Shown here: positions 1 to 64,000 of the stretch, piece by piece | Position numbering within the stretch: the stretch's first letter is position 1 | How the letters are laid out: each line of letters opens with the position of its first letter | IMG/VR virus record: IMGVR_UViG_3300020438_004021 | Coordinates: 1 to 64,000 of that record | Reading direction: 5' to 3' (one strand) | DNA from: a virus | Length of the DNA: 64,000 nt | Notes under the pieces: generated by a model | The model's input: the letters and a program-made list of their open reading frames with translations, nothing else | Told to the model about the DNA's origin: nothing | Database searches by the model: none | Position numbers and translations under genes: made by a program

Positions 1-64
1 TACCTTGATGGTGGTGAACCTCCAAGTCAAATCTGAAGTCTTTTTTTTGGCACCCGGACACTAG

Positions 65-72
65 TATTTATC
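65..72 (-). promoter_or_regulatory. possible divergent late promoter box (GATAAATA)
   Basis: Read on the minus strand this is GATAAATA, one base from the T4 late promoter box TATAAATA used eight times elsewhere in the window. A GGAGG-like sequence follows on the same strand at 23-19. It would drive a gene leaving the window to the left, divergent from gp55. No start codon is visible before the window edge, so the call is weak. Confidence 0.25.
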
Positions 73-99
73 GGGGCTTGATAGGATTTGTCAATATAC

Positions 100-128
100 T
101 TGACGAGAGAACAGAGCTATAGTATAAT
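100..128 (+). promoter_or_regulatory. sigma70-type promoter of the late sigma factor gene
   Basis: TTGACG (100-105), a 17 bp spacer and a perfect TATAAT (123-128) form a host sigma70-type promoter. The predicted transcription start is near 135, which leaves a leader of about 28 bases before the gp55 start at 163. A Shine-Dalgarno-like GAAAGGA lies in that leader. This fits early or middle expression of the late sigma factor by host polymerase. Confidence 0.85.
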
Positions 129-162
129 AGATGAGTCAAGTTAAAGACGAAAGGACCACAAA

Positions 163-771
163 ATGGCGAAAAAGAAAAAGAAAAAGAAGAATCCAGCACA
201 TTACGTAGATAACGAAGATTTCTATGATGCCCTGTGTGTTTGGAAAGACAAAATTATAGAGGCTGAAGAATGCGGAGAGCCGAGACCACCAGTATGCGAT
301 TTTATAGGAGAGTGTTTCCTGAAGATGGCAGAAGGTTTATCTCATAGGGCTTGCTTCATCAATTACGATTTCAGAGAAGAGATGGTGGGAGATGCCATAG
401 AGAATTGCATTTTATATGCCCACAATTTCAAGAAAGAGGGGAAGAATCCTTTCGCCTACTTCACCCAGATGATGTACTATGCTTTCCTTAGAAGAATACA
501 GAAGGAAAAGAAGCAGATGTACATAAAGTATAAGCTGGTTGAAGAGTCCGAGGAGTTGAGGAACTTTATCAGATGGGATGACAGCGATCCCAATGAGAGA
601 ATGAAAGAGTTCAGACTAACGGAGAACGACATAAACAAGTTCACCCCCAAGAAGAAGGACTCCAAGAAGAAAGCAAGCAAGAAGAAGACTGCCAAAAAGA
701 AGACTAGTAAGAAGAAGACTAGCAAATCTAAGAGCAGTAAAGGAAGCACTTTAGATTCATTGCTAGATTGA
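163..771 (+). CDS. 55: T4 gp55-like late-transcription sigma factor
   Basis: Small sigma factor that directs host RNA polymerase to late promoters of the TATAAATA type, which are abundant in this window. The core (about residues 13-130) aligns by eye with T4 gp55: an early CVWKDKI segment, AEGLSHR near residue 57, the DAIENC helix, and PFAYFTQMMYYAFLRRIQKE, equivalent to the NPHAYITQACFNAFVQRI region of T4. The C-terminus ends TLDSLLD, resembling the gp55 sliding-clamp-binding tail. Unusually, about 35 residues of lysine-rich repeats (KKKT/KKKA units) separate core and tail, and the N-terminus has a lysine run. Length 202 aa against 185 in T4. The gene has its own sigma70 promoter and lies just upstream of gp47. 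Confidence 0.93.
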   Translation: MAKKKKKKKNPAHYVDNEDFYDALCVWKDKIIEAEECGEPRPPVCDFIGECFLKMAEGLSHRACFINYDFREEMVGDAIENCILYAHNFKKEGKNPFAYFTQMMYYAFLRRIQKEKKQMYIKYKLVEESEELRNFIRWDDSDPNERMKEFRLTENDINKFTPKKKDSKKKASKKKTAKKKTSKKKTSKSKSSKGSTLDSLLD

Positions 772-784
772 TGAGGTTTATATT

Positions 785-1846
785 ATGAAGATTGCTATAG
801 TGGCAGACACACATTTTGGTGCTAGGAATGATTCTCAATTGTTCTTAGATTATTTCACTGATTTCTTCAAGGATACCTTCTTCCCCACCCTGAAAAGGTA
901 TGATATTGACACAGTTATTCACTGTGGAGATTTGTTGGACAGAAGGAAGTATGTGAATTTCAATACCCTGCAATGTGTTAGGGAGAAGTTCATGGAACCC
1001 CTTAAGGAAATGGGTGTATCTGTCCACTGTATCCTAGGAAACCACGACACATTCTATAAGAACACCAATGATTTGAATTCAATCAGAGAATTGTTCTGTG
1101 AGAAGTATAGCAACTTCAATCTCTACGATAAACCAGAGACAATCAACTTAGATGGGTTCGATATTGCACTCCTACCTTGGGTAAACAAAGAGAACACCAA
1201 GGAGAGCATGGAATTCATCAGTGAGACGAAAGCACAGTGGTTGGTTGGACATCTGGAGCTGGATGGATATGAGGTCCTGCGAGGAATCAAGTATGATGGT
1301 GGAATGGACCCATCCATTTTCAAGAGGTTCGAACAAGTTCTAAGTGGTCACTTTCACTGTAAGCAGAAGAAAGATAACATCATGTACTTGGGATGCCCTT
1401 ATCAGATCACTTTCTCTGACGTAAATGACTCTAAGGGATTTTGGATTCTGGATACTGATACCAGAGAAATCGATTTTGTGAGGAATGATAGGAGCCTTTT
1501 TCATAACCTTTATTATGACGACTCCAAGAAAGACTACCAAGACTTCATCTCCAAGAGACATCCCAAATATAAAGATGCATACGTCAAAATATATGTGGTT
1601 AATAAAGAAAAACCTTATATTCTTGACAGGGTAATAGATTCATTGTATAATAGTGGTGTATATGACCTTACGATTGTAGAAGAAGAAGACATTATTTCCT
1701 CAGATGAGACTTTACAGAGTTCAGACGTATGTAAGTCTACACTAGAGTTAATATATGAAGAGATAGATAACGTAGAAGAGATAGAAGATAAATCTAAGGT
1801 CAAAAATCTAATTCAGGAACTATATATGGAATCCCTGACTGTTTGA
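785..1846 (+). CDS. 47: recombination endonuclease subunit gp47 (SbcD/Mre11 family)
   Basis: Nuclease subunit of the gp46/gp47 (Rad50/Mre11-type) complex, which resects DNA ends for recombination-dependent replication. All metallophosphoesterase motifs are visible: DTH at residues 8-10, HCGDLLDRR at 46-54, GNHD at 85-88, GHLELDG near 155 and the SGHFH motif near 188. Length 353 aa is normal for the family (T4 gp47 is 339). It starts 14 bases after gp55. In contrast to a compact T4-style pair, its partner gp46 lies 2.1 kb downstream, separated by a small ORF, a tRNA, purB and a membrane protein gene. Confidence 0.95.
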   Translation: MKIAIVADTHFGARNDSQLFLDYFTDFFKDTFFPTLKRYDIDTVIHCGDLLDRRKYVNFNTLQCVREKFMEPLKEMGVSVHCILGNHDTFYKNTNDLNSIRELFCEKYSNFNLYDKPETINLDGFDIALLPWVNKENTKESMEFISETKAQWLVGHLELDGYEVLRGIKYDGGMDPSIFKRFEQVLSGHFHCKQKKDNIMYLGCPYQITFSDVNDSKGFWILDTDTREIDFVRNDRSLFHNLYYDDSKKDYQDFISKRHPKYKDAYVKIYVVNKEKPYILDRVIDSLYNSGVYDLTIVEEEDIISSDETLQSSDVCKSTLELIYEEIDNVEEIEDKSKVKNLIQELYMESLTV

Positions 1847-1854
1847 GGTGAATT

Positions 1855-2088
1855 ATGGAATATAGAATGCATATTGACATGCCTGTAGGTATGGATAAAG
1901 AAGAAGCGGTTAAAAAATCTAGGTACATACTGGGTGTGATAGAAAATAACCTAGGTACTATACGTGCACATGGAGTCGAATCAGTCAATTTTAGACTGGG
2001 GAATGATGCCGACAGGCAGAAGTCTAATTATCTCGATGTAAACGAAAACGGACACTGTAGCAACAAGAAGAGCAAGATAGTTCTGTGA
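1855..2088 (+). CDS. small hypothetical protein following gp47
   Basis: A 77 aa protein with no family I recognise. It begins MEYRMHIDMPVGMDKEEAV and is predicted to be one or two helices followed by a polar tail with Lys, Asp and Cys. The start is 8 bases after the gp47 stop with GAGGTG upstream as ribosome-binding site, so it is probably co-translated with gp47. The stop lies 8 bases before a tRNA gene. Function unknown. Confidence 0.7.
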   Translation: MEYRMHIDMPVGMDKEEAVKKSRYILGVIENNLGTIRAHGVESVNFRLGNDADRQKSNYLDVNENGHCSNKKSKIVL

Positions 2089-2096
2089 TTTTTCAT

Positions 2097-2169
2097 GGGA
2101 CAGAAGCGGATGGCATTAGCAGTATCGCTTATAACGGTATAATCGTGGGTTCGAGTCCCACCTGTCCCA
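2097..2169 (+). tRNA. tRNA-Ile (anticodon UAU), tentative identity
   Basis: A 7 bp acceptor stem (GGGACAG with CTGTCCC) and a perfect 5 bp T-stem with loop TTCGAGT enclose an anticodon stem TATCG/CGGTA with loop CTTATAA. This places TAT (2130-2132) as anticodon, reading AUA. The D-arm is irregular: only two or three pairs can be drawn, and the two bases after the acceptor stem are AA rather than the usual T-purine. CCA is not encoded. The gene lies between the small ORF after gp47 and purB. Confidence 0.7.
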
Positions 2170-2187
2170 CTTCAGGAGACTTATATT

Positions 2188-3642
2188 ATGAGTAGAAAAC
2201 CATATAAATTCTATGTATCGCCTTTCACAGACAGATATTCCTCTCCCGACATGAGGTACATCTGGTCTGAAGAGTATAAGTATGAAAGGTGGAGATATTT
2301 ATGGTCTATTCTGGCATCTGGTCAGAAACAACTTGGAATAGACATTAGCGACGAACAGATACAAGAGATGAATGATAATATATCATCTATCGACATGGAT
2401 AGGGTATCTGAGATAGAGAAAGAGATGAAGCACGATGTGATGGCACATATCACCGCTTTTGGTGAGGTAGCACCCAGTGCAAAGCCTTTCATACATCTGG
2501 GTGCTACAAGTCAATTTGTGGTAGATAATGCAGATTCTCTGGCGATGAAGGATTCATTGCTACTGATAATCAATAAGACGGTATCAGTAATAGAAAGGCT
2601 GTCAGAGAGTGCCGAAGCATATGCCTCTGTTCCCACAGTGGGTCTCACTCATCTACAACCGGCACAACCGGTGACAGTAGGCAAAAGAATCATGATGTGG
2701 GTCCAAGAGTTGGTGATTGCTCTGGAAGATATTGGATTCAAACTCGACAATATGAGGGTCAGAGGGATTTCGGGTGCTACCGGTTCTAAATTGTCATTCT
2801 TAGAGCTGTTTGAAGGAGACGAAGACAAAGTCTATGAACTGGATAGACTGATTTGTACCGGTATGGGATTCAGTGCGGACAAATCTCTTACAATCACCGG
2901 ACAGACATATCCCAGAATATTAGACTCATCAATAATGTCTGCACTATGTCTATTGGCATCGGCATGCAACAAAATATGCGGAGATATTAGAATCCTAAGT
3001 GGAAGAGGGGAAATCAGCGAAGGATTCAACGAAGGGAGTCAGAAGGGGTCTTCCGCAATGCCCTACAAGAGGAACCCAATCAGGTCCGAGAAAGTCTGCT
3101 CCCTTTCTAGACATATGATGTCACTAGCACAGACTTTCTACCACACATCTGCCAATCAGTGGATGGAGAGATCTCTAGATGACTCTGCTGGTAGAAGAAT
3201 TGCCATGCCTGAGGCATTCTTGGTTATGGATGAGGTCCTAGAGACGATGATCAGAATTTCTGGGGATATGGTCCCTGACCTAGAGACCATCAAAAATAAT
3301 TATTCCAAAGAATCTTATAAGTTCTTGTCTGAAAACCTGATAATTGCATTCACCACTGAAAACGGATGTGACAGGCAAGATGCTCATGAATACGTCCAGT
3401 ATATCATGGGGATGGTTGAAAATCATGACGGCAATAGGATTGAGGAGATTAAAAGATTGCTCAGAAAACCATCTAAAAGTGCCAAGGAAAATAACAAGAA
3501 GGTAGTAGGCAACATAGATATCGACTCAGTTATTGATGGATGCCTAGATATGACTGGAATGTGTGAGAGGGATGTGACCTCTTATAAGCAAAATGTCGTG
3601 GACACCCTTATGAAACATTACAAACAAAGAGAGGTGGAATGA
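2188..3642 (+). CDS. purB: adenylosuccinate lyase (PurB)
   Basis: Fumarase/aspartase superfamily enzyme that splits adenylosuccinate to AMP and fumarate, and SAICAR to AICAR, in purine synthesis. The family signature GSSAMPYKRNP is near residues 286-297, with HLGATSQFVVDN near 105 and THLQPAQPVTVGKR near 153-167. Full length (484 aa) and apparently intact. It follows the tRNA gene with a GGAG ribosome-binding site. purB is uncommon in phages. With guaB (44.9 kb), an adenine deaminase-type gene (46 kb) and glutamine synthetase (34 kb) it points to phage-directed purine supply. PurB also serves in the 2-aminoadenine (Z-DNA) pathway, but no purZ is present in this window. Confidence 0.93.
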   Translation: MSRKPYKFYVSPFTDRYSSPDMRYIWSEEYKYERWRYLWSILASGQKQLGIDISDEQIQEMNDNISSIDMDRVSEIEKEMKHDVMAHITAFGEVAPSAKPFIHLGATSQFVVDNADSLAMKDSLLLIINKTVSVIERLSESAEAYASVPTVGLTHLQPAQPVTVGKRIMMWVQELVIALEDIGFKLDNMRVRGISGATGSKLSFLELFEGDEDKVYELDRLICTGMGFSADKSLTITGQTYPRILDSSIMSALCLLASACNKICGDIRILSGRGEISEGFNEGSQKGSSAMPYKRNPIRSEKVCSLSRHMMSLAQTFYHTSANQWMERSLDDSAGRRIAMPEAFLVMDEVLETMIRISGDMVPDLETIKNNYSKESYKFLSENLIIAFTTENGCDRQDAHEYVQYIMGMVENHDGNRIEEIKRLLRKPSKSAKENNKKVVGNIDIDSVIDGCLDMTGMCERDVTSYKQNVVDTLMKHYKQREVE

Positions 3643-3643
3643 G

Positions 3644-3868
3644 ATGGAAATCGCAGTTATAATAGTTTTAGTAGCAGCCTGCATATGGTTCAACATTAGA
3701 TATGCAATGATTCACGAGGAACTAATCAGAACCAGAGGAGAGCTGACATTCACCATTAGAAAGAAGAAAAGCGACTATGACTCTTATAGGACACACATGG
3801 TGAAGATGGCTGAAAAAGTCGACAGATTTGCCTCAGCCTTTGAAGAATGGAATTCCAAGAAGAGTTGA
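3644..3868 (+). CDS. small single-span membrane protein
   Basis: A 74 aa protein with one N-terminal hydrophobic segment (residues 3-19, IAVIIVLVAACIWFNI) followed by a charged, probably helical tail (RTRGELTFTIRKKKSDYDSYR). It starts one base after the purB stop, so translation is probably coupled. It is not recognised as a known holin or spanin. The topology suggests a membrane anchor with a cytoplasmic coiled segment. Confidence 0.6.
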   Translation: MEIAVIIVLVAACIWFNIRYAMIHEELIRTRGELTFTIRKKKSDYDSYRTHMVKMAEKVDRFASAFEEWNSKKS

Positions 3869-3873
3869 GGTTT

Positions 3874-3881
3874 TATAAATA
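3874..3881 (+). promoter_or_regulatory. T4-type late promoter box TATAAATA
   Basis: An exact T4 late promoter box right after the stop of the small membrane protein gene. The next start codon is gp46 at 3976, but a strong hairpin (3911-3940) lies between. If active, it would give either late gp46 message or a very short RNA ending near the hairpin. Confidence 0.45.
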
Positions 3882-3910
3882 ATGTGTTGCAACAGTAATT
3901 TAAATAGGGT

Positions 3911-3940
3911 TTGGGGCGAACAAGAAATAGTTCGCCCCAA
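3911..3940 (+). terminator. strong intergenic hairpin, possible terminator or mRNA end stabiliser
   Basis: TTGGGGCGAAC (3911-3921) pairs perfectly with GTTCGCCCCAA (3930-3940) around an 8-base loop. No T-run follows (CCTATATA), so it is not a textbook intrinsic terminator. It may mark a transcript end, or be a processing or regulatory structure ahead of gp46. Confidence 0.5.
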
Positions 3941-3975
3941 CCTATATACAATGAGCGGCGTTGTGAGTATATAGA

Positions 3976-5709
3976 ATGTTGATATTTAGAAAACTCAGAT
4001 GGAAGAATATGCTATCCACTGGCAATTCTTTTACAGAGATTTATTTAGACAAATATAATACTACCTTGGTATCCGGAGACAATGGGGCTGGGAAGTCCAC
4101 TATCTTGGATGCTCTGACTTATTCTCTATATGGTAAGTCCTTTAGGGGGATTAAAAACACTAGTCTAATCAACAGTATTAATGAGAAAGACTTCTCGGTG
4201 GAGGTAGAGTTCTCTATAAACAAGCATGAATATAAAGTCAGAAGGGGAATCAAACCCAAGGTCTTCGAAATCTTCAAAGACGGGTCCATGGTTCCCCAAA
4301 ATGCCACCGTCAAGGACTATCAGAATGTATTAGAGGAGCAGATTCTGAAAATGTCTTTCAAGGCATTTTGTCAGGTAGTGCTTCTAGGTTCCTCTAGTTA
4401 CATACCATTCATGAAGCTGCCTACTAAGGACAGGAAAATCATAGTAGAAGACCTGTTAGATATTAGTATATTTTCCACTATGAATGGTATTCTCAAGACT
4501 AGGATGTCCACAAACAAAGACAAGTTGACCATACTGGTCGGCAAGGTAAACGTTTTAGAATCTAAGATTCATGGTCAAGATACTTTGATAGAGAAGATAA
4601 AAGAGAAGTCCAAAGACTCAACCGAGGGATTCAAAGAGGAAATATCTAAGACCTTAAAGCAGGTGGAATCTTTACAAGAAGAGGTAGAGGATTTAAATTC
4701 TTCAGTGGACAACATGATGTCTTCAATAAGCGATAAAGATAAGGTATTCAGTGACTTAGAGAGGGCTGAATCTATCGAGAAGAAGCTTAAGAACAATTGC
4801 AAAAGATTGACTGGTGACTTGTCTCTATACGATAATAATAGTTGCCCCACCTGCCATCAGGATATAACTGAGGAGCACAGGGATAAGATGGTTGAATCCA
4901 AAAAGGGCAAGATTAAAGAGATAGAAGATGCTATCAAAAGCGTTTCTGAAAATGTAGTGTCCTTAGAGTCTACGGTCAGCAGAATCAACGAAGTCTTGAA
5001 CAACGTTCACAAGACCGAGATGGGCATATCCGATAAGAACGGTACTATATCTGCTTGTAACAAATATATCAGTAAAATGAATAAGAGTATGGAGGACCAT
5101 TCCAACAATGGAGACGAGTTGGAATCTGAGGTTACTCTTCTAGATTCACTCAAAGAAGAGCATATCAAGTTCGACTCCAATAGAAAAGAACTGGTAGATA
5201 GTAGAACTGAACTGGAACTAGTATCTAATCTACTAAAGGATACCGGAATAAAATCCAGAATCATTGGTTATTACCTTCCTATAATGAATAAGATGATTAA
5301 CCAGTATCTCACATCTATGGATTTTTTCTGCCACTTTAGTCTGGACGAGAATTTCGATGAGACTATCAGGAGCAGGCATAGAGATGAATTCACCTATTAT
5401 AACTTCAGCGAGGGAGAGAGACTTCGGATAGACCTATCTTTGCTCTTGGCATGGAGAGAGGTGGCAAGATTAAAGAACAGTGTTAACTGTAATCTGTTAA
5501 TATTGGACGAGGTATTTGATTCCAGTCTTGACTCAGTTGGTACCGAGGAATTTCTAAAAATATTAAGCAGTCTGGGCAATAAAGCAAACGTATTTGTAAT
5601 AACCCACAAGTCCGATCAGTTGATGGACAAGTTTGAGAATAATTTGCACTTCAAGAAGAAAGGCAATTTTAGCGAGGTAACTTTCAGGATGCATAGAGAT
5701 GAAGACTAA
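3976..5709 (+). CDS. 46: recombination endonuclease subunit gp46 (SbcC/Rad50 family)
   Basis: ATPase subunit of the gp46/gp47 nuclease. Walker A GDNGAGKST is at residues 34-42. A long coiled-coil region (about 190-440) is broken by the zinc-hook motif SCPTCHQD near residue 290. The C-terminal signature region FSEGERLRIDLSLLLAWRE and the Walker B LLILDEVFDSSLD near 508-520 follow. Length 577 aa is like T4 gp46 (560). The start ATG has no strong ribosome-binding site. Its last codons overlap the following methylase gene by 11 bases. Confidence 0.95.
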   Translation: MLIFRKLRWKNMLSTGNSFTEIYLDKYNTTLVSGDNGAGKSTILDALTYSLYGKSFRGIKNTSLINSINEKDFSVEVEFSINKHEYKVRRGIKPKVFEIFKDGSMVPQNATVKDYQNVLEEQILKMSFKAFCQVVLLGSSSYIPFMKLPTKDRKIIVEDLLDISIFSTMNGILKTRMSTNKDKLTILVGKVNVLESKIHGQDTLIEKIKEKSKDSTEGFKEEISKTLKQVESLQEEVEDLNSSVDNMMSSISDKDKVFSDLERAESIEKKLKNNCKRLTGDLSLYDNNSCPTCHQDITEEHRDKMVESKKGKIKEIEDAIKSVSENVVSLESTVSRINEVLNNVHKTEMGISDKNGTISACNKYISKMNKSMEDHSNNGDELESEVTLLDSLKEEHIKFDSNRKELVDSRTELELVSNLLKDTGIKSRIIGYYLPIMNKMINQYLTSMDFFCHFSLDENFDETIRSRHRDEFTYYNFSEGERLRIDLSLLLAWREVARLKNSVNCNLLILDEVFDSSLDSVGTEEFLKILSSLGNKANVFVITHKSDQLMDKFENNLHFKKKGNFSEVTFRMHRDED

Positions 5710-7306
5710 AGACAAGGCTTTCTACGAAAGAAATACCCACATATTAGAATCTCCGGTGAATGTATGCTATGAAGACTTAGTATCAATGCAACCAGGCGAA
5801 TTCGAGCAGTGGGTCAAGAGCATGAGGAAAGAAATACTTAGGATTTGGGATGATTATGGTATTCCACCCAGATCTGGTGGCAAGACCGAAGAAGAGATTA
5901 TCAACCAGTTCAACAAAATGTCAGAGTATCCAATCCACAGGTTCATCTACACCGACGAACTGACCGATGGAGAAGACGATGTAATATTGAATACTACCGG
6001 TATAGGTGTAGAGGCTGACCAGTGGTTTGGGAACATGTACAAGACTAGGATTAATAGAGGTTGGAAGGATGATGGTCATTCTGTTTATGACTTATTCAAC
6101 AACGACGATTATCTAAATAGTGTGATCAAAAGGTCATATAGACATTTCAGAAGAGACGGGATGTATATTCATGCACATTCGATAAAGAAGAATGATAAAA
6201 AGTCTGGTCTTGTTTCTGCCTCCACAGCTAGTGAGTGGATAGATGCCTTTATAAATAATAGGAAGATTTTTAAGAATCACGACTTCATCATCGAAGAAGT
6301 AAAACCCCCAGTCGGAAAGAATGCGGGGTATTTTCAGTTAGACGAAACAGATTTATTACACCTTACACACGAACAAGTAAAGGATTACCATGCTAGGGGA
6401 ATACTCAGATATTGCAATGTTAGTAATTTTGATATGTCTGGCATTAATGCCGACAGACTCTACAGATTAAGGATGTACGAGAAGGGGAGAAGGATTTTCC
6501 CAAAAGGATTTATACCTTTCAGACTCGGGTACATTCAACCGGCAGTAAACTTCCCCCCTATGACTGCTAAATATTTGTATGAAAGATTCACAGAACACAT
6601 CAAAGACCAAGAAGTTATTAATATATATGACCCGTCTGCTGGGTGGGGTGGTCGCATACTTGGTGCTATGGCTTGTAGGGACGATAGGTGCGTTCATTAT
6701 GTTGGGACTGACCCTAATCCTGACAATTTCAATGATGACGGCACTGACAGTAGGTATGCTTCTCTTGCTTCTTTCTACAATACCAGAACTTATAGGGGAA
6801 ATAGCTTCTTTTCCCAGACAAACACTTTTGAAATATTCAAAAAGGGTTCAGAAGAAATCCAGAACTACGAAAGATTCCAGAAGTATAGAGGCGAACTTGA
6901 CCTCATATTCACTTCACCGCCTTATTTCAACAGAGAGGCTTATAGCGAGGACTCTAATCAGTCGTACAAAAAATACGGTTCATCGTATGAAGAGTGGAAA
7001 GAAGGATTCTTGAGGCCCACTTTAGAGACTTGTGTAGAATTCTTGAAAGAAGATAGATATCTGCTTTGGAACATAGCGGACCTTAAGATGGATGCAGACA
7101 CCTTCTTGCCTTTGGAGTTAGACTCTAGGGAGATATTAGAGGGGCTTGGGATGGAATACATAATGACCTTCAAGATGGCTCAAGTAGGGATGCCTGGCTC
7201 CAATCGACTTAGGGAAGATGGTAAGCCGCACGTCAAAAACCATTGCCTCATCAGGGACAAATATTATAAATATGAGCCGGTATTCGTTTTCAAGAAAGTA
7301 TCTTGA
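5699..7306 (+). CDS. DNA methyltransferase-like protein (SPPY type)
   Basis: SAM-dependent DNA methylase family by two motifs: DPSAGWGGRILGA near residue 311 (motif I, SAM binding) and TSPPYFNREAY near 405 (motif IV, catalytic). SPPY-type motif IV occurs in amino-methylases (N4-cytosine or N6-adenine). Motif I precedes motif IV. The first 290 residues do not resemble a methylase core and may be a target or accessory domain. No restriction enzyme is nearby, so it is probably an orphan methylase for self-protection or regulation. It overlaps the gp46 end, and its stop codon is embedded in the -35 box of the next promoter. Confidence 0.8.
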   Translation: MKTKDKAFYERNTHILESPVNVCYEDLVSMQPGEFEQWVKSMRKEILRIWDDYGIPPRSGGKTEEEIINQFNKMSEYPIHRFIYTDELTDGEDDVILNTTGIGVEADQWFGNMYKTRINRGWKDDGHSVYDLFNNDDYLNSVIKRSYRHFRRDGMYIHAHSIKKNDKKSGLVSASTASEWIDAFINNRKIFKNHDFIIEEVKPPVGKNAGYFQLDETDLLHLTHEQVKDYHARGILRYCNVSNFDMSGINADRLYRLRMYEKGRRIFPKGFIPFRLGYIQPAVNFPPMTAKYLYERFTEHIKDQEVINIYDPSAGWGGRILGAMACRDDRCVHYVGTDPNPDNFNDDGTDSRYASLASFYNTRTYRGNSFFSQTNTFEIFKKGSEEIQNYERFQKYRGELDLIFTSPPYFNREAYSEDSNQSYKKYGSSYEEWKEGFLRPTLETCVEFLKEDRYLLWNIADLKMDADTFLPLELDSREILEGLGMEYIMTFKMAQVGMPGSNRLREDGKPHVKNHCLIRDKYYKYEPVFVFKKVS

Positions 7307-7331
7307 CGAGAGAGACCATTTGTGGTATAAT
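7303..7331 (+). promoter_or_regulatory. sigma70-type promoter, probably leaderless
   Basis: TTGACG (7303-7308), a 17 bp spacer and a perfect TATAAT (7326-7331). The expected transcription start, 7 bases after the -10 box, is exactly the A of the ATG at 7338. The -35 box contains the stop codon of the upstream methylase gene. Confidence 0.85.
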
Positions 7332-7337
7332 AAAAGT

Positions 7338-8438
7338 ATGAGTTTCAAAAGACTAAAATTGCACGGCGTTGATGAACCTAACACTGACTGGACCAAGCTC
7401 ACTAGCGAAAGCGATAGAGAGTGGGAATGGTTGAAGAACATGTACTGGTATAGGATTCATTCTAGTATTAAACAACAAAAATCTTGGGTCAGCAAGTATC
7501 TGAAGGCTCAGGGATTAGACCCCAAGGAGTACAACCACGGTAAGAAGAGGCTGTTTGAGTCTGCCGGTGGTCTATGTAGGATTCTAGAGACAGGGTGTCC
7601 CGAAGACCACAAGCTGATTAATCTTCTTAAGATGTTGCTGAAAGAAATCAAAGAAGAATCTTCTAAGTTCTCAGCATCCACAAAAGCCTCTCTCAAGAAG
7701 TCTAATCATGTCTCAATTCAAGAGAGAATGAGTGATCAGCTGGGTGAATATATGGACGAAATCAATGGCAAGATTGATTGGTTCTTGGCAAATCCTAAGA
7801 TGAAGAAGAAAGAGTGGTTCAGCATCGGTAAGTGGTTGAAAGACAAAAAGGTCAAACCAACCCAGACCATGCACATCCTCAAAGAAATACAACCCGTATA
7901 TAATGAGGTTGCAGCTGCTAAGAACAAAGAGTGTGAGCAGTTGGTAGAGGCATATGACTATCTAACTGCACACCAGATGTTCCGATATAATGAATTCCTT
8001 GAATCAATGTTGAAGGAAATAAAAGATTATATGCGGGTCACCAAACCAAAGAAGGCTACTAGGAAGGTCAGTCCTGAACAGGCAGTCAAGAAGCTTCCTT
8101 TTGCTGAGGAGTTTGATGAACTTTCCATTAAGTCGATCGACCCTACGGAAATTTTGGGTTCAACCGCTTTGTTTGTGTATAACACTACCAGCAGACTGAT
8201 GTGTGTGTACGTGGCATTTCAGAATAGTGGTGGTCTCTCAGTCAAGGGAGCATCAATCACACATTTTGACCCAGACAAATCCTACATGAAGAAGTGCAGG
8301 AGTTGCCAGCACAATACTAGGATGGTGGGTAAACTTACTAAAAAACACGCATTGGACCACGTGGATAAAATCACCACCAAGAAGCAACCCGTGAGACCAA
8401 GACTTAACAAGAACTGTGTAATATTGAGGGCTTTTTAG
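7338..8438 (+). CDS. hypothetical replication-region protein, 366 aa
   Basis: Unrecognised 366 aa protein. The ATG at 7338 (MSFKRLKLHG) is preferred over an upstream GTG at 7218 because it sits at the predicted start point of a perfect promoter and because the upstream codons overlap the methylase. The protein is lysine-rich and helical. Its C-terminal half has a beta-rich segment (LFVYNTTSRLMCVYVAFQNSGG), typical of proteins with a folded C-terminal domain. It ends one base before the RNase H gene, suggesting a shared transcript and a replication-linked role. Confidence 0.75.
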   Translation: MSFKRLKLHGVDEPNTDWTKLTSESDREWEWLKNMYWYRIHSSIKQQKSWVSKYLKAQGLDPKEYNHGKKRLFESAGGLCRILETGCPEDHKLINLLKMLLKEIKEESSKFSASTKASLKKSNHVSIQERMSDQLGEYMDEINGKIDWFLANPKMKKKEWFSIGKWLKDKKVKPTQTMHILKEIQPVYNEVAAAKNKECEQLVEAYDYLTAHQMFRYNEFLESMLKEIKDYMRVTKPKKATRKVSPEQAVKKLPFAEEFDELSIKSIDPTEILGSTALFVYNTTSRLMCVYVAFQNSGGLSVKGASITHFDPDKSYMKKCRSCQHNTRMVGKLTKKHALDHVDKITTKKQPVRPRLNKNCVILRAF

Positions 8439-8439
8439 A

Positions 8440-9333
8440 ATGATACTTATAGACTCAAACCAAATGATGATTGCTAACCTTTTCGCTATACATGGTAAGA
8501 ACACCGAGAATCTATCCATAAATGATGTTAGGTATGCTGTTCTAAAAGGGATTAAATACTTCGAGAGCAGATTCGGTTCCGAATATGGGCAAATAGTCCT
8601 GTGCTTCGACTCCACAAATTACTGGAGAACCGGATACTTCCCCCATTACAAGGCATCTAGGAAGAACAGACAGAAGACTAGCGATATCAACTGGAATAAA
8701 ATATATAATCTCTTTTCCATGGTCAAAGAAGAGATAGACGACAATTTCCGGTACATATCGGTCGAGGTCCCCACTTTGGAAGCAGATGACGTTATTTCAG
8801 CTATTTGCGATGATGTAAATAACGGTTCCGGTGAGAAAATTCTCATTGTGTCCTCAGACAAGGATTTTCAACAGCTTCAAAGGTATAAGAACGTCAAGCA
8901 GTATAGTCCAGCACACAAGGATTTCTTAGTATGTGTAGACCCAGAGTCTAAGCTTATTGACCACATCATAAGGGGTGATTCTTCTGATGGCATTCCTAAT
9001 GTGATGTCTGATGGGGATACTTTTGTGACTAAGGGAAAGAAGCAGACAATAATGAGTTCCAAGAGGTTCAACACTTTACTAGATAAAGTGAAGAACGGTT
9101 CAATCCGAGACGAAGGATATGAATATAAGGACAACTACGAGAGAAACGAGCAACTAATTGACCTGTCCCTCATACCTAGGGATTATAAAATCAAAACGAT
9201 CGAATGCCTGAAAGAGGCTGCCAAGCATTCGTGCACGATTAGCGAGTCCATTGAGATGGACTACATTCAAAGCAATAACTTGGGCAGCCTCCTAGAAGAG
9301 CTGACTGAGAATCAGACTAAGTTGAACATTTGA
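8440..9333 (+). CDS. rnh: RNase H / 5'-3' flap exonuclease (T4 Rnh family)
   Basis: FEN-family nuclease that removes RNA primers from Okazaki fragments at the phage fork. Visible motifs are the N-terminal MILIDSNQMM, FDSTNYWRTGYFPHYKASRK near residues 47-66, the metal-binding stretch PTLEADDVIS near 110-119, VSSDKDFQQLQ near 137-147 and a late RGDSSDGIPNVMS motif (helix-hairpin-helix region). Length 297 aa is like T4 Rnh (305). Adjacent to the clamp gene, as expected for the replisome. Confidence 0.93.
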   Translation: MILIDSNQMMIANLFAIHGKNTENLSINDVRYAVLKGIKYFESRFGSEYGQIVLCFDSTNYWRTGYFPHYKASRKNRQKTSDINWNKIYNLFSMVKEEIDDNFRYISVEVPTLEADDVISAICDDVNNGSGEKILIVSSDKDFQQLQRYKNVKQYSPAHKDFLVCVDPESKLIDHIIRGDSSDGIPNVMSDGDTFVTKGKKQTIMSSKRFNTLLDKVKNGSIRDEGYEYKDNYERNEQLIDLSLIPRDYKIKTIECLKEAAKHSCTISESIEMDYIQSNNLGSLLEELTENQTKLNI

Positions 9334-9342
9334 GGATATCAG

Positions 9343-9537
9343 ATGGATATTGAAAAGAATAAGGGTAAAAAGAAAATCAAACCCGAAAGTAACAGAGACT
9401 TCTTCGATGATGAATATGATGGTATGGGTAAGGGCGGCAACAAAGATAGAAGAAGAGGGAGTCGAAGGAACAGCAAGAGATTCTTTAAAGAGTATGGTGA
9501 CGATATTGAGTTCACCGATAATTTTGAAAAAAGGTAA
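9343..9537 (+). CDS. small charged protein upstream of the clamp gene
   Basis: A 64 aa, highly charged protein rich in Lys, Arg and Asp, probably disordered; it contains GKKKIKPESN and RRRGSRRNSKR. No domain is recognised. Its position between rnh and gp45 with short spacing suggests co-expression with the replisome genes. An overlapping +1-frame ORF (9350-9574) is rejected because this frame fits the spacing of the neighbours better. Confidence 0.6.
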   Translation: MDIEKNKGKKKIKPESNRDFFDDEYDGMGKGGNKDRRRGSRRNSKRFFKEYGDDIEFTDNFEKR

Positions 9538-9545
9538 GTTAAACC

Positions 9546-10247
9546 ATGGAGAACAACATGACTACCGCTACTAAAGTGAGTATTTCTAGCAATACTCTGG
9601 ATTTGTTGAAGAATTTCGCTTCAATCAATTCAAACATCCTGATTAAACCAGGCAAGAAAATCAAGACAATTTCCAACTACAAGAACGTACTAGCCGAGGC
9701 TGAAGTGGAGGAGGTATTCGACACACCTTTTGGCATTTGGGATTTGCATAAGCTCCTAGGTACTATCTCTCTTTTCGAGAATCCCACGTTCGAGTTCCAT
9801 GAGAAGCATATGGTAATTGAAGCAGAGAATGGTGCTACCGTCACCTACTTCTATTCTGAACCCAAGCTCCTGACTACTATGGACAAAGAATTGAATATGC
9901 CTCCTCATGTGGTAGAATGCTACATCAAGTCGGATGATTTCAAAGAGGTGCAGAGAGCAGCCTCAGTATTGCAATTACCTGACTTGAAGATTTCTTCTAA
10001 TGGGGATAAGATTGAGCTGATAATTCACGACAGGAAAGACCCTTCCAGCAATAGTTATTCCTTCGAGGTCGGTGAAAACACAGGTAATGCTGATTTTGAT
10101 TTTCTATTCAAGGTAGAGAATATGAAGATGCTGCCCGGCGACTACACGGTCCGCATTTGTGAGAATAGTGTTGCCAAGTTCTCCAGTGATGATATTAATC
10201 TTACATACTGGGTAGCGATGGAACCAGACTCAAAATATAGTGGGTGA
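9546..10247 (+). CDS. 45: sliding clamp gp45 (DNA polymerase processivity factor)
   Basis: Trimeric sliding clamp that tethers gp43 polymerase and, in T4, also activates late transcription through gp55. The 233 aa length and N-terminal KVSISSNTLDLLKNFASINSNILIKPGKKI match the gp45 family. The LLTTMDKE and YTVRICENSVAKF segments are also typical. The start at 9546 could instead be the second ATG at 9558. The clamp-binding-like C-terminal tails of gp43 and gp55 in this window are its expected partners. Confidence 0.93.
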   Translation: MENNMTTATKVSISSNTLDLLKNFASINSNILIKPGKKIKTISNYKNVLAEAEVEEVFDTPFGIWDLHKLLGTISLFENPTFEFHEKHMVIEAENGATVTYFYSEPKLLTTMDKELNMPPHVVECYIKSDDFKEVQRAASVLQLPDLKISSNGDKIELIIHDRKDPSSNSYSFEVGENTGNADFDFLFKVENMKMLPGDYTVRICENSVAKFSSDDINLTYWVAMEPDSKYSG

Positions 10248-10252
10248 TTGAA

Positions 10253-10657
10253 ATGAGCATACCAAACAAAATATATATTGCAGGTCCAATGAGGGGGTAT
10301 CCTGATTGGAACTACAAGGCATTTAATGATACTGAAGGCAGACTGAAGGACAACGGTTGGGACGTTATTAATCCTGCTACTCTTGACTCCAATTACCAAG
10401 AGACTGCGGACTTAGACGCAACACCAGAATCCTTTGACCCAGATGGGAACGAGGACCATAGGTCTGCTAACAGAAAGATTATGAAAAGAGATGTGGATGC
10501 AATCTGTGATGAGTGCTCTGCGATTTACATGCTACGTGGGTGGCAAATGTCGCAGGGTGCTTGTGCAGAATTTTATCTTGCATGCTCTATCGGACTAGAC
10601 ATTTATTATGAAGGACCAAACAATGACCACGTTTGCGATGGACGCAGAAATTTCTGA
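10253..10657 (+). CDS. DUF4406-type nucleoside deoxyribosyltransferase-like protein
   Basis: A small protein starting KIYIAGPMRGYPDWN, the hallmark of the DUF4406 / nucleoside 2-deoxyribosyltransferase-like fold. It also has DVDAICDECSAIYMLRGWQMSQGA, matching the family's D-x-I-x(n)-LPGWxxSxGA pattern, and a conserved glutamate shortly after (AEFYLA). The substrate is unknown; nucleotide metabolism is likely from family and context. The ATG at 10253 is chosen over GTG 10244 because GGTGA sits just upstream. Length 134 aa. It lies between gp45 and gp44. Confidence 0.8.
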   Translation: MSIPNKIYIAGPMRGYPDWNYKAFNDTEGRLKDNGWDVINPATLDSNYQETADLDATPESFDPDGNEDHRSANRKIMKRDVDAICDECSAIYMLRGWQMSQGACAEFYLACSIGLDIYYEGPNNDHVCDGRRNF

Positions 10658-10661
10658 AACA

Positions 10662-11606
10662 ATGAGTAACAACGACCAATATCTATGGGTAGAAAAATAT
10701 AGACCATCTAAGATTGGAGAGTGTATTCTCCCCGAAGGTCTCAAGAAGACTTTTAACCAGATGGTAGAGTCTGGTGAATCTCAGAATCTTCTACTGTCAG
10801 GCAGTGCCGGTTGTGGTAAGACAACGATCGCTAAGGCATTATGTAATGAACTTGGTAGCAACTGGTTGATGATTAACTGCTCAGAAGACGGTAATATTGA
10901 TACCTTGAGGACCACCATCAGGAATTTTGCCAGCACGGTGTCTTTCGATGGTGCTAAAAAGGTAGTGATTCTCGACGAATTCGACTATGCTAATGCACAG
11001 AGCACTCAACCAGCATTGAGAGGTTTCATTGAAGAATTCGCTGAGAACTGCAGATTCATACTTACCTGCAATTTCAAGAACAGAATCATCGAACCGATTC
11101 ATTCTAGATGCACATGCATCAACTTCTCCTTCACCAAGAAGGACACAGCATACATGTGTGCTCAGTTTATGGGTAGAGTGGAGAGTATTCTTAGCTCAGA
11201 GTCTGTGCCTTTTGAGAAAGAGGTGATTGCCAAACTGATTATGAGGCATGCCCCAGACTTCCGGAGGGTAATTAATGAATTGCAGAGGTACTCCATTGCT
11301 GGGACAATTGATGTAGGAATCTTGGCAGAGGTGGCAAACATCAAGGTGAAAGACTTGATGACCCACATGAAGGGCAAAGATTTTCAGAATGTGAGAAAGT
11401 GGGTGGTTGATAACTTGGATAATGACCAGACTCAAATCTTTAGGAAGATTTATGATAGCATGTCTGACCATATCGAACCACAGAACGTACCTTCTGCGAT
11501 ATTGATTATTGCAGAGTACCAATACAAATCGGCATTCTGCTCGGACCAAGAGATTAACATGACGGCATGCCTAGTCGAACTTATGATGGAGTGTGAATTC
11601 AAATGA
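10662..11606 (+). CDS. 44: clamp loader large subunit gp44
   Basis: AAA+ ATPase of the gp44/gp62 clamp loader. It has WVEKYRPSKIGECILP, Walker A GSAGCGKTTIAKALC, Walker B VVILDEFD, and the SRC arginine-finger motif (IHSRCTCINF). The start is uncertain: in-frame ATGs lie at 10608, 10623 and 10638. 10662 is chosen because it follows the upstream stop by 4 bases and gives 314 aa, close to T4 gp44 (319), with an equivalent N-terminus. It overlaps the GroES-like gene by 4 bases. Confidence 0.93.
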   Translation: MSNNDQYLWVEKYRPSKIGECILPEGLKKTFNQMVESGESQNLLLSGSAGCGKTTIAKALCNELGSNWLMINCSEDGNIDTLRTTIRNFASTVSFDGAKKVVILDEFDYANAQSTQPALRGFIEEFAENCRFILTCNFKNRIIEPIHSRCTCINFSFTKKDTAYMCAQFMGRVESILSSESVPFEKEVIAKLIMRHAPDFRRVINELQRYSIAGTIDVGILAEVANIKVKDLMTHMKGKDFQNVRKWVVDNLDNDQTQIFRKIYDSMSDHIEPQNVPSAILIIAEYQYKSAFCSDQEINMTACLVELMMECEFK

Positions 11607-11914
11607 GTAAAAGAATGTACCCCCTAGGGGATTCGGTCGGTGTCAGAATGGATTCTAAGCCTGAGAGCAATTCCAATGGTATCATCTACACCCAGAAAGA
11701 GCATCGTTTTTATAGAACAGCCTTAGTAGTCTCAGTTGGACCTGGTACTCCTAATGAAAGAGGGGTGGTTCCATCAGTGGAATTTAAAGAAGGTGATAGA
11801 GTTATCTTTGATGCCCGTGAGGTGAAGGGTGGTTTTGGCGAGTTCAGTGGTGTTGCCATAATCAATAGACAGTGTATAATAGCCGTAATCGGCAAGGACG
11901 TGGACATATCATGA
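11603..11914 (+). CDS. GroES-like co-chaperonin (Cpn10 family; gp31-like role)
   Basis: A 103 aa protein with the Cpn10 layout: MYPLGDSVGVRM at the N-terminus, the mobile-loop region SNSNGIIYTQKEHR, ALVVSVGPGTPNERGV, then FKEGDRVIFDAREV and a terminal CIIAVIG. In T4, gp31 replaces GroES to fold the major capsid protein. This gene may do the same for the phage capsid, or may assist host GroEL. The unusual point is its location inside the clamp-loader operon, overlapping gp44 upstream and gp62 downstream by 4 bases each. Confidence 0.8.
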   Translation: MSKRMYPLGDSVGVRMDSKPESNSNGIIYTQKEHRFYRTALVVSVGPGTPNERGVVPSVEFKEGDRVIFDAREVKGGFGEFSGVAIINRQCIIAVIGKDVDIS

Positions 11915-12300
11915 AGTTGGGAGACTATCTGAAATCTATTAATCACTCCAAGAAGTCGATGAGAGAGCTGGGAGATGATTTCCAGTCGGTTAAGAAGGGA
12001 TATGCTCCTTTCGTGATCAACAGATGCTTATCTTTCTTTCCAGATACCTTGATGCAGGCTAACAATATGAATGTCAACCACCATCTAGACAAAGAGATGC
12101 AGTATGAATATCTTAGGCATGCTGTGAGGAAGAGGAACAGGTTCAGTCCATGGTTGAAGAAGAACAAGCCCGAGAACCTTGATGCCATCAAAGAGTATTT
12201 CGGATACTCAGATCAGAAGGCAGTGGAGGCATTGCAGGTCTTGAAGGAGTCTGACGTTGAGAAGATTATTAAAGAGCTGTCTAAGGGAGGGCGTGCATAG
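11911..12300 (+). CDS. 62: clamp loader small subunit gp62
   Basis: A short protein (129 aa) of the type found as gp62 in marine T4-like phages, shorter than T4 gp62 (187). Typical segments are MKLGDYLKSINHSKK, PFVINRCLSFFPDTL and the C-terminal FGYSDQKAVEALQVL. It partners gp44 to load the clamp. ATG at 11911 overlaps the GroES-like stop (ATGA), so translation is coupled. RegA follows, as in T4 (44-62-regA order). Confidence 0.88.
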   Translation: MKLGDYLKSINHSKKSMRELGDDFQSVKKGYAPFVINRCLSFFPDTLMQANNMNVNHHLDKEMQYEYLRHAVRKRNRFSPWLKKNKPENLDAIKEYFGYSDQKAVEALQVLKESDVEKIIKELSKGGRA

Positions 12301-12368
12301 GGTCTCCAATATATTCTCTCTTATACATAATACAGAATCATTATGGTTTTATAATGGAGAGAATCGAA

Positions 12369-12773
12369 ATGGAAGGCAGATTAACAGCTGAAGATTTAGT
12401 AGAGGTCACTCTTGCGAAAGATGAAGACTTCCTAAAGGTAAAAGAGACCCTTACAAGAATTGGTGTGTCCTCTAGAAAAGAGAAGAGGCTATATCAGTCT
12501 TGCCATATTCTACATAAGAGGGGCAAGTACTACATAGTACATTTTAAAGAACTTTTCGGTCTAGATGGTTTACCGAGCAATCTGTCTGAAAATGATTTAG
12601 GAAGAAGGAATGCAGTCATAAGCCTCTTAGAGGAATGGGGTCTTTTGACAATAGTTGAACCCGAAGACTGCGAAGAACCTATGGCATCTATAGGTCAAAT
12701 AAAGATAATATCTCACAAGGAAAAAGGTGATTGGGAACTAGTCCCTAAATACCATATAGGTAGAAAAAGATAA
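12369..12773 (+). CDS. regA: translational repressor RegA
   Basis: RNA-binding repressor of early phage mRNAs including clamp and loader genes. It has the clear T4 RegA pattern: EDFLKVKETLTRIG, YQSCHILHKRGKYYIVHFKE (19 of 20 residues in register with T4 style), and ELVPKYHIG at the end. ATG 12369 is preferred over 12354 because GGAGA lies 8 bases upstream; this gives 134 aa against 122 in T4, with a few extra N-terminal residues. A TATAAT sequence overlaps the upstream ATG, but no -35 box is visible. Confidence 0.93.
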   Translation: MEGRLTAEDLVEVTLAKDEDFLKVKETLTRIGVSSRKEKRLYQSCHILHKRGKYYIVHFKELFGLDGLPSNLSENDLGRRNAVISLLEEWGLLTIVEPEDCEEPMASIGQIKIISHKEKGDWELVPKYHIGRKR

Positions 12774-12791
12774 AATCAAGGATTTTTTATT

Positions 12792-13472
12792 ATGAAAATT
12801 GATTTACGTGATGTGAAGTGCTGTTGGATTAACCTAGATAAAGATGAAGACAATGCTAAGAAGATGGTCGAGCAGTTCGAAGAGATTGGTATTGAAGACC
12901 ACCATAGACTGTCAGCGAGGGTGATTAACCCTCCTGAGGATACACCAAAATCAATCTATCACTATAGAGGCTGTGCACAGTCCCACATAGACATTTTGGA
13001 TAACGAAGAGAATGGCATGCCTCTCCTCATTCTAGAGGATGATGCTATGATTACAGAGGATTTTGACCCTGTAATAGAAGTACCCGACAATACTGATGCT
13101 GTCTACCTAGGTATCTCTCATGGAGATAACAACTATTTTGCAGTGGACGTTGGTGGTGGGTTTGCCAGAATCGGAAAAGTCTTTGCTACCCACGCAATCT
13201 TATACATCACAGATTCTTATAGGAAGGCAATATCAGCAGTTGCAAAAGAATTCGTGTATGAGAGGAATACACCATTTGATTTGGGTTGTGCTCTGCTACA
13301 GACTCAGAATTTTGTTGTCACACCACACAAGCCTTATTTTTATCAGGCTGATGAGAGGGATAGTGCTAATAAATGGGAATATCTAACAAAGACTCCTCTC
13401 AGAATATTTAATGATGGACCTACGGATATGAAGACTGGTGCACCACCTGATCCTCTGGGTGAGTATGCATGA
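12792..13472 (+). CDS. glycosyltransferase family 25-like protein
   Basis: First gene of the sugar island. It has the LPS-type GT25 opening (CCWINLDKDEDNAKKMVEQF, the family's typical I-N-L-D-R-x-x-R opening) and the LILEDDAMI motif near residues 76-84, corresponding to the DxD-like metal or donor site. An HRGCAQSH-like segment (YHYRGCAQSH) near residue 56 is the expected acceptor-side motif. 226 aa. It probably adds a sugar to LPS, capsule or a virion component. Overlaps the next gene by ATGA. Confidence 0.75.
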   Translation: MKIDLRDVKCCWINLDKDEDNAKKMVEQFEEIGIEDHHRLSARVINPPEDTPKSIYHYRGCAQSHIDILDNEENGMPLLILEDDAMITEDFDPVIEVPDNTDAVYLGISHGDNNYFAVDVGGGFARIGKVFATHAILYITDSYRKAISAVAKEFVYERNTPFDLGCALLQTQNFVVTPHKPYFYQADERDSANKWEYLTKTPLRIFNDGPTDMKTGAPPDPLGEYA

Positions 13473-14740
13473 AATCAATAGACCTACTGAGATTCAATAG
13501 ATTCGATGTAGCCGCTAAGCATCTATATCTAAAGAATTTAGATTCTGGATACCAGACTGATTTCGGCAGACACATATATTCAAGTCATATAGGAATCTGG
13601 AACAACTTTAAGGAATATGATAATCCCAATAAGAATAACGAGCAGTCTTTCATCGACTGCTTCGGGGATATCCATGATTCCATAAGCAAGGTTGGTTACA
13701 AAGAAGACCTCCCACCAGTCCCGATAACTGAAGAAGGTTTTCTGCTTAACGGTGCACATAGACTTGCTAGCTGCATAAAAAATGGTTGCGATATTCGAAC
13801 TGAGGTCACAAATGACCCCAAAGCCGGTCAAATCGATTGCACCTCTTATTTTTTCCTACAAAAGGGACTCGATTATAGAGTATGCGATTCAATCGCCATA
13901 GAATATGCTAAGCTGAAAGAAAATACTTTCATAGTCACCGTATTCCCAGTCGCTACCAAGAACGGTAATATGCTTGAAATCAGGGATATTCTGGTAGGGA
14001 ACGGGTGCAAGATAATTCATGAAAAAGGTGTGGTATTGGAAGGTCATGGACCCATAAACCTCATGAGGCAACTATACTCAGGAGAGGCTTGGGGTGGCAA
14101 TATGCAAAATGCTTTCTCCGGTTATTGCTTGAAAGCAAAATATTGTTATGAAGGTTCTTCAGAGAATCCGACATATGCCTTCTTGGTAGAGTGTGAAGAG
14201 GGTGGTCAAGAGCATATGCTCAAAGTGAAAGACAAGATTAGAGAAGTATACAATCTAGGCAAACATTCGGTTCATATAAATGACACCCATGAGGAGACCG
14301 TTAACCTAGCCAGGGTGTTCTTCAACGATAATAGCCTTCATTTTTTGAATAAGGCTAGCATACAACCATTCCAGAAATACGATTATTTATTCACACAATT
14401 GAAAGAGTGGATAAAATCTAATAAATATAACAGTGATGACATATGTATTACTGCTAGTTCAGTGATGTCAGCATATGGTATGAGGGAAGGACAAGATCTG
14501 GATTATCTCTACGGTGGTGAGGTTGAACCTTTGAATGGTCATGGTCTGATTAACGAGCATAACAAAGAAATTGAGAAATATACTGTTGGCAAAGACGAGA
14601 TAATGTATGATGATAGAAATCATTTCTATTTTGACGGGGTGAAGTTTGCCAGCCTTAAGATGATACATGAACTTAAAGAAAAGAGGTCTGAACCCAAAGA
14701 CCTCGCTGATATTGAAATAATGAAAGGTGTTTTAATATGA
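13469..14740 (+). CDS. two-part protein: ParB-like N-terminus, nucleotidyltransferase-like C-terminus
   Basis: A 423 aa protein without a clear family. Near residues 80-100 the segment PITEEGFLLNGAHRLASCI resembles the ParB/sulfiredoxin-type motif (DGxHR). The C-terminal 120 residues (ASSVMSAYGMREGQDLDYLYGG, then YFDGVKFASLKMIHELKEKR and PKDLADIEIM) resemble minimal nucleotidyltransferase-fold proteins. It overlaps neighbours on both sides by 4 bases, so it belongs to the sugar island. Both domain calls are by eye; function unknown. Confidence 0.6.
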   Translation: MKSIDLLRFNRFDVAAKHLYLKNLDSGYQTDFGRHIYSSHIGIWNNFKEYDNPNKNNEQSFIDCFGDIHDSISKVGYKEDLPPVPITEEGFLLNGAHRLASCIKNGCDIRTEVTNDPKAGQIDCTSYFFLQKGLDYRVCDSIAIEYAKLKENTFIVTVFPVATKNGNMLEIRDILVGNGCKIIHEKGVVLEGHGPINLMRQLYSGEAWGGNMQNAFSGYCLKAKYCYEGSSENPTYAFLVECEEGGQEHMLKVKDKIREVYNLGKHSVHINDTHEETVNLARVFFNDNSLHFLNKASIQPFQKYDYLFTQLKEWIKSNKYNSDDICITASSVMSAYGMREGQDLDYLYGGEVEPLNGHGLINEHNKEIEKYTVGKDEIMYDDRNHFYFDGVKFASLKMIHELKEKRSEPKDLADIEIMKGVLI

Positions 14741-15609
14741 AAATAGCATTATGCTTACACGGTTTGGCATCTGGGAAAAATGATAGAGGTGTTCCCGTGT
14801 CGATAGAGAATTCGATGTCCTCCATTAAGGGGAATCTGATGTCGGACTATGATGTTGACGTGTTCTATCACACCTGGTCGAAAGATTCCGAAGAGTATTT
14901 GAACGAGTCTTATTCACCGAAGGGGTATGAAATAGAGGAGCAGATTAATTTTGATCACCCATTTAAACCAGACGGTGAAAAAAGTGCTGATTTCTCCTTT
15001 ACCCCCGAAGTTCAAGTCAAAATGCAGAGCACTTATAGCAGGTGGTATTCTCTGGCAAAAAGCATCAAACTTAAAAAGGACTATGAGAAAGAGAACGACA
15101 TGAAGTATGACTTCGTGTTCTCTACTAGATTTGATATTGCTTTCTATGAGAAATTTATAAACTTCGAGAGTCTAGACCCTAATAACTTCTATGTATCCAA
15201 CTGGTGGCAGAACCGATACAAGTTCGGTTATAATGACCCGTGGTTCTTCTCTGGTTCTGATAATATGGATACAATCGCCGGTCTTTATGGCAAGATGGAT
15301 GAATACCTTTCTTCAGGCAGTGAATACGAAAGATATATGATGTCTCTAAATGAGATTGGTCCCATGGAACCCCCTTCTCATGACAAGAGGCTATCCAACC
15401 ATGGTCTCCTCAGGCATCATGTGAAAAGCAATGGAATTACATCCATGTTCTTGGGATTAGAGTATAACACCTGGTCGCTAGTTAGAAAAATACCATCGGG
15501 CAGAAATAACCCACATTACAAGAATGGGTTCCCCCTGCCACTGAACGAACCGATTGAGGAATCACGTGGAAGTAAGAACTTGACTGGTCCAGTTGGGGCA
15601 GGATGGTGA
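14737..15609 (+). CDS. putative glycosyltransferase-like protein of the sugar island
   Basis: A 290 aa protein starting MKIALCLHGLASGKNDRGV, a style seen in phage and marine bacterial surface-sugar loci. It contains DVDVFYHTWSKDSEEYL and DFVFSTRFDIAFYE (an RxDxxF-type motif resembling the D-x-D site of GT-A enzymes). Enzymatic activity is inferred from context and motif only. The start overlaps the previous stop by 4 bases and the end overlaps the next gene by 7. Confidence 0.55.
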   Translation: MKIALCLHGLASGKNDRGVPVSIENSMSSIKGNLMSDYDVDVFYHTWSKDSEEYLNESYSPKGYEIEEQINFDHPFKPDGEKSADFSFTPEVQVKMQSTYSRWYSLAKSIKLKKDYEKENDMKYDFVFSTRFDIAFYEKFINFESLDPNNFYVSNWWQNRYKFGYNDPWFFSGSDNMDTIAGLYGKMDEYLSSGSEYERYMMSLNEIGPMEPPSHDKRLSNHGLLRHHVKSNGITSMFLGLEYNTWSLVRKIPSGRNNPHYKNGFPLPLNEPIEESRGSKNLTGPVGAGW

Positions 15610-16388
15610 GAATAGTAATACCTACATGTGACCCACACCTATTTGTGCTCAAGGGGTTCTCTTACTTCTTCAACAAATACTGGGGAGACGACTTTAAGGT
15701 AACCATCTTGGGTTTTAGTGAACCAGACTTCGAATTGCCTGAGAATTTCGAATTTGTGTCTATGGCAAAAGAGCAGGTGGGCAAGGCTAAGGGTTGGTCA
15801 AATTACGTTCTAGAGTATATTAACTCGATAGAAGATGAGCACTTCATCTTCGGGATAGATGATTTTTGCCTAGCAAGACCTTTCGATAGAGAACTATTTG
15901 ACATCCTCAAGGGAGAACTGGGTGAAAAAGTGGGGAGGATAGACCTACAACCATCTTTACAATATGCTAGAGACCCCAGAGATGTGACTACTTATAAAGA
16001 ATTTGATGGATTTGAAATGATTGAGTTAGCACAAAGATCCACTCGTGAATTCATATATAGGATAACAGGTCAGTTCTCAATTTGGAATAGGGAATATTTC
16101 CTCAAGAATCTACAACCAGACTGGACCCCTCATGACTGGGAACTAATTGGGGGTAGATTAGCCGAAGGTGACGGTTATAAAATATTGGGTACTAGAGGAA
16201 GACACTGCGTAAAGAAGGTAGAGCTAGTTAGTGAAAAGCAGTACCCCAATAAGATTAACGTCAAAGGTATGAGACAAGAAGATATAGATAAGGTAAAAGA
16301 GATTTACTCAGATAGACCTGAGGAAATAGGGGAATTTAAAGAAGAATGGCCCTTTGATAATTGGATTGATATTGTTTATGGAGATTAA
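15603..16388 (+). CDS. GT-A-like glycosyltransferase candidate
   Basis: A 261 aa protein with an N-terminal nucleotide-sugar-fold-like strand (MVRIVIPTCDPHLFVLKG) and an acidic motif HFIFGIDDFCLARP near residues 82-95 in the position of a DxD motif. The later PDWTPHDWELIGGRLA is typical of related phage glycosyltransferase-like proteins. Acceptor and donor unknown. It overlaps the preceding gene and is followed by a sugar dehydratase/epimerase, so a role in building a glycan is likely. Confidence 0.55.
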   Translation: MVRIVIPTCDPHLFVLKGFSYFFNKYWGDDFKVTILGFSEPDFELPENFEFVSMAKEQVGKAKGWSNYVLEYINSIEDEHFIFGIDDFCLARPFDRELFDILKGELGEKVGRIDLQPSLQYARDPRDVTTYKEFDGFEMIELAQRSTREFIYRITGQFSIWNREYFLKNLQPDWTPHDWELIGGRLAEGDGYKILGTRGRHCVKKVELVSEKQYPNKINVKGMRQEDIDKVKEIYSDRPEEIGEFKEEWPFDNWIDIVYGD

Positions 16389-16389
16389 T

Positions 16390-17253
16390 ATGAACGTTTT
16401 GAACCCTGACAGAAGATATTTAATAACTGGGGCTGCTGGTTTCCTTGGGGAGGCACTGCTGGACAGACTAGAAAGTCTAGGTTGTACCAATGTAGTGACC
16501 GTCTCTAGAAACGAAGGCAATCTAATTAAAATGAAGCAGAAGTATCCTTGGTTAGAGATTATACCAGGTGATATTTCGAATATACATTGCCTACACAAGG
16601 GGATGAAAGGTGTTGACGGTGTATTTCATCTAGCAGCATTTAAGCATGTGGGTATGGCAGAAACGCATTGTAGAGAATGTATTGCTAGCAACACGATTGG
16701 TTCGATGAATCTTCTAGACGAGACACTTGACTACGACTTAGACTTCGTTGTCGGTATTAGCACAGACAAGGCTGCTCAGGTAGTGGGAATTTATGGTGCT
16801 TCTAAACTCCTCATGGAAGGACTCTTTGACGAGTACAATAGAATCAAACCAGAGAACAACTATCGCATAGTCAGATACGGGAATGTGTTGTATTCCACGG
16901 GTTCCGTTCTGTGTAAGTGGAAGGAATTGCTGTCTGAGGGTAAAGAGGTAGTAGTAACAGATGCCAATGCTACAAGGTTCTTCTGGACCAGGGAGCAGGC
17001 AATAGACCTTATATTTTCTTGCCTTGAGAATGCTACCGACACTTCACCCTACTGTCCAGACATGAAATCAATGAAGATATCAGACCTACTAGAGGCGATG
17101 TCTAATAAGTACCTACCAGAAGGTGGTGAGCTTAAGGTCAAGACTATTGGTCTGCAAAAGGGAGAGAATCTCCATGAGAAGATTCTTGAAGAAGGACCAT
17201 ATTCAAATGAGGTAGAGCTTTACTCTGTATCCGAAATTGAAGAAATGGTTTGA
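16390..17253 (+). CDS. NAD-dependent sugar-nucleotide dehydratase/epimerase (FlaA1/CapD-like)
   Basis: Extended short-chain dehydrogenase. It has the Rossmann motif TGAAGFLG near residues 12-19, a DISN segment, FHLAAFKHVGMAE (the AAxKHV pattern is typical of UDP-GlcNAc 4,6-dehydratases of the FlaA1/PseB/CapD group) and catalytic YGASK near 134-138. It is followed by VRYGNVLYSTGSV, also typical of that group. 287 aa. ATG 16390 is chosen because GGAG lies 6 bases upstream; ATG 16378 is possible. It probably makes a 6-deoxy-hexose intermediate for a surface glycan. Confidence 0.82.
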   Translation: MNVLNPDRRYLITGAAGFLGEALLDRLESLGCTNVVTVSRNEGNLIKMKQKYPWLEIIPGDISNIHCLHKGMKGVDGVFHLAAFKHVGMAETHCRECIASNTIGSMNLLDETLDYDLDFVVGISTDKAAQVVGIYGASKLLMEGLFDEYNRIKPENNYRIVRYGNVLYSTGSVLCKWKELLSEGKEVVVTDANATRFFWTREQAIDLIFSCLENATDTSPYCPDMKSMKISDLLEAMSNKYLPEGGELKVKTIGLQKGENLHEKILEEGPYSNEVELYSVSEIEEMV

Positions 17254-17879
17254 TGCATAAAAACAAGATTAAAGCGATATTGTATGATTTGGATGGTGTC
17301 TTAATAGACGCCTGCGATTGGCATTATCATTCTTTAAATCGAGCATTAAAAGAAGTGGTGGGGTATGATATCAATAGGGAAGACCATGTGTCTACCTTCA
17401 ATGGTCTACCTACTAACACCAAATTAGATATGCTAGGTGTCATAGGAGAAAATGCTAGAGAGGTATGGAGGAAGAAGCAAGATTACACCATAGACGTAAT
17501 TGAAGAGATGGCGACTCCTATGGAGGAGAAGACAGAACTACACGAAGAGACCAAATCTATGGGGATAAAGTCCTGCTGTGTAACCAATTCAATCAATATG
17601 ACTGCTGAGTTGATGCTTAAGAAGACTGACCAACTGAAGTATATGGACTTTATAATAGCGAACGAGTCTGTTGAGAACAACAAACCACACCCAGATTGCT
17701 ATCTGCTCGCTATGTCTTCCCTACAGCTTAAACCAGAAGAATGTCTAATTGTAGAAGACTCTCCTAAGGGGTTAGAAGCAGCCTATGATACTGGTGCACA
17801 CGTCCTCGAAGTGGAGAATTCTTCAGAAGTCAATAAAGAGAGCATCATCAATGCTTTAATGGGAGTGGCAGTATCATGA
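17253..17879 (+). CDS. HAD-superfamily sugar phosphatase/phosphomutase-like protein
   Basis: HAD hydrolase of the beta-phosphoglucomutase-like branch: motif I LYDLDGVLIDA near residues 9-19, cap domain helices, motif II VTNS near 109, and motif III/IV KPHPDCYLLAM with IVEDSPKGLEAA near 145-175. It probably acts on a sugar phosphate in the nucleotide-sugar route. The ATG overlaps the preceding stop (TGATG). 208 aa. Confidence 0.82.
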   Translation: MHKNKIKAILYDLDGVLIDACDWHYHSLNRALKEVVGYDINREDHVSTFNGLPTNTKLDMLGVIGENAREVWRKKQDYTIDVIEEMATPMEEKTELHEETKSMGIKSCCVTNSINMTAELMLKKTDQLKYMDFIIANESVENNKPHPDCYLLAMSSLQLKPEECLIVEDSPKGLEAAYDTGAHVLEVENSSEVNKESIINALMGVAVS

Positions 17880-18589
17880 ATATATTAATTCCAATGGCAG
17901 GTGAAGGTAGTAGATTCGCTAAAGAAGGATATACCTTCCCCAAGCCTCTAATCGATGTCAACGGGAAACCGATGATTCAAGCAGTCGTGGAAAATCTTGA
18001 CTTTAATGCGAACTATATCTTTTTGGTGAGAAAAGAGCATTTAAAGAAGTACGAAGGTCTGGAAGACACTCTATATAGAATCACCAATGGGAAATGTACC
18101 ATTGTAGAAGTAGATGGTCTTACTGAGGGGGCTGCATGCACGGCACTTCTTGCCAAGGATTACATTGATAATGATGATGACCTCCTGATTGCCAACTCAG
18201 ACCAAATCATCGAATACTCACCTGAGAATTTTAATCTAATGAGGGAGTTAATGCCCAATATAGATGCGATGGTTTATGCCTTTGAGGCAGTGCACCCGAA
18301 ATGGTCATTCGTAAAGACTAATTCAAGAGGCATCATTACCGAAGTGGCAGAGAAGAAACCAATATCAAACATCGCTACGTGCGGGATATATTGGTACAGA
18401 AAAGGTTCTGATTTTGTCAAGTGTGCCGAGGAGATGATAAACAAGAACGTGAGGGTGAATAACGAATTTTACATTGCTCCAGTCTACAATGAACTCATCG
18501 GTGACGGTGGAACATTGGTCCCCTTTTATGTCCACGAGATGTGGGGAATCGGAACACCAGAAGACTTAAGGTCTTATCTGGAGAGATAG
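17876..18589 (+). CDS. sugar-1-phosphate nucleotidyltransferase
   Basis: Activates a sugar-1-phosphate to an NDP-sugar. It has the N-terminal signature IPMAGEGSRFAKEGYTFPKPL (GxGxRF...PKPL) at residues 5-25, VNGKPMIQ after it, and LLIANSDQIIE near 103 for the metal-binding Asp. 237 aa, the compact single-domain type. It overlaps the HAD gene by ATGA, consistent with consecutive steps (phosphomutase or phosphatase, then nucleotidyl transfer). Confidence 0.85.
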   Translation: MNILIPMAGEGSRFAKEGYTFPKPLIDVNGKPMIQAVVENLDFNANYIFLVRKEHLKKYEGLEDTLYRITNGKCTIVEVDGLTEGAACTALLAKDYIDNDDDLLIANSDQIIEYSPENFNLMRELMPNIDAMVYAFEAVHPKWSFVKTNSRGIITEVAEKKPISNIATCGIYWYRKGSDFVKCAEEMINKNVRVNNEFYIAPVYNELIGDGGTLVPFYVHEMWGIGTPEDLRSYLER

Positions 18590-18590
18590 A

Positions 18591-19037
18591 ATGATTAAAA
18601 TAGCACACAGGGGAAATCTTTATGGCAAAAATCCATCCAGAGAAAATGACCCCATCTATATCATGGATGCCGTGGATATGGGATACCATGTAGAGGTAGA
18701 CATTAGGTCCTATAGGGGTAACTTGTACTTCGGGCATGATGAACCTACATATAGGGTGAGTTGGGAGATATTGACTCTTCCTGAGATAATCTGCCATGCC
18801 AAAGACTATGAAGCACTTCAAATGCTGAGGGCGGACCCAAGAATACATTGCTTTTGGCATCAGGACGATGACTACACAATCACCTCAGAAGGGTGGTTAT
18901 GGGTCTACCCGAAGAAGGACTTAATTCAAGACTCTGTTTGCGTCTTGCCTGAATTGGGTTTCTCTGGAGACATTTTAGACTGCAAGGCTGTTTGCAGTGA
19001 CCATGCTGGTGAATTATACAAATACTTACATGATTGA
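18591..19037 (+). CDS. glycerophosphodiester phosphodiesterase-like protein
   Basis: A 148 aa protein with a GDPD-like fold pattern: AHRG near residues 5-8, HVEVDIRSY near 33 (E-x-D metal ligands) and LYFGHDEPTY near 46 (catalytic HD). It is shorter than full GDPD enzymes (about 240), so it may be a minimal or specialised phosphodiesterase. The context between a nucleotidyltransferase and a fucosyltransferase-like gene suggests a role in glycan phosphate chemistry. Substrate unknown. Confidence 0.65.
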   Translation: MIKIAHRGNLYGKNPSRENDPIYIMDAVDMGYHVEVDIRSYRGNLYFGHDEPTYRVSWEILTLPEIICHAKDYEALQMLRADPRIHCFWHQDDDYTITSEGWLWVYPKKDLIQDSVCVLPELGFSGDILDCKAVCSDHAGELYKYLHD

Positions 19038-19045
19038 GGTAGATA

Positions 19046-19930
19046 ATGACTAATAAGATATACTTCGCACCCAACTGGGGACTCTCTTCAGAGCAGATGC
19101 TTGACGATTATAGACACCAGACACCAGGTTGCTCCGGAATTTGGGAGGACGTGGAGGCAGTCACAGATGCTAATGAAGCAGATTATCTAATAATACAGGA
19201 CGAGTGCAACAAGGACTTATGGAGTAAGTTCGAACCGGAGAATAGGTTATACTTCTCTAGGGAAGCATTAACACCGGATTCAATCTACAAGTATCCTGAA
19301 GAAGAATGTGAGCATTTTTCATTTTGGGATGAGACAGGTATGCTTTGGACCAAATGGTGGTATCCAAATAAATTCAGCGGTGGCATCAATATGACCTATG
19401 ACGAGTTGGTAGCATTGGAACCGATTGGTGGTTCTAAGAAAATCAGCTGCATACTGTCAAATAAAGAAATGTGTACCGGTCATATCTGGAGAAAAAGATT
19501 TGTGTTTGATATAATGAGCAAGAAGAAGAACTTCATGGACCTATACGGTAGCACTATAGCTGCTAATTGTAATTTGGTGGAAGACGACAAAAGAAGTGGT
19601 CTATTCAACTACATGTACCATTTGGCATTCGACAACCAGAACACGATAAGAGATTTTTTCGGGACACAGTTCACGGATGCGATTCTGACTTGGACAGTAC
19701 CTATCTTTTGGGGGGGAGCACAATTAGATAAATACTTCCCAGAAGGGTCATATGAAACTGTAGATATAGAAGACCCCAAAGAAATCGACAGGATTATAGA
19801 AATAGTTGAGAGTGAAGACTATGAAAGTAGAGTACCAGCACTTAAAGAAGCGAGAGAATTGATATTAAATGAATATAACATGTGGCCCGTTATTAAAGAT
19901 GCTATTGATACTGTAAACGATGAGGAGTGA
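19046..19930 (+). CDS. family 10-type (fucosyltransferase-like) glycosyltransferase
   Basis: The C-terminal half matches the GT10 alpha-1,3-fucosyltransferase donor-binding region: RKRFVFDIMSKKKNFMDLYG, YMYHLAFDNQNT, FTDAILTWTVPIFWGG and a PEGSYETVDIEDPKEI segment. GT10 enzymes use GDP-fucose or a similar 6-deoxy sugar, which fits the neighbouring dehydratase, epimerase and nucleotidyltransferase genes. 294 aa. GAGGT ribosome-binding site. Probably modifies a host or virion polysaccharide. Confidence 0.8.
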   Translation: MTNKIYFAPNWGLSSEQMLDDYRHQTPGCSGIWEDVEAVTDANEADYLIIQDECNKDLWSKFEPENRLYFSREALTPDSIYKYPEEECEHFSFWDETGMLWTKWWYPNKFSGGINMTYDELVALEPIGGSKKISCILSNKEMCTGHIWRKRFVFDIMSKKKNFMDLYGSTIAANCNLVEDDKRSGLFNYMYHLAFDNQNTIRDFFGTQFTDAILTWTVPIFWGGAQLDKYFPEGSYETVDIEDPKEIDRIIEIVESEDYESRVPALKEARELILNEYNMWPVIKDAIDTVNDEE

Positions 19931-19933
19931 AAA

Positions 19934-21064
19934 ATGAAAGTCCCCCAATTTATGCCCTATGTCGGCATGGATGACTATGAAGCACTTAAGGAATCCTTCG
20001 AGATTAATTGGATTACTGAAGGTCCAAAGTCCAAAATATTCAACCAAAAAATCTGTGAAAAAATAGGAGTGAAGCATGGGTCTTTCGCACCCAATGGCAC
20101 TCTAGCATTATATCTGGCACTGAGAGCACTTGATATAGGTGAAGGGGATGAGGTAATAGTACCCAACTTCACTTTTATCGCGACTGCTAATGCGGTAGAG
20201 ATGGTGGGTGCTACACCTGTCTTTGCAGACATAGACGAATACCTCCAACTAGATGCAGATGCTTGCGAACCGTTGGTAACCGATAAGACTGCGGCTATAA
20301 TGCCAGCACACTTATATGGTTTCTCATGTAATATGGATAAGATACTAGATTTTGCTGATAGGCATAACTTGCTAGTAATAGAGGATGCTGCTCAGGCATT
20401 GGGTGTGGAGTGGAAAGGTGAAAAATGCGGTTCCATGGGGGACATTTCGTGTTTCTCATTTTTTGCTGACAAAACCATCACCACAGGAGAGGGTGGATTC
20501 GTAGCTACAGACTTCGATAGCCGTCAAGAAAGATTGATGTATCTGAGGAATCAGGGTAGGCTTGATAGAGGGACTTTCATTCATCCTGAGATAGGATATA
20601 ACTTCCGAATGACTGATATCCAGTCGGCATTGGGATTATCCCAACTAGGTAAGTTTGATGAGATAGTGAGCCGTAAGAGAGAAATTCATAAAAGATATGC
20701 AGAAATGTTGCATGGGATAGAAGAAGTTGAGGTGATTAAACCGAGTGATGATGTCACATCATTCATCCCATTTAGGGCGGTTCTAATAACCAAGGAAGAT
20801 ACTTCTGATGCCCTAATGGCCTATATGAAAGAAAATGGTGTAGAACCCAGAACATTCTTCTACCCATTACATAAGCAACCATGTTTCTCTGAATATATCA
20901 AAGATGAAAGATATGCCGACTACTCATTCGAGAAGTCCATTCACGCATATGAACATGGGGTCTGCCTGCCATCCTTCGCTTCTATGGACATGGAGCAGGT
21001 AGAATACGTTTGTAACACTATCAAGAATTATTATGCAAAAAAAGGTGAAACAGTAAATGTCTAA
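19934..21064 (+). CDS. DegT/DnrJ/EryC1 family sugar aminotransferase
   Basis: PLP-dependent aminotransferase acting on keto-sugar nucleotides. It has GDEVIVPNFTFIATANAVEMVGATPVF (split motif near residues 74-100), PAHLYGF near 117, the PLP-phosphate region IEDAAQALG near 146 and the SFFADKTITTGEGG segment near 175 with the expected PLP lysine (K178 region). 376 aa, full length. It could aminate the 4-keto product of the dehydratase at 16390. Confidence 0.9.
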   Translation: MKVPQFMPYVGMDDYEALKESFEINWITEGPKSKIFNQKICEKIGVKHGSFAPNGTLALYLALRALDIGEGDEVIVPNFTFIATANAVEMVGATPVFADIDEYLQLDADACEPLVTDKTAAIMPAHLYGFSCNMDKILDFADRHNLLVIEDAAQALGVEWKGEKCGSMGDISCFSFFADKTITTGEGGFVATDFDSRQERLMYLRNQGRLDRGTFIHPEIGYNFRMTDIQSALGLSQLGKFDEIVSRKREIHKRYAEMLHGIEEVEVIKPSDDVTSFIPFRAVLITKEDTSDALMAYMKENGVEPRTFFYPLHKQPCFSEYIKDERYADYSFEKSIHAYEHGVCLPSFASMDMEQVEYVCNTIKNYYAKKGETVNV

Positions 21065-21563
21065 GTACAAGATACATCCTAACCTACATGAACCAACCAT
21101 GCTTAAGATTCAGTCTATATCAGACGACAGGGGTCTATTGGTCCCTTTCACCGACGATATCGACCATGAATTATTCAGAAGATGCTATATTGTCGAAGAC
21201 TATGGCAGAGGTGTGATTAGAGGCCTTCACTATCATAAGTTGGAGATGAAGATATTCACTATCGTGTCGGGAGCCGCCAAGTTCGTCACCCTAAGGCTGC
21301 CACAGGATGTAGCAGATAGGAACGATGAGCATGAAATTGCAGGTCTCATTAAGAAGGACCCTGATATTGTTAAGACTTTCGTGCTCAGCAATAGGCATCA
21401 TTGCGTATTAGCAATCCCACCCAATTTCGCTAACGGTTGGGTGAGTCTGGAAGACAACACAGTTCTCACATCACTTAGCAATCTTAGATTCGAGGATGCA
21501 ATGAAAGACGATATTAGGATCAATCCTTATCTCGTCAATGAATGGGAAGTAGTGGGTAGATAA
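21057..21563 (+). CDS. cupin-fold sugar epimerase/isomerase (RmlC/WxcM-like)
   Basis: A 168 aa protein of the dTDP-sugar 3,5-epimerase/3,4-isomerase cupin type. It shows IQSISDDRGLLVPF, RRCYIVEDYGRGVIRGLHYHK (GxxRGxHYH), KIFTIVSGAAKFVTLRL and IPPNFANGWVSLEDNTVL. The FANGW and GLHYHK motifs are characteristic. It probably epimerises or isomerises a keto-deoxy sugar in the island. Overlaps the aminotransferase gene by 8 bases. Confidence 0.82.
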   Translation: MSKYKIHPNLHEPTMLKIQSISDDRGLLVPFTDDIDHELFRRCYIVEDYGRGVIRGLHYHKLEMKIFTIVSGAAKFVTLRLPQDVADRNDEHEIAGLIKKDPDIVKTFVLSNRHHCVLAIPPNFANGWVSLEDNTVLTSLSNLRFEDAMKDDIRINPYLVNEWEVVGR

Positions 21564-21770
21564 ATGTTTAAAGAGACCAAGACGAGGAGCGTAACCAAGA
21601 CAGTTCTATGGAGGATGATAGCAATCCTCAACAGTTATCTGATATTGGTGCTCGTGATTTCTGATGAGCCGATATATAATGCTCTCTTAATGAACCTCAC
21701 TGGTTTTATTGTTTATTATTTTTATGAAAGATTCTGGGATAGAATCAAAAAAGGAAGGTATGAAGCATGA
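21564..21770 (+). CDS. small DUF2061-type membrane protein
   Basis: A 68 aa membrane protein with the DUF2061 pattern: KTRSVTKTVLWRMIAILNSYLI (R-S-x-x-K-x-x-x-W-R), two hydrophobic segments (about 18-35 and 39-54), and YYFYERFWDRIKKG at the end (YExxWxRIxWG-like). Found in bacteria and phages, function unknown. It starts at the preceding stop and overlaps the next epimerase gene by ATGA, so it belongs to the same unit. Confidence 0.75.
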   Translation: MFKETKTRSVTKTVLWRMIAILNSYLILVLVISDEPIYNALLMNLTGFIVYYFYERFWDRIKKGRYEA

Positions 21771-22696
21771 AAGTACTAGTTACAGGTGGGGCAGGTTACA
21801 TAGGTAGCACCTTGGTCCCAGAGTTGTTGAAAGAGGGACACGAAGTGTGTGTTTATGATTCCTTGCTTTTTGGAGGAAACAGTATGTTACCTCATTTCAG
21901 AAATCCCAAATTCTCCTTTGTTGAAGGTGATATCAGAGATGTTGGTCTCCTGAGAGAATCCGTCGATGAAGCGGATGTAGTGATTCACCTCGCAGCTATT
22001 GTTGGTTATCCGGCATGTGAGAAGGATCATAATGTCACCAAGGCGGTGAATCTAGACGCTACTAAAGCACTGGTCCAGATGGTAAAAGGTTCAGATAAGG
22101 TCATACTGTTTGGTTCTACTGGCAGTAACTATGGTAGGGTAGACGGTGTTTGTAATGAAGAGACACCCTTAAATCCTCTGAGTCTATACGGCACAACCAA
22201 GACTGAAGCAGAACAATATATGATGGACAACTGCAATGCTGTGGCATACAGATTTGCAACAGCTTTCGGTCTTGCTCCTAGACTTAGACTAGATTTGCTA
22301 GTAAATGATTTCACCAATAAAGCAATCAATGACAAGTATATCGTAGTCTATGAATCTCATTACATGAGAACATTCATTCACGTTCATGACATCGCTAGGT
22401 CTTTCATGTTTGCATTAAACAATCTAGATAAGATGGTGGGTAATGTTTACAATGTGGGAAGTGACAACATGAACTTCAGTAAGAGAGAAGTCTGCGAGAA
22501 GATTAACGAAGTCACACCTTACTTCCTACACTTAGCAGATATTGGTAGCGACGCCGACCAGAGAGACTACGTGGTGTCTTATGATAAAATATCTTCTCTA
22601 GGATTTAGTACCACGATAGGTCTAGGCGAGGGAATCAAAGAACTGTCTGAAGGAATAAGAGTGATTAAAAATGACAGTCCATACAGTAATGTCTGA
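21767..22696 (+). CDS. NAD-dependent sugar epimerase/dehydratase (SDR)
   Basis: Extended SDR with TGGAGYIGSTLVPELL at residues 6-21, VIHLAAIVGYPACE near 73-87, FGSTGSNYGR near 114 and catalytic YGTTKTEAE near 140. 309 aa. The VGYPACE pattern is seen in a branch of surface-polysaccharide SDRs. It differs from the other two SDRs in the island and probably acts at a separate step. Confidence 0.87.
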   Translation: MKVLVTGGAGYIGSTLVPELLKEGHEVCVYDSLLFGGNSMLPHFRNPKFSFVEGDIRDVGLLRESVDEADVVIHLAAIVGYPACEKDHNVTKAVNLDATKALVQMVKGSDKVILFGSTGSNYGRVDGVCNEETPLNPLSLYGTTKTEAEQYMMDNCNAVAYRFATAFGLAPRLRLDLLVNDFTNKAINDKYIVVYESHYMRTFIHVHDIARSFMFALNNLDKMVGNVYNVGSDNMNFSKREVCEKINEVTPYFLHLADIGSDADQRDYVVSYDKISSLGFSTTIGLGEGIKELSEGIRVIKNDSPYSNV

Positions 22697-23450
22697 ATAC
22701 TCAGATAAACAAGCAGAGATATATGACATTGTGCATGGTGGTAAGTCATATCAGTCCGAGGTTGACTATATTATAAACATCGCAGAATCTAATAATGTCA
22801 CAACTAAAAAGGTGCTGGACGTAGGTTGCGGAACCGGAATGCATATGGAGGGTTTCCAATCTAGAGGGTGGGAAACACAAGGTGTTGATATATCAGACAA
22901 TATGCTATCGATTGCTAGGTCTAGATTGGAAGAAGGTACTGTCTTAGAAGAAGACTTAGACAAGATAGAGGACAAATTCGACCTAGCAGTTAGCATGTTC
23001 AATGTGATAAATCACATAGGTGGTAGATATGAGAATCTGGAGGATTTCTTCAGAGGGATATCTAGCAAGATGAATAAAAACGGCATATTGGTATTCGACT
23101 GCTTTAATCATGATGCATTTATAAGAGAGTCTCCTGAAGTCACCACTAAGAAATTAGATAACGGGTTCGAACTTAGGACGATACCGATGGCATCCCCATT
23201 TGATAGCAGGTTAGTGCTCAACTGCACCTATACTAATAATATGGGAGAGGACCACGACTATCAGATAGAACATAAGATATGGCACACCGGTCAGATATTC
23301 GCATCTTTGTTTAAACAGGGATTTGCCTTAGTCGGTCTATATGACCATTTTGAGCAGTATAATCATATTCAAAGTGGAAAATATGAGTCCAAAGATGAAA
23401 CTAAGTACAAAATAGTAGTTGTTGCCAAAAAAGTGAGGAGGCATAGATGA
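22671..23450 (+). CDS. SAM-dependent methyltransferase
   Basis: Class I methyltransferase with motif I VLDVGCGTGMHMEGF near residues 48-62, VDISDNMLSIAR near 74-85 (motif II) and DLAVSMFNVINHI near 104. 259 aa from the ATG at 22671; the ATG at 22689 is an alternative with a shorter overlap with the upstream gene. Likely O- or N-methylation of a sugar given its position between two sugar SDR genes. Confidence 0.82.
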   Translation: MTVHTVMSEYSDKQAEIYDIVHGGKSYQSEVDYIINIAESNNVTTKKVLDVGCGTGMHMEGFQSRGWETQGVDISDNMLSIARSRLEEGTVLEEDLDKIEDKFDLAVSMFNVINHIGGRYENLEDFFRGISSKMNKNGILVFDCFNHDAFIRESPEVTTKKLDNGFELRTIPMASPFDSRLVLNCTYTNNMGEDHDYQIEHKIWHTGQIFASLFKQGFALVGLYDHFEQYNHIQSGKYESKDETKYKIVVVAKKVRRHR

Positions 23451-24340
23451 AGTTCTTAGTTACTGGTGGTGCAGGGTTCATAGGTTCACATCTAGTGGAC
23501 CAATTACTGGCAGAAGGTCATAAAGTCATCTGCGTGGATGATGAATCTGCAGAAAACAACGATAAATTCTGGTGGAACCCTGAGGCAGAAAATGCCAAGT
23601 TCAGTATAAAATGCTATGACTGCCTTAAATACCAGATGAAAGAAGTAGACGTGGTATTTCACATGGCTGCTGAGTCTAGGGTGCAGAACTGCATGAAGAA
23701 TCCTAGAATGGCAGTAGAGACCAATGTATTGGGACTATGCAATGTATTGCAGTCAGCATTAGAATCTAATGTAAAGAGGGTCGTCTATTCTTCTACTTCT
23801 TCTGCCTATGGGATTCAAAACCCCATCCCCAACCGAGAGGATATGACCACAGATTGTATCAACCCATATGCGTCGACCAAGGTGGCAGGAGAGATGTTGT
23901 GTAAGAACTACTCCGATATCTTCGGTATGGAGACCGTAATATTCAGGTACTTCAATGTTTATGGTGACAGGTCTCCCGTAAGGGGTCAATATGCACCTTT
24001 GGTGGGTAGATTTTTAGACCAACACAGCCGAGGAGAATCCTTGACTTTAGTACCCGATGGCACTCAGAGGAGAGATTATGTTCACGTTTCGGACGTGGTT
24101 GAGGCTAATGTGATATCCGCTTTCAAGAAAGATATATGCTCGGGTGAAATATATAATGTGGGTACAGGCAACAACTACTCCGTCAAGGAGATAGCAGACA
24201 TTATTTCTGAAGAGCAAGTATTCATTGAACCTAGGGATGGAGAGGCTAAAGAGACACTAGCGGATTGTTCTAAGATAAAAAATGCCTTCTCTTGGGAACC
24301 CAAGATCGACTTGAAAGAGTGGATAGAACGAAATAAATAA
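23447..24340 (+). CDS. NAD-dependent epimerase (UDP-glucose 4-epimerase-like SDR)
   Basis: Extended SDR with TGGAGFIGSHLVDQLL at residues 6-21, VFHMAAESRVQNC near 68-80, YSSTSSAYG near 112 and catalytic YASTKVAGE near 140. FRYFNVYGDRSPVRGQYAP near 165 is characteristic of UDP-glucose/GlcNAc 4-epimerase-type enzymes. 297 aa, intact. Overlaps the methyltransferase gene by ATGA. Confidence 0.88.
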   Translation: MKFLVTGGAGFIGSHLVDQLLAEGHKVICVDDESAENNDKFWWNPEAENAKFSIKCYDCLKYQMKEVDVVFHMAAESRVQNCMKNPRMAVETNVLGLCNVLQSALESNVKRVVYSSTSSAYGIQNPIPNREDMTTDCINPYASTKVAGEMLCKNYSDIFGMETVIFRYFNVYGDRSPVRGQYAPLVGRFLDQHSRGESLTLVPDGTQRRDYVHVSDVVEANVISAFKKDICSGEIYNVGTGNNYSVKEIADIISEEQVFIEPRDGEAKETLADCSKIKNAFSWEPKIDLKEWIERNK

Positions 24341-24374
24341 TCAGAGTGCTGTGAACCAAAAAGGAACTGATGAT

Positions 24375-25676
24375 ATGCACAAATTAAGTCTATGTATGAT
24401 TGTTAAGAATGAGAACGTACCTCACTTCAAGGAGTGTTTGGAGTCCGTGTCTCCCTATATTGATTATTATGTGATAGCCGACAACGGTTCCACAGATGGC
24501 ACTCAGGAGTTCATCAAAGAATTCTTCGATGCTAAAGGTATCAAGGGAGAAGTGCATAATGTTCCATGGGTCAACTTCGGTCATAATAGAACTGAAGCGA
24601 TTCAGTTCTGCAATGGTAAGTCTGAATACTGTCTGATGATTGATGCGGATGACAGAATCATCGGCGAATTGGACCTAGATATCGACCAAATCATTGAAGA
24701 AGGTTGGGATGGTCATGCTCTAAGAATCCAGAGAGGTGACTTCACTTGGTGGAGAAATCAAATCTTCAAGATGACTTCCAACTGGAGCTATGAGGGTGTA
24801 CTCCACGAGTATGCAGCCTGCAATCGTGAAGCACCAGAAGGACACAAACTCGGAAGAATAACAGGTAAATATCACGTAGATGCTAGAACACTGGGTGCTA
24901 GAAACAAAAACCATGAATCTGGTGAAGGAATCGATGGGATTGAGAAATATTCTAGGGATGCCGATGTTCTGCTAAGTGCTTTGACTAATCCCGAAGACCC
25001 CGCTTATGAACCAGACAACGCAAGATACCAGTTCTATCTGGCACAGTCTTACTTCGATTCTCAGCAATGGCAAAAAGCGGAAGATGCATATGGTGCTAGA
25101 GCATCAATGGGCGGATGGCCCGAAGAGGTATTCTACTCTGTCTTCAGGGTAGCGATATGTAAATTGTTGTTGAATAAACCATGGCCCGAAGCTCAAGACA
25201 CCTTCCTTCAGGCATATAACCTTAAACCAGATAGGGCAGAACCTTTGTATCAACTCGCTAAGATACAAAGGATGAATGGGAACCCCAACTTAGGTTATAT
25301 GTTCGCTAAAATGGCATGCGAGATTCCATATCCGAAGGATGATATTTTATTCATCAGCGACCAGGTATATTCCTGGATGGTTCTGGACGAATTTGCTTCA
25401 ACGGCATATTATGCCGGAGATTACTATAACGGTTATAAGGCTGCTAAGATTCTATGTCAGAAGTTGGATGCGGGTGAGATCCCAGAAGAGCATAGAACTA
25501 GAATATTTGACAACATCTCCTTCTACGAGAATGCAATCAAGGAAGGCGAGAAGAAGAAAGAGGTAAATATGGCAAAACTGGAAGAGGCTGCTAAATCCAA
25601 GAGAGATAAAATGCTTGCTAAGAAGAAGACTCAGCAGAAGAACAAAAAGAGGAAGAAGCAGAAGGCTAGAACCTGA
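24375..25676 (+). CDS. family 2 glycosyltransferase with TPR-like C-terminal region
   Basis: GT2 domain at residues 1-200: LSLCMIVKNENVPHFKECLESV, YVIADNGSTDGT and CLMIDADDRI (DxD-like motif). It is followed by TPR-like helical repeats (AQSYFDSQQWQKAEDAYGARA, EPLYQLAKIQRMNGN) and a lysine-rich tail ending KKRKKQKART. 433 aa. ATG 24375 is preferred over GTG 24351 because AAGGAA lies upstream. Last gene of the sugar island; the following gene has a late promoter. Confidence 0.82.
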   Translation: MHKLSLCMIVKNENVPHFKECLESVSPYIDYYVIADNGSTDGTQEFIKEFFDAKGIKGEVHNVPWVNFGHNRTEAIQFCNGKSEYCLMIDADDRIIGELDLDIDQIIEEGWDGHALRIQRGDFTWWRNQIFKMTSNWSYEGVLHEYAACNREAPEGHKLGRITGKYHVDARTLGARNKNHESGEGIDGIEKYSRDADVLLSALTNPEDPAYEPDNARYQFYLAQSYFDSQQWQKAEDAYGARASMGGWPEEVFYSVFRVAICKLLLNKPWPEAQDTFLQAYNLKPDRAEPLYQLAKIQRMNGNPNLGYMFAKMACEIPYPKDDILFISDQVYSWMVLDEFASTAYYAGDYYNGYKAAKILCQKLDAGEIPEEHRTRIFDNISFYENAIKEGEKKKEVNMAKLEEAAKSKRDKMLAKKKTQQKNKKRKKQKART

Positions 25677-25681
25677 ATAAG

Positions 25682-25689
25682 TATAAATA
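25682..25689 (+). promoter_or_regulatory. T4-type late promoter box TATAAATA
   Basis: Exact late promoter box 21 bases upstream of the start of the structural-type gene at 25710, whose ribosome-binding site (AGGAGA) lies in between. A gp55-dependent start near 25695 would give a very short leader. The match and spacing make this a confident call. Confidence 0.8.
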
Positions 25690-25709
25690 AATAAATCAGG
25701 AGATTCACA

Positions 25710-26176
25710 TGGGTCGTGCAGGAAATTATGACATCAAGGCAGAGCAAGGTTCTGACTTCAATCTATACCTAGAGTATCAAGAGAACAACGGTACTGGGAT
25801 AACACTTAACAGTTATACTGCCAGTATGCAGGTCAGAAGGTCTGTGGTAGACACCGATGCCCTTTTATGGGTATCCGGCACTACGGTGGTGGGTACTACC
25901 CATCTTAACAGGGCTGTTACCGGTGGTGGTTCTACTGGGGAGTTCGATCCCACGTTGGCAACCGGTGGGGTATTAGGCACTGGTGGGATTAGACTGGATG
26001 CTACTTCAGCGGGCAAGTCAGGTTCTACAGGTGGAATCTTAATAACCATAGGCACAGACACCATGAAGAACGTCCCAGCTGGTAGGCACTTCTATGATTT
26101 AGAACTGCACAGTGGCAAATCTGCCGAGAAAGTGCTTAAGGGCAGATTCGAGGTAGAGGGTGAGGTAACCAGATGA
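25710..26176 (+). CDS. structural-type (tail or baseplate accessory) protein
   Basis: A 155 aa protein beginning MGRAGNYDIKAEQGSDFNLYLEY and carrying a beta-sandwich style pattern: LNSYTASMQVRRSVVDTDAL, ITIGTDTMKNVPAGRHFYDLEL and LKGRFEVEGEVTR. This EQGSxF...YDLEL...GxFxVxxEVTR arrangement recurs in marine phage virion-type proteins (from memory). It has a late promoter directly upstream. It is annotated as structural by pattern and late expression; the exact role is unknown. Confidence 0.65.
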
Positions 26177-26280
26177 GCAAGGTAAAGGTTAATGAACAAC
26201 AACCTCATAGGGTTACAATCACCGCTAGAAATCAAATAAAAATAGTAAAACAGGCTGACACCGTCAAAATAGTAAGATGA
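26173..26280 (+). CDS. very small protein (35 aa) coupled to the structural-type gene
   Basis: An ORF of 35 codons starting at the ATG that overlaps the upstream stop (ATGA). It encodes a short basic, beta-prone peptide (VTITARNQIKIVKQADTVKIVR). The coupled start and full use of the space up to the dUTPase promoter support real translation. No family is recognised. Confidence 0.5.
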   Translation: MSKVKVNEQQPHRVTITARNQIKIVKQADTVKIVR

Positions 26281-26282
26281 TC

Positions 26283-26311
26283 TTGACTGTGCTTGGTCTT
26301 TGTGGTATAAT
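26283..26311 (+). promoter_or_regulatory. sigma70-type promoter of the dUTPase gene
   Basis: TTGACT (26283-26288), 17 bp spacer, perfect TATAAT (26306-26311). Expected transcript start is near 26318, giving a 20-base leader with GGAG before the ATG at 26338. Confidence 0.85.
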
Positions 26312-26337
26312 GTGTTTTTAACATGGAGATTTTTGTT

Positions 26338-26916
26338 ATGGATTTACCGACACTTGGATATTACCGGACTCACAGCAATGCGATTCCACCTAAAATGAGT
26401 ACAGCAGGAGCAGCCTGCTATGACCTATCTGCACAACTGGTTGTAGAAGACAAAAACGGTCGTGTCACTGACTACAGAGAAGTCACGATTTTCACACCAG
26501 AAAATGAGACCTATGTAGAGACAGCGACCTGCAAGGTGCACCCAACAGAGAGTGGGCGGTTCACACCTTTCAAGGTCGTAATTCCACCTAGACATAGAGC
26601 GATTATTCCAACTGGAATTATATTCGATATTCCAGATGGTTATTCTGTCAGAATACACCCTAGGTCTGGTCTCTCTATTAAGAAGGGATTCATCGTTGCT
26701 AACTGCGAGGGTGTCATCGACGAAGACTACTTCCACGAGATTAAATCTTTAATGGTCAACACAAGCGATGTCCCAATCATAGTTGAGCATGGAGATAGAA
26801 TCGTTCAGGCAGAGATTGTTAAAACAGTACAGCATTATATCGTAGAGACCCACGTTGAGCCTTGTCAGAAGACAGACAGAGTGGGTGGTCTTGGAAGCAC
26901 GGGAGTTAAGGTATGA
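26338..26916 (+). CDS. dut: dUTPase (deoxyuridine triphosphatase)
   Basis: Trimeric dUTPase family; hydrolyses dUTP to dUMP, feeding ThyX and keeping uracil out of DNA. All five motifs are recognisable: AGAACYDLSA (1), PRSGLSIKKG (2), GVIDEDYFHEI (3), HGDRIVQAEIV (4) and VGGLGSTG (5). The N-terminal half has an insertion between motifs 1 and 2, making 192 aa against about 150 in compact enzymes. ATG 26338 is chosen over 26323 for its GGAG site at 9 bases. Overlaps the next gene by ATGA. Confidence 0.93.
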   Translation: MDLPTLGYYRTHSNAIPPKMSTAGAACYDLSAQLVVEDKNGRVTDYREVTIFTPENETYVETATCKVHPTESGRFTPFKVVIPPRHRAIIPTGIIFDIPDGYSVRIHPRSGLSIKKGFIVANCEGVIDEDYFHEIKSLMVNTSDVPIIVEHGDRIVQAEIVKTVQHYIVETHVEPCQKTDRVGGLGSTGVKV

Positions 26917-27308
26917 ACAGAGATGAACTAATGCAGCACCATGTAGCATTGTGTGAAGAGGCTAGAGACTTGATGAGGATCAAGAACCATGATTATGCGG
27001 GCAAGGATGCCGAGACCCCTTGGATGAACTTCCAGAGGTCGGAGATAATGGGTCTGTGTAAGACTGAGCAAGCATTCATGGTTAGGATTCTGGATAAGAT
27101 TTCTAGACTAATCACTTACACAACCAGTGGAGAACTGATGGTTAAGGGCGAAGGTGTTAAGGATTCAATAGTTGACATAATCAATTACATGGTCTTATTC
27201 TCGGCTTTCATAGAAGACGGTAACGTTGATGAGGCCGATCTAGACGGCTTGAAGGACACGGCTGATAACTACGACTCAATCGAAAAGGAATATTGGAGGA
27301 GTGCTTGA
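26913..27308 (+). CDS. Nmad1 / DUF1599-type nucleotide-modification-associated protein
   Basis: A 131 aa helical protein with the DUF1599 (Nmad1) pattern: RIKNHDYAGKDAETPWMNFQ, an IMGLCKTEQAFMVRILDKISRL helix and VKDSIVDIINYMVLFSAF. Nmad1 was linked to DNA base hypermodification by comparative genomics and resembles all-alpha NTP pyrophosphatases. Here it sits between dUTPase and DNA polymerase, so dNTP clean-up or base modification are both reasonable. The end of the gene contains the -35 box of the polymerase promoter. Confidence 0.75.
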   Translation: MNRDELMQHHVALCEEARDLMRIKNHDYAGKDAETPWMNFQRSEIMGLCKTEQAFMVRILDKISRLITYTTSGELMVKGEGVKDSIVDIINYMVLFSAFIEDGNVDEADLDGLKDTADNYDSIEKEYWRSA

Positions 27309-27333
27309 CAGTAGAAGTAAGCCATGGTAAAAT
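27305..27333 (+). promoter_or_regulatory. sigma70-type promoter of the DNA polymerase gene
   Basis: TTGACA (27305-27310), 17 bp spacer, TAAAAT (27328-27333). The expected transcript start is 27340, one base before the ATG at 27341. The -35 box overlaps the stop codon of the Nmad1 gene. Confidence 0.75.
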
Positions 27334-27340
27334 GGGAAAC

Positions 27341-29863
27341 ATGGAAAGAATGTACACAAACGTAGTGACCTATGGAAACAATATCCTCTACAGAGGGTAT
27401 GATGAGAACGGGGTTGAAGTCAGGGAAAGACCAGACTTCAACCCCGAACTATTTGTACCGGCTAGGAAAGAGACCAAGCATCGGAATCTCGATGGTGTCT
27501 ATCTAGAGAAGATAATCCCAGGCTCGATGAAAGAATATAGAGACTTCATCAAGGATTTTGATGGTGTCGGAGGAATGCAGGTTTGTGGTGACATCAATCT
27601 GGAAGTACAATTCATCGGTAAGGAATTTCCGGACGGTGTGAATTATGATTATGATAAGTTAAAAGTAGTGGCGATTGATATTGAGACCACTTGTGAAGGA
27701 GGATTCCCAGATGTTGATGACCCTAATGAAGAAATCATTGCTATCACTGTTAAAATCGGCGATAAAACTACTAGTTTTGGTATTCGTGATTTTGATATTT
27801 TGGGGGTGGATTGTAATAATTGCTCTGGGGAATCAGACCTAATCATAGCATTCTTGGACTATTGGGAATTTATCAAACCGGACATTATCACAGGTTGGAA
27901 CATTAGATTCTTCGACATGCCCTATATGTACAATAGAATGAGAAGGGTAGTCGGGGACAAGCAGGCTAAGAGGTTGAGTCCTTGGAACATCGTCAAAGAG
28001 AAGACTGTCCATAGAAGGAACAGAGAGCAAAAAATCTACGATATCGTGGGTGTTGCTACAATGGACTACTATGACCTCTATCAGTCTTTCACCTACACCA
28101 ATCAAGAAAGTTACAGGTTGGACCACATCGCCTATGTCGAACTAGGCGAGAGGAAGATGTCGTATGAAGAGTATGGGAGCATTAGAGAGTTCTATAAGCA
28201 AGACTTCCAGAAATTCATGGAGTATAACGTCAAAGACGTTGAATTGATTACAAGACTAGAGGACAAGTTGAGACTGATGGAACTGGCAGTTGCACTTGCA
28301 TATGCAGCAAGGGTCAACTTCATGGATGTGTTCAGTCAGGTAAAGATGTGGGATAGCATAATTTACCATTACTTGAAAGAGCACAATATTGCTGTTCCTC
28401 CAAGGGTAATCACCTCAAAGTCAGAGCAATATGCTGGTGCTTTTGTTAAAGAACCCATAGTTGGGATGCATGACTGGATTATGTCTTTCGACCTGAACTC
28501 CCTGTATCCCCACCTCATAATGCAATACAATATTAGTCCAGAGACCAAAGTACCCAACGTTGGTGACGTCTTCTCTAGAAATATAATCAACCCTGATGGC
28601 ATCTTGAGTGACAGCGATTTTACCAACAAGTACCTAGATGAATGGAAGGGCAAGGACCTGTCCATTGCTAGCAATGGGATATGCTTTACGAAGAGATTCA
28701 AAGGGTTCCTACCTGCCATCATGGAAAGACTCTACGAAGAGAGAAAAATAGCAAAGAAGAAGATGATTGAGGCACAGCAAAAGCAACAGTCATCCAGAGA
28801 TGTGGATAAGAATGCGATATCTAAGGAGATATCTAAGTACAAGAATGAGCAATTAGTTAGAAAAGTGCAGTTGAATTCGGCATATGGTGCAATTGGAAAC
28901 AACTATTGCAGGTATTATGATGTCGACCTAGCAGAAGCAGTCACCATCTCTGGTCAGCTCAGCATCAGGTGGATTGAGAAAGAACTTAATCTGTTCATGA
29001 ACGACCTTCTAAAGACAGAAGATGAGGATTACGTGGTGGCAATCGATACCGACTCCGTTTATATTGGGGTCGATAGGATTGTAGATAAGTTCGCTAAGGG
29101 TAAAAGCAAAGAACAAATAGTGGACATTCTAGATAAGTCTGCCAATGACATATTCTTGCCTTTCATCAATAAGAAGTATGAGGAGATGGCAGACAAGGTG
29201 AATGCCTTTCAGCAGAAGATGAAGATGGGCAGGGAGGTAATAGCAGACAAAGGAATCTGGACTGCCAAGAAGAGGTATATCCTCAACGTGCTAGATAATG
29301 AAGGTGTAAGATATGAGAAGCCCAAAATCAAGGTTACTGGGATTGAGACTACTAGAGCATCCACCCCAGCAGTGGTCAGAAAACATCTGACAGACATCAT
29401 TAGCCTCATCCTGAATACTGATGAAGATACGGTAATCAATCACATTGAGAAGGTGAAAGAAGAATTCTTCAGTCAGCAACCAGAAGACATAGCCTTTCCT
29501 AGAGGCATTAAAGGCATAGAAAAATACGGAGATGAGACAACGATATATGCTAAGCACACTCCGATAGCTACGAAGGGTGCTCTAATATATAATTCTCAAG
29601 TTAGAGCACGGAAACTAGATAAAAAGTACGAAATCATTAGGGATAACGACAAGGCGAAGTTCATCTATCTGAAAGAGCCTAATCCAGTTAAAGAAAAGGT
29701 AGTGACATTTCCAAATGCCCTACCAAAGGAGTTGGACCTTCATGATTTCATTGATTACGAGCTTCAGTTTGAAAAGTCTTTCCTAGACCCTCTCAAGTCA
29801 ATACTGAATGCTATAGGTTGGAAGAGCAAGAGAGAAAGTTCATTGGAAAGCTTGTTCGGTTAA
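27341..29863 (+). CDS. 43: family B replicative DNA polymerase gp43
   Basis: T4-type DNA polymerase with 3'-5' exonuclease. Exo I motif AIDIETT is near residue 110. Polymerase motifs are DLNSLYPHL (A) near 384, [13 protein letters not shown] (B) near 508 and [10 protein letters not shown] (C) near 566. It ends SLESLFG, resembling the clamp-binding tail of T4/RB69 gp43. The opening [19 protein letters not shown] matches the T4 N-terminus, so the start is 27341 (or 27350) and not the TTG-like codon upstream at 27293. 840 aa. Its promoter predicts a nearly leaderless mRNA, unlike T4, where a leader hairpin is used for autorepression. Confidence 0.96.
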
Positions 29864-29882
29864 TAACAAAGGTGGTGTACAA

Positions 29883-30944
29883 ATGAGTTTTTTACAGTCA
29901 ATAATCAAAGATTCCGGCAATGAGTATGCCAGTATCGTAGAAGAAGGTGTTGAAGGCAGCGATGTCACAGGATTCGTCAACACGGGGAGTTATGCTCTCA
30001 ATGCGTTGCTTTCTGGAGACATCTATAAAGGCATGCCAGATAATAAAATCATGGCATTGGCAGGGGAAAGTGCGACAGGCAAGACGTATTTTGCATTAGA
30101 CATTTGCAAGAAGTTTTTGGATGATAAACAAGAAGGACTCGTCCTTTATTTTGACACCGAGCAGGCTATTACCTCAGATATGATTAAGGATAGAGGAATA
30201 GATTCTTCAAGAGTTGCCATTTTCCCAGTTGCCACTGTGGAGGACTTCAGGCATCAATGCATCAAGATTGTGGATAAAGTCCTAGAAGTACCTAAGGATG
30301 AGAGAAAACCAATGATTGTGGTATTGGATTCTCTAGGGATGCTTTCTACCAACAAAGAGATGGCAGACACAGCAGACGGTAAAGAGACCAGAGATATGAC
30401 ACGTGCACAACTGGTCAAGGCTACCTTTAGGGTGTTGACCCTCAAACTGGGGAGAGCACAAATCCCCCTAATCTTGACCAACCATACCTATGACGTGGTG
30501 GGTTCTTACATTCCGATGAAAGAGATGGGTGGTGGTTCCGGTCTTAAGTATGCCGCATCCACAATCGTGTATTTGTCCAAGAAGAAGATTAAAGACGGCA
30601 CTGATATTATCGGTAACATCATCAGGTGTAAATTGTTCAAGAGCAGACTTACCAAGGAAAATAAGCAGGTTGAGGTCCAGCTGAATTATGATACTGGTCT
30701 TAATCCTTATTTTGGTCTGTCTGACTTAGCAATCAAATATGGAATCTTCAAGAAGGTTAGCACTAGGATAGAGTTGCCTGATGGAAGAAAGGTTTATGAG
30801 AAGCAGTTAAATACTCAACCAGAGCAATATTACACTAAAGAAATCCTAGACCAACTCAACGAGGCAGCTGCCAAAGAATACAAATACGGAAGCACTGAAG
30901 AAGAAGAGGTGATGCATGACTCAGCAGAAGAAGAAACCGTGTAA
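29883..30944 (+). CDS. uvsX: RecA-like recombinase UvsX
   Basis: Strand-exchange protein for recombination-dependent replication and repair. Walker A GESATGKT is near residues 60-67, [12 protein letters not shown] near 89, Walker [12 protein letters not shown] near 143 and the [29 protein letters not shown] region near 199-230. 353 aa, with the T4 UvsX-type acidic C-terminus ([15 protein letters not shown]). It follows gp43 with an AAAGGTGG ribosome-binding site. Confidence 0.95.
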
Positions 30945-31134
30945 TTGCAGCAAAAAACACAAGTTTATACCTCTGAAGGATGGTAGATTTGAGAACTACA
31001 ATTTCAAATCCTTAGGTCTAGGCGATACTGTCTACAAATTGATTGGTTATGCATCTTTAGGTATGGTCAAATCCTGCAAGGCCTGTAGCAGGAGGAGAAA
31101 TGTGCTTAACAGAATGTTCCCATATAGAGGATAG
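30916..31134 (+). CDS. small putative zinc-ribbon protein
   Basis: A 72 aa protein with CNC near residue 8 and CKAC near 58 that could bind one zinc ion. A conserved-looking centre reads [20 protein letters not shown]. Its start lies inside the last codons of uvsX (29-base overlap) with GAGGTG upstream. It lies between uvsX and the helicase gene, which suggests a DNA-metabolism role, but nothing in the sequence proves it. Confidence 0.6.
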
Positions 31135-31136
31135 TC

Positions 31137-31475
31137 ATGAGTGAAATTCCCTCATATACTTTTGCGGAAAACCCAGATGACGACTCTATGGGTGGTATTA
31201 GAATAACTAACGGCAGATACAGAGGATTCATCTACCAATACGGTGTAGTGTCCTTCGGAGAGATGCCTGATGCCAATCCTTCATTGTTAAAGAGGTTATG
31301 GACCAAACTGGCAGGCATCTTCAAGAAGAATGACCAGACCCCTTCTCTCAACTTCACATACCAGATAATTGACAATCCTATGGGGTGTCCGGTAAATAGT
31401 GAGTTGAAAGCGATTATGGGTACAATATTAACAGAACTTATTTGTGAAAGATACAACAATGGAAGTATCGACTGA
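31137..31475 (+). CDS. hypothetical protein upstream of the helicase
   Basis: A 112 aa protein of alpha/beta character: a start like YTFAENPDDDSMGGIRITNGRY, a beta-rich RGFIYQYGVVSF, a linker with KKNDQTPS and a terminal helix ELKAIMGTILTELICERY. The end overlaps the gp41 start by 17 bases, which suggests translational coupling. No known family is recognised. Confidence 0.65.
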   Translation: MSEIPSYTFAENPDDDSMGGIRITNGRYRGFIYQYGVVSFGEMPDANPSLLKRLWTKLAGIFKKNDQTPSLNFTYQIIDNPMGCPVNSELKAIMGTILTELICERYNNGSID

Positions 31476-32853
31476 GAAAACAATACTAGCGAACTTGGTG
31501 AATAACGACCCCTTCATGAGAAAGGTCCTACCGTTCATCAAAGAAGAATATTTTTCTGATAGAGTAGACAGAAAGGTATTCAAGGTGATTAATGAATTCG
31601 TGTCTAAGTACAAGAATGCTCCAGATAAAGATGCCTTATTCATCTGCATCTCAGAGTCTGGTGACATGTCTGAGTCTGAATTCAATGAAGCGAAGGAATT
31701 GATTAGAGACATCACATCTTACGATAATAAGGATGCAGATGATAAGTGGTTGATAGACAATACGGAGAAATTCTGTAAGGATAGGTCAATCTACAATGCC
31801 ATCTTGGAGTCGATATCAATCATAGATGGTAAGTCAGAGAATAGCAAGAATCATCTGCCTAAGCTGTTGCAAGATGCTCTATCTGTATCATTTGATGTGA
31901 GTGTCGGTCACGACTATGTGGAAGATTACGAGAACAGATATGATTTCTACCATAAGAGGGAAACGAGAATTCCATTCGACTTAGAATTCTTCAACAAGAT
32001 TACTAATAATGGTACTCCTCCTAAGACTCTCAATATCTGCCTTGCCGGAACAGGTGTTGGTAAGTCTCTCTACATGTGCCACCATGCCAGTAATTGTCTA
32101 ACTCAGGGTAAAAATGTCCTTTATATCACATGCGAGATGGCAGAAGAGAGAATCGCGGAGAGAATCGATGCTAACTTGATGGATATCACAATGGACGAGT
32201 TGAGAGATTTGCCCAAGACAATGTATGAAAAGAAGATTGATGCTGTGACTAAGGGGATGAGCGGTAAGTTAATCATTAAAGAGTACCCGACTGCCACTGC
32301 GAATGTCAATCACTTCCGTGCCTTGTTGGAGGAATTGAGTATGAAGAAGAAATTTAAACCCGATATCATCTTCATCGACTATCTAAATATTTGTTCAGCC
32401 GCAAGATTCACAAATGCTGCTAATGTCAACTCCTATATGTATGTGAAAGCAATTGCAGAGGAGTTAAGAGGTCTCGCAGTAGAACACGAAGTTCCCATCT
32501 TCTCTGCCACCCAGACCAATAGAACTGGGTTTTCAAGCACGGATGTGGGTCTGGAAGACACATCGGAGTCTTTCGGTCTTCCTGCGACAGCGGACTTCAT
32601 GTTCGCTTTGATTTCGACAGATGAGCTGGATTCAATGAATCAAATAATGGTAAAGCAATTGAAGAACCGATATAACGACCTTGTTTCTAACCGTAAATTC
32701 ATTATCGGTGTCAATAGAGCAAAGATGAAGTTGTACGATGTGAACAGTCTAGAGCAAGAAGACTTGGTATGTTCTGGACAGTCTACATATAGTAGGGATG
32801 ACCTTGATTCTAAGGTGAAGAAAGGTAAAGTATTTTCTGATTGGAATATTTAG
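31459..32853 (+). CDS. 41: replicative DNA helicase gp41 (DnaB-like)
   Basis: Hexameric helicase of the primosome. The N-terminal domain carries NDPFMRKVLPFIKEEYF, as in T4 gp41. Walker A GTGVGKS is near residue 197, followed by VLYITCEMAEERIAERIDANLMD, Walker B DIIFIDYLNIC near 300, and AESFGLPATADFM-like SESFGLPATADFMFALI near 370. 464 aa from ATG 31459; the GTG at 31444 is an alternative. Followed by a small ORF and primase gp61. Confidence 0.95.
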   Translation: MEVSTEKTILANLVNNDPFMRKVLPFIKEEYFSDRVDRKVFKVINEFVSKYKNAPDKDALFICISESGDMSESEFNEAKELIRDITSYDNKDADDKWLIDNTEKFCKDRSIYNAILESISIIDGKSENSKNHLPKLLQDALSVSFDVSVGHDYVEDYENRYDFYHKRETRIPFDLEFFNKITNNGTPPKTLNICLAGTGVGKSLYMCHHASNCLTQGKNVLYITCEMAEERIAERIDANLMDITMDELRDLPKTMYEKKIDAVTKGMSGKLIIKEYPTATANVNHFRALLEELSMKKKFKPDIIFIDYLNICSAARFTNAANVNSYMYVKAIAEELRGLAVEHEVPIFSATQTNRTGFSSTDVGLEDTSESFGLPATADFMFALISTDELDSMNQIMVKQLKNRYNDLVSNRKFIIGVNRAKMKLYDVNSLEQEDLVCSGQSTYSRDDLDSKVKKGKVFSDWNI

Positions 32854-32875
32854 AGATGTTTTTGGGAGAATTAAA

Positions 32876-33037
32876 ATGGATAAGAACATCGGTTATAGTA
32901 AGAAAGAACTAGAAGAGTGGAAGAAGTGGGCTGAAGAGTATGATAGCAGTGCTGGAGAGAAAGGTACTGACGAATTGATTAAGAACTATAAATCAAATAC
33001 ACCGGGTGAAACTGCTGACAATGAGCGTACTGACTGA
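32876..33037 (+). CDS. small charged protein (53 aa) between helicase and primase
   Basis: An ORF of 53 codons with a GGGAG site about 8 bases upstream. The product is a charged helix (KKELEEWKKWAEEYDSSAGE) followed by a polar tail. It overlaps the start of gp61 by 17 bases, as expected for coupled phage genes. No family is recognised. Confidence 0.55.
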   Translation: MDKNIGYSKKELEEWKKWAEEYDSSAGEKGTDELIKNYKSNTPGETADNERTD

Positions 33038-34097
33038 CAAAAAATTCATTAATATCATATCTTCAGAGTTGAACAAATTCAAGTGGAAGAAAGACAATCT
33101 CGCCATTTGTAGATGTCCAATTTGTGGAGATTCCAAGAAGAACCCCAATAAATGCAGGGGTTACTTCTATCAGAAACACGGCAGGTACTTCTACAAGTGT
33201 CATAACTGTGGCTATTGGTCGAATATATATAATTTTCTTAAGGAGGTCTCTCCTAGTCTATGCAAGGAGTACTCCTTAGAGAATTTCAAGAATGGTATGA
33301 GCAATACCAAACGAAACAATAGCAAGAAGAATGACAAAAGTAGAGAGGAAAGTATGCTGAACATTAATTTTGGTAGGACTCCCAAAAGACCGAGAGATGG
33401 ATATAAAATCCTCGAAGGGTTGGAATGCCTCAAAGACTTGCCGGAAGAACACGAGGCAGCAAAATTCGCTAACCTCAGGATAATACCTAAGCAACATTGG
33501 AACCTTCTGTATTATACGGAAGACTTCGGTTCTTTGATGAGGAAGTTGGACCCTACTTGCCTTCCTGTGGGCAAAGAGTCGAGATTGGTGATACCGTTCT
33601 TCAACAAGAAGGGAGATGTGGTTGCTGTTCAGGGAAGAGCATTGAATATGAATGCCGAACACAATGCTAGGTCTACTGTTAAGTACATAACCGTTAAGGT
33701 GGATAAAAGCATAGACAGGTTGTGGTATGGTCTATGGAGATGTGACCCCAAGAAGACAGTGTATGTGGTCGAGGGACCGATCGACAGTCTCTTCATTCCT
33801 AACTCCATCGCCATGGTGGGGGCAGGAGCAATCAATAATATGCCTAGCAGATTGGTTGACAGCAATATGGTGTTTGCCCTAGATAATGAACCCAGAAATA
33901 AGCAGATAGTGCAATACAATGAAGAACTGGTCAGACAAGGCAAGAAAGTCTGCGTATGGCCTAAGGGTATAGAAGAAAAAGATATTAATGACATGTCCTA
34001 TAGTATTTCTACCAAGAAAATTAAGAAAATTATGGACGAGAATTCTTTCAGTGGACTTGAAGCAACCGCTAGGTTGAGGGAGTGGAAAAAAGTATGA
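33021..34097 (+). CDS. 61: DNA primase gp61
   Basis: Primase that makes RNA primers with gp41. N-terminal zinc-binding domain CRCPICGDSKKNPNKCRG then YKCHNCGYW (two CxxC pairs near residues 31-34 and 58-61). The TOPRIM motif VYVVEGPIDSLF is near 246-257, followed by FALDNEPRNKQIV with the DxD-like acidic site. 358 aa, matching T4 gp61 (342). ATG 33021 is preferred over GTG 33006. Overlaps the glutamine synthetase start by ATGA. Confidence 0.94.
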   Translation: MSVLTDKKFINIISSELNKFKWKKDNLAICRCPICGDSKKNPNKCRGYFYQKHGRYFYKCHNCGYWSNIYNFLKEVSPSLCKEYSLENFKNGMSNTKRNNSKKNDKSREESMLNINFGRTPKRPRDGYKILEGLECLKDLPEEHEAAKFANLRIIPKQHWNLLYYTEDFGSLMRKLDPTCLPVGKESRLVIPFFNKKGDVVAVQGRALNMNAEHNARSTVKYITVKVDKSIDRLWYGLWRCDPKKTVYVVEGPIDSLFIPNSIAMVGAGAINNMPSRLVDSNMVFALDNEPRNKQIVQYNEELVRQGKKVCVWPKGIEEKDINDMSYSISTKKIKKIMDENSFSGLEATARLREWKKV

Positions 34098-35179
34098 GTT
34101 ATAATTGCAAACTAGAATATCTTTGGTTAGATGGTTACAAGACCTCCAATTTGAGAAGCAAGACAAAATATGTCAACCTTCCTGCTGAGTCTGGAGTACT
34201 AAGTATAGATGACATCCCAGAGTGGGGATTTGATGGTTCCAGTACTGAGCAGGCAGACGGGGATAACAGCGATTGCATCCTGAGACCCGTTTCCCTCTTT
34301 AATAATACTGTAGACGCTATTGCGGGTACTAACTCCTATATTGTGATGTGTGAGGTGTTCAACACTGATGGTACACCCCACAAGTCCAATACAAGAGCAC
34401 TTCTCCGTTCCTACATTGAAGATGGAGAGGACAAAGAAATTACTGATGGGATGTGGTTCGGCATAGAACAAGAGTACACCATCATGGACCCTAAGAGCGG
34501 AAGACCTCTCGGATGGCCCGAATCAAGATTTGAATACCCTGCTCCTCAAGGTAGATATTATTGTGGGGTGGGTGGTGATGTTGTCAAGATGAGACAATTG
34601 GTACATGAACATGCCATGTGTTGCATTACCGCAGGAATCCCACTATGTGGTACTAACGCAGAAGTCATGTTGGGTCAATGGGAATATCAAGTAGGACCAC
34701 AGTCTGCACTTAAGATATGTGACTCCCTTTGGGTAGCAAGATACATGCTTGAAGTCCTAGCAGAAACGCAGGATGTTTACATTAGTTTGGACCCCAAGTT
34801 GATCACTGGTGATTGGAACGGTTCAGGTGCTCATATTAACTTTTCCACATCTTATATGAGAGATCAGGGTGGTGAAGAGTACATAGAGAACATTTGCAAG
34901 TCACTAGGTGAGAAGCACGATTGGCACATTGCTAATTACGGAGATGGAAACGAAGACAGATTGACTGGTTCCCATGAAACACAGCACATAAGCAAGTTCT
35001 CATATGGAGACTCTGACAGAAGTGCTAGTATTAGAGTGCCTTCTTCTACGGCATCCAATAAGAAAGGGTATCTTGAAGACAGAAGACCTGCCTCTAACAT
35101 GGATCCCTATAGAGCGGTTAGATGTCTGGTAAGTACCATAAGTGTGGTAGATGCAGAACACCAGTGGCAGACTGTTTGA
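34094..35179 (+). CDS. glutamine synthetase, type II (GSII)
   Basis: Makes glutamine from glutamate, ammonia and ATP. It has the compact GSII architecture (361 aa; bacterial GSI is about 470). Motifs are WGFDGSSTEQADGDNSDCIL near 41-60, WFGIEQEYTIMD near 122, GDWNGSGAHINFST near 237 (GSII-type NGxGxHxNFST) and GNEDRLTGSHETQHISKF with ASIRVPSST near 280-320. The gene is fully coupled to gp61 upstream and thyX downstream. A phage-borne GSII would raise glutamine for purine and GMP synthesis, consistent with purB and guaB in this window. Confidence 0.93.
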   Translation: MSYNCKLEYLWLDGYKTSNLRSKTKYVNLPAESGVLSIDDIPEWGFDGSSTEQADGDNSDCILRPVSLFNNTVDAIAGTNSYIVMCEVFNTDGTPHKSNTRALLRSYIEDGEDKEITDGMWFGIEQEYTIMDPKSGRPLGWPESRFEYPAPQGRYYCGVGGDVVKMRQLVHEHAMCCITAGIPLCGTNAEVMLGQWEYQVGPQSALKICDSLWVARYMLEVLAETQDVYISLDPKLITGDWNGSGAHINFSTSYMRDQGGEEYIENICKSLGEKHDWHIANYGDGNEDRLTGSHETQHISKFSYGDSDRSASIRVPSSTASNKKGYLEDRRPASNMDPYRAVRCLVSTISVVDAEHQWQTV

Positions 35180-35943
35180 TGAATAAAGAAGACGTTCTAG
35201 ATAATGGTTCAGTGCAATATGTAGACCATATGGGGTCTGACTTAACGATAGTTAATTCTGCACGTGTCTCATTCGATAGCGAGTCTGACTGGGTGGTTGA
35301 TGAGGAGGTAGAAAGTAGACTCAAGAGAACTAATTCTACCTTCAGACCCTCAGACATTTACAAATTATCAGACAGAGATGCTAAACTGATTAAATACCTT
35401 GCTAGACACAATCACTGGACTCCTTTTGCCCATCCTCAAATCACTCTTAGGATTAAAGCACCGGTGAGCATAAGGACTCAATTTTTCAAACATAAACAAG
35501 GATTCGTTGAAAACGAGATATCCAGACGATACGTGGATTTCGAACCAGAGTTCTACATCCCCAAGTTCAGGAAAAGACCTGAGAAGGGAATGAAGCAGGG
35601 GAGTGATGGTTGGTTGGAATGCGTAGACGGTGGTGGTGAGACCTCAGGTGGATTTGCTACCCACCATCTTTATGAGAAATATGAGGGTCTGATGAGGAAT
35701 GCATTGAATGTTTATGATGAATTAATCGCTTCTAATGTAGCACCAGAACAGGCAAGATTCGCACTTCCCCAGTCAATGTATACTGAATGGTATTGGACTG
35801 GTTCACTAGCAGCCTATGCTAGGTTCTATAAGCAAAGAATTGACGACCACGCACAGTGGGAAATACAACAATACGCCGAGAAAATTGGTAATATTATCAG
35901 ACCTCTCTTCCCAAATTCTTGGTCAGAGATTGCGTCCAGTTGA
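35179..35943 (+). CDS. thyX: flavin-dependent thymidylate synthase ThyX
   Basis: Makes dTMP from dUMP using FAD and methylene-tetrahydrofolate. The motif region reads SIRTQFFKHKQGFVENEISRRYVD near residues 98-121, corresponding to the family's RHRxxSxNExSxRY with changes typical of a phage branch. HNHWTPFAHPQITLRI near 77 and ARFALPQSMYTEWYWTGSLAAYARF near 192-216 are also diagnostic. 254 aa from ATG 35179 (TGATG overlap with the glutamine synthetase stop); upstream in-frame codons overlap that gene and are rejected. Confidence 0.93.
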   Translation: MNKEDVLDNGSVQYVDHMGSDLTIVNSARVSFDSESDWVVDEEVESRLKRTNSTFRPSDIYKLSDRDAKLIKYLARHNHWTPFAHPQITLRIKAPVSIRTQFFKHKQGFVENEISRRYVDFEPEFYIPKFRKRPEKGMKQGSDGWLECVDGGGETSGGFATHHLYEKYEGLMRNALNVYDELIASNVAPEQARFALPQSMYTEWYWTGSLAAYARFYKQRIDDHAQWEIQQYAEKIGNIIRPLFPNSWSEIASS

Positions 35944-35956
35944 TAAAACGTATAGA

Positions 35957-35964
35957 TATAAATG
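35957..35964 (+). promoter_or_regulatory. late-promoter-like box TATAAATG
   Basis: One base from the TATAAATA late box, in the only gap upstream of the ribonucleotide reductase gene. A reductase would be expected early rather than late, so this may be chance. No sigma70 promoter is visible in the 56-base gap. Confidence 0.25.
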
Positions 35965-35999
35965 CGTCTTCAAGGAATAAAATGAAAGGACAACAGTAG

Positions 36000-37937
36000 A
36001 TGATAGAATTACCAACACCATATCAACAGTTTATCCACCTCTCTAGATACAGTAGATGGTTAGATGAAGAAGGAAGAAGAGAGACTTGGGAGGAAACTGT
36101 TGATAGGTATATCGGTTTCTTTAGAGAACACCTAGAGAAGACTTTAGGTTATAAGATGAGTAAAAATACAGAGAAGACTATGAGAGATTCTATCTTGAAT
36201 CTAGAAGTCATGCCTTCAATGCGTTGTTTGATGACTGCTGGTGAGGCACTTAAGAAAGACGCAGTAGCTGGGTACAATTGTTCATACCTGGCAATCGATA
36301 GGGTGAGAGCATTTGATGAAGTCCTTTATGCCCTCATGTGTGGCACAGGTGTTGGTTTTTCAGTGGAGAGAGAGTATGTATCTAAACTACCCACTATTGC
36401 AGAAGAATTTGAAGAATCAGATTCTACTCTTGTTGTTCAAGATTCTAGAATTGGTTGGTGTAAGGCATATCGGGAGCTTGTATCTCTACTCATTACAGGT
36501 CGTGTACCAAAATGGGACATGTCACGTGTTCGTCCTGCCGGGTCGAGACTTAAGACTTTCGGCGGTAGAAGCTCCGGACCGGAGAGTCTATCTGATTTAT
36601 TTCAATTCACAGTCGAGGTCTTTAAAAAGGCTTCTGGAAGAAAACTTACCACCATTGAATGCCACGATCTCGTATGCAAGATTGCAGAAATTGTTGTAGT
36701 CGGTGGTGTAAGAAGGTCCGCACTCCTCAGTCTTTCCTCCCTGACAGACGAGAGAATGAGAGATGCCAAGCAGGGACAATGGTGGGTGATTGAACCACAA
36801 CGTGCGTTATCCAACAATTCGGTATGCTATAAAGAAAAACCTGAAATCGGGACCTTCATAGAAGAGTGGTTAGCACTATATAAATCGAAGTCTGGTGAAA
36901 GAGGTATCTTCAACAGAGCATCAGCACAAAAGACTGTATCTCAGATACAAGGTGGAAGAAGGGAATCTAACCATGACTTTGGGACGAATCCTTGCTCTGA
37001 AATCATACTTAGAGACAGAGAGTTTTGTAATCTGTCTGAGGTTGTCGCTAGACATGATGATACCATAGAGACTCTTAAGCAGAAGGTAAGGTTAGCATCC
37101 ATTATAGGAACTTGGCAATCGACCCTTACAGACTTCAGATACCTATCAGCAGAATGGAAGAACAATTGTGAGGAAGAAAGACTGCTTGGTGTCTCCATAA
37201 CGGGCATTATGGACTCTGCTCTCTTAAATGGAGATAAGAAGTCGGTATCAGCACTACCTGCTCTTCTGGAAGAACTCAGAGATATCGCTGTTAAGACCAA
37301 TAAAGAGTGGGCATCCAGACTGGGAATTAACCCATCAGCAGCCATCACATGTGTTAAACCGTCTGGTACTGTTTCACAGCTTGTCGATTCTGCCTCTGGT
37401 ATTCATGCTAGACATAACCCTTATTATGTAAGGACCGTCCGTGCCAATACCAAAGACCCTCTATGCAAGTTCATGATAGAAAAGGGGTTCCCACATGAGC
37501 CTTGCCACATGAAGTCTGACACCACTATGGTATTTTCATTCCCAGTAGAGTCTCCCAAAAGAGCAATTTTCAGACAAGATATGTCCGCTATCGAGCAGTT
37601 GGACCTTTGGATGATATATCAGAAGCACTGGTGTGAGCATAAGCCGAGTGTTACTATCTCAGTCCAAGAGGGTGAATGGTTGGACGTTGGTACTTGGGTT
37701 TACAATAACTTCGATGATGTGTGTGGAGTATCTTTCTTGCCATTCAGCGACCACTCATATAAGCAAGCACCCTATCAGGACTGCACCAAAGAAGAGTACA
37801 AGCAGCTCCTTAAGCAGATGCCAAAAGATGTGGACTGGGATGAACTGACTGCATATGAGAAGGAAGACAACACGGCTGGCAGTCAAACACTAGCCTGTTC
37901 TGGCACTTCCTGCGAGGTAGTTGACCTAACCTCATAA
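36000..37937 (+). CDS. adenosylcobalamin-dependent (class II) ribonucleotide reductase, monomeric type
   Basis: Reduces ribonucleoside triphosphates for DNA synthesis using coenzyme B12. It resembles the monomeric Lactobacillus-type enzyme (RTPR): GYNCSYLAID near residue 91, GTGVGFSVE near 114, SGERGIFNRASAQ near 298, the active-site NPCSEIILRDREFCNLSEVV near 329-348 and CVKPSGTVSQLVDSASGIH near 456. The C-terminal redox cysteines are CSGTSC. 645 aa. AAAGGACAAC serves as ribosome-binding site. A terminator follows, so it ends the upstream operon. Confidence 0.92.
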   Translation: MIELPTPYQQFIHLSRYSRWLDEEGRRETWEETVDRYIGFFREHLEKTLGYKMSKNTEKTMRDSILNLEVMPSMRCLMTAGEALKKDAVAGYNCSYLAIDRVRAFDEVLYALMCGTGVGFSVEREYVSKLPTIAEEFEESDSTLVVQDSRIGWCKAYRELVSLLITGRVPKWDMSRVRPAGSRLKTFGGRSSGPESLSDLFQFTVEVFKKASGRKLTTIECHDLVCKIAEIVVVGGVRRSALLSLSSLTDERMRDAKQGQWWVIEPQRALSNNSVCYKEKPEIGTFIEEWLALYKSKSGERGIFNRASAQKTVSQIQGGRRESNHDFGTNPCSEIILRDREFCNLSEVVARHDDTIETLKQKVRLASIIGTWQSTLTDFRYLSAEWKNNCEEERLLGVSITGIMDSALLNGDKKSVSALPALLEELRDIAVKTNKEWASRLGINPSAAITCVKPSGTVSQLVDSASGIHARHNPYYVRTVRANTKDPLCKFMIEKGFPHEPCHMKSDTTMVFSFPVESPKRAIFRQDMSAIEQLDLWMIYQKHWCEHKPSVTISVQEGEWLDVGTWVYNNFDDVCGVSFLPFSDHSYKQAPYQDCTKEEYKQLLKQMPKDVDWDELTAYEKEDNTAGSQTLACSGTSCEVVDLTS

Positions 37938-37941
37938 ATTT

Positions 37942-37949
37942 TATAAATA
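37942..37949 (+). promoter_or_regulatory. T4-type late promoter box TATAAATA (porin unit)
   Basis: Exact late box after the ribonucleotide reductase stop. A start near 37955 would make a leader of about 97 bases that includes the terminator-like hairpin and competing arms at 37976-38024, ahead of the 65 aa gene and the porin. Confidence 0.75.
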
Positions 37950-37975
37950 TTCGCTTACGGGTTAATTTTACCCTA

Positions 37976-38000
37976 GGGGACACGTTGTCCCCACCATTTT
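37976..38000 (+). terminator. intrinsic terminator after ribonucleotide reductase, in the leader of the porin unit
   Basis: GGGGACA (37976-37982) pairs with TGTCCCC (37986-37992) around CGT and is followed by ACCATTTTT. It ends the reductase transcript, but it is also downstream of the late promoter at 37942. A later GGGGAC (38006-38011) could pair with its 3' arm, and GTCCC (38020-38024) could in turn pair with that, so the leader could act as an attenuator. Confidence 0.65.
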
Positions 38001-38051
38001 TAAATGGGGACTGGAGTTGGTCCCTATTGCTCAAACACAAGGAGAAATCTT

Positions 38052-38249
38052 ATGAGCACCAAGTCTAAAGAGTCTTGCCCCGCGATGGGATGCAGCGACG
38101 CAGTTACTCGTACCTTAGGTAAGGTCGGAGTTTGTCGTAGCATGCTAATCACATTAGCACTACTTCCATACTCATGGAACGGTGTAGTATGGATTGCTGA
38201 TGCACTTCATTCACTTTGGAATGCTGCCACTAACGCAGTTGGAACCTGA
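38052..38249 (+). CDS. small hydrophobic protein (65 aa) preceding the porin
   Basis: ATG 38052 with AAGGAG 8 bases upstream; an earlier in-frame ATG (38004) lies in the structured leader and is rejected. The protein has a Cys-rich N-terminal part (CPAMGC, then VCRSM) and a hydrophobic segment LITLALLPYSWNGVVWIADAL that could span or lie on the membrane. Not recognised. It shares the late leader with the porin and uses CGT codons like it. Confidence 0.6.
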   Translation: MSTKSKESCPAMGCSDAVTRTLGKVGVCRSMLITLALLPYSWNGVVWIADALHSLWNAATNAVGT

Positions 38250-38265
38250 ATCGCTTAAGCGATTC
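38248..38265 (+). repeat. 18 bp perfect inverted repeat upstream of the porin
   Basis: GAATCGCTTAAGCGATTC is a perfect palindrome that includes the stop region of the small upstream gene and ends one base before the AAGGAG site of the porin gene. As RNA it could fold into a 7 bp stem with a TTAA loop beside the ribosome-binding site. Confidence 0.7.
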
Positions 38266-38279
38266 AAGGAGATAATCCT

Positions 38280-39449
38280 ATGAATATTTCAAAGAAAAAA
38301 TGGATGATGTACGGTGGTATTGCCGCTGCTATTCTAATCGCTTCGGTCGCGGTTGCTGATGGACCTTCATATGAAGACCTTCAGGCCCGTCTAGACGCAG
38401 CAGAGGCAAAGATCGCACAAATTGATTCCGACCGTGCTCCAAGCTGGTTGGAAAGCAGACGTAGTGAAGAAGTTCAATCGCTAGTGCAAGATGTCCTTGC
38501 CGATGCAGAAGCACGAACGATGATGCAGGGAGACAATTCCCCAATCACCGTCAATCTTCATGGATTTGCCATTACTCGTTGGGATTATAACAACGGTGGT
38601 GGTGTGGCAAGAAATAATGAATTCAGCATTCCATATGCTCGACTTGAAGTCTCAGGAGATATCCTAGACAAGGTTGGGTACTATGTCAGTGGTGAATATA
38701 GTGATTACACGAATGGCAGCATGGATCTTGTCGATGCCTACCTCACAATGGATGTGGGTCTGGGAGTAGACATGAAGGCTGGTCAGTTCGTGACTGCATT
38801 CTACCGAGGTTTCACTGATTCACCATTGGATCAGATCGCGGGAGAGTACAGCATTCTTGCTACCACTTTTGGTCAAGGACGATCGCAGGGTCTTCAATTC
38901 GCCAAGGATTTTGGTTGGTTGAATCTCTCTGCCTCTTATAACGACGGTTTCGATACCAGCAATTCCTTCATTGTGGACAACGACTACGGTGTCAGTGTTC
39001 GTGGTGACGTGGATTTTGGTGCTGGATTCCGTGCAGGTGCAGCATACGCCTATCAGTCAGAACTTGAAGATTACGGTACTTACACCGTGGACTTCGGGTA
39101 TTCTACCGATAAGCTAGATGCACAGGTCTCATGGGTTTCTGCCGACTATGCTGTCGGTGGGTACGGTGACAATTATGGTTTTAATGCCAGTGTTGCCTAT
39201 CGTTGTGCCGCCGACTTTACTGGTTTCGTTAATTATCAATGGGGCAAACTAGGGTTTGCTTCTGAAGATCTTAACGTGCTGGAAATCGGTGCTAACTACG
39301 ATATCAACGAATACGTTCGTTGGACCACCACCTTGGGTTATGCATTTGATGCCGTAGCCCCAGAGTGGAATACCGCTCGTTCTGGATGGAACAGCGGTTC
39401 GGAGAATGGTCAGTATCTACTGCGTACACAGCTTAGTGTAAGCTTCTGA
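38280..39449 (+). CDS. outer-membrane porin (phosphate-selective porin-like beta barrel)
   Basis: Secreted beta-barrel protein. Signal peptide at residues 1-26 (KKKWMMYGGIAAAILIASVAVA, cut after AVA). A coiled-coil segment YEDLQARLDAAEAKIAQID is followed by EEVQSLVQDVLADAEARTMM, then alternating amphipathic strands to a terminal aromatic residue (QLSVSF), as required for outer-membrane insertion. The N-terminal style resembles porins I recall from Planctomycetota. 389 aa, intact. CGT/CGA arginine codons and higher GC than the AGA-rich phage genes suggest recent capture from a bacterial host. It may alter uptake (for example phosphate, together with PstS) or block superinfection. Confidence 0.85.
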   Translation: MNISKKKWMMYGGIAAAILIASVAVADGPSYEDLQARLDAAEAKIAQIDSDRAPSWLESRRSEEVQSLVQDVLADAEARTMMQGDNSPITVNLHGFAITRWDYNNGGGVARNNEFSIPYARLEVSGDILDKVGYYVSGEYSDYTNGSMDLVDAYLTMDVGLGVDMKAGQFVTAFYRGFTDSPLDQIAGEYSILATTFGQGRSQGLQFAKDFGWLNLSASYNDGFDTSNSFIVDNDYGVSVRGDVDFGAGFRAGAAYAYQSELEDYGTYTVDFGYSTDKLDAQVSWVSADYAVGGYGDNYGFNASVAYRCAADFTGFVNYQWGKLGFASEDLNVLEIGANYDINEYVRWTTTLGYAFDAVAPEWNTARSGWNSGSENGQYLLRTQLSVSF

Positions 39450-39485
39450 TCTGTACGAGGGTCCCGCCCCTCGACACTTCACAGG

Positions 39486-39516
39486 AAAGGCCCTACCCTT
39501 CGGGGTGGGGTCTTTC
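39486..39516 (+). terminator. strong intrinsic terminator after the porin
   Basis: CCCTACCC and GGGTGGGG pair around a stable TTCG tetraloop (39499-39502). The stem extends with AAAGG/TCTTT to 13 pairs and is followed by a T-rich stretch. It clearly ends the porin transcript. Confidence 0.9.
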
Positions 39517-39520
39517 TTTA

Positions 39521-39547
39521 TATACCCCCTTCCTGATATCAGAAAGG
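39521..39547 (+). repeat. GATATC-centred inverted repeat, copy 1
   Basis: TATACCCCCTTCCTGATATC followed by AGAAAGG. The part CCTTCCTGATATCAGAAAGG (39528-39547) is an inverted repeat with one mismatched pair. CCCTTCCTGATATC recurs exactly on the minus strand at 50167-50154. The flank TATACCCCC(C)TCC also precedes the late promoter at 49253. Likely a regulatory protein site, unidentified. Confidence 0.6.
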
Positions 39548-39581
39548 CATATACCACCCCTTGTATATCCCTCCAGAAACC

Positions 39582-39601
39582 ATATACAACCGGTTGTATA
39601 T
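39582..39601 (+). repeat. 20 bp perfect palindrome upstream of the CobT-like gene
   Basis: ATATACAACCGGTTGTATAT is a perfect 20 bp palindrome centred 45 bp upstream of the -35 box of the sigma70 promoter at 39637. It has the form of a dimeric repressor or activator operator. No copy was seen elsewhere. Confidence 0.65.
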
Positions 39602-39636
39602 GACTAAAATATGTCAGGAGAATATCGGGAAGGTAC

Positions 39637-39665
39637 TTGACAGAAGAACTCCGGTATGATCTAAT
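39637..39665 (+). promoter_or_regulatory. sigma70-type promoter, probably leaderless (CobT-like gene)
   Basis: TTGACA (39637-39642), 17 bp spacer, TCTAAT (39660-39665). The expected start point, 7 bases after the -10 box, is the A of ATG at 39672. A half-match to the GATATC element (ATATCGGGAAGG, 39622-39633) sits directly upstream of the -35 box. Confidence 0.65.
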
Positions 39666-39671
39666 GGGAGT

Positions 39672-41993
39672 ATGGAAAAAACCTTGAACCGTACAAACCG
39701 TGACTCTAAAGATATCCTCGCTCGCCTACTGGCAGCCGAGAATATCGATGTCGAGCACCAACCAGTACCCACTGCGTACTTCGATACAGTCAGCCGTCGA
39801 CTGGTCCTTCCTCTCTGGGAGAACATGTCGAATGACCTGTATGACATGCTCGTGGGTCACGAAGTTGGACACGCACTATTCACCCCAACTGGCAATGACA
39901 AGACCAAGGCCGCAATCAAGCACATCGATGCTGATGCACCTGAAGGTCGAATCATGAATTACCTGAACGTCGCCGAAGATGTCCGCATCGAGAAGGCAAT
40001 CAAGGACAAGTTCCCTGGTCTCCGTCGCAATTTCACCAAGGCATACAAAGACCTTGCTGAACGTGACTTCTTCGGTATCGCAGGTAAAGACCACAACGAC
40101 ATGTCGTTCATCGACCGAGTGAATATCTACTTCAAAATCGGCATGCACGTCGATGTTACCTTTTCTCCTGAAGAGCAGGTAATCGTTGACATGGTTGATG
40201 CTGCTTATGACTGGGATTCGATGGTCGAAGCTGCAAAAGCGATGTATGGTCTTGCCAAGGAGCAGAAGAAGCAAGAGCAAGAGACCAAGATGGCAATGCC
40301 CGATGGGGATGGTGAATTCCAAGCACCTGCTGATGGTGAAGGCGATGCCGAAGGTCAATCAATGGGCATGGGTTCTGATGATGACAATCAGGACGAAGGC
40401 GAGCAGGAAGGTGCTTCTATGGGTGGTGATGACGAGCAGGGCGACGACTCTGCTGATTCCACCAGTGGTGGTGGTGAAGATTCTGGCGAATCAATGGAAG
40501 ACGATACCGATGATGGTGAGTCTGCTGATAGTCAGTCATCCACCAATGCAGATTCTGCCCAGAGCGGTGGAACTCAGCACGCCGACCAGATGATTGACGA
40601 GTCCGAGCTTCCTGATGACTGTGAAACGCAGAAGTCGATGAATCAGCAGTTGCAAGACAACTGCACGAACGCCGACCAGTACGACCAGAAGCGTCGTTCA
40701 TATGTCACCATGCCTAAGTCAAATACGGATAAGGTCATCGTTCCCGTCACACAGGTGATGGATGATTTTCGTCAGTATATTGTAACCTGCAATAGAGAAG
40801 ACACGAAGAACGGTGCTTATGGTGTCTTCACCAATTTCCAGAAGGAAATGTCAAAGACCGTAAATAAGATGGCACAGCAGTTTGAGATGAAGAAGTCTGC
40901 CGACCAGTACAAGCGTCGCAGCATCTCCGACTCTGGTATCATCGATACCATCAAGATGATTAACTACCGTTGGTCTGATGATATCTTCCTCAAGAACACG
41001 ACCATTCCTGGTGCCAAGAGCCATGGTCTGGTCATGTTCATTGACTGGAGCGGTTCCATGGCAGACCGAATGGCAGACACCATGAAGCAGCTGATGACTC
41101 TCGTCCTCTTCTGCAAGAAGGTCAATATCCCTTACGATGTTTATGCCTTCACTGGTTCATACAAGGAAGACGAAGTCGACGCAGGCAAGAACTACAAGGT
41201 GGGCGATGCTCAACTCGGTCAGTTCCGTCTTCTCAATCTCGTTTCCTCTTCGATGAAGAATCGTGACTGGACCGAGATGATGACCTATGTGACCATGCTT
41301 GCTAACAGTTTCGTGCATACGTACTACAGCACCTCCTCTGGTCGCTCCGAGTCCAGAGACACCATCCTAGACCCACAATACGGAGTGCGTCCTCGTGGTT
41401 ACAGCCTGGGTATGACTCCTCTCGATGACTGCATTGTCGCTGCTTCTGAAATCGTGAAGACTTTCAAGCAGAACCACAAGCTGCAGATTGTGAACGCAGT
41501 CTTCATGACTGATGGTCATACTTCGATGTCCCCACTCGGTGATGGTTGGAGAGGCAGCATCGTGTGGACCGGTGATAAGTTTGAGCAGGAACGTGATGTA
41601 AAAACAGTCTTGAAGGGTCGCAACGGCAAGATTTACAATGACCACAAGAGCACGACCGACAATCTGCTCGAATGGTTTACCGACAAGACCGGCATTCCTG
41701 CGATTGGTATCTTCCTCTGTGATGCACGTGACCTTTACTACAGCAACTTCGACGACAAGCAGATGGAAGAATTCAAGACCAAGAAATGCCTTGAAGTCGG
41801 TAAGCATGGTGGTTATAGCAACTACTACGTGATTGACACCAAGACCAAGAAGTTCAAGGGTGTTGATGACCTGAATGACAATGCAAGTGCGATTGCAGTT
41901 AGGAACGCATTCGTTCGTGAGTCCAAGATTCGCAAGACTCAACAGCAAATCATGAACAAGTTCGTTGACAAGATTTCGATGGAGACAGTATGA
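39672..41993 (+). CDS. CobT-like protein: metallopeptidase motif plus VWA domain
   Basis: A 773 aa protein. The N-terminal part has GHEVGHALF near residues 62-70 (HExxH zinc-peptidase motif) and NVAEDVRIEK. A long acidic, Ser/Gly-rich linker (about 205-315) follows, then a von Willebrand A domain with MFIDWSGSM near 456-463 (MIDAS DxSxS) and FMTDGHTSM near 616. Such CobT-like proteins occur in many T4-like phages, often with a CobS-type AAA+ partner, none of which is in this window. Arginine codons are mostly CGT/CGC, unlike the replication genes. Start ATG lies at the predicted transcription start. Confidence 0.82.
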   Translation: MEKTLNRTNRDSKDILARLLAAENIDVEHQPVPTAYFDTVSRRLVLPLWENMSNDLYDMLVGHEVGHALFTPTGNDKTKAAIKHIDADAPEGRIMNYLNVAEDVRIEKAIKDKFPGLRRNFTKAYKDLAERDFFGIAGKDHNDMSFIDRVNIYFKIGMHVDVTFSPEEQVIVDMVDAAYDWDSMVEAAKAMYGLAKEQKKQEQETKMAMPDGDGEFQAPADGEGDAEGQSMGMGSDDDNQDEGEQEGASMGGDDEQGDDSADSTSGGGEDSGESMEDDTDDGESADSQSSTNADSAQSGGTQHADQMIDESELPDDCETQKSMNQQLQDNCTNADQYDQKRRSYVTMPKSNTDKVIVPVTQVMDDFRQYIVTCNREDTKNGAYGVFTNFQKEMSKTVNKMAQQFEMKKSADQYKRRSISDSGIIDTIKMINYRWSDDIFLKNTTIPGAKSHGLVMFIDWSGSMADRMADTMKQLMTLVLFCKKVNIPYDVYAFTGSYKEDEVDAGKNYKVGDAQLGQFRLLNLVSSSMKNRDWTEMMTYVTMLANSFVHTYYSTSSGRSESRDTILDPQYGVRPRGYSLGMTPLDDCIVAASEIVKTFKQNHKLQIVNAVFMTDGHTSMSPLGDGWRGSIVWTGDKFEQERDVKTVLKGRNGKIYNDHKSTTDNLLEWFTDKTGIPAIGIFLCDARDLYYSNFDDKQMEEFKTKKCLEVGKHGGYSNYYVIDTKTKKFKGVDDLNDNASAIAVRNAFVRESKIRKTQQQIMNKFVDKISMETV

Positions 41994-42484
41994 ACATCTT
42001 CTTTGTACACAAAGACCCCAGAACATCTGCACGGATGCTTTGCGACAAGCACATCTGCAAGATGATTCTGGAGTCTGTGCAAATGCTCTGCACCGCATGG
42101 TCCGAAGAGGAAGCACCAAAGACTTGTGGTGCTAGCCATGTGAATCATCCTTGCTCACGTTGGGCGAGGGAGACATCAGGCAACTACAACTGGTTGTCTG
42201 AACACGTGCTAGAGTTGAGCAAGGAGTACACCAAGAGGTATGGCAAGGTACATGCATGGCAAGGTGCGGTAGACTGGTTGAACGAAAACAATCCTTTTAT
42301 CACACACAACAAACCTTGCAGACCGATGACCACGAAACCACAGTGTATGCCCGCCTATTGCAAAGTTGACGGTGACTCCATTCAGGCATACCGCAACTAT
42401 TACATTAACGAAAAATCGTACATGGCAAAGTGGAAGAACAGCACCACACCCAAATGGTACGAACAAGCCTTGGAGACAGTTTGA
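41990..42484 (+). CDS. conserved phage protein with CDKH...NHPC motifs
   Basis: A 164 aa protein with a pattern I recall from many phages: NIFFVHKDPRTSARMLCDKH near the start, CKMILESVQMLCTA, then HVNHPCSRWARETSGNYNWL, EYTKRYGKVHAW and a C-terminal YRNYYINEKSYMAKW. The conserved Cys, His, Asp and Trp residues suggest an enzyme or nucleic-acid-binding protein, but I know of no assigned function. Start overlaps the CobT-like stop by ATGA. Confidence 0.7.
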   Translation: MNIFFVHKDPRTSARMLCDKHICKMILESVQMLCTAWSEEEAPKTCGASHVNHPCSRWARETSGNYNWLSEHVLELSKEYTKRYGKVHAWQGAVDWLNENNPFITHNKPCRPMTTKPQCMPAYCKVDGDSIQAYRNYYINEKSYMAKWKNSTTPKWYEQALETV

Positions 42485-42951
42485 TGAACAATTACAAAGT
42501 CATAGTTTTTTCCATAATGACTTGGTTTGCCTCAGCCTCCGCCGCTCACGCGGTGGGGGCAGGCGACTCCGAACAAGACCTTCGTAGACTGCTAGACGCA
42601 ATCTGCGAAGTAGAGTCCGGTTGTGACCCCTCAGCTATTGGTGATGGTGGAAATGCTATTGGACCCTACCAGATTTGGAAGAGCTATTGGATTGATGCCT
42701 GTAATTACAGCAAAAGTGATGACCTCAGTCTTGACGATGGTTATAAGAGTTGTATAGATAAGGAATACGCAGAGAAGGTAGTGATAACCTACTGGAAGCG
42801 TTATGCTAACGAGAGACGGCTTAAACGAGTACCTACCCTAGAAGACAGAGCACGCATGCATAATGGTGGACCTCGTGCGGTCTGGGCAAAGGGCAAGAAG
42901 AAGCGAAATCTCGATATCTATTGGAACAAAGTCAAGGAGGCAATGAAATGA
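42484..42951 (+). CDS. exported invertebrate-type (destabilase-like) lysozyme
   Basis: Candidate endolysin with an N-terminal signal peptide (MNNYKVIVFSIMTWFASASAAHA, residues 1-23). The mature part matches i-type lysozymes: ICEVESGCDPSAIGDGG near residues 39-56 with the catalytic-type Glu, IGPYQIWKSYWIDAC near 59-73, YKSCIDKEYAEKVVITYW near 83 and the hallmark ARMHNGGPRAVW near 124-135, ending YWNKVKE. 155 aa. Export by the host Sec system would put it in the periplasm. It has fewer cysteines than animal forms. Phage lysozymes are more often T4-, lambda- or SLT-type. Confidence 0.75.
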   Translation: MNNYKVIVFSIMTWFASASAAHAVGAGDSEQDLRRLLDAICEVESGCDPSAIGDGGNAIGPYQIWKSYWIDACNYSKSDDLSLDDGYKSCIDKEYAEKVVITYWKRYANERRLKRVPTLEDRARMHNGGPRAVWAKGKKKRNLDIYWNKVKEAMK

Positions 42952-43175
42952 GCGAAAAATACGACCCATTGTATAATCCTAATCCCAAGTGGATGAAGGA
43001 AGCAAAATCTGCCGGTAAGGGAGATAGAATGCGACCAGTTAACATGGACAAGTACCGTGATAACTACGATGCCATCTTTGCCAAGAAGAATGAAGAAAAG
43101 AAGGATGAAGGCAAAGAAGATGACAGCAAGAAGAAGAAGCACGTCGTTAAGCGGCAGAAAGGTAAGAAGAAATGA
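42948..43175 (+). CDS. small basic hypothetical protein
   Basis: A 75 aa protein starting MSEKYDPLYNPNPKWMKEAK with a strongly basic tail (KKKKHVVKRQKGKKK). ATG 42948 overlaps the lysozyme stop (ATGA). Part of a chain of short coupled genes after the lysozyme. Probably nucleic-acid-binding or disordered; no family known. Confidence 0.6.
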   Translation: MSEKYDPLYNPNPKWMKEAKSAGKGDRMRPVNMDKYRDNYDAIFAKKNEEKKDEGKEDDSKKKKHVVKRQKGKKK

Positions 43176-43336
43176 GTTATATAGACGGAACCCCCCTAGG
43201 TAATCTAATTGACCGATGTGCAGATGGGTGGGCAAACATCCTAGGGTTCACCCAAAAGGGCAAGAACACCAAGAAGAAGATAGTGGTCAAGAAGAAAGTA
43301 GTACGCAAGAAAAAGGTAGGCAAAACAAATGAGTGA
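43172..43336 (+). CDS. small basic hypothetical protein (54 aa)
   Basis: An ORF of 54 codons starting MSYIDGTPLGNLIDRCADGW and ending in a lysine-rich tail (KKKIVVKKKVVRKKKVGK). Coupled to the previous gene (ATGA) and overlapping the next start by 8 bases. The similar basic tail to its upstream neighbour suggests related function or duplication of the tail. No family known. Confidence 0.55.
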   Translation: MSYIDGTPLGNLIDRCADGWANILGFTQKGKNTKKKIVVKKKVVRKKKVGKTNE

Positions 43337-43673
43337 AGTCAAAATCGTTAGACTAGTAACCCAAGAAGATATTATCTGCAAGTACGAGTATGAAGATGGT
43401 ATGCACATCATGAAGACACCCTGCATCATCGTAATCACACCTCAAGGTTATGGTGCGATGCCTTGGATGCCATTCGCGGAGCAGAAGGATGGACTGAAGA
43501 TATCTGACTCCCAAGTTATGATGGTGGTTGACCCAATCAAGGATATGTACAATCAGTACCAATCCTCTTTCGGAAGTGGTATCGTCGTCCCTGAAAAGCA
43601 AGGGATGCTTAACACAGTCGGTGCGGGAGTAGAAGCACCAATGGGACCAATCGGCATCGTTGGGGGAGATTGA
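43329..43673 (+). CDS. conserved T4-like phage protein, possibly Sm-like
   Basis: A 114 aa protein: VKIVRLVTQEDIICKYEYED, MKTPCIIVITPQGYGAMPWMPF, SDSQVMMVVDPIKDMYNQY and FGSGIVVP. The beta-strand pattern and early [IV]xLVTxEDIIC motif resemble small Sm-like (LSM) proteins of marine T4-like phages, from memory. If so it would bind RNA. The glycine-rich end (GAGVEAPMGPIG) is variable. Confidence 0.6.
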   Translation: MSEVKIVRLVTQEDIICKYEYEDGMHIMKTPCIIVITPQGYGAMPWMPFAEQKDGLKISDSQVMMVVDPIKDMYNQYQSSFGSGIVVPEKQGMLNTVGAGVEAPMGPIGIVGGD

Positions 43674-43677
43674 TAAG

Positions 43678-43815
43678 ATGGCAAGAAAAAATAGCGTTTA
43701 TGACCCAGCAACATCAAACCGAATCAAGGTAGGTTCACCTCGTAAGAGCAAACCCAATAAGGGTAACGCACCTGCCAGAACCGCTAGATCAGGCAGCGGA
43801 AGAAAAATCAGGTAG
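43678..43815 (+). CDS. small basic hypothetical protein (45 aa)
   Basis: An ORF of 45 codons starting MARKNSVYDPATSNRIKVGS, ending in a Lys/Arg/Ser-rich tail, probably disordered. GGGGGAG lies about 6-10 bases upstream. It ends 15 bases before the tRNA-Arg gene. No family known. Confidence 0.5.
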   Translation: MARKNSVYDPATSNRIKVGSPRKSKPNKGNAPARTARSGSGRKIR

Positions 43816-43830
43816 ACCCTGACTAACTTC

Positions 43831-43904
43831 GCTCCTGTAGCTCAGTTGGATAGAGCAGCGGACTTCTAATCCGCAGGTCACACGTTCGAGTCGTGTCGGG
43901 AGTG
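43831..43904 (+). tRNA. tRNA-Arg (anticodon UCU)
   Basis: Canonical cloverleaf: acceptor GCTCCTG with CGGGAGT (two G-U pairs), D-stem GCTC/GAGC, anticodon stem GCGGA/TCCGC with loop CTTCTAA (anticodon TCT), T-stem ACACG/CGTGT with TTCGAGT loop. It reads AGA, the favoured arginine codon of most phage genes here, which host tRNA pools may supply poorly. CCA is not encoded. Confidence 0.95.
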
Positions 43905-43910
43905 CTTATT

Positions 43911-44891
43911 ATGATGAAAAGACACCAGATTAAAATCGGCAATTCGCTTAGTGTCCTGAAGGAAATGGATGATAAAAGTGTGGACTGTGTTGTAACCTCC
44001 CCACCTTATTGGGGATTGCGTGATTATGGTGGTCAAGAAGAACAACTGGGTGCTGAAGGCACACCGCAAGAATTCGTTGACAATATGGTATCCATCTTTA
44101 GTCAAGTACATAGAGTCCTTAAGGACGAAGGGACTGTCTGGTTGAACCTTGGCGACAGTTATTATAACTACAGACCTGGTGCAGGTCAGACACTAATCAA
44201 GCAGACAATCGCTAACAGCGACCAAGACCTTCCCCAAGAGTGTGCTAGGAGAGGGAACAAGATTAAGGGTCTCAAAGAGAAGAGTCTAGTTGGGATTCCT
44301 TGGAGGGTAGCACTTGCTTTGCAGGAAGATGGATGGATTCTGAGACAGGATATCATCTGGCACAAACCCAATCCGATGCCCGAATCCGTAAAAGACAGAT
44401 GTACCAAGGCACACGAATATATCTTTCTCCTAACCAAGAATAAGAAGTATTACTACGACAATGAAGCAATCCTAGAGCCGATCTCTGAGATATCAATAAA
44501 GAGAGCGGAGTATGGTTGGGATTGCGACAGACCTTCAACCAAGAATGCATCAATGGGAGGCGAGGGTATCCACGTCGAAAAGATGGGGACCAGATTCGTT
44601 AATCCCAAGGGCAAGAACAAACGGTCTGTCTGGACGGTAAACACAGCGAGTTATAAAGATGCTCATTTTGCGGTTTACCCCACCAAACTGATTGAACCTT
44701 GCATCTTAGCAGGATGCCCTGAAGGTGGAACCGTTCTGGACCCATTCTCGGGAAGCGGAACAACGGGTATCGTTGCCCTTAACAACGGACGAAAATACAC
44801 CGGAATCGAGTTGAATCCTGAATACGCAGAACTATCGGAAAAGAGAATAGCAGAAGAATGTCCCAACAACCTAACGGAGCTTATGCAATGA
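43911..44891 (+). CDS. DNA methyltransferase (SPPYW type), second of two in the window
   Basis: DNA amino-methylase with motif IV TSPPYWGLRDYGG near residues 29-41 and motif I FSGSGTTG near 279-286, in the order IV then I (beta class). SPPYW is common in N4-cytosine methylases. ATG 43911 (MMKRHQIKIGN) is used rather than a GTG inside the tRNA at 43893. 326 aa. No partner nuclease is seen. Overlaps the next gene by ATGA. Confidence 0.87.
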   Translation: MMKRHQIKIGNSLSVLKEMDDKSVDCVVTSPPYWGLRDYGGQEEQLGAEGTPQEFVDNMVSIFSQVHRVLKDEGTVWLNLGDSYYNYRPGAGQTLIKQTIANSDQDLPQECARRGNKIKGLKEKSLVGIPWRVALALQEDGWILRQDIIWHKPNPMPESVKDRCTKAHEYIFLLTKNKKYYYDNEAILEPISEISIKRAEYGWDCDRPSTKNASMGGEGIHVEKMGTRFVNPKGKNKRSVWTVNTASYKDAHFAVYPTKLIEPCILAGCPEGGTVLDPFSGSGTTGIVALNNGRKYTGIELNPEYAELSEKRIAEECPNNLTELMQ

Positions 44892-45973
44892 GAACAGCAA
44901 TCACATTTGATGACGTTTTAATCGTCCCACAATACAGCGAAGTGACACCAGACATGGTGTCGACCAAGACCACCTTGGTGAAAGGAATCGAACTGGACAT
45001 CCCAATTATGTCCGCACCGATGGATTCGGTGACAGAGGTCGAAATGGCAACAGCGATGGCTGAAGAAGGTGGTATAGGCATCCTACACAAGAATATGGGT
45101 CATGATGAGCAGATACGTCAGGCCTATGAGATTAAGAAGTGGGGTCATAAGTTGGGTGTTGCTCTTAGCCCAACCAAGTACACCGATAGGATGGTTGAGG
45201 AACTGGTTGATGCCGGTATCGACGTGTTCGTCCTTGACAGTGCACATGGTCATTCTAAGAACGTGATGGATGCAACTGAGCGACTTAAGAAGCTCACCGA
45301 TATCCCTGTCATTGTAGGAAACATCGCAACCGCAGAAGCCGCTATAGAACTCTACAATGCTGGTGCTGATGCCCTAAAGGTGGGTATCGGTCCTGGTTCC
45401 ATTTGTACGACGAGAATCGTAGCGGGTGTGGGTGTCCCCCAAATCACCGCTATTCAGGATGTTGCCAGTGCCAATGGAGGCAAACTCGACATCCCCATCA
45501 TTGCAGACGGTGGTATCCGGTACAGTGGTGATATCGCTAAAGCTATCATGGCAGGTGCGAGTTGCGTGATGCTAGGTTCCCTCCTTGCAGGACATGATGA
45601 AGTCCCCAACTACCAAGGTGTCATCATTGACGGCAAGCGGTATGTCCCTTACCGTGGGATGGGAAGCGAAGGAGCGATGGGTGACGGTTCTGGAGACAGG
45701 TACAGTCAAGACGGCTCAGATAAGTTCGTCCCTGAGGGCATCGAGGGTTGCGTCCCTTATAAGGGTGCAGTTGCAGACACTATCTACCAGATGGTCGGCG
45801 GTCTAAAGTCAGCAATGGGTTATGTCGGTGCTGCAACGATTGAAGACCTGATTAAGCAGGGCGAAAGTTATTATCACATGGAAGGGTTCGTAGGGGTAAG
45901 TCCTAACTCCCTGCGAGAGAACCACCCACACGATGTCCATATCACCAAGGAAGCACCCAACTATGCGATTTGA
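44888..45973 (+). CDS. guaB: IMP dehydrogenase (GuaB), CBS-less form
   Basis: Converts IMP to XMP, the committed step to GMP. Typical motifs: [16 protein letters not shown] near 6-21, [12 protein letters not shown] near 38, the active-site [20 protein letters not shown] near 166-185, [15 protein letters not shown] near 206 and the flap region [10 protein letters not shown] near 253. 361 aa without the CBS pair, so it escapes CBS-type nucleotide regulation (free in phage hands). Start overlaps the methylase stop; 11-base overlap with the deaminase gene. Confidence 0.92.
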
Positions 45974-46967
45974 TAAGATGCCAAAAGCGGAGCTGCACCT
46001 TCATATCGAAGGCACTCTCGAACCCGAGTTGATGTTCGAACTGGCAGACAGGAACGGGATGAAGATTCCCTACAAGACAGTCGAAGAAGTACGAAGTGCT
46101 TATGAATTCGACAGTCTTCAGTCATTTCTAGACATCTACTATGAAGGTGCTAAGGTCCTGAGGACTGAGCAAGACTTCTACGATTTGACTTGGGCATACC
46201 TGATGAAGTGCAAAGAGCAAAGAATCGTGCATACTGAAATCTTTTTTGACCCCCAAACGCACACCCACAGGGGCGTGGATTTTGGGACAGTTATTAACGG
46301 AATCAGCAACGCACTTCTAGACGCAGAAGCAGAATTCGGAATCACTTCTCTCATATTCATGTGCTTTTTGCGACACCTAACCGAGACATCTGCCTTCGAA
46401 ACCCTAGAGATGGCAATGCCTTATCAAAACAAGATTTATGGTGTTGGTCTCGACTCTTCAGAGGTTGGCAATCCGCCCTCTCGATTTAAAAAGGTGTTCG
46501 CAGAAGCGGCTGAACGTGGATTTGAGGTGGTATGCCATGCAGGAGAAGAAGGACCACCTGAGTACATTTGGGAGGCATTAGAACTAGGTGCTTCTAGAAT
46601 CGACCACGGTGTCCGTTGCCTTGAATCCTCCACCATAACAAACGAGCTGGTAGATAGGCAAATTCCTCTTACGGTCTGCCCTCTTTCTAACGTCAAACTC
46701 AAGGTCTTTGACACCCTCAAGGGTCATAATCTCAAGAAGATGATGGACAGAGGTCTTTTCGTTACGATTAACTCAGATGACCCAGCCTATTTTGGTGGTT
46801 ATCTCAACGAGAACTATGAGCAGTGCATGAAGGAGCTTAATCTGAGCGAGAACGATATGACCGTCCTCCTCAGCAATTCTTTCTTAGCATCTTATCTTTC
46901 CCCACTAGAGAAGGGACGATACATTGAGAAGATTGAAAAATGCATGCACATAGAGAAGGCGGTGTAG
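45963..46967 (+). CDS. adenosine deaminase superfamily enzyme, probably adenine deaminase
   Basis: Metal-dependent aminohydrolase. AELHLHIEGTLEPELMF near residues 9-25 carries the HxH metal site, HAGEEGPPEYIWEAL near 192-206 the catalytic His/Glu, SRIDHGVRCL near 210, and NSDDPAYFGGY near 269. The TLEPELMFELADRNG, LTWAYLMKCKEQ, DSSEVGNPP and SDDPAYFGGY variants match the bacterial/fungal adenine deaminase branch (Aah1-like) rather than adenosine deaminase. It would turn adenine to hypoxanthine, which salvage makes into IMP for GuaB next door. 334 aa. Confidence 0.85.
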   Translation: MRFDKMPKAELHLHIEGTLEPELMFELADRNGMKIPYKTVEEVRSAYEFDSLQSFLDIYYEGAKVLRTEQDFYDLTWAYLMKCKEQRIVHTEIFFDPQTHTHRGVDFGTVINGISNALLDAEAEFGITSLIFMCFLRHLTETSAFETLEMAMPYQNKIYGVGLDSSEVGNPPSRFKKVFAEAAERGFEVVCHAGEEGPPEYIWEALELGASRIDHGVRCLESSTITNELVDRQIPLTVCPLSNVKLKVFDTLKGHNLKKMMDRGLFVTINSDDPAYFGGYLNENYEQCMKELNLSENDMTVLLSNSFLASYLSPLEKGRYIEKIEKCMHIEKAV

Positions 46968-46968
46968 T

Positions 46969-47352
46969 GTGTCCATCTCGGTTGAGAACAGACTTCTGAA
47001 GTATGCAAGAATAGCACTCCCGATATCTTCTGAAGTGCCTCGTTCAAAGAAGCATGTGAGTCTCATAACCACCAGAAAAGGAACCATACTGGCACACGGA
47101 ACGAACCAATTCCGCACACACCCTCTGGCAAAGCAGTATGGTTATCGATATGACGAAGTGCATTCTGAACTGGATGCCCTTTTGAGGCTACCAAAGGGAG
47201 CAGATAGGAACGACCTCGTTCTTCTCAACTTCCGATTCAACAGATTTGGAGACATGAGGATTAGCAAGCCGTGCTGTCTTTGTCTCCCTTGGTGTCGGGC
47301 AGTGTTCAGTGACATCTTTTACAGCACGGACGAAGGAATTATTAAATTATGA
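46969..47352 (+). CDS. cytidine/deoxycytidylate deaminase-fold protein
   Basis: A 127 aa protein with a zinc-deaminase pattern: HSELDALLRLP (His65, Glu67) then PCCLCLPWC (Cys102, Cys105), equivalent to H[AC]E...PCxxC. The first motif has Ser in place of Ala/Cys. It starts at a GTG 2 bases after the preceding stop with AAGGCGG upstream. The substrate may be a free nucleotide, a base or nucleic acid; unknown. Confidence 0.7.
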   Translation: MSISVENRLLKYARIALPISSEVPRSKKHVSLITTRKGTILAHGTNQFRTHPLAKQYGYRYDEVHSELDALLRLPKGADRNDLVLLNFRFNRFGDMRISKPCCLCLPWCRAVFSDIFYSTDEGIIKL

Positions 47353-47519
47353 TGGAAGCATTGATTAAAATACTACCGCTGATTTCAGCCGTCCTCTACT
47401 TCATCGTGGGGGTCAGTTACGGTTTCAAGAGGGAATGGGCATGGTGTCTAGTATGGATTTCTTATTCTCTTTCTAATGTGGGTCTTGTGCTTGCAGCCAT
47501 GGGGAGCAAATCAGGATGA
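47349..47519 (+). CDS. small two-span membrane protein (56 aa)
   Basis: An ORF of 56 codons coupled to the deaminase gene (ATGA). Two hydrophobic segments (about 4-22 and 29-51) separated by a short basic turn (GFKREW). This hairpin topology is like small holins, but the gene is 4.4 kb from the lysozyme and nothing else supports that role. It overlaps the next gene by ATGA. Confidence 0.6.
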   Translation: MMEALIKILPLISAVLYFIVGVSYGFKREWAWCLVWISYSLSNVGLVLAAMGSKSG

Positions 47520-47878
47520 AAATCGACATTTGGACGGATTCGGGACTCCCTAGTCACCTTGAGGCGATAATAGACACAACCATCAAGTGGTGCGTCAGAT
47601 ATTTTGACTTGAAGAACAAAAAGAAGCTATCCTTCACCGTTAAAGTCAACTCAAGGAAGAACTGCTGGGGTTATTGCCTCCAAGGTGACGAAGACCACTC
47701 TTATGAGATTTACGTCGCGGACAACCAGACAATTAGAGACTTCCTAGCCACGTTGACTCACGAGATGGTGCACGTCAAGCAATGGGAAACCGGCTGTTGG
47801 GTTGGAGAAGGAGAAAAAGAAGCAGAGAAGCTCCAATACCTGCTTGCTGATGAGATTTGGAAACAAGGACTGATTTAA
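47516..47878 (+). CDS. SprT-like zinc metallopeptidase-type protein
   Basis: A 120 aa protein with the zinc motif THEMVHVKQ (HExxH at residues 82-86) in a minimal SprT-like or zincin scaffold. The preceding part reads NCWGYCLQGDEDHSYEIYV, as in SprT-like proteins where a strand precedes the HExxH helix, and a later Glu-rich helix (EGEKEAEKLQYLL) may give the third ligand. Possible protease acting on protein-DNA complexes or virion precursors. It precedes the tRNA-Leu gene. Confidence 0.7.
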   Translation: MKIDIWTDSGLPSHLEAIIDTTIKWCVRYFDLKNKKKLSFTVKVNSRKNCWGYCLQGDEDHSYEIYVADNQTIRDFLATLTHEMVHVKQWETGCWVGEGEKEAEKLQYLLADEIWKQGLI

Positions 47879-47893
47879 TAAAAAAAATGATAG

Positions 47894-47966
47894 GCGAGTG
47901 TAGCCCAACGGCAGAGGCAGTGGACTTAAAATCCATACAGTGTGGGTTCGAATCCCACCACTCGTA
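47894..47966 (+). tRNA. tRNA with anticodon UAA (Leu), short variable arm
   Basis: Acceptor GCGAGTG/CACTCGT (one G-U pair), D-stem GCC/GGC, anticodon stem GTGGA/TCCAT with loop CTTAAAA (anticodon TAA, reading UUA), and T-stem GTGGG/CCCAC with loop TTCGAAT. The anticodon and T arms resemble T4 tRNA-Leu. However, the variable region is only ACAGT, whereas bacterial and T4 tRNA-Leu are class II with a long arm. Total 73 nt. CCA is not encoded. Confidence 0.85.
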
Positions 47967-47985
47967 TTCTCATGAGGAAAAAGAA

Positions 47986-48885
47986 ATGAATTTATCTAAC
48001 TGTTTATTGTCTGTAGTAGTAACGTCTGCGTCTGTATTGGCAAATGGGACCGTTAAAATAGACGGATCTTCCACTGCATACCCCATCACTGAGGCAGTTG
48101 CAGAAGAGTATGCTGAGGTAGCACCCAAGGTTAGGGTGACAGTGGGTGTGTCTGGTACTGGTGGTGGTTTTAAAAGGCTTATTGCTAATGAGACTGATAT
48201 TTCCAATGCTTCTCGTCCTATTAAAGAAAAAGAAAGAGAAGCATGCAAAGAAGCAGGGATCGAGTTCCTAGAACTGCCCGTGGCATATGATGGTCTAACC
48301 ATTGTTGTTAATAAAAAGAACACATGGGTAGACAGTCTAACAATGCACGAATTGAATGCTATCTTCGAAGGTGGTCTAAAGAAATGGTCAGATGTTAGAC
48401 CAGAATGGCCCGACAGCGATATTAATATCTTCTCTCCAGGCACCGACTCTGGTACTTTTGACTACTTTAAGGAGGTAGTCATCGGCAAGACTGGATCAAT
48501 GAGATCAGACATGTCTGTTAGCGAGGACGACAACGTATTGGTCAAAGGTGTTGCTGGGAGCACTAATGCTCTTGGATTCTTTGGTTGTGCTTATTACTAT
48601 GAAAATGCTGACAAGTTGAAGGTTGTCCCCATTGTAAATCCTAAGAATGGCAAGAAAGTCATCCCTTCAAGAAAGAATATCGAGTCTGGTGCTTATTACC
48701 CTTTCAGTAGGCCTTTGTTCATATACGTCAACAAGGCATCTATGAGGAAGCAGTCAGTCAGATCATTCGTAATATTTTATCTAGATAAGTGTCCCAAGCT
48801 ATCTGTTGAAGTGGGTTATGTGCAACTACCTCCCGAAAAGATGAAAGAGGTTAAGGCGAAGGTCAGAAAAAAGGATAAAAAATGA
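47986..48885 (+). CDS. pstS: phosphate-binding protein PstS
   Basis: Periplasmic substrate-binding protein of the phosphate ABC transporter. Signal-like N-terminus (MNLSNCLLSVVVTSASVLA), then KIDGSSTAYPITEAVAEEY, VSGTGGGFKRL and SNASRPIKEKE (phosphate-contacting Ser/Thr/Arg regions), FSPGTDSGTFDYF and STNALGFFGCAYYYENADKL. 299 aa from ATG 47986; the longer frame from 47857 runs through the tRNA and is rejected. Phage pstS is well known from marine cyanophages. It boosts phosphate uptake during infection, fitting the porin upstream. Confidence 0.93.
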   Translation: MNLSNCLLSVVVTSASVLANGTVKIDGSSTAYPITEAVAEEYAEVAPKVRVTVGVSGTGGGFKRLIANETDISNASRPIKEKEREACKEAGIEFLELPVAYDGLTIVVNKKNTWVDSLTMHELNAIFEGGLKKWSDVRPEWPDSDINIFSPGTDSGTFDYFKEVVIGKTGSMRSDMSVSEDDNVLVKGVAGSTNALGFFGCAYYYENADKLKVVPIVNPKNGKKVIPSRKNIESGAYYPFSRPLFIYVNKASMRKQSVRSFVIFYLDKCPKLSVEVGYVQLPPEKMKEVKAKVRKKDKK

Positions 48886-49142
48886 AGAAAAAAAGAAATA
48901 AAATCGTCCTTGAAATCACATTAGAGAGTGAAGCAGCCGTTAGTGAATTTAAAAGTAACCACAATGACACGATGGACCTATGCCCAATTGAAGAAATGAC
49001 AATGATAGCCGGACAGTTGAGACTGCCTTGGATGTGCAAAGGAATAAAAAAAGTAAAATGGAAAGAAAAAAGCGAAGATAGGTCTTACGAATATGACGTG
49101 TACCGCTTGCAATATGACTACAGTGACGTTGGACAAAAATAA
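48882..49142 (+). CDS. hypothetical protein after pstS
   Basis: An 86 aa basic protein starting MKKKRNKIVLEITLESEAAV, with an alpha/beta pattern and a middle stretch AGQLRLPWMCKGIKKVKW. It overlaps the pstS stop by ATGA. Not recognised. The stop is followed by the 186-base gap before Hsp20. Confidence 0.55.
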   Translation: MKKKRNKIVLEITLESEAAVSEFKSNHNDTMDLCPIEEMTMIAGQLRLPWMCKGIKKVKWKEKSEDRSYEYDVYRLQYDYSDVGQK

Positions 49143-49328
49143 AAAGAACATTTTTTGATATATTCAAACCGCATTCCCAGTATTGGAAATAAAAGCCGTC
49201 ACAATGATAATGAAAGCCGTGTCAAGTCGACGTATACCCCCCTCCCATATCGTATAAATACACCGTGAGTTGCCATTTTGGGACTCATATCAAACAAACG
49301 TGTCTTGCTTTTATAAGGAGAAACAGTT
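49143..49328 (+). other. regulatory gap upstream of Hsp20
   Basis: Contains two AAAGCCGT copies (AAAAGCCGTCACAA and GAAAGCCGTGTCAA, 49192-49223), a TATACCCCCCTCCCATATCG element (49233-49252) related to the one at 39521, and an exact late promoter directly after it. A 60-base leader with AAGGAG leads into Hsp20. No terminator with a T-run is seen. Confidence 0.6.
49253..49260 (+). promoter_or_regulatory. T4-type late promoter box TATAAATA (Hsp20)
   Basis: Exact late box 68 bases upstream of the Hsp20 start, joined on its left to the TATACCCCCCTCCCATATCG element. Confidence 0.8.
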
Positions 49329-49850
49329 ATGGACATGTACAATTTATCTTTCCCTCGTGACTTTGGTATCGGATTTGATGATGTATTCACTAGGATGCAT
49401 CGTCTAATGTCATCTGAGGAAAATAACAACAACGTTACAAAATTTCCACCATACAACATCATCAACGAATCTGATACCGAAAGTATCGTTGAGATGGCTG
49501 TTGCCGGGTTCTCATCTGATGAACTCGACATTACGGTAGAAAATAATGTGCTCAAAATTGTCGGTAAGAGAGATGTTAAGCTGGATGATGCAAAGTACCA
49601 GCATAAGGGCATCGCATACCGCAATTTTGAGCGTAATTTTGCTTTAAGTGATTATATTGAGGTCAATGGAGCCAGTTGTGCCGAGGGAATTCTTAGAGTC
49701 TACCTAGAAAAGGTAGTCCCAGAGGATATGAAGCCCCGTAAGATTAACATTGTTAATGATAGACAACTACTGGTAGAGGACCAAAAACATCAGAACGTGC
49801 CCTATGATAATCAGGGTTCAATTGATGTTCCTTACGACCCCAGTAAATAA
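49329..49850 (+). CDS. Hsp20-family small heat-shock protein
   Basis: A 173 aa alpha-crystallin-domain chaperone: FPPYNIINESDTESIVEMAVAGFSSDELDITVENNVLKIVGKR (domain start, IxxxAxAGFxxDELxI type), YRNFERNFALSDYIEVNGASCAEGILRVYLEKVVPE (core with G-x-L). Such genes are common in marine T4-like phages and may protect capsid assembly. Late promoter upstream supports a virion-assembly role. AAGGAG ribosome-binding site. Confidence 0.9.
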   Translation: MDMYNLSFPRDFGIGFDDVFTRMHRLMSSEENNNNVTKFPPYNIINESDTESIVEMAVAGFSSDELDITVENNVLKIVGKRDVKLDDAKYQHKGIAYRNFERNFALSDYIEVNGASCAEGILRVYLEKVVPEDMKPRKINIVNDRQLLVEDQKHQNVPYDNQGSIDVPYDPSK

Positions 49851-49877
49851 TCGACTTAATCTCTTCCTTTAAAAAGT

Positions 49878-49914
49878 AACACCCAGTATGCTCTTAATAA
49901 GGCTGCTGGGTGTT
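49878..49914 (+). terminator. hairpin after Hsp20, possible terminator
   Basis: AACACCCAG (49878-49886) pairs perfectly with CTGGGTGTT (49906-49914) around a 19-base loop. No clear T-run follows (GCTGTATTTG), so termination efficiency is uncertain. Position 28 bases after the Hsp20 stop suits a transcript end. Confidence 0.5.
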
Positions 49915-50068
49915 GCTGTATTTGCTACCAGACTGCCAATTGATTCAACGGCTGCTCGTAGGCCCGTTATTATTTTAATGGAAGAAAAAAAAAGAAAAAA
50001 GAAAACAGACGGTCTATACACACCTTTGGAGTATGGATGTATATCTGTGTGTCTCCAAAAAGAAAATA

Positions 50069-50223
50069 GGGGGGGGGATATTTCGGACAAAATAGGTATA
50101 TGGTCGGGGAAAGGGGGGAAGGTAACCGTTTTTATTGTGCAAACACCCTTCCCGATATCAGGAAGGGCATATATGGGGGGGGATATCGCGGCTGAGAAAT
50201 ATATATGGTCGGGAAAAAGGGGG
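50069..50223 (+). repeat. two G-rich direct repeats (about 49 bp each)
   Basis: Units 50069-50117 and about 50175-50223 share a G-run followed by GATAT, CGG, an A/T stretch, TATATGGTCGGG and an A-run before another G-run. They are about 106 bp apart, and a GATATC inverted repeat lies between them. G-runs of 9, 4, 6 and of 8, 3, 5, 4 could form G-quadruplexes. Function unknown. Confidence 0.6.
50146..50167 (+). repeat. GATATC-centred inverted repeat, copy 2
   Basis: CCCTTCCCGATATCAGGAAGGG is a 22 bp inverted repeat with a single mismatched pair, closely matching 39528-39547, and both are followed by CATATA. The matching half (GATATCAGGAAGGG) is the exact complement of bases 39527-39540. Confidence 0.65.
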
Positions 50224-50237
50224 AGAGGGGACTCTCT

Positions 50238-50245
50238 TATAAATA
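50238..50245 (+). promoter_or_regulatory. T4-type late promoter box TATAAATA
   Basis: Exact late box 58 bases upstream of the Pro-rich gene at 50304, with an AGAGGA ribosome-binding site before that start. Confidence 0.75.
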
Positions 50246-50303
50246 CTGTGTACGTTTTTTTTTATGAAATGTGTTCTTTTTTACAAGTAGAGGATAATAA
50301 ACT

Positions 50304-50630
50304 ATGGTTGACATTCAAAAACAGCTTTACATGAACAACATTAGGGGTGCCAACAATAATGCCCAACCTGTTGACGGTGAGAAGACACCTCCACCACCAC
50401 CAGAGGTAGTACCCGTTGCTACACCACCCGAAGCATCTACAGATGGTAGCATCCCTCCCGCAGGTGATGTAACTACTGCAGATGGCAATATAGTACAGGA
50501 CGTTACGCAAGGCACAGATGACCCTGCTCCACAGAGTCCTTTCTTGGATGCTGTGATGAGAGAGCTGTCTAAGCACTCAGGTTTGGACACTACTCCAATT
50601 GTTGAGCCACCTGCTTCAGAAACTGACTGA
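50304..50630 (+). CDS. proline-rich late protein, unknown function
   Basis: A 108 aa protein, low complexity in the middle (TPPPPPEVVPVATPPEAS) with acidic, Thr-rich flanks. The only likely folded segment is SPFLDAVMRELSKHSGLD near the C-terminus. It has a late promoter at 50238 and an AGAGGA site, so probably a virion or assembly component. No family recognised. Confidence 0.65.
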   Translation: MVDIQKQLYMNNIRGANNNAQPVDGEKTPPPPPEVVPVATPPEASTDGSIPPAGDVTTADGNIVQDVTQGTDDPAPQSPFLDAVMRELSKHSGLDTTPIVEPPASETD

Positions 50631-50633
50631 ATT

Positions 50634-50641
50634 TATAAATA
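50634..50641 (+). promoter_or_regulatory. T4-type late promoter box TATAAATA before a double terminator
   Basis: Exact late box 3 bases after the stop of the Pro-rich gene. A start near 50647 would give an RNA of about 114 bases to the first terminator, or about 280 to the second. Confidence 0.7.
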
Positions 50642-50673
50642 CTGTAGACCAAATAAAGGTATATAATACGAAA

Positions 50674-50853
50674 ATGAACGCAAATCATTCGAACGATAAT
50701 GCAAATAATAGAAAAGACGGTGCAGTTCCTGCCTCACATTTCAGGACTGCACCGTCTTTTCGTATGAATTTTTCTTACGGTCCGAGCAAGATAGGCAGTG
50801 CGCCAGTCGTTATGCCATTCATGCAAGGTGGGGGTGTATCAGACCTCCACTAA
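50674..50853 (+). CDS. doubtful small ORF (59 aa)
   Basis: It could encode a 59 aa polar peptide, with C-terminal FSYGPSKIGSAPVVMPFMQG looking more protein-like than the rest. Against it: a perfect terminator hairpin occupies its codons 13-29 and the only purine-rich site (AAAGG) is 15 bases from the ATG. Possibly only the part from ATG 50764 is translated. Listed with low confidence. Confidence 0.25.
   Translation: MNANHSNDNANNRKDGAVPASHFRTAPSFRMNFSYGPSKIGSAPVVMPFMQGGGVSDLH
50712..50760 (+). terminator. strong bidirectional intrinsic terminator
   Basis: AAAAGACGGTGCAGT (50712-50726) pairs perfectly with ACTGCACCGTCTTTT (50746-50760), with CCTG/CAGG extending inside. A-run on one side and T-run on the other allow function in both directions. 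Confidence 0.9.
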
Positions 50854-50890
50854 GGAACTTCGCTACCTTTGGACCGTCATTCATAGTAGG

Positions 50891-50926
50891 CAACCCTCTG
50901 AGTATTTCAGGGGGTTGTCTTTTTTT
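50891..50926 (+). terminator. intrinsic terminator before the cargo gene run
   Basis: CAACCCTCTGA (50891-50901) pairs with TCAGGGGGTTG (50907-50917) with one T-G pair, followed by TCTTTTTTT. Insulates the genes from 51002 onward. Confidence 0.92.
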
Positions 50927-51001
50927 ATATATAAGAGGTAGCACTGTCCGTGTATATGGATATTTTTCCGAAAAATTCGGCCTCAGAGCGAAAGAGAGAC
51001 G

Positions 51002-51799
51002 ATGAAATCATTTAAACAATACATCAAAGAAGAACCGATGGGTATGAAAGGACTATTCGAAACACCTACCGGTGACGTGCTAATCGCAGAAGAACTGCAA
51101 ACGAAAGAAATCGACCCCAAGGAATTCCCAAAATCAATGAATTCTAGACTAGCAGCAATATATGCTAGAAAAGGTGAGATGGATGGGAAGCACTCAGACG
51201 ATGTGGTGAAGACCAAAAAAGCAACTTGGGCGGCTAGAAAGTTAAAACCCTCACAGTCTGCTATCTACCTCGGCAAAGCACTGGGTATGGCAGTCGGTGG
51301 TGTGAAGGGTGGGGACTTGGGTTCGATCGTTTCTAGCGATAACCACATCCTCGACGGACATCACAGATGGGCAGCCACAATGCTCTCAGAACCCACCGCG
51401 AAAATAATGGGCATATCAGCAGATTTAGGAATTGGTGACCTAGTTCCCGTATTGCGTTCCCTAGGAGATGCTTACGGTAATCAGAGAAGAGGTGAACCAA
51501 CTGGTGGTGATGTCAACATCTACAGGGCAAAAATGAAAGATGCTATGGATGCCCTAATGAACGGCACTAATATGAACCCCAAATTCTACGATAGAGAGAA
51601 ATCCATCGCTTGGTTAGAGTCAATTGGTGGTGAAGAAGAACTAGCAAACAGACTATCCGCACTACAGGATAGGACCCCACCCAGAGGTGCACCACCTAGA
51701 ATAGAGATGCCCGTCATTGATGCAGATAAAGGTCAAGAGAAAAAAGCGGCTAATGCATTGAAGCAAGGGCAACTAGATGTTAGAGCACCTTACGCATGA
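51002..51799 (+). CDS. capsid-targeted ParB/Srx-like domain protein
   Basis: Begins MKSFKQYIKEE, matching the T4 capsid-targeting sequence with a gp21-type cut site after IKE. The central domain has SDNHILDGHHRWAATML near residues 112-128, the ParB/sulfiredoxin-type DGHHR motif used for phosphodiester or NTP chemistry. The C-terminal third is proline-rich (TPPRGAPPRIEMP). 265 aa. No late box directly upstream. Its stop overlaps the PAP2 gene by ATGA. Inferred to be packaged and injected, perhaps as a nuclease. Confidence 0.75.
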   Translation: MKSFKQYIKEEPMGMKGLFETPTGDVLIAEELQTKEIDPKEFPKSMNSRLAAIYARKGEMDGKHSDDVVKTKKATWAARKLKPSQSAIYLGKALGMAVGGVKGGDLGSIVSSDNHILDGHHRWAATMLSEPTAKIMGISADLGIGDLVPVLRSLGDAYGNQRRGEPTGGDVNIYRAKMKDAMDALMNGTNMNPKFYDREKSIAWLESIGGEEELANRLSALQDRTPPRGAPPRIEMPVIDADKGQEKKAANALKQGQLDVRAPYA

Positions 51800-52506
51800 A
51801 AACATTCTCCCAATACATTTCGTTCATTTCAGAAGACAGCAATTTCAATATAGCTGTCGATGAGATAAAATATGGGTCTCCTACTGAAGAACAGAGAGAG
51901 AGGATGAATAGACCTCTGAATTATTTCTCTTCCGACGTTTTAGACTTGATAACTATGGGTGGTCCACCCAGCAATAGTAGCGATCTTACCCAGAAAGAGA
52001 TATTTTATCTTCTGAAACTGATTGATAATAGGACCGAGGAGGATGCTGAGAAGTTTAATAAATATGATGAACACTTCTCCCCCTACTTCATCAATTATGC
52101 CAAGGATAACGACTTGGAATTCGATGAAGAAGAGATTAGAGACATAAGAAGAGAGGCTGCCAACGTTATGCTCATTTCTAAGTTCCATTTCAACAGACCC
52201 AGACCACACCAGTTGGGTGTAGTGCTAGGAACAGAGATTAGAAGCATGAATACGGAGTCTGGACACACACCAGCATACCCGAGTGGACATGCAGCCCAAT
52301 CCAGACTCATTGCATTGGTGTTATCAGACAAAAACCCTGACCACCAAGAGCAGTTAATGAAACTAGCAGATGATATAGCACTATCTAGGGAACTAGGTGG
52401 TGTACACTACCCCTCGGACAATGACTTCGGCAAGAAGGTCGGAGACATGTTATATAGCAACCTGATGAGAGAAGAATATCCAATGTCTATGGATGGAGAC
52501 GACTAA
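51796..52506 (+). CDS. capsid-targeted PAP2-family phosphatase
   Basis: All three PAP2 (acid phosphatase/lipid phosphatase) motifs are present: KFHFNRPRP near residues 129-137 (Kx6RP), YPSGH near 161-165 and SRELGGVHYPSD near 196-207 (SRx5Hx3D). It lacks membrane spans, so it is a soluble class A acid phosphatase-like enzyme. The start MKTFSQYISFISED resembles the shared tag, with a cut site after ISE. 236 aa. Substrate unknown: phosphate esters, nucleotides or lipids. Confidence 0.8.
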   Translation: MKTFSQYISFISEDSNFNIAVDEIKYGSPTEEQRERMNRPLNYFSSDVLDLITMGGPPSNSSDLTQKEIFYLLKLIDNRTEEDAEKFNKYDEHFSPYFINYAKDNDLEFDEEEIRDIRREAANVMLISKFHFNRPRPHQLGVVLGTEIRSMNTESGHTPAYPSGHAAQSRLIALVLSDKNPDHQEQLMKLADDIALSRELGGVHYPSDNDFGKKVGDMLYSNLMREEYPMSMDGDD

Positions 52507-55500
52507 TGAATAAATTTAAACGTTTGATACTAGAGAGCAAACCCACTTTGAACTCTAGTGCTGATAGTGGTTCCGCCGCAATATTGACTCCAACCACCGT
52601 CAGTTCCGGCAAAATCGCTTTCTACCCCAATCCAGTCGGTATATGGAATTCCCTCCTAACCAGAGACATCAGAGGTATAGTTAAACCTGCATCTAAGAAA
52701 GATGCAGTTAGGAACCTTAAGTCTCTAATCGGTCAGGCTAGAGCAGAAGAACTATATAAAGACTTCGAAGATTACACCAGTCTACTTTTCAATAAGAGAG
52801 AAGCAGGTCTCGCTGCGACGATATATGATGCAGAGGCTACCTTAGAGAAAAGCAAAAATACTAAACCTTTCACCGAGTTTGAGTTGACCGGTGACATCTT
52901 ACTTTCTATGCTGCACGGTACTGATATTGGATTCAGATCAGATGACGATGGTGATGAGGGAGAAGATGAGAAAGAAGAAGATAAGCCCTACACACAGGAC
53001 CCAAAAGATCCTCTCCGATTTACTGATCCCGCTGGAAACGACTACTACGATTTAGATGGAGACGGTGTTCCAGATATGATTTGGAACGGGACAGAATGGG
53101 TTCCTCTACCAGATGGTGGTGGTTTTTGGGATGAAGACCCATCAGACGAAGGTGAAGACGAGGATGAAGACCCATCAGACGAAGGTGAAGACGAGGATGA
53201 AGACGAGGACGAGGATGAAGAAGATGAGGATGAGGATGAAGAAGATAAAGAAGAGCGGAAAGACGTATGGCCCGAAGAATGGCCTGGTGGTTGGGATAAC
53301 GTGCCCGATGATTTGAAACCAATCCTAATCAAACCATATATGGACGATGATGGCAAATTCACTGACCCAGAAAATCCACCTCCGATTCTAGAAGATGACG
53401 ATACGCAGGATGTACCTGGAAGTGGAACTCCAATTTGGAATCCAGAACTGAAAGAATGGGGGTGGTACGAAGTACCACCGGGTAAATGGTTTCCGTGTGA
53501 ACCCGAGGACTTCGGTCTTAATCCAGACCACCCATACCACCCAGACTACGATGATACTAGGGCAGCATCAGGACAGGGTGATGACAACCTTCCCGACGAC
53601 CTTCCGGACTTCCCCGAAGAGGATATGTATCAGAATATTCAGGATGATGGAACCTGGACTTCCGGTGGTTATACCTGGCAGGTAGGAGAAAATGGCGAAT
53701 TGATGGTTCTAATCGATGGTAGATGGATAGTCAGAGCAGATAAACTAGACACTGACCCTGATGAAGAAGGTGATGATGTTCCACCTTTAGATGACAATTT
53801 AATTCATCCCGGTTATTTTGACCAAATTATTCCAGGTGCTGGTGAACCCGGTTATTATAGTGATTCCACTCCTGATGACATTGCTGATATTCTATATCAT
53901 ATCATCGACAAGTATAATAAAGAGCAGCAACAACACTATCCGGATATTCACCAAAGGATACCAGGCGAGAACGAGCAGAAGCCTGCTTGGTTGGAAGACC
54001 CAATCCAACACCCTAATTATCAAAAACCAGGACGTCGTCCTGGTCGTATGAGAAAACCAGACTTCCAGATGGGGGGAGCGAAGAATATAGGTTTAGACGG
54101 CATTATAAAGATGTTGCCGAATATGGACCCACCACTAGCAAGGATGGTCAGGAATATACTTTCTGCGATGGAACAAATGGGACAGATGCGTGATGGAGAC
54201 ACTACAGGGGATAAACCAAAGCCTTGTGCTTTCCCTCCTTGTGCGGGAGACCCTCAACGTCCCGGAGACGACCCTAAAGACCAGATAGATTACACCGACG
54301 ATTTTCCTATTGATGATGACGACGACGGGGATGACGACGACGGGGATGATGAAGGAGAGACTGTAGGAGATGAACCAATACCATGTGCTTTCCCTCCTTG
54401 TGAGACTCGTCCTGAGGATGACCCGACAGACCAGATAGACAGTGAAGATGATTTCCCTATCGATGACGATGATGACGATGATGACGATGATGATGATGGT
54501 TTAAACGACTACTCAGGTCCGGCATCTATCTCTAATATACCATCATATGTCAAACCTAAACTGCCTAATCTGCAATGGAATAACTTCACAGATGATAACG
54601 GTGAGGTTGAAGACCCATATTTATGGCAAAGACCGGTGGGTGTCAGTGGAGGCTCCGTTAATTCTCCTGCCTTAGATTATTATAGCCCCTTCATTGATAA
54701 GATGGGATGGGTCAACGAATCTTTCAATAGAAGACTGAATGAGAGAGTAAGCAGAGAAGATATGGACCACGGAAAGTCTTCTAAACTTGCTAAGGGTTGG
54801 GTGCATCCTTCAGGCAAGATATATGTTTGGAAAAATTTGAAACCATATCATGTACAATATATTGCCACCAAACCTGGTAAATTTGGACTCAAAGAAGACG
54901 ATATTTATAACCATTTGCTACAAAGATACACAGAGTATGGTGTCAACCAACCTCAAAATAGTGCTATGTCAGATGTCGAAAAATTAAAAGATGGAACCGT
55001 TGACATCGATAGAAAAGTAGAGTTAATGGCGATTAAAAAGGGCTGGTGCAGATTTGTACTCGACGACGGTTGGGGAAGCCTTAGGGGTATGAAGAACAAA
55101 GATATGCATAAATGTGCCAAGATCCTGTTTAGCAAGATGGAAAGTAAGTTTACCAGAAGTTTCGGACTAGAGTTAAACAAGATAGATTCCAAGCTTGGAG
55201 ATTATGACTATAGAAAACATACAACTCTTGGTTTTGATATGTTCAGGGAATGGATAGGTGGAAGACAACCAGACCCTGCAAGTGTTAAAGTTAGAAAGCA
55301 TACCGAGATAGGCAAAACTATGAAGATGTTTAGAGGTCATGACTATGATGAACCAGTTAAAATATACAGCGATTGGCAACCACCTTCGTTCAAAGATTGG
55401 TTGAAAGAATCCGTGGAAATGGAAGACGGAAAGTATATTACTGTGAAGCAATTTAACTCTGAGGATGCAGCTATGGCATCTATAGAGAATGCAGAAGGTC

Positions 55501-56180
55501 TTATTGACCACATGAAGATTATGGATTCTGTGTATGCTATGGTGTTCGATAATGAAGACCACAAAGAGAAGTTCGTGAAAGATTATGAATTTAATCTTAT
55601 GGGGGAATCAACCATATATGATTCCAACTCAATTAGTGAGAAGAGCAGTAGAGCAGAAATAGAGGGTGCTATGGAATGGTGGCATGGTGAAATCCTTGCT
55701 TCCAGTAAGAGAGAAAGAGCAGCCATGGGATATAGTAGACCCGAGAACATCAGGGAACTGATTAGAAGACCTATTCCTATGCTCAAATATCATATCAAGA
55801 TGTATAATGCTTACCTAGACGAATATGGTCCTTTCGATGAAGTCCCGTCCAGACTAGAAGAGGGATGTGGGTGTGGTTGTGAAGAATGCAAAGGTTCTGA
55901 ATTAGAAGAGGCAGAGTACAAAGGCAAAAAGGTCACATTAAATAAACCTTTTAGAACACCAGGCGAATCTAAGAAATTCGCAGTTTATGCCAAGAATGAA
56001 AAAGGAACTGTTGTTATTGTGAGGTTCGGGGACCCTAATATGGAGATAAAAAGGGATGACCCAAAAAGGTTAAAGGCATACCGATCTAGAATGGGGTGCG
56101 ATACCGATCCGGGACCTAAATGGAAAGCAAACTATTGGTCTTGCTATCAATGGAGAGCAGGAGCAAAGGTAGACGATTGA
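52506..56180 (+). CDS. very large acidic capsid-targeted polyprotein-like protein
   Basis: 1224 aa. The start MNKFKRLILESK is a weaker form of the tag with an ILE cut. Residues 150-250 and 600-680 are very rich in Asp/Glu (runs over ten Asp). A tandem unit PCAFPPC...DDPxDQID...DDFPIDDDD occurs twice near 578-680. The C-terminal half has folded-looking parts: GWVHPSGKIYVWKNLKPYHV, WCRFVLDDGWGSLRGM and a last module CGCGCEECKG then FGDPNMEIKRDDPKR and CDTDPGPKWKANYWSC. LxE-type sites (RLNER, WLKES, RLEEG, ELEEA) divide these parts. Not a known family; may act as a scaffold-core or as several injected proteins. Confidence 0.65.
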   Translation: MNKFKRLILESKPTLNSSADSGSAAILTPTTVSSGKIAFYPNPVGIWNSLLTRDIRGIVKPASKKDAVRNLKSLIGQARAEELYKDFEDYTSLLFNKREAGLAATIYDAEATLEKSKNTKPFTEFELTGDILLSMLHGTDIGFRSDDDGDEGEDEKEEDKPYTQDPKDPLRFTDPAGNDYYDLDGDGVPDMIWNGTEWVPLPDGGGFWDEDPSDEGEDEDEDPSDEGEDEDEDEDEDEEDEDEDEEDKEERKDVWPEEWPGGWDNVPDDLKPILIKPYMDDDGKFTDPENPPPILEDDDTQDVPGSGTPIWNPELKEWGWYEVPPGKWFPCEPEDFGLNPDHPYHPDYDDTRAASGQGDDNLPDDLPDFPEEDMYQNIQDDGTWTSGGYTWQVGENGELMVLIDGRWIVRADKLDTDPDEEGDDVPPLDDNLIHPGYFDQIIPGAGEPGYYSDSTPDDIADILYHIIDKYNKEQQQHYPDIHQRIPGENEQKPAWLEDPIQHPNYQKPGRRPGRMRKPDFQMGGAKNIGLDGIIKMLPNMDPPLARMVRNILSAMEQMGQMRDGDTTGDKPKPCAFPPCAGDPQRPGDDPKDQIDYTDDFPIDDDDDGDDDDGDDEGETVGDEPIPCAFPPCETRPEDDPTDQIDSEDDFPIDDDDDDDDDDDDGLNDYSGPASISNIPSYVKPKLPNLQWNNFTDDNGEVEDPYLWQRPVGVSGGSVNSPALDYYSPFIDKMGWVNESFNRRLNERVSREDMDHGKSSKLAKGWVHPSGKIYVWKNLKPYHVQYIATKPGKFGLKEDDIYNHLLQRYTEYGVNQPQNSAMSDVEKLKDGTVDIDRKVELMAIKKGWCRFVLDDGWGSLRGMKNKDMHKCAKILFSKMESKFTRSFGLELNKIDSKLGDYDYRKHTTLGFDMFREWIGGRQPDPASVKVRKHTEIGKTMKMFRGHDYDEPVKIYSDWQPPSFKDWLKESVEMEDGKYITVKQFNSEDAAMASIENAEGLIDHMKIMDSVYAMVFDNEDHKEKFVKDYEFNLMGESTIYDSNSISEKSSRAEIEGAMEWWHGEILASSKRERAAMGYSRPENIRELIRRPIPMLKYHIKMYNAYLDEYGPFDEVPSRLEEGCGCGCEECKGSELEEAEYKGKKVTLNKPFRTPGESKKFAVYAKNEKGTVVIVRFGDPNMEIKRDDPKRLKAYRSRMGCDTDPGPKWKANYWSCYQWRAGAKVDD

Positions 56181-56226
56181 GGCAGAAATGAAATCTAAAA
56201 AAAATAAATAATCTGGAGATAATAAT

Positions 56227-57594
56227 ATGAAATCATTTAAACAGTTTACTTGCCTGACGGAGGCGACTAAGGACGAGAAATCTTTTGTCTCCTATTTGAG
56301 AACTAATGTATTCAATAACGATAAAAAATTCGTGGCAAGAAGCAGAAATGGTTATCATGTTAGATTTCCCATAGACGGCAGTGATAGTAAAATCGCCTCG
56401 TTCTGGAAGAAACACGGCATCCTATGCGTACACGATCCAGAGATGGATATAAGCGGTTCATTCAAAGAATATCTCCTAACTGCCACGGACAAAATGCCCG
56501 GTTCTGATGGAAGTTTGACTGGTAAGACACTATGGTATGTCAACAACAGCAGAAAGGCTGCCAGCGGTGGAGAATTGATATTCGGTAATAAAGAGCTGAC
56601 ACCCGACAAAGTTGGTCTTGATGGAAAGACATTGGCATTGAGAGGAATCAAGACAACAATTAAGAAATTTACTGATGGTCTTGACAAAAGGATAGGCAAC
56701 TATCTGTTCTCACTGGTAGACCTAGCAGGTAAGACCAGAGGAGAAGAGTCTAAAATCGATTTCGACATTGGTTTAAAACCAGCAGATCTGAAGGTAGTAT
56801 CTAAAGACTTCGGTGAAACCATAGCAGCAGCCTGGGCACTCAAGTCCAATATAGTAGATGCTAGCAAGATTTACTTCCCAGCAGCGGGCAACGAACCATT
56901 AGTCGACTTTTATGCAGTACCTAAGGGCGGTGGGATGGTGGGTTATTCTGTCAAGTCTGGTGCTGGTGCTGGAACTAGCATTAAGAACATTGCGGAAGAC
57001 TTGGAAAGTAAGGCAGCAGACCCTAAATGGATGAAGTCCTTCAGCAGCACTGAGCAGAGTGTAATTAGACTTGTGGGTCACCTACACAAGACTTCTGCTA
57101 CCCAAGGTGTCATTGATGCAAATATCGCTATGGGGACACCAGGCATCAAAGCACTAGCAGATGCTATGGGTGTAAGAAGACCTCAAAGGAAATCCTTGGG
57201 TGCAATCACTCCAGACCAGATAAATCTCTGGTTACAATCTATTGGTACACTAGAAAAAAGATACGAGGCTGCTAAGAAGCTTTATAAAATCTTCGGCAGT
57301 GAGACCACTTGGGCGATTTGGAAAAGGATAGGCAGGTCTAACTCTCAGGCAGCAGCGATTATTAATCCCCTAGGGTATCATGTTGTCTCACACCTTAATA
57401 AGGCAGGTCAAGACACGCTGAACAAGGCTGTTAAGAAGTTGCAAGTCCTTCAGCTAGATGTAAATGTAACCAGCACCAAACTTACATTCGGTGTTAAGTC
57501 CTTCAAAGATATGGATTTTGAATTCGAATATCACTCTTCAATAAGTGGTGGTACTAGTGTAAGTAACAAACTAGGATTTAAGAAGAAAAGATAA
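56227..57594 (+). CDS. capsid-targeted protein with nuclease-like core
   Basis: 455 aa, start MKSFKQFTCLTEA (cut site after LTE). Near residues 219-243 the sequence NEPLVDFYAV...GYSVKSGAGAG fits the D-(x)n-[ED/S]xK layout of restriction-endonuclease-fold (PD-(D/E)xK) enzymes, where LVDF gives the Asp and SVK the Lys. This resembles nuclease-like proteins of other marine phages from memory. The rest is alpha-rich. Inferred packaged nuclease; the motif assignment is by eye. GGAG site 8 bases upstream. Confidence 0.65.
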   Translation: MKSFKQFTCLTEATKDEKSFVSYLRTNVFNNDKKFVARSRNGYHVRFPIDGSDSKIASFWKKHGILCVHDPEMDISGSFKEYLLTATDKMPGSDGSLTGKTLWYVNNSRKAASGGELIFGNKELTPDKVGLDGKTLALRGIKTTIKKFTDGLDKRIGNYLFSLVDLAGKTRGEESKIDFDIGLKPADLKVVSKDFGETIAAAWALKSNIVDASKIYFPAAGNEPLVDFYAVPKGGGMVGYSVKSGAGAGTSIKNIAEDLESKAADPKWMKSFSSTEQSVIRLVGHLHKTSATQGVIDANIAMGTPGIKALADAMGVRRPQRKSLGAITPDQINLWLQSIGTLEKRYEAAKKLYKIFGSETTWAIWKRIGRSNSQAAAIINPLGYHVVSHLNKAGQDTLNKAVKKLQVLQLDVNVTSTKLTFGVKSFKDMDFEFEYHSSISGGTSVSNKLGFKKKR

Positions 57595-58100
57595 TGAAAT
57601 CATTCGAGCAGTACATAGCAGAAGCAAAGAGGTGGACACTTGATAAACTTCAAGTCGGTGATATAGTTACCTATAAAGATGGTTCGCAAGCAGAGGTGAT
57701 GACCCATGAGACCAGTAAGAATAATTCTAACTATTTCGACATTCGTATGAAGGACATAAAGACAGGATACGAATTCGCACATCAAAATAAAAAGCCGGGA
57801 AGAACTACTGGAAGTTCAACAATAACCAAAGTGGTTCGCAATGGTGAAGTATCATCCAGATTAGAAGAGGCAAGAAGATTTACACCATCTGGTACATTCC
57901 AATTTCCTAGTGCAAACCAGGCAAAAGATTTCATGAGTGATATTTCAAGAGAAGGAAGAGGGAATATCCAAACTCAGCACAGATTTGAACAAGGTTACGG
58001 CAGGAAGAATATAATCGATGTAAAATGGTCAGGCACTATGGATAGAGTAGTATATGACGTTCTTAGAAAATATAATGGTCGTGCATGGACTCAAGGGTAG
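57594..58100 (+). CDS. capsid-targeted protein with two small domains
   Basis: 168 aa, start MKSFEQYIAEAKR, nearly the T4 IPIII-type tag (cut site after IAE). A beta-rich first part (LDKLQVGDIVTYKDGSQAEV) ends at RLEEARRF, which has the same [IL]xEA[KR]R form as the N-terminal cut site. The second part (FPSANQAKDFMSDISREGRG) is alpha/beta. So processing could release two small proteins. No family recognised. It starts at the previous stop (TAATG). Confidence 0.7.
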   Translation: MKSFEQYIAEAKRWTLDKLQVGDIVTYKDGSQAEVMTHETSKNNSNYFDIRMKDIKTGYEFAHQNKKPGRTTGSSTITKVVRNGEVSSRLEEARRFTPSGTFQFPSANQAKDFMSDISREGRGNIQTQHRFEQGYGRKNIIDVKWSGTMDRVVYDVLRKYNGRAWTQG

Positions 58101-58107
58101 GACCTTA

Positions 58108-59070
58108 ATGAAATCATTCAAGCAATTCATATCAGAGACATACAAAGACTCAGGCATTGGTAAATGGATGAGTCAATCAGCAGGTGGTTCACCTGGTTGG
58201 GATAGATATGGTCTAGACGGTAAGAAAATTGGTAAATGTGGTGATGCCAAAGAGGGTGAGGCATATGCTGCCTGCTTGTCTCCTGCCAAGGCTAAGAAGT
58301 TGGGCAAGAAGGGGATAGCATCTTTTGTGAGAAGAAAGAGGGATGCACAGAAGAAGTCAGGTGATTCTGCCAAAGGCGGAGAAGAGAAAAAAGGTCAGAG
58401 TCCGACATATGTAAAGACTGAAGACTGGTCCGAAAAATACAAAAGAAGCATAGACTGTAATAATCCGAAAGGTTTTTCTCAGAAAGCCCATTGTGCCGGT
58501 AGGAAAAAGAAGAAAAACAACGAAGCAGTCAAGACCAGAATCGATACTGATCTAGAAGTGTTGGTGGTGCAAAACAAAGATGGTGAACCTAATACCTACT
58601 CTTCAATGGAGGATGCCAAGAAGACTGCTAAGAAGATTCAGGGCAAAGTTATTAGAGGAGTGGACGGAGAGATTATGGTTCAGGTCTTAATAGACCCCAG
58701 CATCAGAAAGCATTTGGATGAGAACAGCAAAAATCCGGGCAAAGAATATTATGAGAGAATGGCAGATAAGTTGAGAAAGGCTGGATATGACCTGAGGAAG
58801 CCTATTAATAGAAAGAAGGCATGGGATGTCATAGGCAGTATGGCAGTAAGCAGACTAGCCGATAAGGGATATATTGATATCGAAGGTGGTGAGGGTAGGC
58901 AAAAGAGAGAATCTGTTTCTGAGTCTGAGAACGAACCAACAAATCCGTCTCTGTGGAAGAAAGCATTATCTAAGGCTAAATCTAAGTTCGATGTCTATCC
59001 TTCAGCATATGCTAGTGCTTGGGCATCCAAGTGGTATAAAGAACAAGGTGGAGGTTGGAGGAAGAAATGA
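58108..59070 (+). CDS. capsid-targeted basic protein (DUF5872-like parts)
   Basis: 320 aa, start MKSFKQFISETYK (cut site after ISE). The N-terminal part GSPGWDRYGLDGKKIGKCGDAKEG and GIASFVRRKRDAQKKSG is basic with paired Cys; the C-terminal part KAKSKFDVYPSAYASAWASKWYKEQGGGWRKK matches a module I recall in DUF5872-type and other phage proteins. It is likely DNA-binding, a good candidate for an internal head protein. ATG 58108 is chosen over upstream codons because it gives the tag. Overlaps the next gene by ATGA. Confidence 0.7.
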   Translation: MKSFKQFISETYKDSGIGKWMSQSAGGSPGWDRYGLDGKKIGKCGDAKEGEAYAACLSPAKAKKLGKKGIASFVRRKRDAQKKSGDSAKGGEEKKGQSPTYVKTEDWSEKYKRSIDCNNPKGFSQKAHCAGRKKKKNNEAVKTRIDTDLEVLVVQNKDGEPNTYSSMEDAKKTAKKIQGKVIRGVDGEIMVQVLIDPSIRKHLDENSKNPGKEYYERMADKLRKAGYDLRKPINRKKAWDVIGSMAVSRLADKGYIDIEGGEGRQKRESVSESENEPTNPSLWKKALSKAKSKFDVYPSAYASAWASKWYKEQGGGWRKK

Positions 59071-59273
59071 AATCATTTAGCGAGTACATATCGGAAAGAT
59101 TGAAGATTAACTACCGAAAAGGCAGGAAGTTGGTTGCTACAAAAGGGAGCAAAGAGGGGGAAACCGGCACTGTAGTGTCGATGGGTCCAAACGCTTCTTT
59201 TGTGAGCATAAAGTTAGATAAGAACGATCAGATAATCCAGCAGAATCCTAAATATTGGGAAGTTATGAAATGA
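59067..59273 (+). CDS. small capsid-targeted protein, SH3-like
   Basis: 68 aa, start MKSFSEYISERLK (cut after ISE). After cleavage about 58 residues remain: RKLVATKGSKEGETGTVVSMGPNASFVSIKLDKND is a KOW/SH3-like beta pattern, suggesting RNA, ribosome or DNA contact. Coupled on both sides (ATGA). Confidence 0.7.
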   Translation: MKSFSEYISERLKINYRKGRKLVATKGSKEGETGTVVSMGPNASFVSIKLDKNDQIIQQNPKYWEVMK

Positions 59274-60481
59274 AGTCTTACAAAGAATTTGTTACTGAAG
59301 GTAAAAATACCCATATGGAGCATCTTGAAGACGAGATGTGGAACGGTGGTTCCGTTGGTGTAAAAAATGCTCTCAACTTTGCCAGAGGTGTAGCCGAGAT
59401 GCTGTCTGGAAGCAGTAGTTCATCAGTTAATATAACAACCAAGTGGGATGGTGCACCCGCAATAATATGCGGCATAAATCCAGAGAATAAAAAATTCTTC
59501 GTGGGTACTAAGAGTGTATTCAACAAGGCAACACCAAAAATCAACTACACTAATTCGGACATAGATAAAAACCACAGTGGGGACTTGGCAAACAAACTGA
59601 AGACAGCATTAAAGCATCTATCCAAGTTAGGCATTAAAAATGTCATACAGGGAGATTTTATGTTCTCTTCTTCAGACTTAGGCAGTATGAAGGTGGATGG
59701 AGAGTCTCATATTACATTCACACCCAACACTATCACCTATGCAGTAAAAGATGGCGGTCCAATAGCAAAAGAAATTAAAAATGCTAAGATAGGGATAGTG
59801 TTTCATACCGAGTATAAAGGTAGAAAGATGTCAGAGATGACAGCATCTTTCAACCCTAATATTAAGAGATTAAGCAAGAACAAGAACGTATGGTTTAGAG
59901 ATGCAGATTATAAAGATGAGAGTGGTTCATCTACACTTACGAGTTCTGAACTCAGCTCCATAATGAAAGACATTAAATCTGCGGAGAGTAATATGTCTTC
60001 TAAAGTCTCTAAGATAATAGATGAGGTTATGTCCAACAGGAACATAATATCGCATATAAAAACATATACCAACTCTCAGATTAGGGGAGGTTCTTCCAAG
60101 GTAGACACTAAAGGTGTGGTGGGTCACATAAAAAACAAATTCCAAGATGCTATCTCCAAACTCAAGACTGATTCTGGTAAAGAGAGGAAGAAGGCGGCTA
60201 TGGATGAACTGGTTAAATACCTAGAGTCCATAAAGACGGAACTGGATTCAGCATTCGTACTTTATGGTCTGATTAGCGATATGAAGATAAAACTAATCAG
60301 GAAGTTAGAGAAAATAAAAGGCATCGGAACCTTTGTAAGGACCGATGACGGTTTCAAGGCAACCGCTCCTGAAGGATTTGTAGCAGTAGACAAGATTTCA
60401 AGCAGAGCACTGAAGCTGGTAGATAGATTAGAGTTTAGCAGGTCTAACTTCACTGTGGCGAAGAACTGGGTTAGCGGCTAG
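59270..60481 (+). CDS. capsid-targeted nucleotidyltransferase-like (KxDG) protein
   Basis: 403 aa, start MKSYKEFVTEGK (cut after VTE). Near residues 61-75 it has ITTKWDGAPAIICGIN, the KxDG motif of the RNA/DNA ligase nucleotidyltransferase superfamily. VIQGDFMF near 127 and GIVFHTEYKG near 179 fit later motifs (IIIa, IV). The C-terminal part is helical and lysine-rich. Similar DUF-type proteins are known in T4-like phages (DUF6267-like from memory). Could seal or cap nucleic acid after injection; activity unproven. Confidence 0.7.
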   Translation: MKSYKEFVTEGKNTHMEHLEDEMWNGGSVGVKNALNFARGVAEMLSGSSSSSVNITTKWDGAPAIICGINPENKKFFVGTKSVFNKATPKINYTNSDIDKNHSGDLANKLKTALKHLSKLGIKNVIQGDFMFSSSDLGSMKVDGESHITFTPNTITYAVKDGGPIAKEIKNAKIGIVFHTEYKGRKMSEMTASFNPNIKRLSKNKNVWFRDADYKDESGSSTLTSSELSSIMKDIKSAESNMSSKVSKIIDEVMSNRNIISHIKTYTNSQIRGGSSKVDTKGVVGHIKNKFQDAISKLKTDSGKERKKAAMDELVKYLESIKTELDSAFVLYGLISDMKIKLIRKLEKIKGIGTFVRTDDGFKATAPEGFVAVDKISSRALKLVDRLEFSRSNFTVAKNWVSG

Positions 60482-60482
60482 T

Positions 60483-60490
60483 TATAAATA
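60483..60490 (+). promoter_or_regulatory. T4-type late promoter box TATAAATA
   Basis: Exact late box 22 bases before the ATG at 60512, overlapping the stop region of the ligase-like gene, with AGGAGA as ribosome-binding site. Confidence 0.8.
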
Positions 60491-60511
60491 ATATATTGCT
60501 AGGAGACAACA

Positions 60512-61018
60512 ATGCCAACATTAAATTTGACAACACACTTTACGGTTACAATGGATGATGATGATAACCACATCATCTCCGGTGGAAGCACCAGTGCAGC
60601 AGATTCAATTACCGTAAACTACTATTATGATAAAAGATTCGAGATTGCCAACGGTGCTACCGCAGAAGTATTCAATGATGAACTTCTGGCAGATCCTCAG
60701 TTCTTATATCTAGAATCCAATGCCAGTCCAGTAGAAATTCAACTTATGTGTAGTCAGGCGGGAACGACCAGTGGTGAAAACATAGAAAATGCTTTTTGTC
60801 ACACCCTAAAGGCAGGTATACCATACATTTTGGCATCTACTTCTTGTAGACATCAAGGAGACATGGGTGCTTCTGGAGAGTCAGCAGGTATTGTTAAATA
60901 TCTTGGCGAGGTAGATGACTGGGTTAACCAGTGGGGCACTGGTGGCACACTAGACAGGATAGAGGTTTATAACCCATCAGGGGGAACCGCAAAGGTTAGA
61001 GTTTTCACAGCTAAATAA
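60512..61018 (+). CDS. late structural-type protein, beta-rich
   Basis: 168 aa with a beta-strand-rich, Gly/Thr/Asp-rich sequence (LNLTTHFTVTMDDDDNH, DWVNQWGTGGTLDRIEVYNPSGGTAKVRVFTAK). It looks like a small virion protein such as a tail- or head-associated decoration or fibre part. Own late promoter. It lacks the capsid-targeting tag shared by its neighbours. Family not recognised. Confidence 0.6.
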   Translation: MPTLNLTTHFTVTMDDDDNHIISGGSTSAADSITVNYYYDKRFEIANGATAEVFNDELLADPQFLYLESNASPVEIQLMCSQAGTTSGENIENAFCHTLKAGIPYILASTSCRHQGDMGASGESAGIVKYLGEVDDWVNQWGTGGTLDRIEVYNPSGGTAKVRVFTAK

Positions 61019-61044
61019 AAATATCATTTTAAGGAGATAAAGAA

Positions 61045-61248
61045 ATGGCTTCAAAGTTTTGGATAGCACACAACGAAGATGCAAGGGCTGCTCAGAATAG
61101 AGCATCATATGTCGCTGAGAACGGCGGTCAGTGGGTGAATCGTGGTGGTACACGAGGATGGCATCACACAAGTGGTGAACCAAAGGCTGCACCTGTTGCC
61201 AAAGAGGCAAAGGTCAAAAAAGCATTTAAGTTTAATAAAAAGAAATAA
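61045..61248 (+). CDS. small basic late protein
   Basis: 67 aa starting MASKFWIAHNEDARAAQNRA with a basic C-terminus (AKVKKAFKFNKKK). AAGGAG site 8 bases upstream. Probably co-expressed from the late promoter at 60483. Not recognised. Confidence 0.6.
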   Translation: MASKFWIAHNEDARAAQNRASYVAENGGQWVNRGGTRGWHHTSGEPKAAPVAKEAKVKKAFKFNKKK

Positions 61249-61271
61249 TATTTATCTAAAAGGAGATTGAT

Positions 61272-61385
61272 ATGGACTCGATTTTAGGAACAATTTGGTT
61301 TTCGGTAATAGTTTTTGTGGCAGGTGCTTTAGTCGGTACACCACTTTGGAATTGGGCTAAGGGTTACCTACCTTGGAACAAGTGA
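61272..61385 (+). CDS. small single-span membrane protein (37 aa)
   Basis: An ORF of 37 codons with an AAGGAGA site. One hydrophobic span (ILGTIWFSVIVFVAGALVGTPLW) then a short polar end (WAKGYLPWNK). Such tiny membrane proteins are frequent in marine T4-like phages. Holin-like action is possible but unproven. Confidence 0.6.
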   Translation: MDSILGTIWFSVIVFVAGALVGTPLWNWAKGYLPWNK

Positions 61386-61389
61386 TATT

Positions 61390-63540
61390 TTGAATAGATA
61401 CACCCTTCCAACCAAGTCTAGGTTAAATGAGCAGGACGGTAAGGGGATAGTATTTACCTTTGGTAGATTCAATCCTCCACATACTGGTCATGAGTTGCTA
61501 ATTAATAAAGTTATGCAGGTATCCAAGAGAAAAGGGTATGATCATGGCATTTATGTTAGCACATCTCAGGGAGACGAGAGGAACCCAATACCATACGACG
61601 AGAAGGTTAGACTCCTAAGAGCAGCATTCAAGAAGAGTAATGTCGCGAAGGATAAAACCTTGAAGAATCCATTCTATGTCGCCAAAGAACTTAGCGACAA
61701 AGGATATAAGAATGTGATATTAGTGGTTGGTGGAGATAGGGTCAAAGAATTAGAAAGAAGCATGAAAAAATATGTGAACCACAGCGACCCCAATAAATCT
61801 TGGAACTTCGACTCATTTGAGGTGGTCAGTGCTGGCAGAAGAGATGCAGACGCAGATGATGTGAGCGGTATGTCTGCTTCTAAGATGAGAAAGTCGGCTA
61901 CTTCTGGAGACTTTGACACTTTCAAAAGAGGTGCACCCTCCGGAATGAAATCTAGGGACGTAAAGAAGATGTATACCTCAATTAGAAAGACGTCTGGAAT
62001 TAAAGAAGAAATTCAATCATTATTCGATGCCCTCAATCTTCTAGAAACTAGTAGGGATGACATAATGTCATTGGGTGAAGATACTTTGTCGGTAGAGGCC
62101 TTTAATTTCTTGCTAGAGCAGGACGAAGAGGATGACTCTCCTCAAGATACCCCCACTCTTGTGGTGCTATCTAAATTCGAAGAATCAGATGAATACAGCG
62201 ACACTGTAAGCAAAATAGATAAAGCATGTGACTCTTTGGACATATCATTCTTCGCTGTGTCTGTGGATGATGCCTTCATAGTAGATGAGGAAGTCTCAGA
62301 CGATGAGCTTATAATCCATAACTACGACGGAGAGAACAATAAGATAACTCTGAACACAGACAACACAGTCTGCTGGCCTAGAGGTGGGGTAATGTCTCAC
62401 CAATCTGGGATGGGTCTTCTTAGCACACTACAAGACTCTGGAGTTTTCTGTGTCAATAAGTTAAGCACGATGGAATTATGCAGGAACAAATTTGCTACCT
62501 CTACAATGTTAGACAGGAACAACATACCATCCCCAAGGACCGCACTGGTCACCAACGAAGATGCTGTGGATATTGCACTAGAGAATATAGGTGGAGAGTT
62601 CCCAGTGGTCATCAAGACCATCACTGGTGCTGAAGGAATAGGGGTATCCATTGTTGAGTCATATAAATCTCTTAAGAGTGTTTTACAGTCTCTATGGAAA
62701 TTCGATGCTGAAGTAATCATACAAGAATATATGGAAATAGAGTATGATGTCAGGACCATAGTACTAGATGGAAAAATCATAGCATGTATGAAGAGGTTGA
62801 AGGGGGATGGAGATTTCAGAACAAATAAGGCACTTGGAAATGAAACCGAACCGTATGATTTATCGGAAGAAGAAAAATCATTAGTACTAAAGACTGCCAA
62901 ATTAGTGGGTGGTTTTCTATCAGGTGTAGACCATGTTACTGTCGATGGAGAGCATATGGTGCTAGAGGTGAATACATCGCCGGGTAGCGGTGCTCAGAAG
63001 TACACAATGTATGATGAAGAAGGGGAACCATACATAGGTGTCGGACAAGATATAGTGAATGTGGTAGTAGGACACATAACGGATAAAAACAACTGGGTTT
63101 ATTCTACCAAAGAGATAGGTGAACTTGAGAAAATATATATCTATGGTGTTGGAGAACTCATATCTAAAGCCGATACTGGCAATGGAAGTTACAATTCACT
63201 TCATGCCGAAGAAATAACAATAGAAGACGATGTAGTAAGCTTCTTCACCGAGAATGATACAGAGATGGTTCTACCTCTAATCGATATGGTAACCATCAAT
63301 ATGGGGGGCGATACTGAAGAAAGACCAGTAGTCCCTCTAGACTTCAAGATGGGGGACAAGGAATATAAGTCTATACCCTTCTCTCTAACAGATAGAGACG
63401 ATATGGACTACCCCGTGTTACTGGGAAAAGAATTCTTACAAAAGGCTAGGTTCTCGGTTAACGTATCTAAGAAGTATGAACTGACAGAAGAACCGTTTTG
63501 CGACTGGTTTGCATGGCAGAAAAGAAACTTAAGCCCTTAG
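61390..63540 (+). CDS. three-domain fusion: NMNAT-like, RimK-like ATP-grasp, RimB-like aspartyl protease
   Basis: 716 aa, TTG start. Residues 1-210: nucleotidyltransferase with FTFGRFNPPHTGHELL (HxGH at 31-34), VVGGDRVKEL and SGMSASKMRKSA (ISxTxxR-like). Residues about 340-560: ATP-grasp of the RimK type, with FPVVIKTITGAEGIGVSI near 401 and VLEVNTSPGSG near 522. Residues about 575-716: retroviral-type protease-like domain with LISKADTGNGSYNSLHAEE (D-T-G) and DYPVLLGKEFL, as in RimB/ATP-dependent zinc proteases that accompany RimK. The N-terminus (SRLNEQDG) might carry a cut site but lacks the MKSF tag. A RimK-type enzyme ligates glutamates onto protein termini. Confidence 0.8.
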   Translation: MNRYTLPTKSRLNEQDGKGIVFTFGRFNPPHTGHELLINKVMQVSKRKGYDHGIYVSTSQGDERNPIPYDEKVRLLRAAFKKSNVAKDKTLKNPFYVAKELSDKGYKNVILVVGGDRVKELERSMKKYVNHSDPNKSWNFDSFEVVSAGRRDADADDVSGMSASKMRKSATSGDFDTFKRGAPSGMKSRDVKKMYTSIRKTSGIKEEIQSLFDALNLLETSRDDIMSLGEDTLSVEAFNFLLEQDEEDDSPQDTPTLVVLSKFEESDEYSDTVSKIDKACDSLDISFFAVSVDDAFIVDEEVSDDELIIHNYDGENNKITLNTDNTVCWPRGGVMSHQSGMGLLSTLQDSGVFCVNKLSTMELCRNKFATSTMLDRNNIPSPRTALVTNEDAVDIALENIGGEFPVVIKTITGAEGIGVSIVESYKSLKSVLQSLWKFDAEVIIQEYMEIEYDVRTIVLDGKIIACMKRLKGDGDFRTNKALGNETEPYDLSEEEKSLVLKTAKLVGGFLSGVDHVTVDGEHMVLEVNTSPGSGAQKYTMYDEEGEPYIGVGQDIVNVVVGHITDKNNWVYSTKEIGELEKIYIYGVGELISKADTGNGSYNSLHAEEITIEDDVVSFFTENDTEMVLPLIDMVTINMGGDTEERPVVPLDFKMGDKEYKSIPFSLTDRDDMDYPVLLGKEFLQKARFSVNVSKKYELTEEPFCDWFAWQKRNLSP

Positions 63541-63543
63541 AGA

Positions 63544-63551
63544 TATAAATA
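63544..63551 (+). promoter_or_regulatory. T4-type late promoter box TATAAATA
   Basis: Exact late box 44 bases before the start of the last gene, with GGAG as ribosome-binding site closer to that start. Confidence 0.75.
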
Positions 63552-63594
63552 ATTTCAGAACCTTTCCTCAAAGAGAACAGATATGGAGAAGAAA

Positions 63595-64000
63595 ATGAAA
63601 ACTTTCAATGAACTAAAAGAATCGATAGCGGCTGTAGTGCCTAGAGCATATCATGCCATGACAGCAGTGCCTCAAGAGACAGACAAGAATTTCTCTGACA
63701 CTAGAGACCCCGAGATAGTAGATAGGATTAATGTTGCACTATCGCACATCAATAAACTGCCTACCTCGGACCCTCGTTCTAGAATTAACGAGATTAAGGT
63801 GATTTTGAGTCACGCGGGTATAGATTTCGACCATACTAGTGTGCAGTTCCAAGAAGGTGTACCAATGGCAGTGCCAGTGAAGAAATTCGGCGGTCGCATC
63901 GGAATGACACCAGAAGACGGATACATCAACGACGATGGCTTTGGTGGGATGCCCCACCAGCTTACCTTTAACTGGTCCAAGAGCAGTGGTTCTTGGATGC
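63595..64000 (+). CDS. capsid-targeted protein, partial (runs off the window)
   Basis: Open to the window end; 135 codons visible. ATG 63595 has GGAG 6 bases upstream (the ATG at 63583 is an alternative). Start MKTFNELKESIAA resembles the tag, with a cut site after LKE. Visible sequence is polar and alpha-rich, then GGRIGMTPEDGYINDDG and FGGMPHQLTFNWSK. Late promoter directly upstream. Family not recognised. Confidence 0.6.
   Translation, partial: MKTFNELKESIAAVVPRAYHAMTAVPQETDKNFSDTRDPEIVDRINVALSHINKLPTSDPRSRINEIKVILSHAGIDFDHTSVQFQEGVPMAVPVKKFGGRIGMTPEDGYINDDGFGGMPHQLTFNWSKSSGSWM

Follow-up and report, generated by a model that had tools for sequence, protein, structure and literature searches.

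Introduction

Flagellin glycosylation islands combine variable deoxy- and amino-sugar genes with a TPR-type transferase located beside the surface protein that is modified. The hallmark of gtrABC serotype conversion is the GtrA flippase together with the GtrB bactoprenyl glucosyltransferase. In marine T4-like phages, variable islands of glycosyltransferase and deoxy-sugar genes associated with tail fibres were described as the host recognition cluster (HRC) of pelagimyophages and the hyperplastic regions of cyanomyoviruses (PMC7029224). The HRC occupies a part of the structural region that is flanked by VrlC and gp14, and published opinion prefers host O-chain modification as the role of the pelagimyophage islands (PMC7029224). 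The O-chain biosynthetic clusters (OBC) of Pelagibacterales are replacement loci, in which the genes between fixed flanks differ completely from allele to allele while the type of product stays the same, and their alleles are mostly old and divergent (PMC11898729). Herein, a sugar-gene island was analyzed within a window of 64,000 nucleotides, the whole stretch of DNA under study, from an uncultured marine T4-like phage lineage.

Gene content and integrity of the island

The island is an unbroken run of 16 same-strand ORFs at positions 12792-25676, bounded by regA and by dut/g131/gp43 (Table 1). The coordinates, the strand and the place between RegA (PF01818) and the polymerase block agree with an earlier sequence-only reading. 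That reading had counted fourteen coupled genes; the coupling holds, with joints from a 26-nt overlap up to a 10-nt gap, and the count is corrected to 16. The 16 genes form one apparent operon and would be co-transcribed. The catalytic motifs were found intact across the island enzymes by motif inspection, and the GC content of the island matches that of the backbone. The island sits among early replication genes.

The three SDRs (s05, s13, s15), the HAD hydrolase s06, the nucleotidyltransferase s07, the DegT aminotransferase s10, the cupin s11 and the methyltransferase s14 that had been named earlier were all verified above the curated Pfam cut-offs. At least three glycosyltransferases had also been proposed; GT10 s09 and GT2 s16 scored above cut-off, and GT25-like s01 scored below the Pfam cut-off with a PHROG match of 2.9e-8. 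Several family assignments are best hits scoring under curated cut-offs. The mini-GDPD s08, the DUF2061 peptide s12, and s02, s03 and s04 had been overlooked. No match was found for s02 in Pfam or PHROG, nor for s04 in Pfam; s03 has homologues in many loci and recurs in viral glycan loci. The s12 peptide is the sole hydrophobic protein of the island, and the s12-s13 pair recurs in L240, L243 and L272. An alternative ATG start of s16 is possible at 24375.

All 16 genes, with their order kept, were found in two independent contigs (L034 and L035) at 44-89% amino acid identity. Replacements are far fewer than synonymous changes, and the synonymous sites have reached or nearly reached saturation; therefore, dN/dS is not obtainable for most island genes. 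Since the 16-gene order is kept despite this near-saturation, the comparison indicates that the island ORFs are not chance ORFs.

Table 1 Features of the island and its flanks.
Feature	Position	Strand	Evidence
regA translational repressor, left flank	12354..12773	+	PF01818 2.7e-43
s01, GT25-like glycosyltransferase	12792..13472	+	PF01755 0.0015 (below cut-off); PHROG 2835 glucosyltransferase 2.9e-8
s02, 423 aa, without clear family	13469..14740	+	conserved in L034, L035, G003
s03, 290 aa, probable transferase	14737..15609	+	PHROG 13607 6e-21, function unknown
s04, 261 aa, without family	15603..16388	+	67-88% identity in relatives; accompanies module A
s05, PseB-like NDP-sugar 4,6-dehydratase (SDR), module A	16390..17253	+	PF02719 2.6e-61; TDK and YxxxK motifs
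s06, HAD hydrolase, beta-phosphoglucomutase type, module B	17250..17879	+	PF13419 1.3e-31; DxDG motif
s07, nucleotidyltransferase, module B	17876..18589	+	PF00483 3.2e-9; PDB 4evw 2.8e-19; viral-only clade of 37
s08, 148-aa GDPD-like phosphodiesterase (mini-GDPD), module B	18591..19037	+	active-site residues, profile match, AF2 model
s09, GT10-type (fucosyltransferase family) glycosyltransferase	19046..19930	+	PF00852 6.2e-8, above cut-off
s10, DegT-family sugar aminotransferase, module A	19934..21064	+	PF01041 3.6e-107; PLP lysine motif FADKTITTGEGG
s11, RmlC/FdtA-like cupin, module A	21057..21563	+	PF00908 1.3e-8; PF05523 2.5e-6; RGLHYHK motif
s12, 68-aa DUF2061 membrane protein	21564..21770	+	PF09834 just below cut-off
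s13, SDR related to GDP-heptose 4-dehydrogenase Cj1427, module A	21767..22696	+	45% identity to PDB 6vo6
s14, SAM methyltransferase, module A	22671..23450	+	PF13489 1e-12
s15, GalE-like SDR (NDP-sugar epimerase/dehydratase)	23447..24340	+	PF01370 9.9e-56; phrog_540 4e-92
s16, GT2 glycosyltransferase with TPR-like repeats, cassette right end	24351..25676	+	PF00535 9.9e-11; weak TPR matches
g155, BppU-N-like Ig-fold adaptor, predicted virion adhesin component	25709..26176	+	AF2 pLDDT 90; fold matches
Promoter-like site, 146-nt gap 5' of dut	26283..26311	+	TTGACT-17-TATAAT, 11/12; consensus match only
dut-like gene, right flank	26323..26916	+	dUTPase by sequence inspection

Cassette exchange between regA and s16

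Among 29 loci with both regA and s16, 25 were filled with 2.9-12.7 kb, and the remaining four were near-empty, with regA-s16 junctions of 24-50 bp (about 50 bp in three loci); s16 is retained where the cassette is absent. The fixed neighbours at the locus are regA, often a GT25-like gene (in many relatives immediately 3' of regA, as s01 is here), s16 and g155, and a collagen-like fibre is present in over half of the relatives. The cassettes are diverse, and 28 of the 300 cassette pairs share 30% of their proteins. Gene order was compared in relatives, as had been suggested earlier. G001 has the closer backbone (dut 94%, uvsX 90%), yet a different cassette occupies the site. L035 has a diverged backbone (dut 59%, gp43 63%), yet it carries the same 16-gene cassette, and so does L034, also on a diverged backbone. 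The uncoupling of cassette and backbone was compared in one close pair (G001, right flank). The island had been called inserted; it is better described as an allele, and we are highly confident from these gene comparisons that it represents one allele of a replacement locus at which whole cassettes are swapped independently of the backbone.

The distribution of genes further indicates that the island comprises two separable modules, as module A is present without module B in G003, and module B without module A in dozens of loci. No match was found among isolates by near-identity DNA search. Because g155 was not recovered from 50,697 phage records, and the relatives of s16 in them were all remote (at most 35% identity), no isolate with such an arrangement was found.

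Proposed sugar chemistry of the two modules

Module A (s05, s10, s11, s13 and s14) is a putative 4-keto-sugar module. The s13 protein matched PDB 6vo6 with 302 bits, and the next entry scored 88; we regard 6vo6 as the GDP-heptose 4-dehydrogenase Cj1427 of C. jejuni. The best PDB matches of s10 are a sugar aminotransferase and a perosamine synthase. The best NCBIfam model of s05 is PseB, at 179.5 bits under an equivalog cut-off of 407.75; similarly, s10 scored 258.1 against the PseC equivalog with a cut-off of 423.5. Both proteins thus score below the cut-offs of these pseudaminic acid pathway models. Sister alleles contain genes of heptose-activating type, assigned by best hits of which some are below curated cut-offs. 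A literature search on phage heptose genes found no paper. Module A would yield a 4-keto-derived nucleotide sugar, probably of amino- and/or heptose-type. The earlier proposal of a rare amino- or deoxy-sugar, with its enzyme assignments, was right in outline. Its nearly complete pathway was not supported, as searches of the genome record for SIS_2 (GmhA-type) and PfkB, which would form a sugar-phosphate front end, gave no match.

Module B is the HAD-nucleotidyltransferase-mini-GDPD trio (s06, s07, s08), which is common to many viruses and SAR11. The HR, EN, E-x-D and HD active-site residues of s08 are invariant or nearly so in 48 homologues, and its profile matched GDPD chains at 4e-6. In a comparison with the full GDPD TIM-barrel fold, the AF2 model of s08 (pLDDT 97) gave a best match of only probability 0.90, TM 0.50 and E 0.025. 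A transferase role has been proposed for the BcbE-like nucleotidyltransferase family (PMC11641403). Module B would make and edit a second activated precursor.

Two host clues were tried. A 'Methylococcaceae' MAG, L115, has a nucleotidyltransferase 72% identical to s07, and it was set aside because the remaining L115 genes look phage-like by eye. A cyanobacterial host was probed via psbA, and none was found in the record.

The right end of the locus and the glycan acceptor

In 57 of 75 loci, g155 is the next gene after s16; in G003, module A and s16 are present and g155 is absent. A collagen-like gene comes next after g155 in 39 of 71 loci, against a background of 6.6%, and was Pfam-confirmed in two loci. 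No collagen-like fibre was detected anywhere in the present record. The g155 model matched the phage 80alpha baseplate and BppU-N/minor tail structures, and g155 is predicted to be a virion protein. A literature search on phage TPR-glycosyltransferases found no paper.

We propose a replaceable surface-glycan locus between regA and a fibre-type block (s16, g155 and often the collagen-like fibre). The host would supply the sugar phosphates for the cassette, and the transferases s01, s09 and s16, perhaps with s03/s04, would build a short glycan. The s16 enzyme would be the protein-facing transferase, and the glycan would most likely be attached to the adhesin complex of the phage itself, at g155. 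This model as a whole, with the own adhesin as the most likely acceptor and the host O-chain as the next, comes close to being probable. Virion decoration is slightly favoured over the host O-chain because the linkage to the BppU-like adaptor and the collagen-like fibre is conserved. Since relatives carry different gene sets at a site next to attachment-fibre genes, these sets probably let the phages alter a sugar coat that takes part in host recognition.

Remodelling of the host surface is the strongest rival and a real possibility, although we do not consider it probable. Cassette sugars would be placed onto the host O-chain, LPS or capsule via host lipid-carrier machinery, blocking superinfection or the adsorption of progeny to debris, as in serotype conversion. 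Serotype-converting phages also have sugar clusters beside adhesin genes. The GT10, GT25 and SDR/DegT/cupin content is like that of O-chain clusters, and heptose-type enzymes suit LPS or capsule chemistry. Module B is also found in bacterial chromosomes, SAR11 among them, a distribution that fits host surface glycans. However, neither a Polysacc_synt flippase (PF01943) nor a Bac_transf initiating transferase (PF02397) was found in the record, which may be incomplete, and the island has a single small membrane protein; host machinery must therefore complete the remaining steps. Moreover, host remodelling does not specifically predict the conserved s16-g155-fibre linkage.

The proposal that the sugars decorate modified bases in the phage DNA, as they do in T4 or RB69, is very improbable. 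DNA glycosylation is known in T4-like phages, and the position amid early replication genes would suit it. However, no member of the PF00303 family (dCMP-hydroxymethylase/thymidylate-synthase) was found in the record. Transferases so numerous and varied, and the swapping of cassettes next to adhesin-type genes, misfit a single base modification. DNA glycosylation is thus unlikely, as neither a hydroxymethylcytosine synthase nor a flippase or initiating transferase was found. A further reading, suggested by the differences between nearby phages at the site, is that host genes were inserted transiently and have no selected function in the phage. It is highly unlikely given the gene order kept over large divergence with few replacements, the backbone-like GC and the viral-only clade of s07, and the presence of the whole cassette in both L034 and L035 already largely refutes it.

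Returning to virion decoration, a more specific version is entertained tentatively by analogy: the locus may be the phage equivalent of a flagellin glycosylation island, in which the GT2-TPR enzyme would glycosylate the BppU-like adaptor and fibre, and swappable cassettes, heptose-type ones included, would change the adhesin glycan independently of the remaining genome.

Comparison with known systems

An isolated sugar island becomes a comparable system that has a single junction with fixed genes at its ends, many alleles and a cassette history apart from the backbone. The reason for sugar pathways in lytic marine phages can therefore now be tested with alleles on near-identical backbones. Little-studied chemistry is also indicated, namely the mini-GDPD module that SAR11 has as well and, in phages, a dehydrogenase of heptose type.

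Unlike the HRC, the present island is not between VrlC and gp14; it is situated between regA and dut/gp43, and its right end has the GT2-TPR gene and the BppU-like gene. Nucleotide-sugar enzymes and glycosyltransferases, by which O-chain clusters are recognised, both occur in the island. In contrast to the OBC, the locus is phage-borne, the flippase and the initiating transferase were not found, and cassette-backbone uncoupling is clear in one close pair. The cyanophages S-CAM9, S-PRM1 and DSL-LC03 likewise have a HAD and a nucleotidyltransferase with an s08 homologue nearby, but these two are fused proteins, about 40-45% identical, and the S-CAM9 locus is near nrdB, not between regA and gp43. 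The Cj1427-like s13 and the epimerase-type cupin are shared with the GDP-heptose pathways of the C. jejuni capsule (PMC10680097, PMC7949155), whereas SIS_2 and PfkB searches for the heptose-phosphate enzymes (GmhA and heptose-7-phosphate kinase) gave no match in the present record, and no C4 reductase like that of C. jejuni was recognised. No Pfam match to GtrA or GtrB was found among the island proteins. The layout is similar to that of flagellin glycosylation islands by analogy only, with glycosylation of g155 or the fibre being putative here. Phages with sugar clusters are already known; the exchangeable, fibre-linked arrangement of this locus looks new.

Island layout and relatives

Sixteen ORFs (s01-s16), all on the plus strand, were called between regA and dut-g131-gp43, in a virus record of 136,240 bases of which the window covers 1-64000. 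The sequence-only reading had placed the island correctly between regA and the polymerase block but had counted fourteen genes. Its enzyme classes were borne out by Pfam, NCBIfam and PHROGs, and the recognised enzymes keep their catalytic motifs intact. Neighbouring ORFs overlap by at most 26 nt or lie at most 10 nt apart, and 32 nt separate s16 from g155, a BppU-N-like adaptor gene. The first large gap after the island, 146 nt, lies directly 5' of dut. The sole hydrophobic protein of the island is s12 (68 aa), and island GC resembles that of the backbone.

Cyanomyovirus homologues are about 50% identical to the polymerase gp43, and in the nearest metagenomic contigs the identity rises to 69-73%. 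Among isolate records, the island has no DNA-level match, g155 no match and s16 distant matches only. A psbA search of the record found no match and so gives no indication of a cyanobacterial host.

Coordinates of the island surroundings and of other features observed
Feature	Record	Position	Remark
regA	window	12354-12773	left neighbour of island
Promoter-like site	window	26283-26311	good consensus match only; in the gap before dut
Purine-related set	window	43893-46967	adjoining DNA N6/N4 methyltransferase, IMP dehydrogenase/GMP reductase (420 bits) and adenosine deaminase (295 bits)
Seven proteins with similar N-terminal leader	window	51002-59270	starts 51002, 51796, 52506, 57594, 58108, 59067, 59270; e.g. 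MKSFKQYIKE, MKTFSQYIS, MKSFEQYIAE; one protein 1224 aa
Cassette upstream of gp45	L068	1-20705	includes HAD-nucleotidyltransferase-s08
Module B locus	L125 (Candidatus Pelagibacter ubique HTCC9565)	8351-10717	compact RmlC-like gene, mini-GDPD and fused HAD-nucleotidyltransferase among ordinary SAR11 genes

The seven leaders are reminiscent of the leader that targets T4 internal proteins to the capsid.

Cassette exchange between fixed ends

Two compared loci, L034 and L035, carry all 16 genes at the same site and in unchanged order, with 44-89% amino acid identity to the window. Since the order is kept while synonymous sites are near or at saturation, the cassette is old and maintained. The locus G001 (L198/L359/L360) is much closer to the window in its right flank (dut 94%, g131 90%, uvsX 90%; gp43 72%, regA 75-76%), yet its cassette is wholly unlike. 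That cassette begins with a GT25-like gene, a GHMP kinase (best match HddA), a SIS isomerase (best match GmhA) and an RfaE-II-like protein, and continues with an SDR, a GT10-like gene, a GT11 gene and DegT before s16 and g155. Because L034 and L035 share the cassette whereas the closer G001 differs, the histories of cassette and backbone are uncoupled.

Both regA and s16 were present in 29 loci, the window included, some being overlapping records of one contig. The interval between them is 2.9-12.7 kb in 25 loci and 24-50 bp in four. Only 28 of 300 cassette pairs have at least 30% of proteins in common (at 40% identity). L068 has an empty junction (24 bp) and carries its glycan genes upstream of gp45 instead, pointing to a second insertion position. 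More distant relatives (e.g. L009-L023) showed neither cassette nor s16 match at the site.

The ends are fixed. In ten fetched loci, including L034 and L035, no more than 25 nt separate regA from an s01 homologue (GT25-like), and g155 follows s16, a GT2 with TPR-like repeats, within 400 nt in 57 of 75 loci. The g155 structure model is good (pLDDT 90). With moderate TM-scores, it comes closest to the phage 80alpha baseplate among solved structures; among predicted viral ones, its matches include minor tail proteins and a protein with a BppU N-terminal domain. The gene after g155 has collagen-like GXY repeats in 39 of 71 distinct cases, against a background of 6.6% of ORFs in s16 loci. Pfam confirmed Collagen for the L243 and L198 fibre genes, and by the same check a beta-helix protein also follows in G001.

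Modules A and B

Module A (s05, s10-s14, plus s04 and s09) occurs without module B in G003/L356. The SDR s13 matches PDB 6vo6, which we take to be C. jejuni Cj1427, with 45% identity and 302 bits; the next entry scores 88 bits. Cj1427 is described as a GDP-heptose C4-dehydrogenase (PMC10680097). This reading agrees with independent context, since in L240 and L243 the s12-s13 pair adjoins RfaE-I-like and RfaE-II-like genes (heptose family matches being best hits under curated cut-offs). No GmhA-type (SIS_2) or PfkB family member was found in the window's record, so any heptose or sugar phosphate would have to be host-supplied.

Module B (HAD, nucleotidyltransferase and mini-GDPD) is widely recurrent. 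In viral loci, the nucleotidyltransferase has HAD at most 1.5 kb away in 78/80 and mini-GDPD at most 4 kb away in 69/80; at the same distances, genome contigs gave 73/80 and 34/80, and their Pelagibacterales-titled subset 16/20 and 15/20. The surroundings of the Pelagibacter HTCC9565 locus look chromosomal. The window nucleotidyltransferase belongs to a clade of 37 that contains viral sequences only (support 99, quick tree method) and thus does not look recently host-acquired. The s08 protein retains GDPD residues and its model is confident (pLDDT 97); as fold matches to full-size GDPDs are weak, "mini-GDPD" is a description, not an established membership.

By eye, phage-like genes surround the HAD-nucleotidyltransferase locus of L115 (NHDW01000006.1, "Methylococcaceae bacterium TMED69" MAG), a contig that appears to be of phage origin and to have ended up in a bacterial MAG through binning. 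Among L149-L194, from many bacteria, numerous loci carry two nucleotidyltransferase relatives, of which one adjoins or is fused with the HAD gene and the other stands apart. This arrangement suggests an undescribed pathway with two nucleotidyltransferases.

Proposed mechanism and acceptor

Gene order, exchange, modules and retained motifs are direct observations. The enzymes would make nucleotide sugars from host precursors, the transferases may assemble a short glycan, and this would then be attached to an acceptor. An adhesin is slightly preferred, because the linkage of s16, g155 and fibre is conserved above all other features and persists without a cassette in L200, L201 and L211, and because neither a flippase nor an initiating transferase was found in the record. 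Only slightly less probable is the host O-chain: bacterial chromosomes also carry module B, modification of the host O-chain is the published opinion on related islands (PMC7029224), and the window's record has the adaptor g155 but no collagen-like fibre was found anywhere in it, which counts against an adhesin. Glycosylation of DNA, also proposed from the sequence, is unlikely, with no PF00303 family member in the record.

Comparison with known systems

The literature search was confined to open-access papers, which makes novelty provisional. In these no earlier description was found of the regA-side position, of cassettes exchanged between fixed ends independently of the backbone, of the link between the site and fibre genes, of the mini-GDPD trio, or of the heptose-type dehydrogenase in phages. 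T4-like marine phages with sugar islands are already known (PMC7029224, PMC9602691), as are the replacement O-chain islands of SAR11 (PMC11898729).

Follow-up and report, generated by a model that had tools for sequence, protein, structure and literature searches.

Why would a T4-like phage carry the gene of an outer-membrane porin, where did this gene come from, and what would its product do in the infected cell? These questions are raised by a locus in the first 64,000 bases (positions 1-64,000, hereafter the window) of the 136,240-base virus record IMGVR_UViG_3300020438_004021. A sequence-only reading had seen there a porin recently taken from a bacterium.

The porin gene and its predicted fold

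Judging from its gp23 capsid and T4-type replication genes, the window phage is a T4-like myovirus. Its gp23 is nearest to that of Pelagibacter phage HTVC008M (53.5% identity), and it encodes a gp32-type ssb (phrog_224) and a family B polymerase. The features of the locus are listed in Table 1. Among other metabolic genes, a glutamine synthetase lies at 34082-35179 between primase and thyX (Pfam Gln-synt_C, E 2.9e-18). IMP dehydrogenase, adenosine deaminase and an adenylosuccinate synthetase-like protein are encoded at 44858-46967 of the window and at 636-1709 of L008, a purine set that is unusual for one phage.

Table 1. Features of the porin locus and of the phosphate-binding protein gene in the window
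Feature	Position	Strand	Remark
Ribonucleotide reductase	36000..37937	+	Gene preceding the cassette; same place in L003, L005 and L006
TATAAATA, T4-late-promoter-like site	37942..37949	+	Precedes small ORF and porin
GC-rich stem-loop GGGGACACGTTGTCCCC	37976..37992	+	Between promoter-like site and small ORF
Companion protein, 65 aa; starts with CPxxxC and has a single long hydrophobic helix	38052..38249	+	ATG at 38052; conserved beside porin
Porin_O_P-type outer-membrane porin, 389 aa	38280..39449	+	ORF, Pfam, AlphaFold2 model
Terminator-like hairpin and T-rich tail	39495..39511	+	3' of porin
PstS-like phosphate-binding protein	47986..48885	+	Listed ORF start 47857

The porin ORF starts with ATG and has AAGGAGATAATCCT 5' of it. 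Its product is predicted to comprise a signal-peptide-like segment (residues 1-26), a periplasmic helical part to about residue 84, and a 16-stranded barrel (89-388) with a terminal Phe. It matched Pfam PF07396 (Porin_O_P) above the cut-off (E 1.5e-6; 28.1 bits vs. 20.9), and the terminal Phe was found in all 69 complete distinct viral porin ORFs. With the 16-strand AlphaFold2 model, this bears out the first claim made for the gene, that it encodes a porin. The claimed signal peptide also held on visual inspection (N-terminal KKK, hydrophobic residues and AVA followed by D, with LSVSF at the C-terminus), as did the terminal Phe. The coiled-coil start is a weak prediction since residues 1-31 and 44-84 fall below pLDDT 50. 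The porin has an overall excess of acidic residues (52 D+E vs. 25 K+R). No match was retrieved from PHROGs and NCBIfam, from 50,697 phage records by tblastn, or from the PDB by phmmer, and four porin queries plus the small ORF found nothing among GenBank phages.

The AlphaFold2 model was built from ten sequences and reached a mean pLDDT of 72, with helices at residues 31-49 and 57-80 ahead of the strands. In VIA-align, OprP (Z 27.2) and OprO (27.0) filled the top three rows and other porins scored 24.6 or less; Foldseek ranked OmpU first and OprP tenth. When a profile of phage and Planctomycetota sequences (A4) was compared with the PDB, the sole match below E 0.5 was OprP (E 9e-5). Thus, the model presents the window porin as a 16-stranded barrel of the OprP/OprO fold, although a common fold proves no function. 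OprP and OprO are the phosphate and polyphosphate porins of Pseudomonas aeruginosa and belong to the same Pfam family (PF07396). They superpose on the phage model with rmsd 2.8-2.9 over 295-299 residues, at 16-18% identity in the structural alignment, but the phage porin is phage-borne and has a small companion gene. Predicted viral barrels of similar fold are also present in BFVD: A0A8S5S2G8 from Siphoviridae sp. ctBLh2, annotated as 'Phosphate-selective porin O and P', and 'OmpC' entries from uncultured Caudovirales. These share 10-16% identity with the window porin and are named by annotation only.

Phage and bacterial relatives of the porin

Our first viral scans retrieved five porin relatives, and a wider profile gave 101 confirmed ones, of which 80 were kept. 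The porin of G004 (136,012 bases) is 97% identical to the window porin. For a 72-row tree, 62 further phage porins were thinned to 34, and L002 and L004 were omitted as near-copies; Sphingobium was left out of the later trees due to its very long branch. The 38 phage representatives formed a single phage-only clade (support 100/100), and the window porin sits deep inside it. The stem of this clade measures 0.74 changes per column. A smaller tree also joined all sampled viral porins in one fully supported clade with a long stem. The sequence-only reading had itself named a place deep among phage-only sequences as evidence against a recent capture, and its 'recently taken' is refuted by this clade.

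Codon choice was the other ground for suspecting a recent arrival from the host, and the observation itself was confirmed: AGA and AGG make up 2 of the 16 arginine codons of the window porin, against a fraction of 0.84 genome-wide. Among the 106 ORFs with 150 aa or more, none has a lower fraction and the next gene equals it (0.125), while third-position GC is ordinary (0.395 vs. a mean of 0.402). The origin that might be read into it was rejected, as gp23 and the gp32-type ssb of the same phage have the same bias (0.273 and 0.25). The porins of 71 relatives hold 183 AGR and 845 CGN codons, compared to 2832 and 2309 in other ORFs, and AGR was lower in the porin than in other ORFs at all 66 loci with enough codons. 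The next gene in the window (39672-41993) is as CGN-rich as the porin (4 AGR, 28 CGN) and some further 3' neighbours are similar, so a neighbour effect is possible in this phage, but the evidence from relatives favours the porin itself. The bias in 66 of 66 testable relatives therefore suggests lasting selection, probably for strong expression, which would account for the codon pattern better than recent arrival. A phage tRNA-Arg(TCT) at 43831-43905 of the window reads AGA/AGG, the codons that the porin shuns.

Recent acquisition from the host thus keeps in its favour that the porin's arginine codons differ from those of most phage genes. Against it stand the fully supported clade, the same codon pattern in relatives down to 35-44% identity, and bacterial relatives just 25-30% identical. 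We consider it highly improbable, and the trees together with the clade-wide codon pattern led us to rule it out as an explanation. By its sequence relationships, the porin appears to be a long-kept phage gene rather than a recent theft.

The more distant origin points to Planctomycetota. Two peptide patterns scanned in 84,980 species genomes hit at least 584 stretches; among the matches listed, three encode porin relatives, and all three are from Planctomycetota. A six-row phage profile, run on Planctomycetota whole genomes only, matched 40 of 199 Planctomycetota genomes and 146 of 397 genomes in the class of G085, often over the full length (best matches: G356, E 2e-55; G583, E 4e-50). Planctomycetota kinship, as first proposed, was supported to this extent: all cellular relatives confirmed, in the pattern scan and with the phage profile in Planctomycetota whole genomes, are Planctomycetota porins. 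The Pfam Porin_O_P model also matches Caulobacter and Bacteroides controls, and the G356 porin had only four weak matches among plasmids, all from Pseudomonadota.

The Planctomycetota porins of Porin_O_P type (G356, G583, G479) are homologous to the phage porin over its whole length, and share with it a WLxxxRxxEvxxLVqDVLADAdxR stretch ahead of the barrel. The phage porin is shorter (389 vs. about 413-450 aa) and lacks stretches found in most of its Planctomycetota counterparts. Besides, it has a small ORF beside it that was not found at the bacterial loci or genomes searched. Our best trees nest the phage clade among Planctomycetota. However, a constraint keeping Planctomycetota together was not rejected (p-AU 0.25 in the smaller tree, 0.32 with 72 rows), and this non-significant nesting counts against the ancestry part of the explanation that we prefer. 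Planctomycetota ancestry is the best reading of the sequences, not a proved one, and Planctomycetota would be plausible hosts of the window phage.

A two-gene cassette and its expression signals

The porin rarely stands alone. A scan for the small ORF found 38 viral loci, and both genes were present at 100 of 110 viral loci (some on the same contig), with the porin alone at six and the small ORF alone at four. Of 106 viral loci with the porin, 100 thus also have the small ORF, and three of the six porin-only loci (L250, L252, L256) start at a contig end or within 77 bases of one. In 71 distinct pairs, the small ORF precedes the porin in 65 and follows it in six. It was absent from the bacterial stretches fetched; a search of 392 Planctomycetota genomes also gave no match, and shows little as it had no positive control. 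AlphaFold2 placed a helix at residues 29-64 in a poor model (pLDDT 56). This helix and the hydrophobic make-up suggest that the companion is a membrane protein.

The surroundings of the cassette vary. In L004 (11-1933), a clearly different ribonucleotide reductase precedes a cassette almost identical to that of L003, which suggests from sequence comparison that the cassette moves between phages. In L208 (2975-3736) and L220 (6180-7019), the small ORF is followed by a different leader-bearing ORF of 253-279 aa that is not the porin; it had no Pfam match above a cut-off and is possibly a substitute barrel. A trypsin-like lipoprotein gene lies 3' of the porin in L003 (10807-11565), L004 (3659-4414), L005 (5618-6334) and L006 (9240-9959), with Pfam assignment run for L005 and L006. 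The window phage has a protease of the same PHROG at a distant place (70954-71712).

Two types of promoter-like site precede the cassette. In the window and in L002 it is TATAAATA, which by its consensus we take to be a T4-late-type promoter site. The phage record holds 28 such sites where 6.6 were expected, and 19 of these lie no more than 200 bases 5' of an ORF that is 100 aa or longer. Across relatives, it was found in 3 of 64 cassette windows, compared to 34 of 267 control ORFs. The second type resembles host promoters: L003, L004 and L006 have a perfect TTGACA-N16-TATAAT immediately 5' of the cassette, the sole perfect copy in each stretch, and L005 has a site with 11 of 12 matches. When the 64 cassettes with enough upstream sequence were scored for sigma-70 sites, 27 reached 12/12 and 18 reached 11/12, so that 45 of 64 were near-perfect; shuffles gave 0.3 expected at 11, and 9 of 267 other ORFs scored so. 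Terminator-like sites were not above expectation in the scanned stretch (2 vs. 1.6 from shuffles).

Phage-borne porins as such are already known. Lambdoid prophages carry Lc (of PA-2) and NmpC, which are phage- or prophage-encoded like the window porin but enterobacterial. In marine viruses, a viral OmpL lies next to glnK-amtB (PMC8115048). It shares with our porin the phage-borne, nutrient-uptake setting and the predicted barrel; it differs in being Bacteroidetes-type and nitrogen-linked, and the accessible part of that paper mentions no small companion gene. In the open-access literature searched, we found no report of phages with a porin of the Porin_O_P type or with this two-gene cassette.

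Tentatively, and with some doubt, we suggest that the phage-only protein of about 65 aa and an exchangeable barrel form a dedicated outer-membrane remodelling cassette in a large uncultivated T4-like clade, usually driven by a host-type promoter that ranks among the strongest of the locus. The small protein would act together with the barrel, as its repressor, gate or assembly factor, and be retained while the barrel is swapped (Porin_O_P-like, Porin_4-like, or the putative barrel of L208/L220).

Phosphate genes, possible function and meaning

The phosphate theme first comes from the bacterial relatives. G356 and G583, the two top-scoring genomes in the profile search of the G085 class, both hold phosphate genes beside the porin: in G356 (L101) porin, DUF47, PiT and PstS form a row on the same strand, and in G583 (L104), as in G479 (L155), the porin is followed by PstS. 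PiT or PstS lay within about 5 kb of the porin at 6 of 20 porin loci examined from the matches of that search, a count without a random-locus control. In the reverse view, the porin was found at 1 of 20 PstS stretches examined, and most phosphate clusters located by way of PstS are without it.

The window phage also encodes a PstS-like protein, more likely from Met44 at 47986 because the listed start overlaps a tRNA-Leu (47894-47966). It shares 68% and 65% identity with the porin-adjoining PstS of G583 and G356, 56.7% with the best plasmid PstS, and 32.8% with a protein of Pelagibacter phage Mosig. In the PstS tree, the window and one other phage (L123) stand beside 18 Planctomycetota rows (91/95), with four other Planctomycetota rows elsewhere. 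A full PstS was found in none of 30 other porin-phage records, G004 included; such absences of PstS or PiT are soft, except perhaps in G004, since records may be fragments. Six apparent PstS matches in these records all fall within residues 4-44, where the ORF covers or adjoins the tRNA-Leu, and joint acquisition of porin and PstS is therefore unsupported.

A PiT-like permease (Pfam PHO4 E 2e-6, below the cut-off) is encoded in 3 of the 30 records (L006 at 3974-4918, G601 and G602; 85-100% alike), with thyX adjoining it in L006, where alone this was seen. From these counts, the phosphate helpers seem optional extras and the porin the constant part. The earlier proposal that the porin feeds phosphate with PstS thus survives in its phosphate theme, through Pfam, the OprP/OprO fold and the PstS/PiT neighbours, and is unsupported as a standing porin-PstS pair.

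We favour, with evenly balanced confidence, anion or phosphate uptake through an OprP-like phage porin in the host outer membrane. The porin would have an ancient origin in a Planctomycetota-type porin and be kept, by a large clade of uncultivated T4-like phages, as a two-gene cassette with the phage-only hydrophobic protein of about 65 aa. The cassette's own strong promoter would drive it during infection. The porin, exported and placed into the host outer membrane, may then let in more small anions, with phosphate as the likeliest, to supply phage DNA synthesis; the small protein may act together with it, and the PstS of the window phage would catch phosphate in the periplasm.

Against this uptake reading stand the Porin_4 matches, the missing PstS in other records, the acidic protein and the single porin among PstS clusters. 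Porin_O_P was matched by 16 of 38 phage representatives (E 0.001) and Porin_4, a general porin, by 10, so the substrate may vary or be broad. A general porin for nutrients, not favouring phosphate and raising permeability during infection, would agree with these Porin_4 matches, with the lack of PstS in 30 and of PiT in 27 of the 30 records, and with the acidic protein. We find it rather unlikely, given that OprP/OprO score about 2.5 Z above other porins, the window protein is above the Porin_O_P cut-off, and the closest bacterial relatives have phosphate genes alongside.

Surface remodelling is the other alternative, and we judge it unlikely. Here, the phage porin would replace or mask host porins, which would deprive other phages of their receptor or keep the cell intact until lysis, and the small protein would help repress or displace host porins. 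There is a precedent in a prophage porin whose transcript yields ipeX, lowering OmpC, as described in the accessible part of PMC12197685. The conserved cassette and its strong promoter-like sites fit this alternative, and the other ORF in place of the porin in L208 and L220 is expected if any barrel served. It leaves unexplained the kinship to phosphate-cluster porins and the PiT/PstS genes of some phages.

Under the favoured uptake reading, the finding would extend phage help with phosphate, which is known at the inner membrane and in the periplasm. For soil phages, phosphorus-acquisition genes such as pstSCAB, pit and phoU are reported in the accessible part of PMC10987575; the word porin is absent from its main text and from an ocean AMG catalogue (PMC11360552). 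A clade-wide phage porin would add the outer membrane to the list of structures that phages retool.

To our knowledge, little is known of T4-like phages of Planctomycetota. The porin is a testable lead toward such hosts, the small ORF and porin together provide a marker for one virus group, and the companion is a conserved small viral protein with a defined partner.
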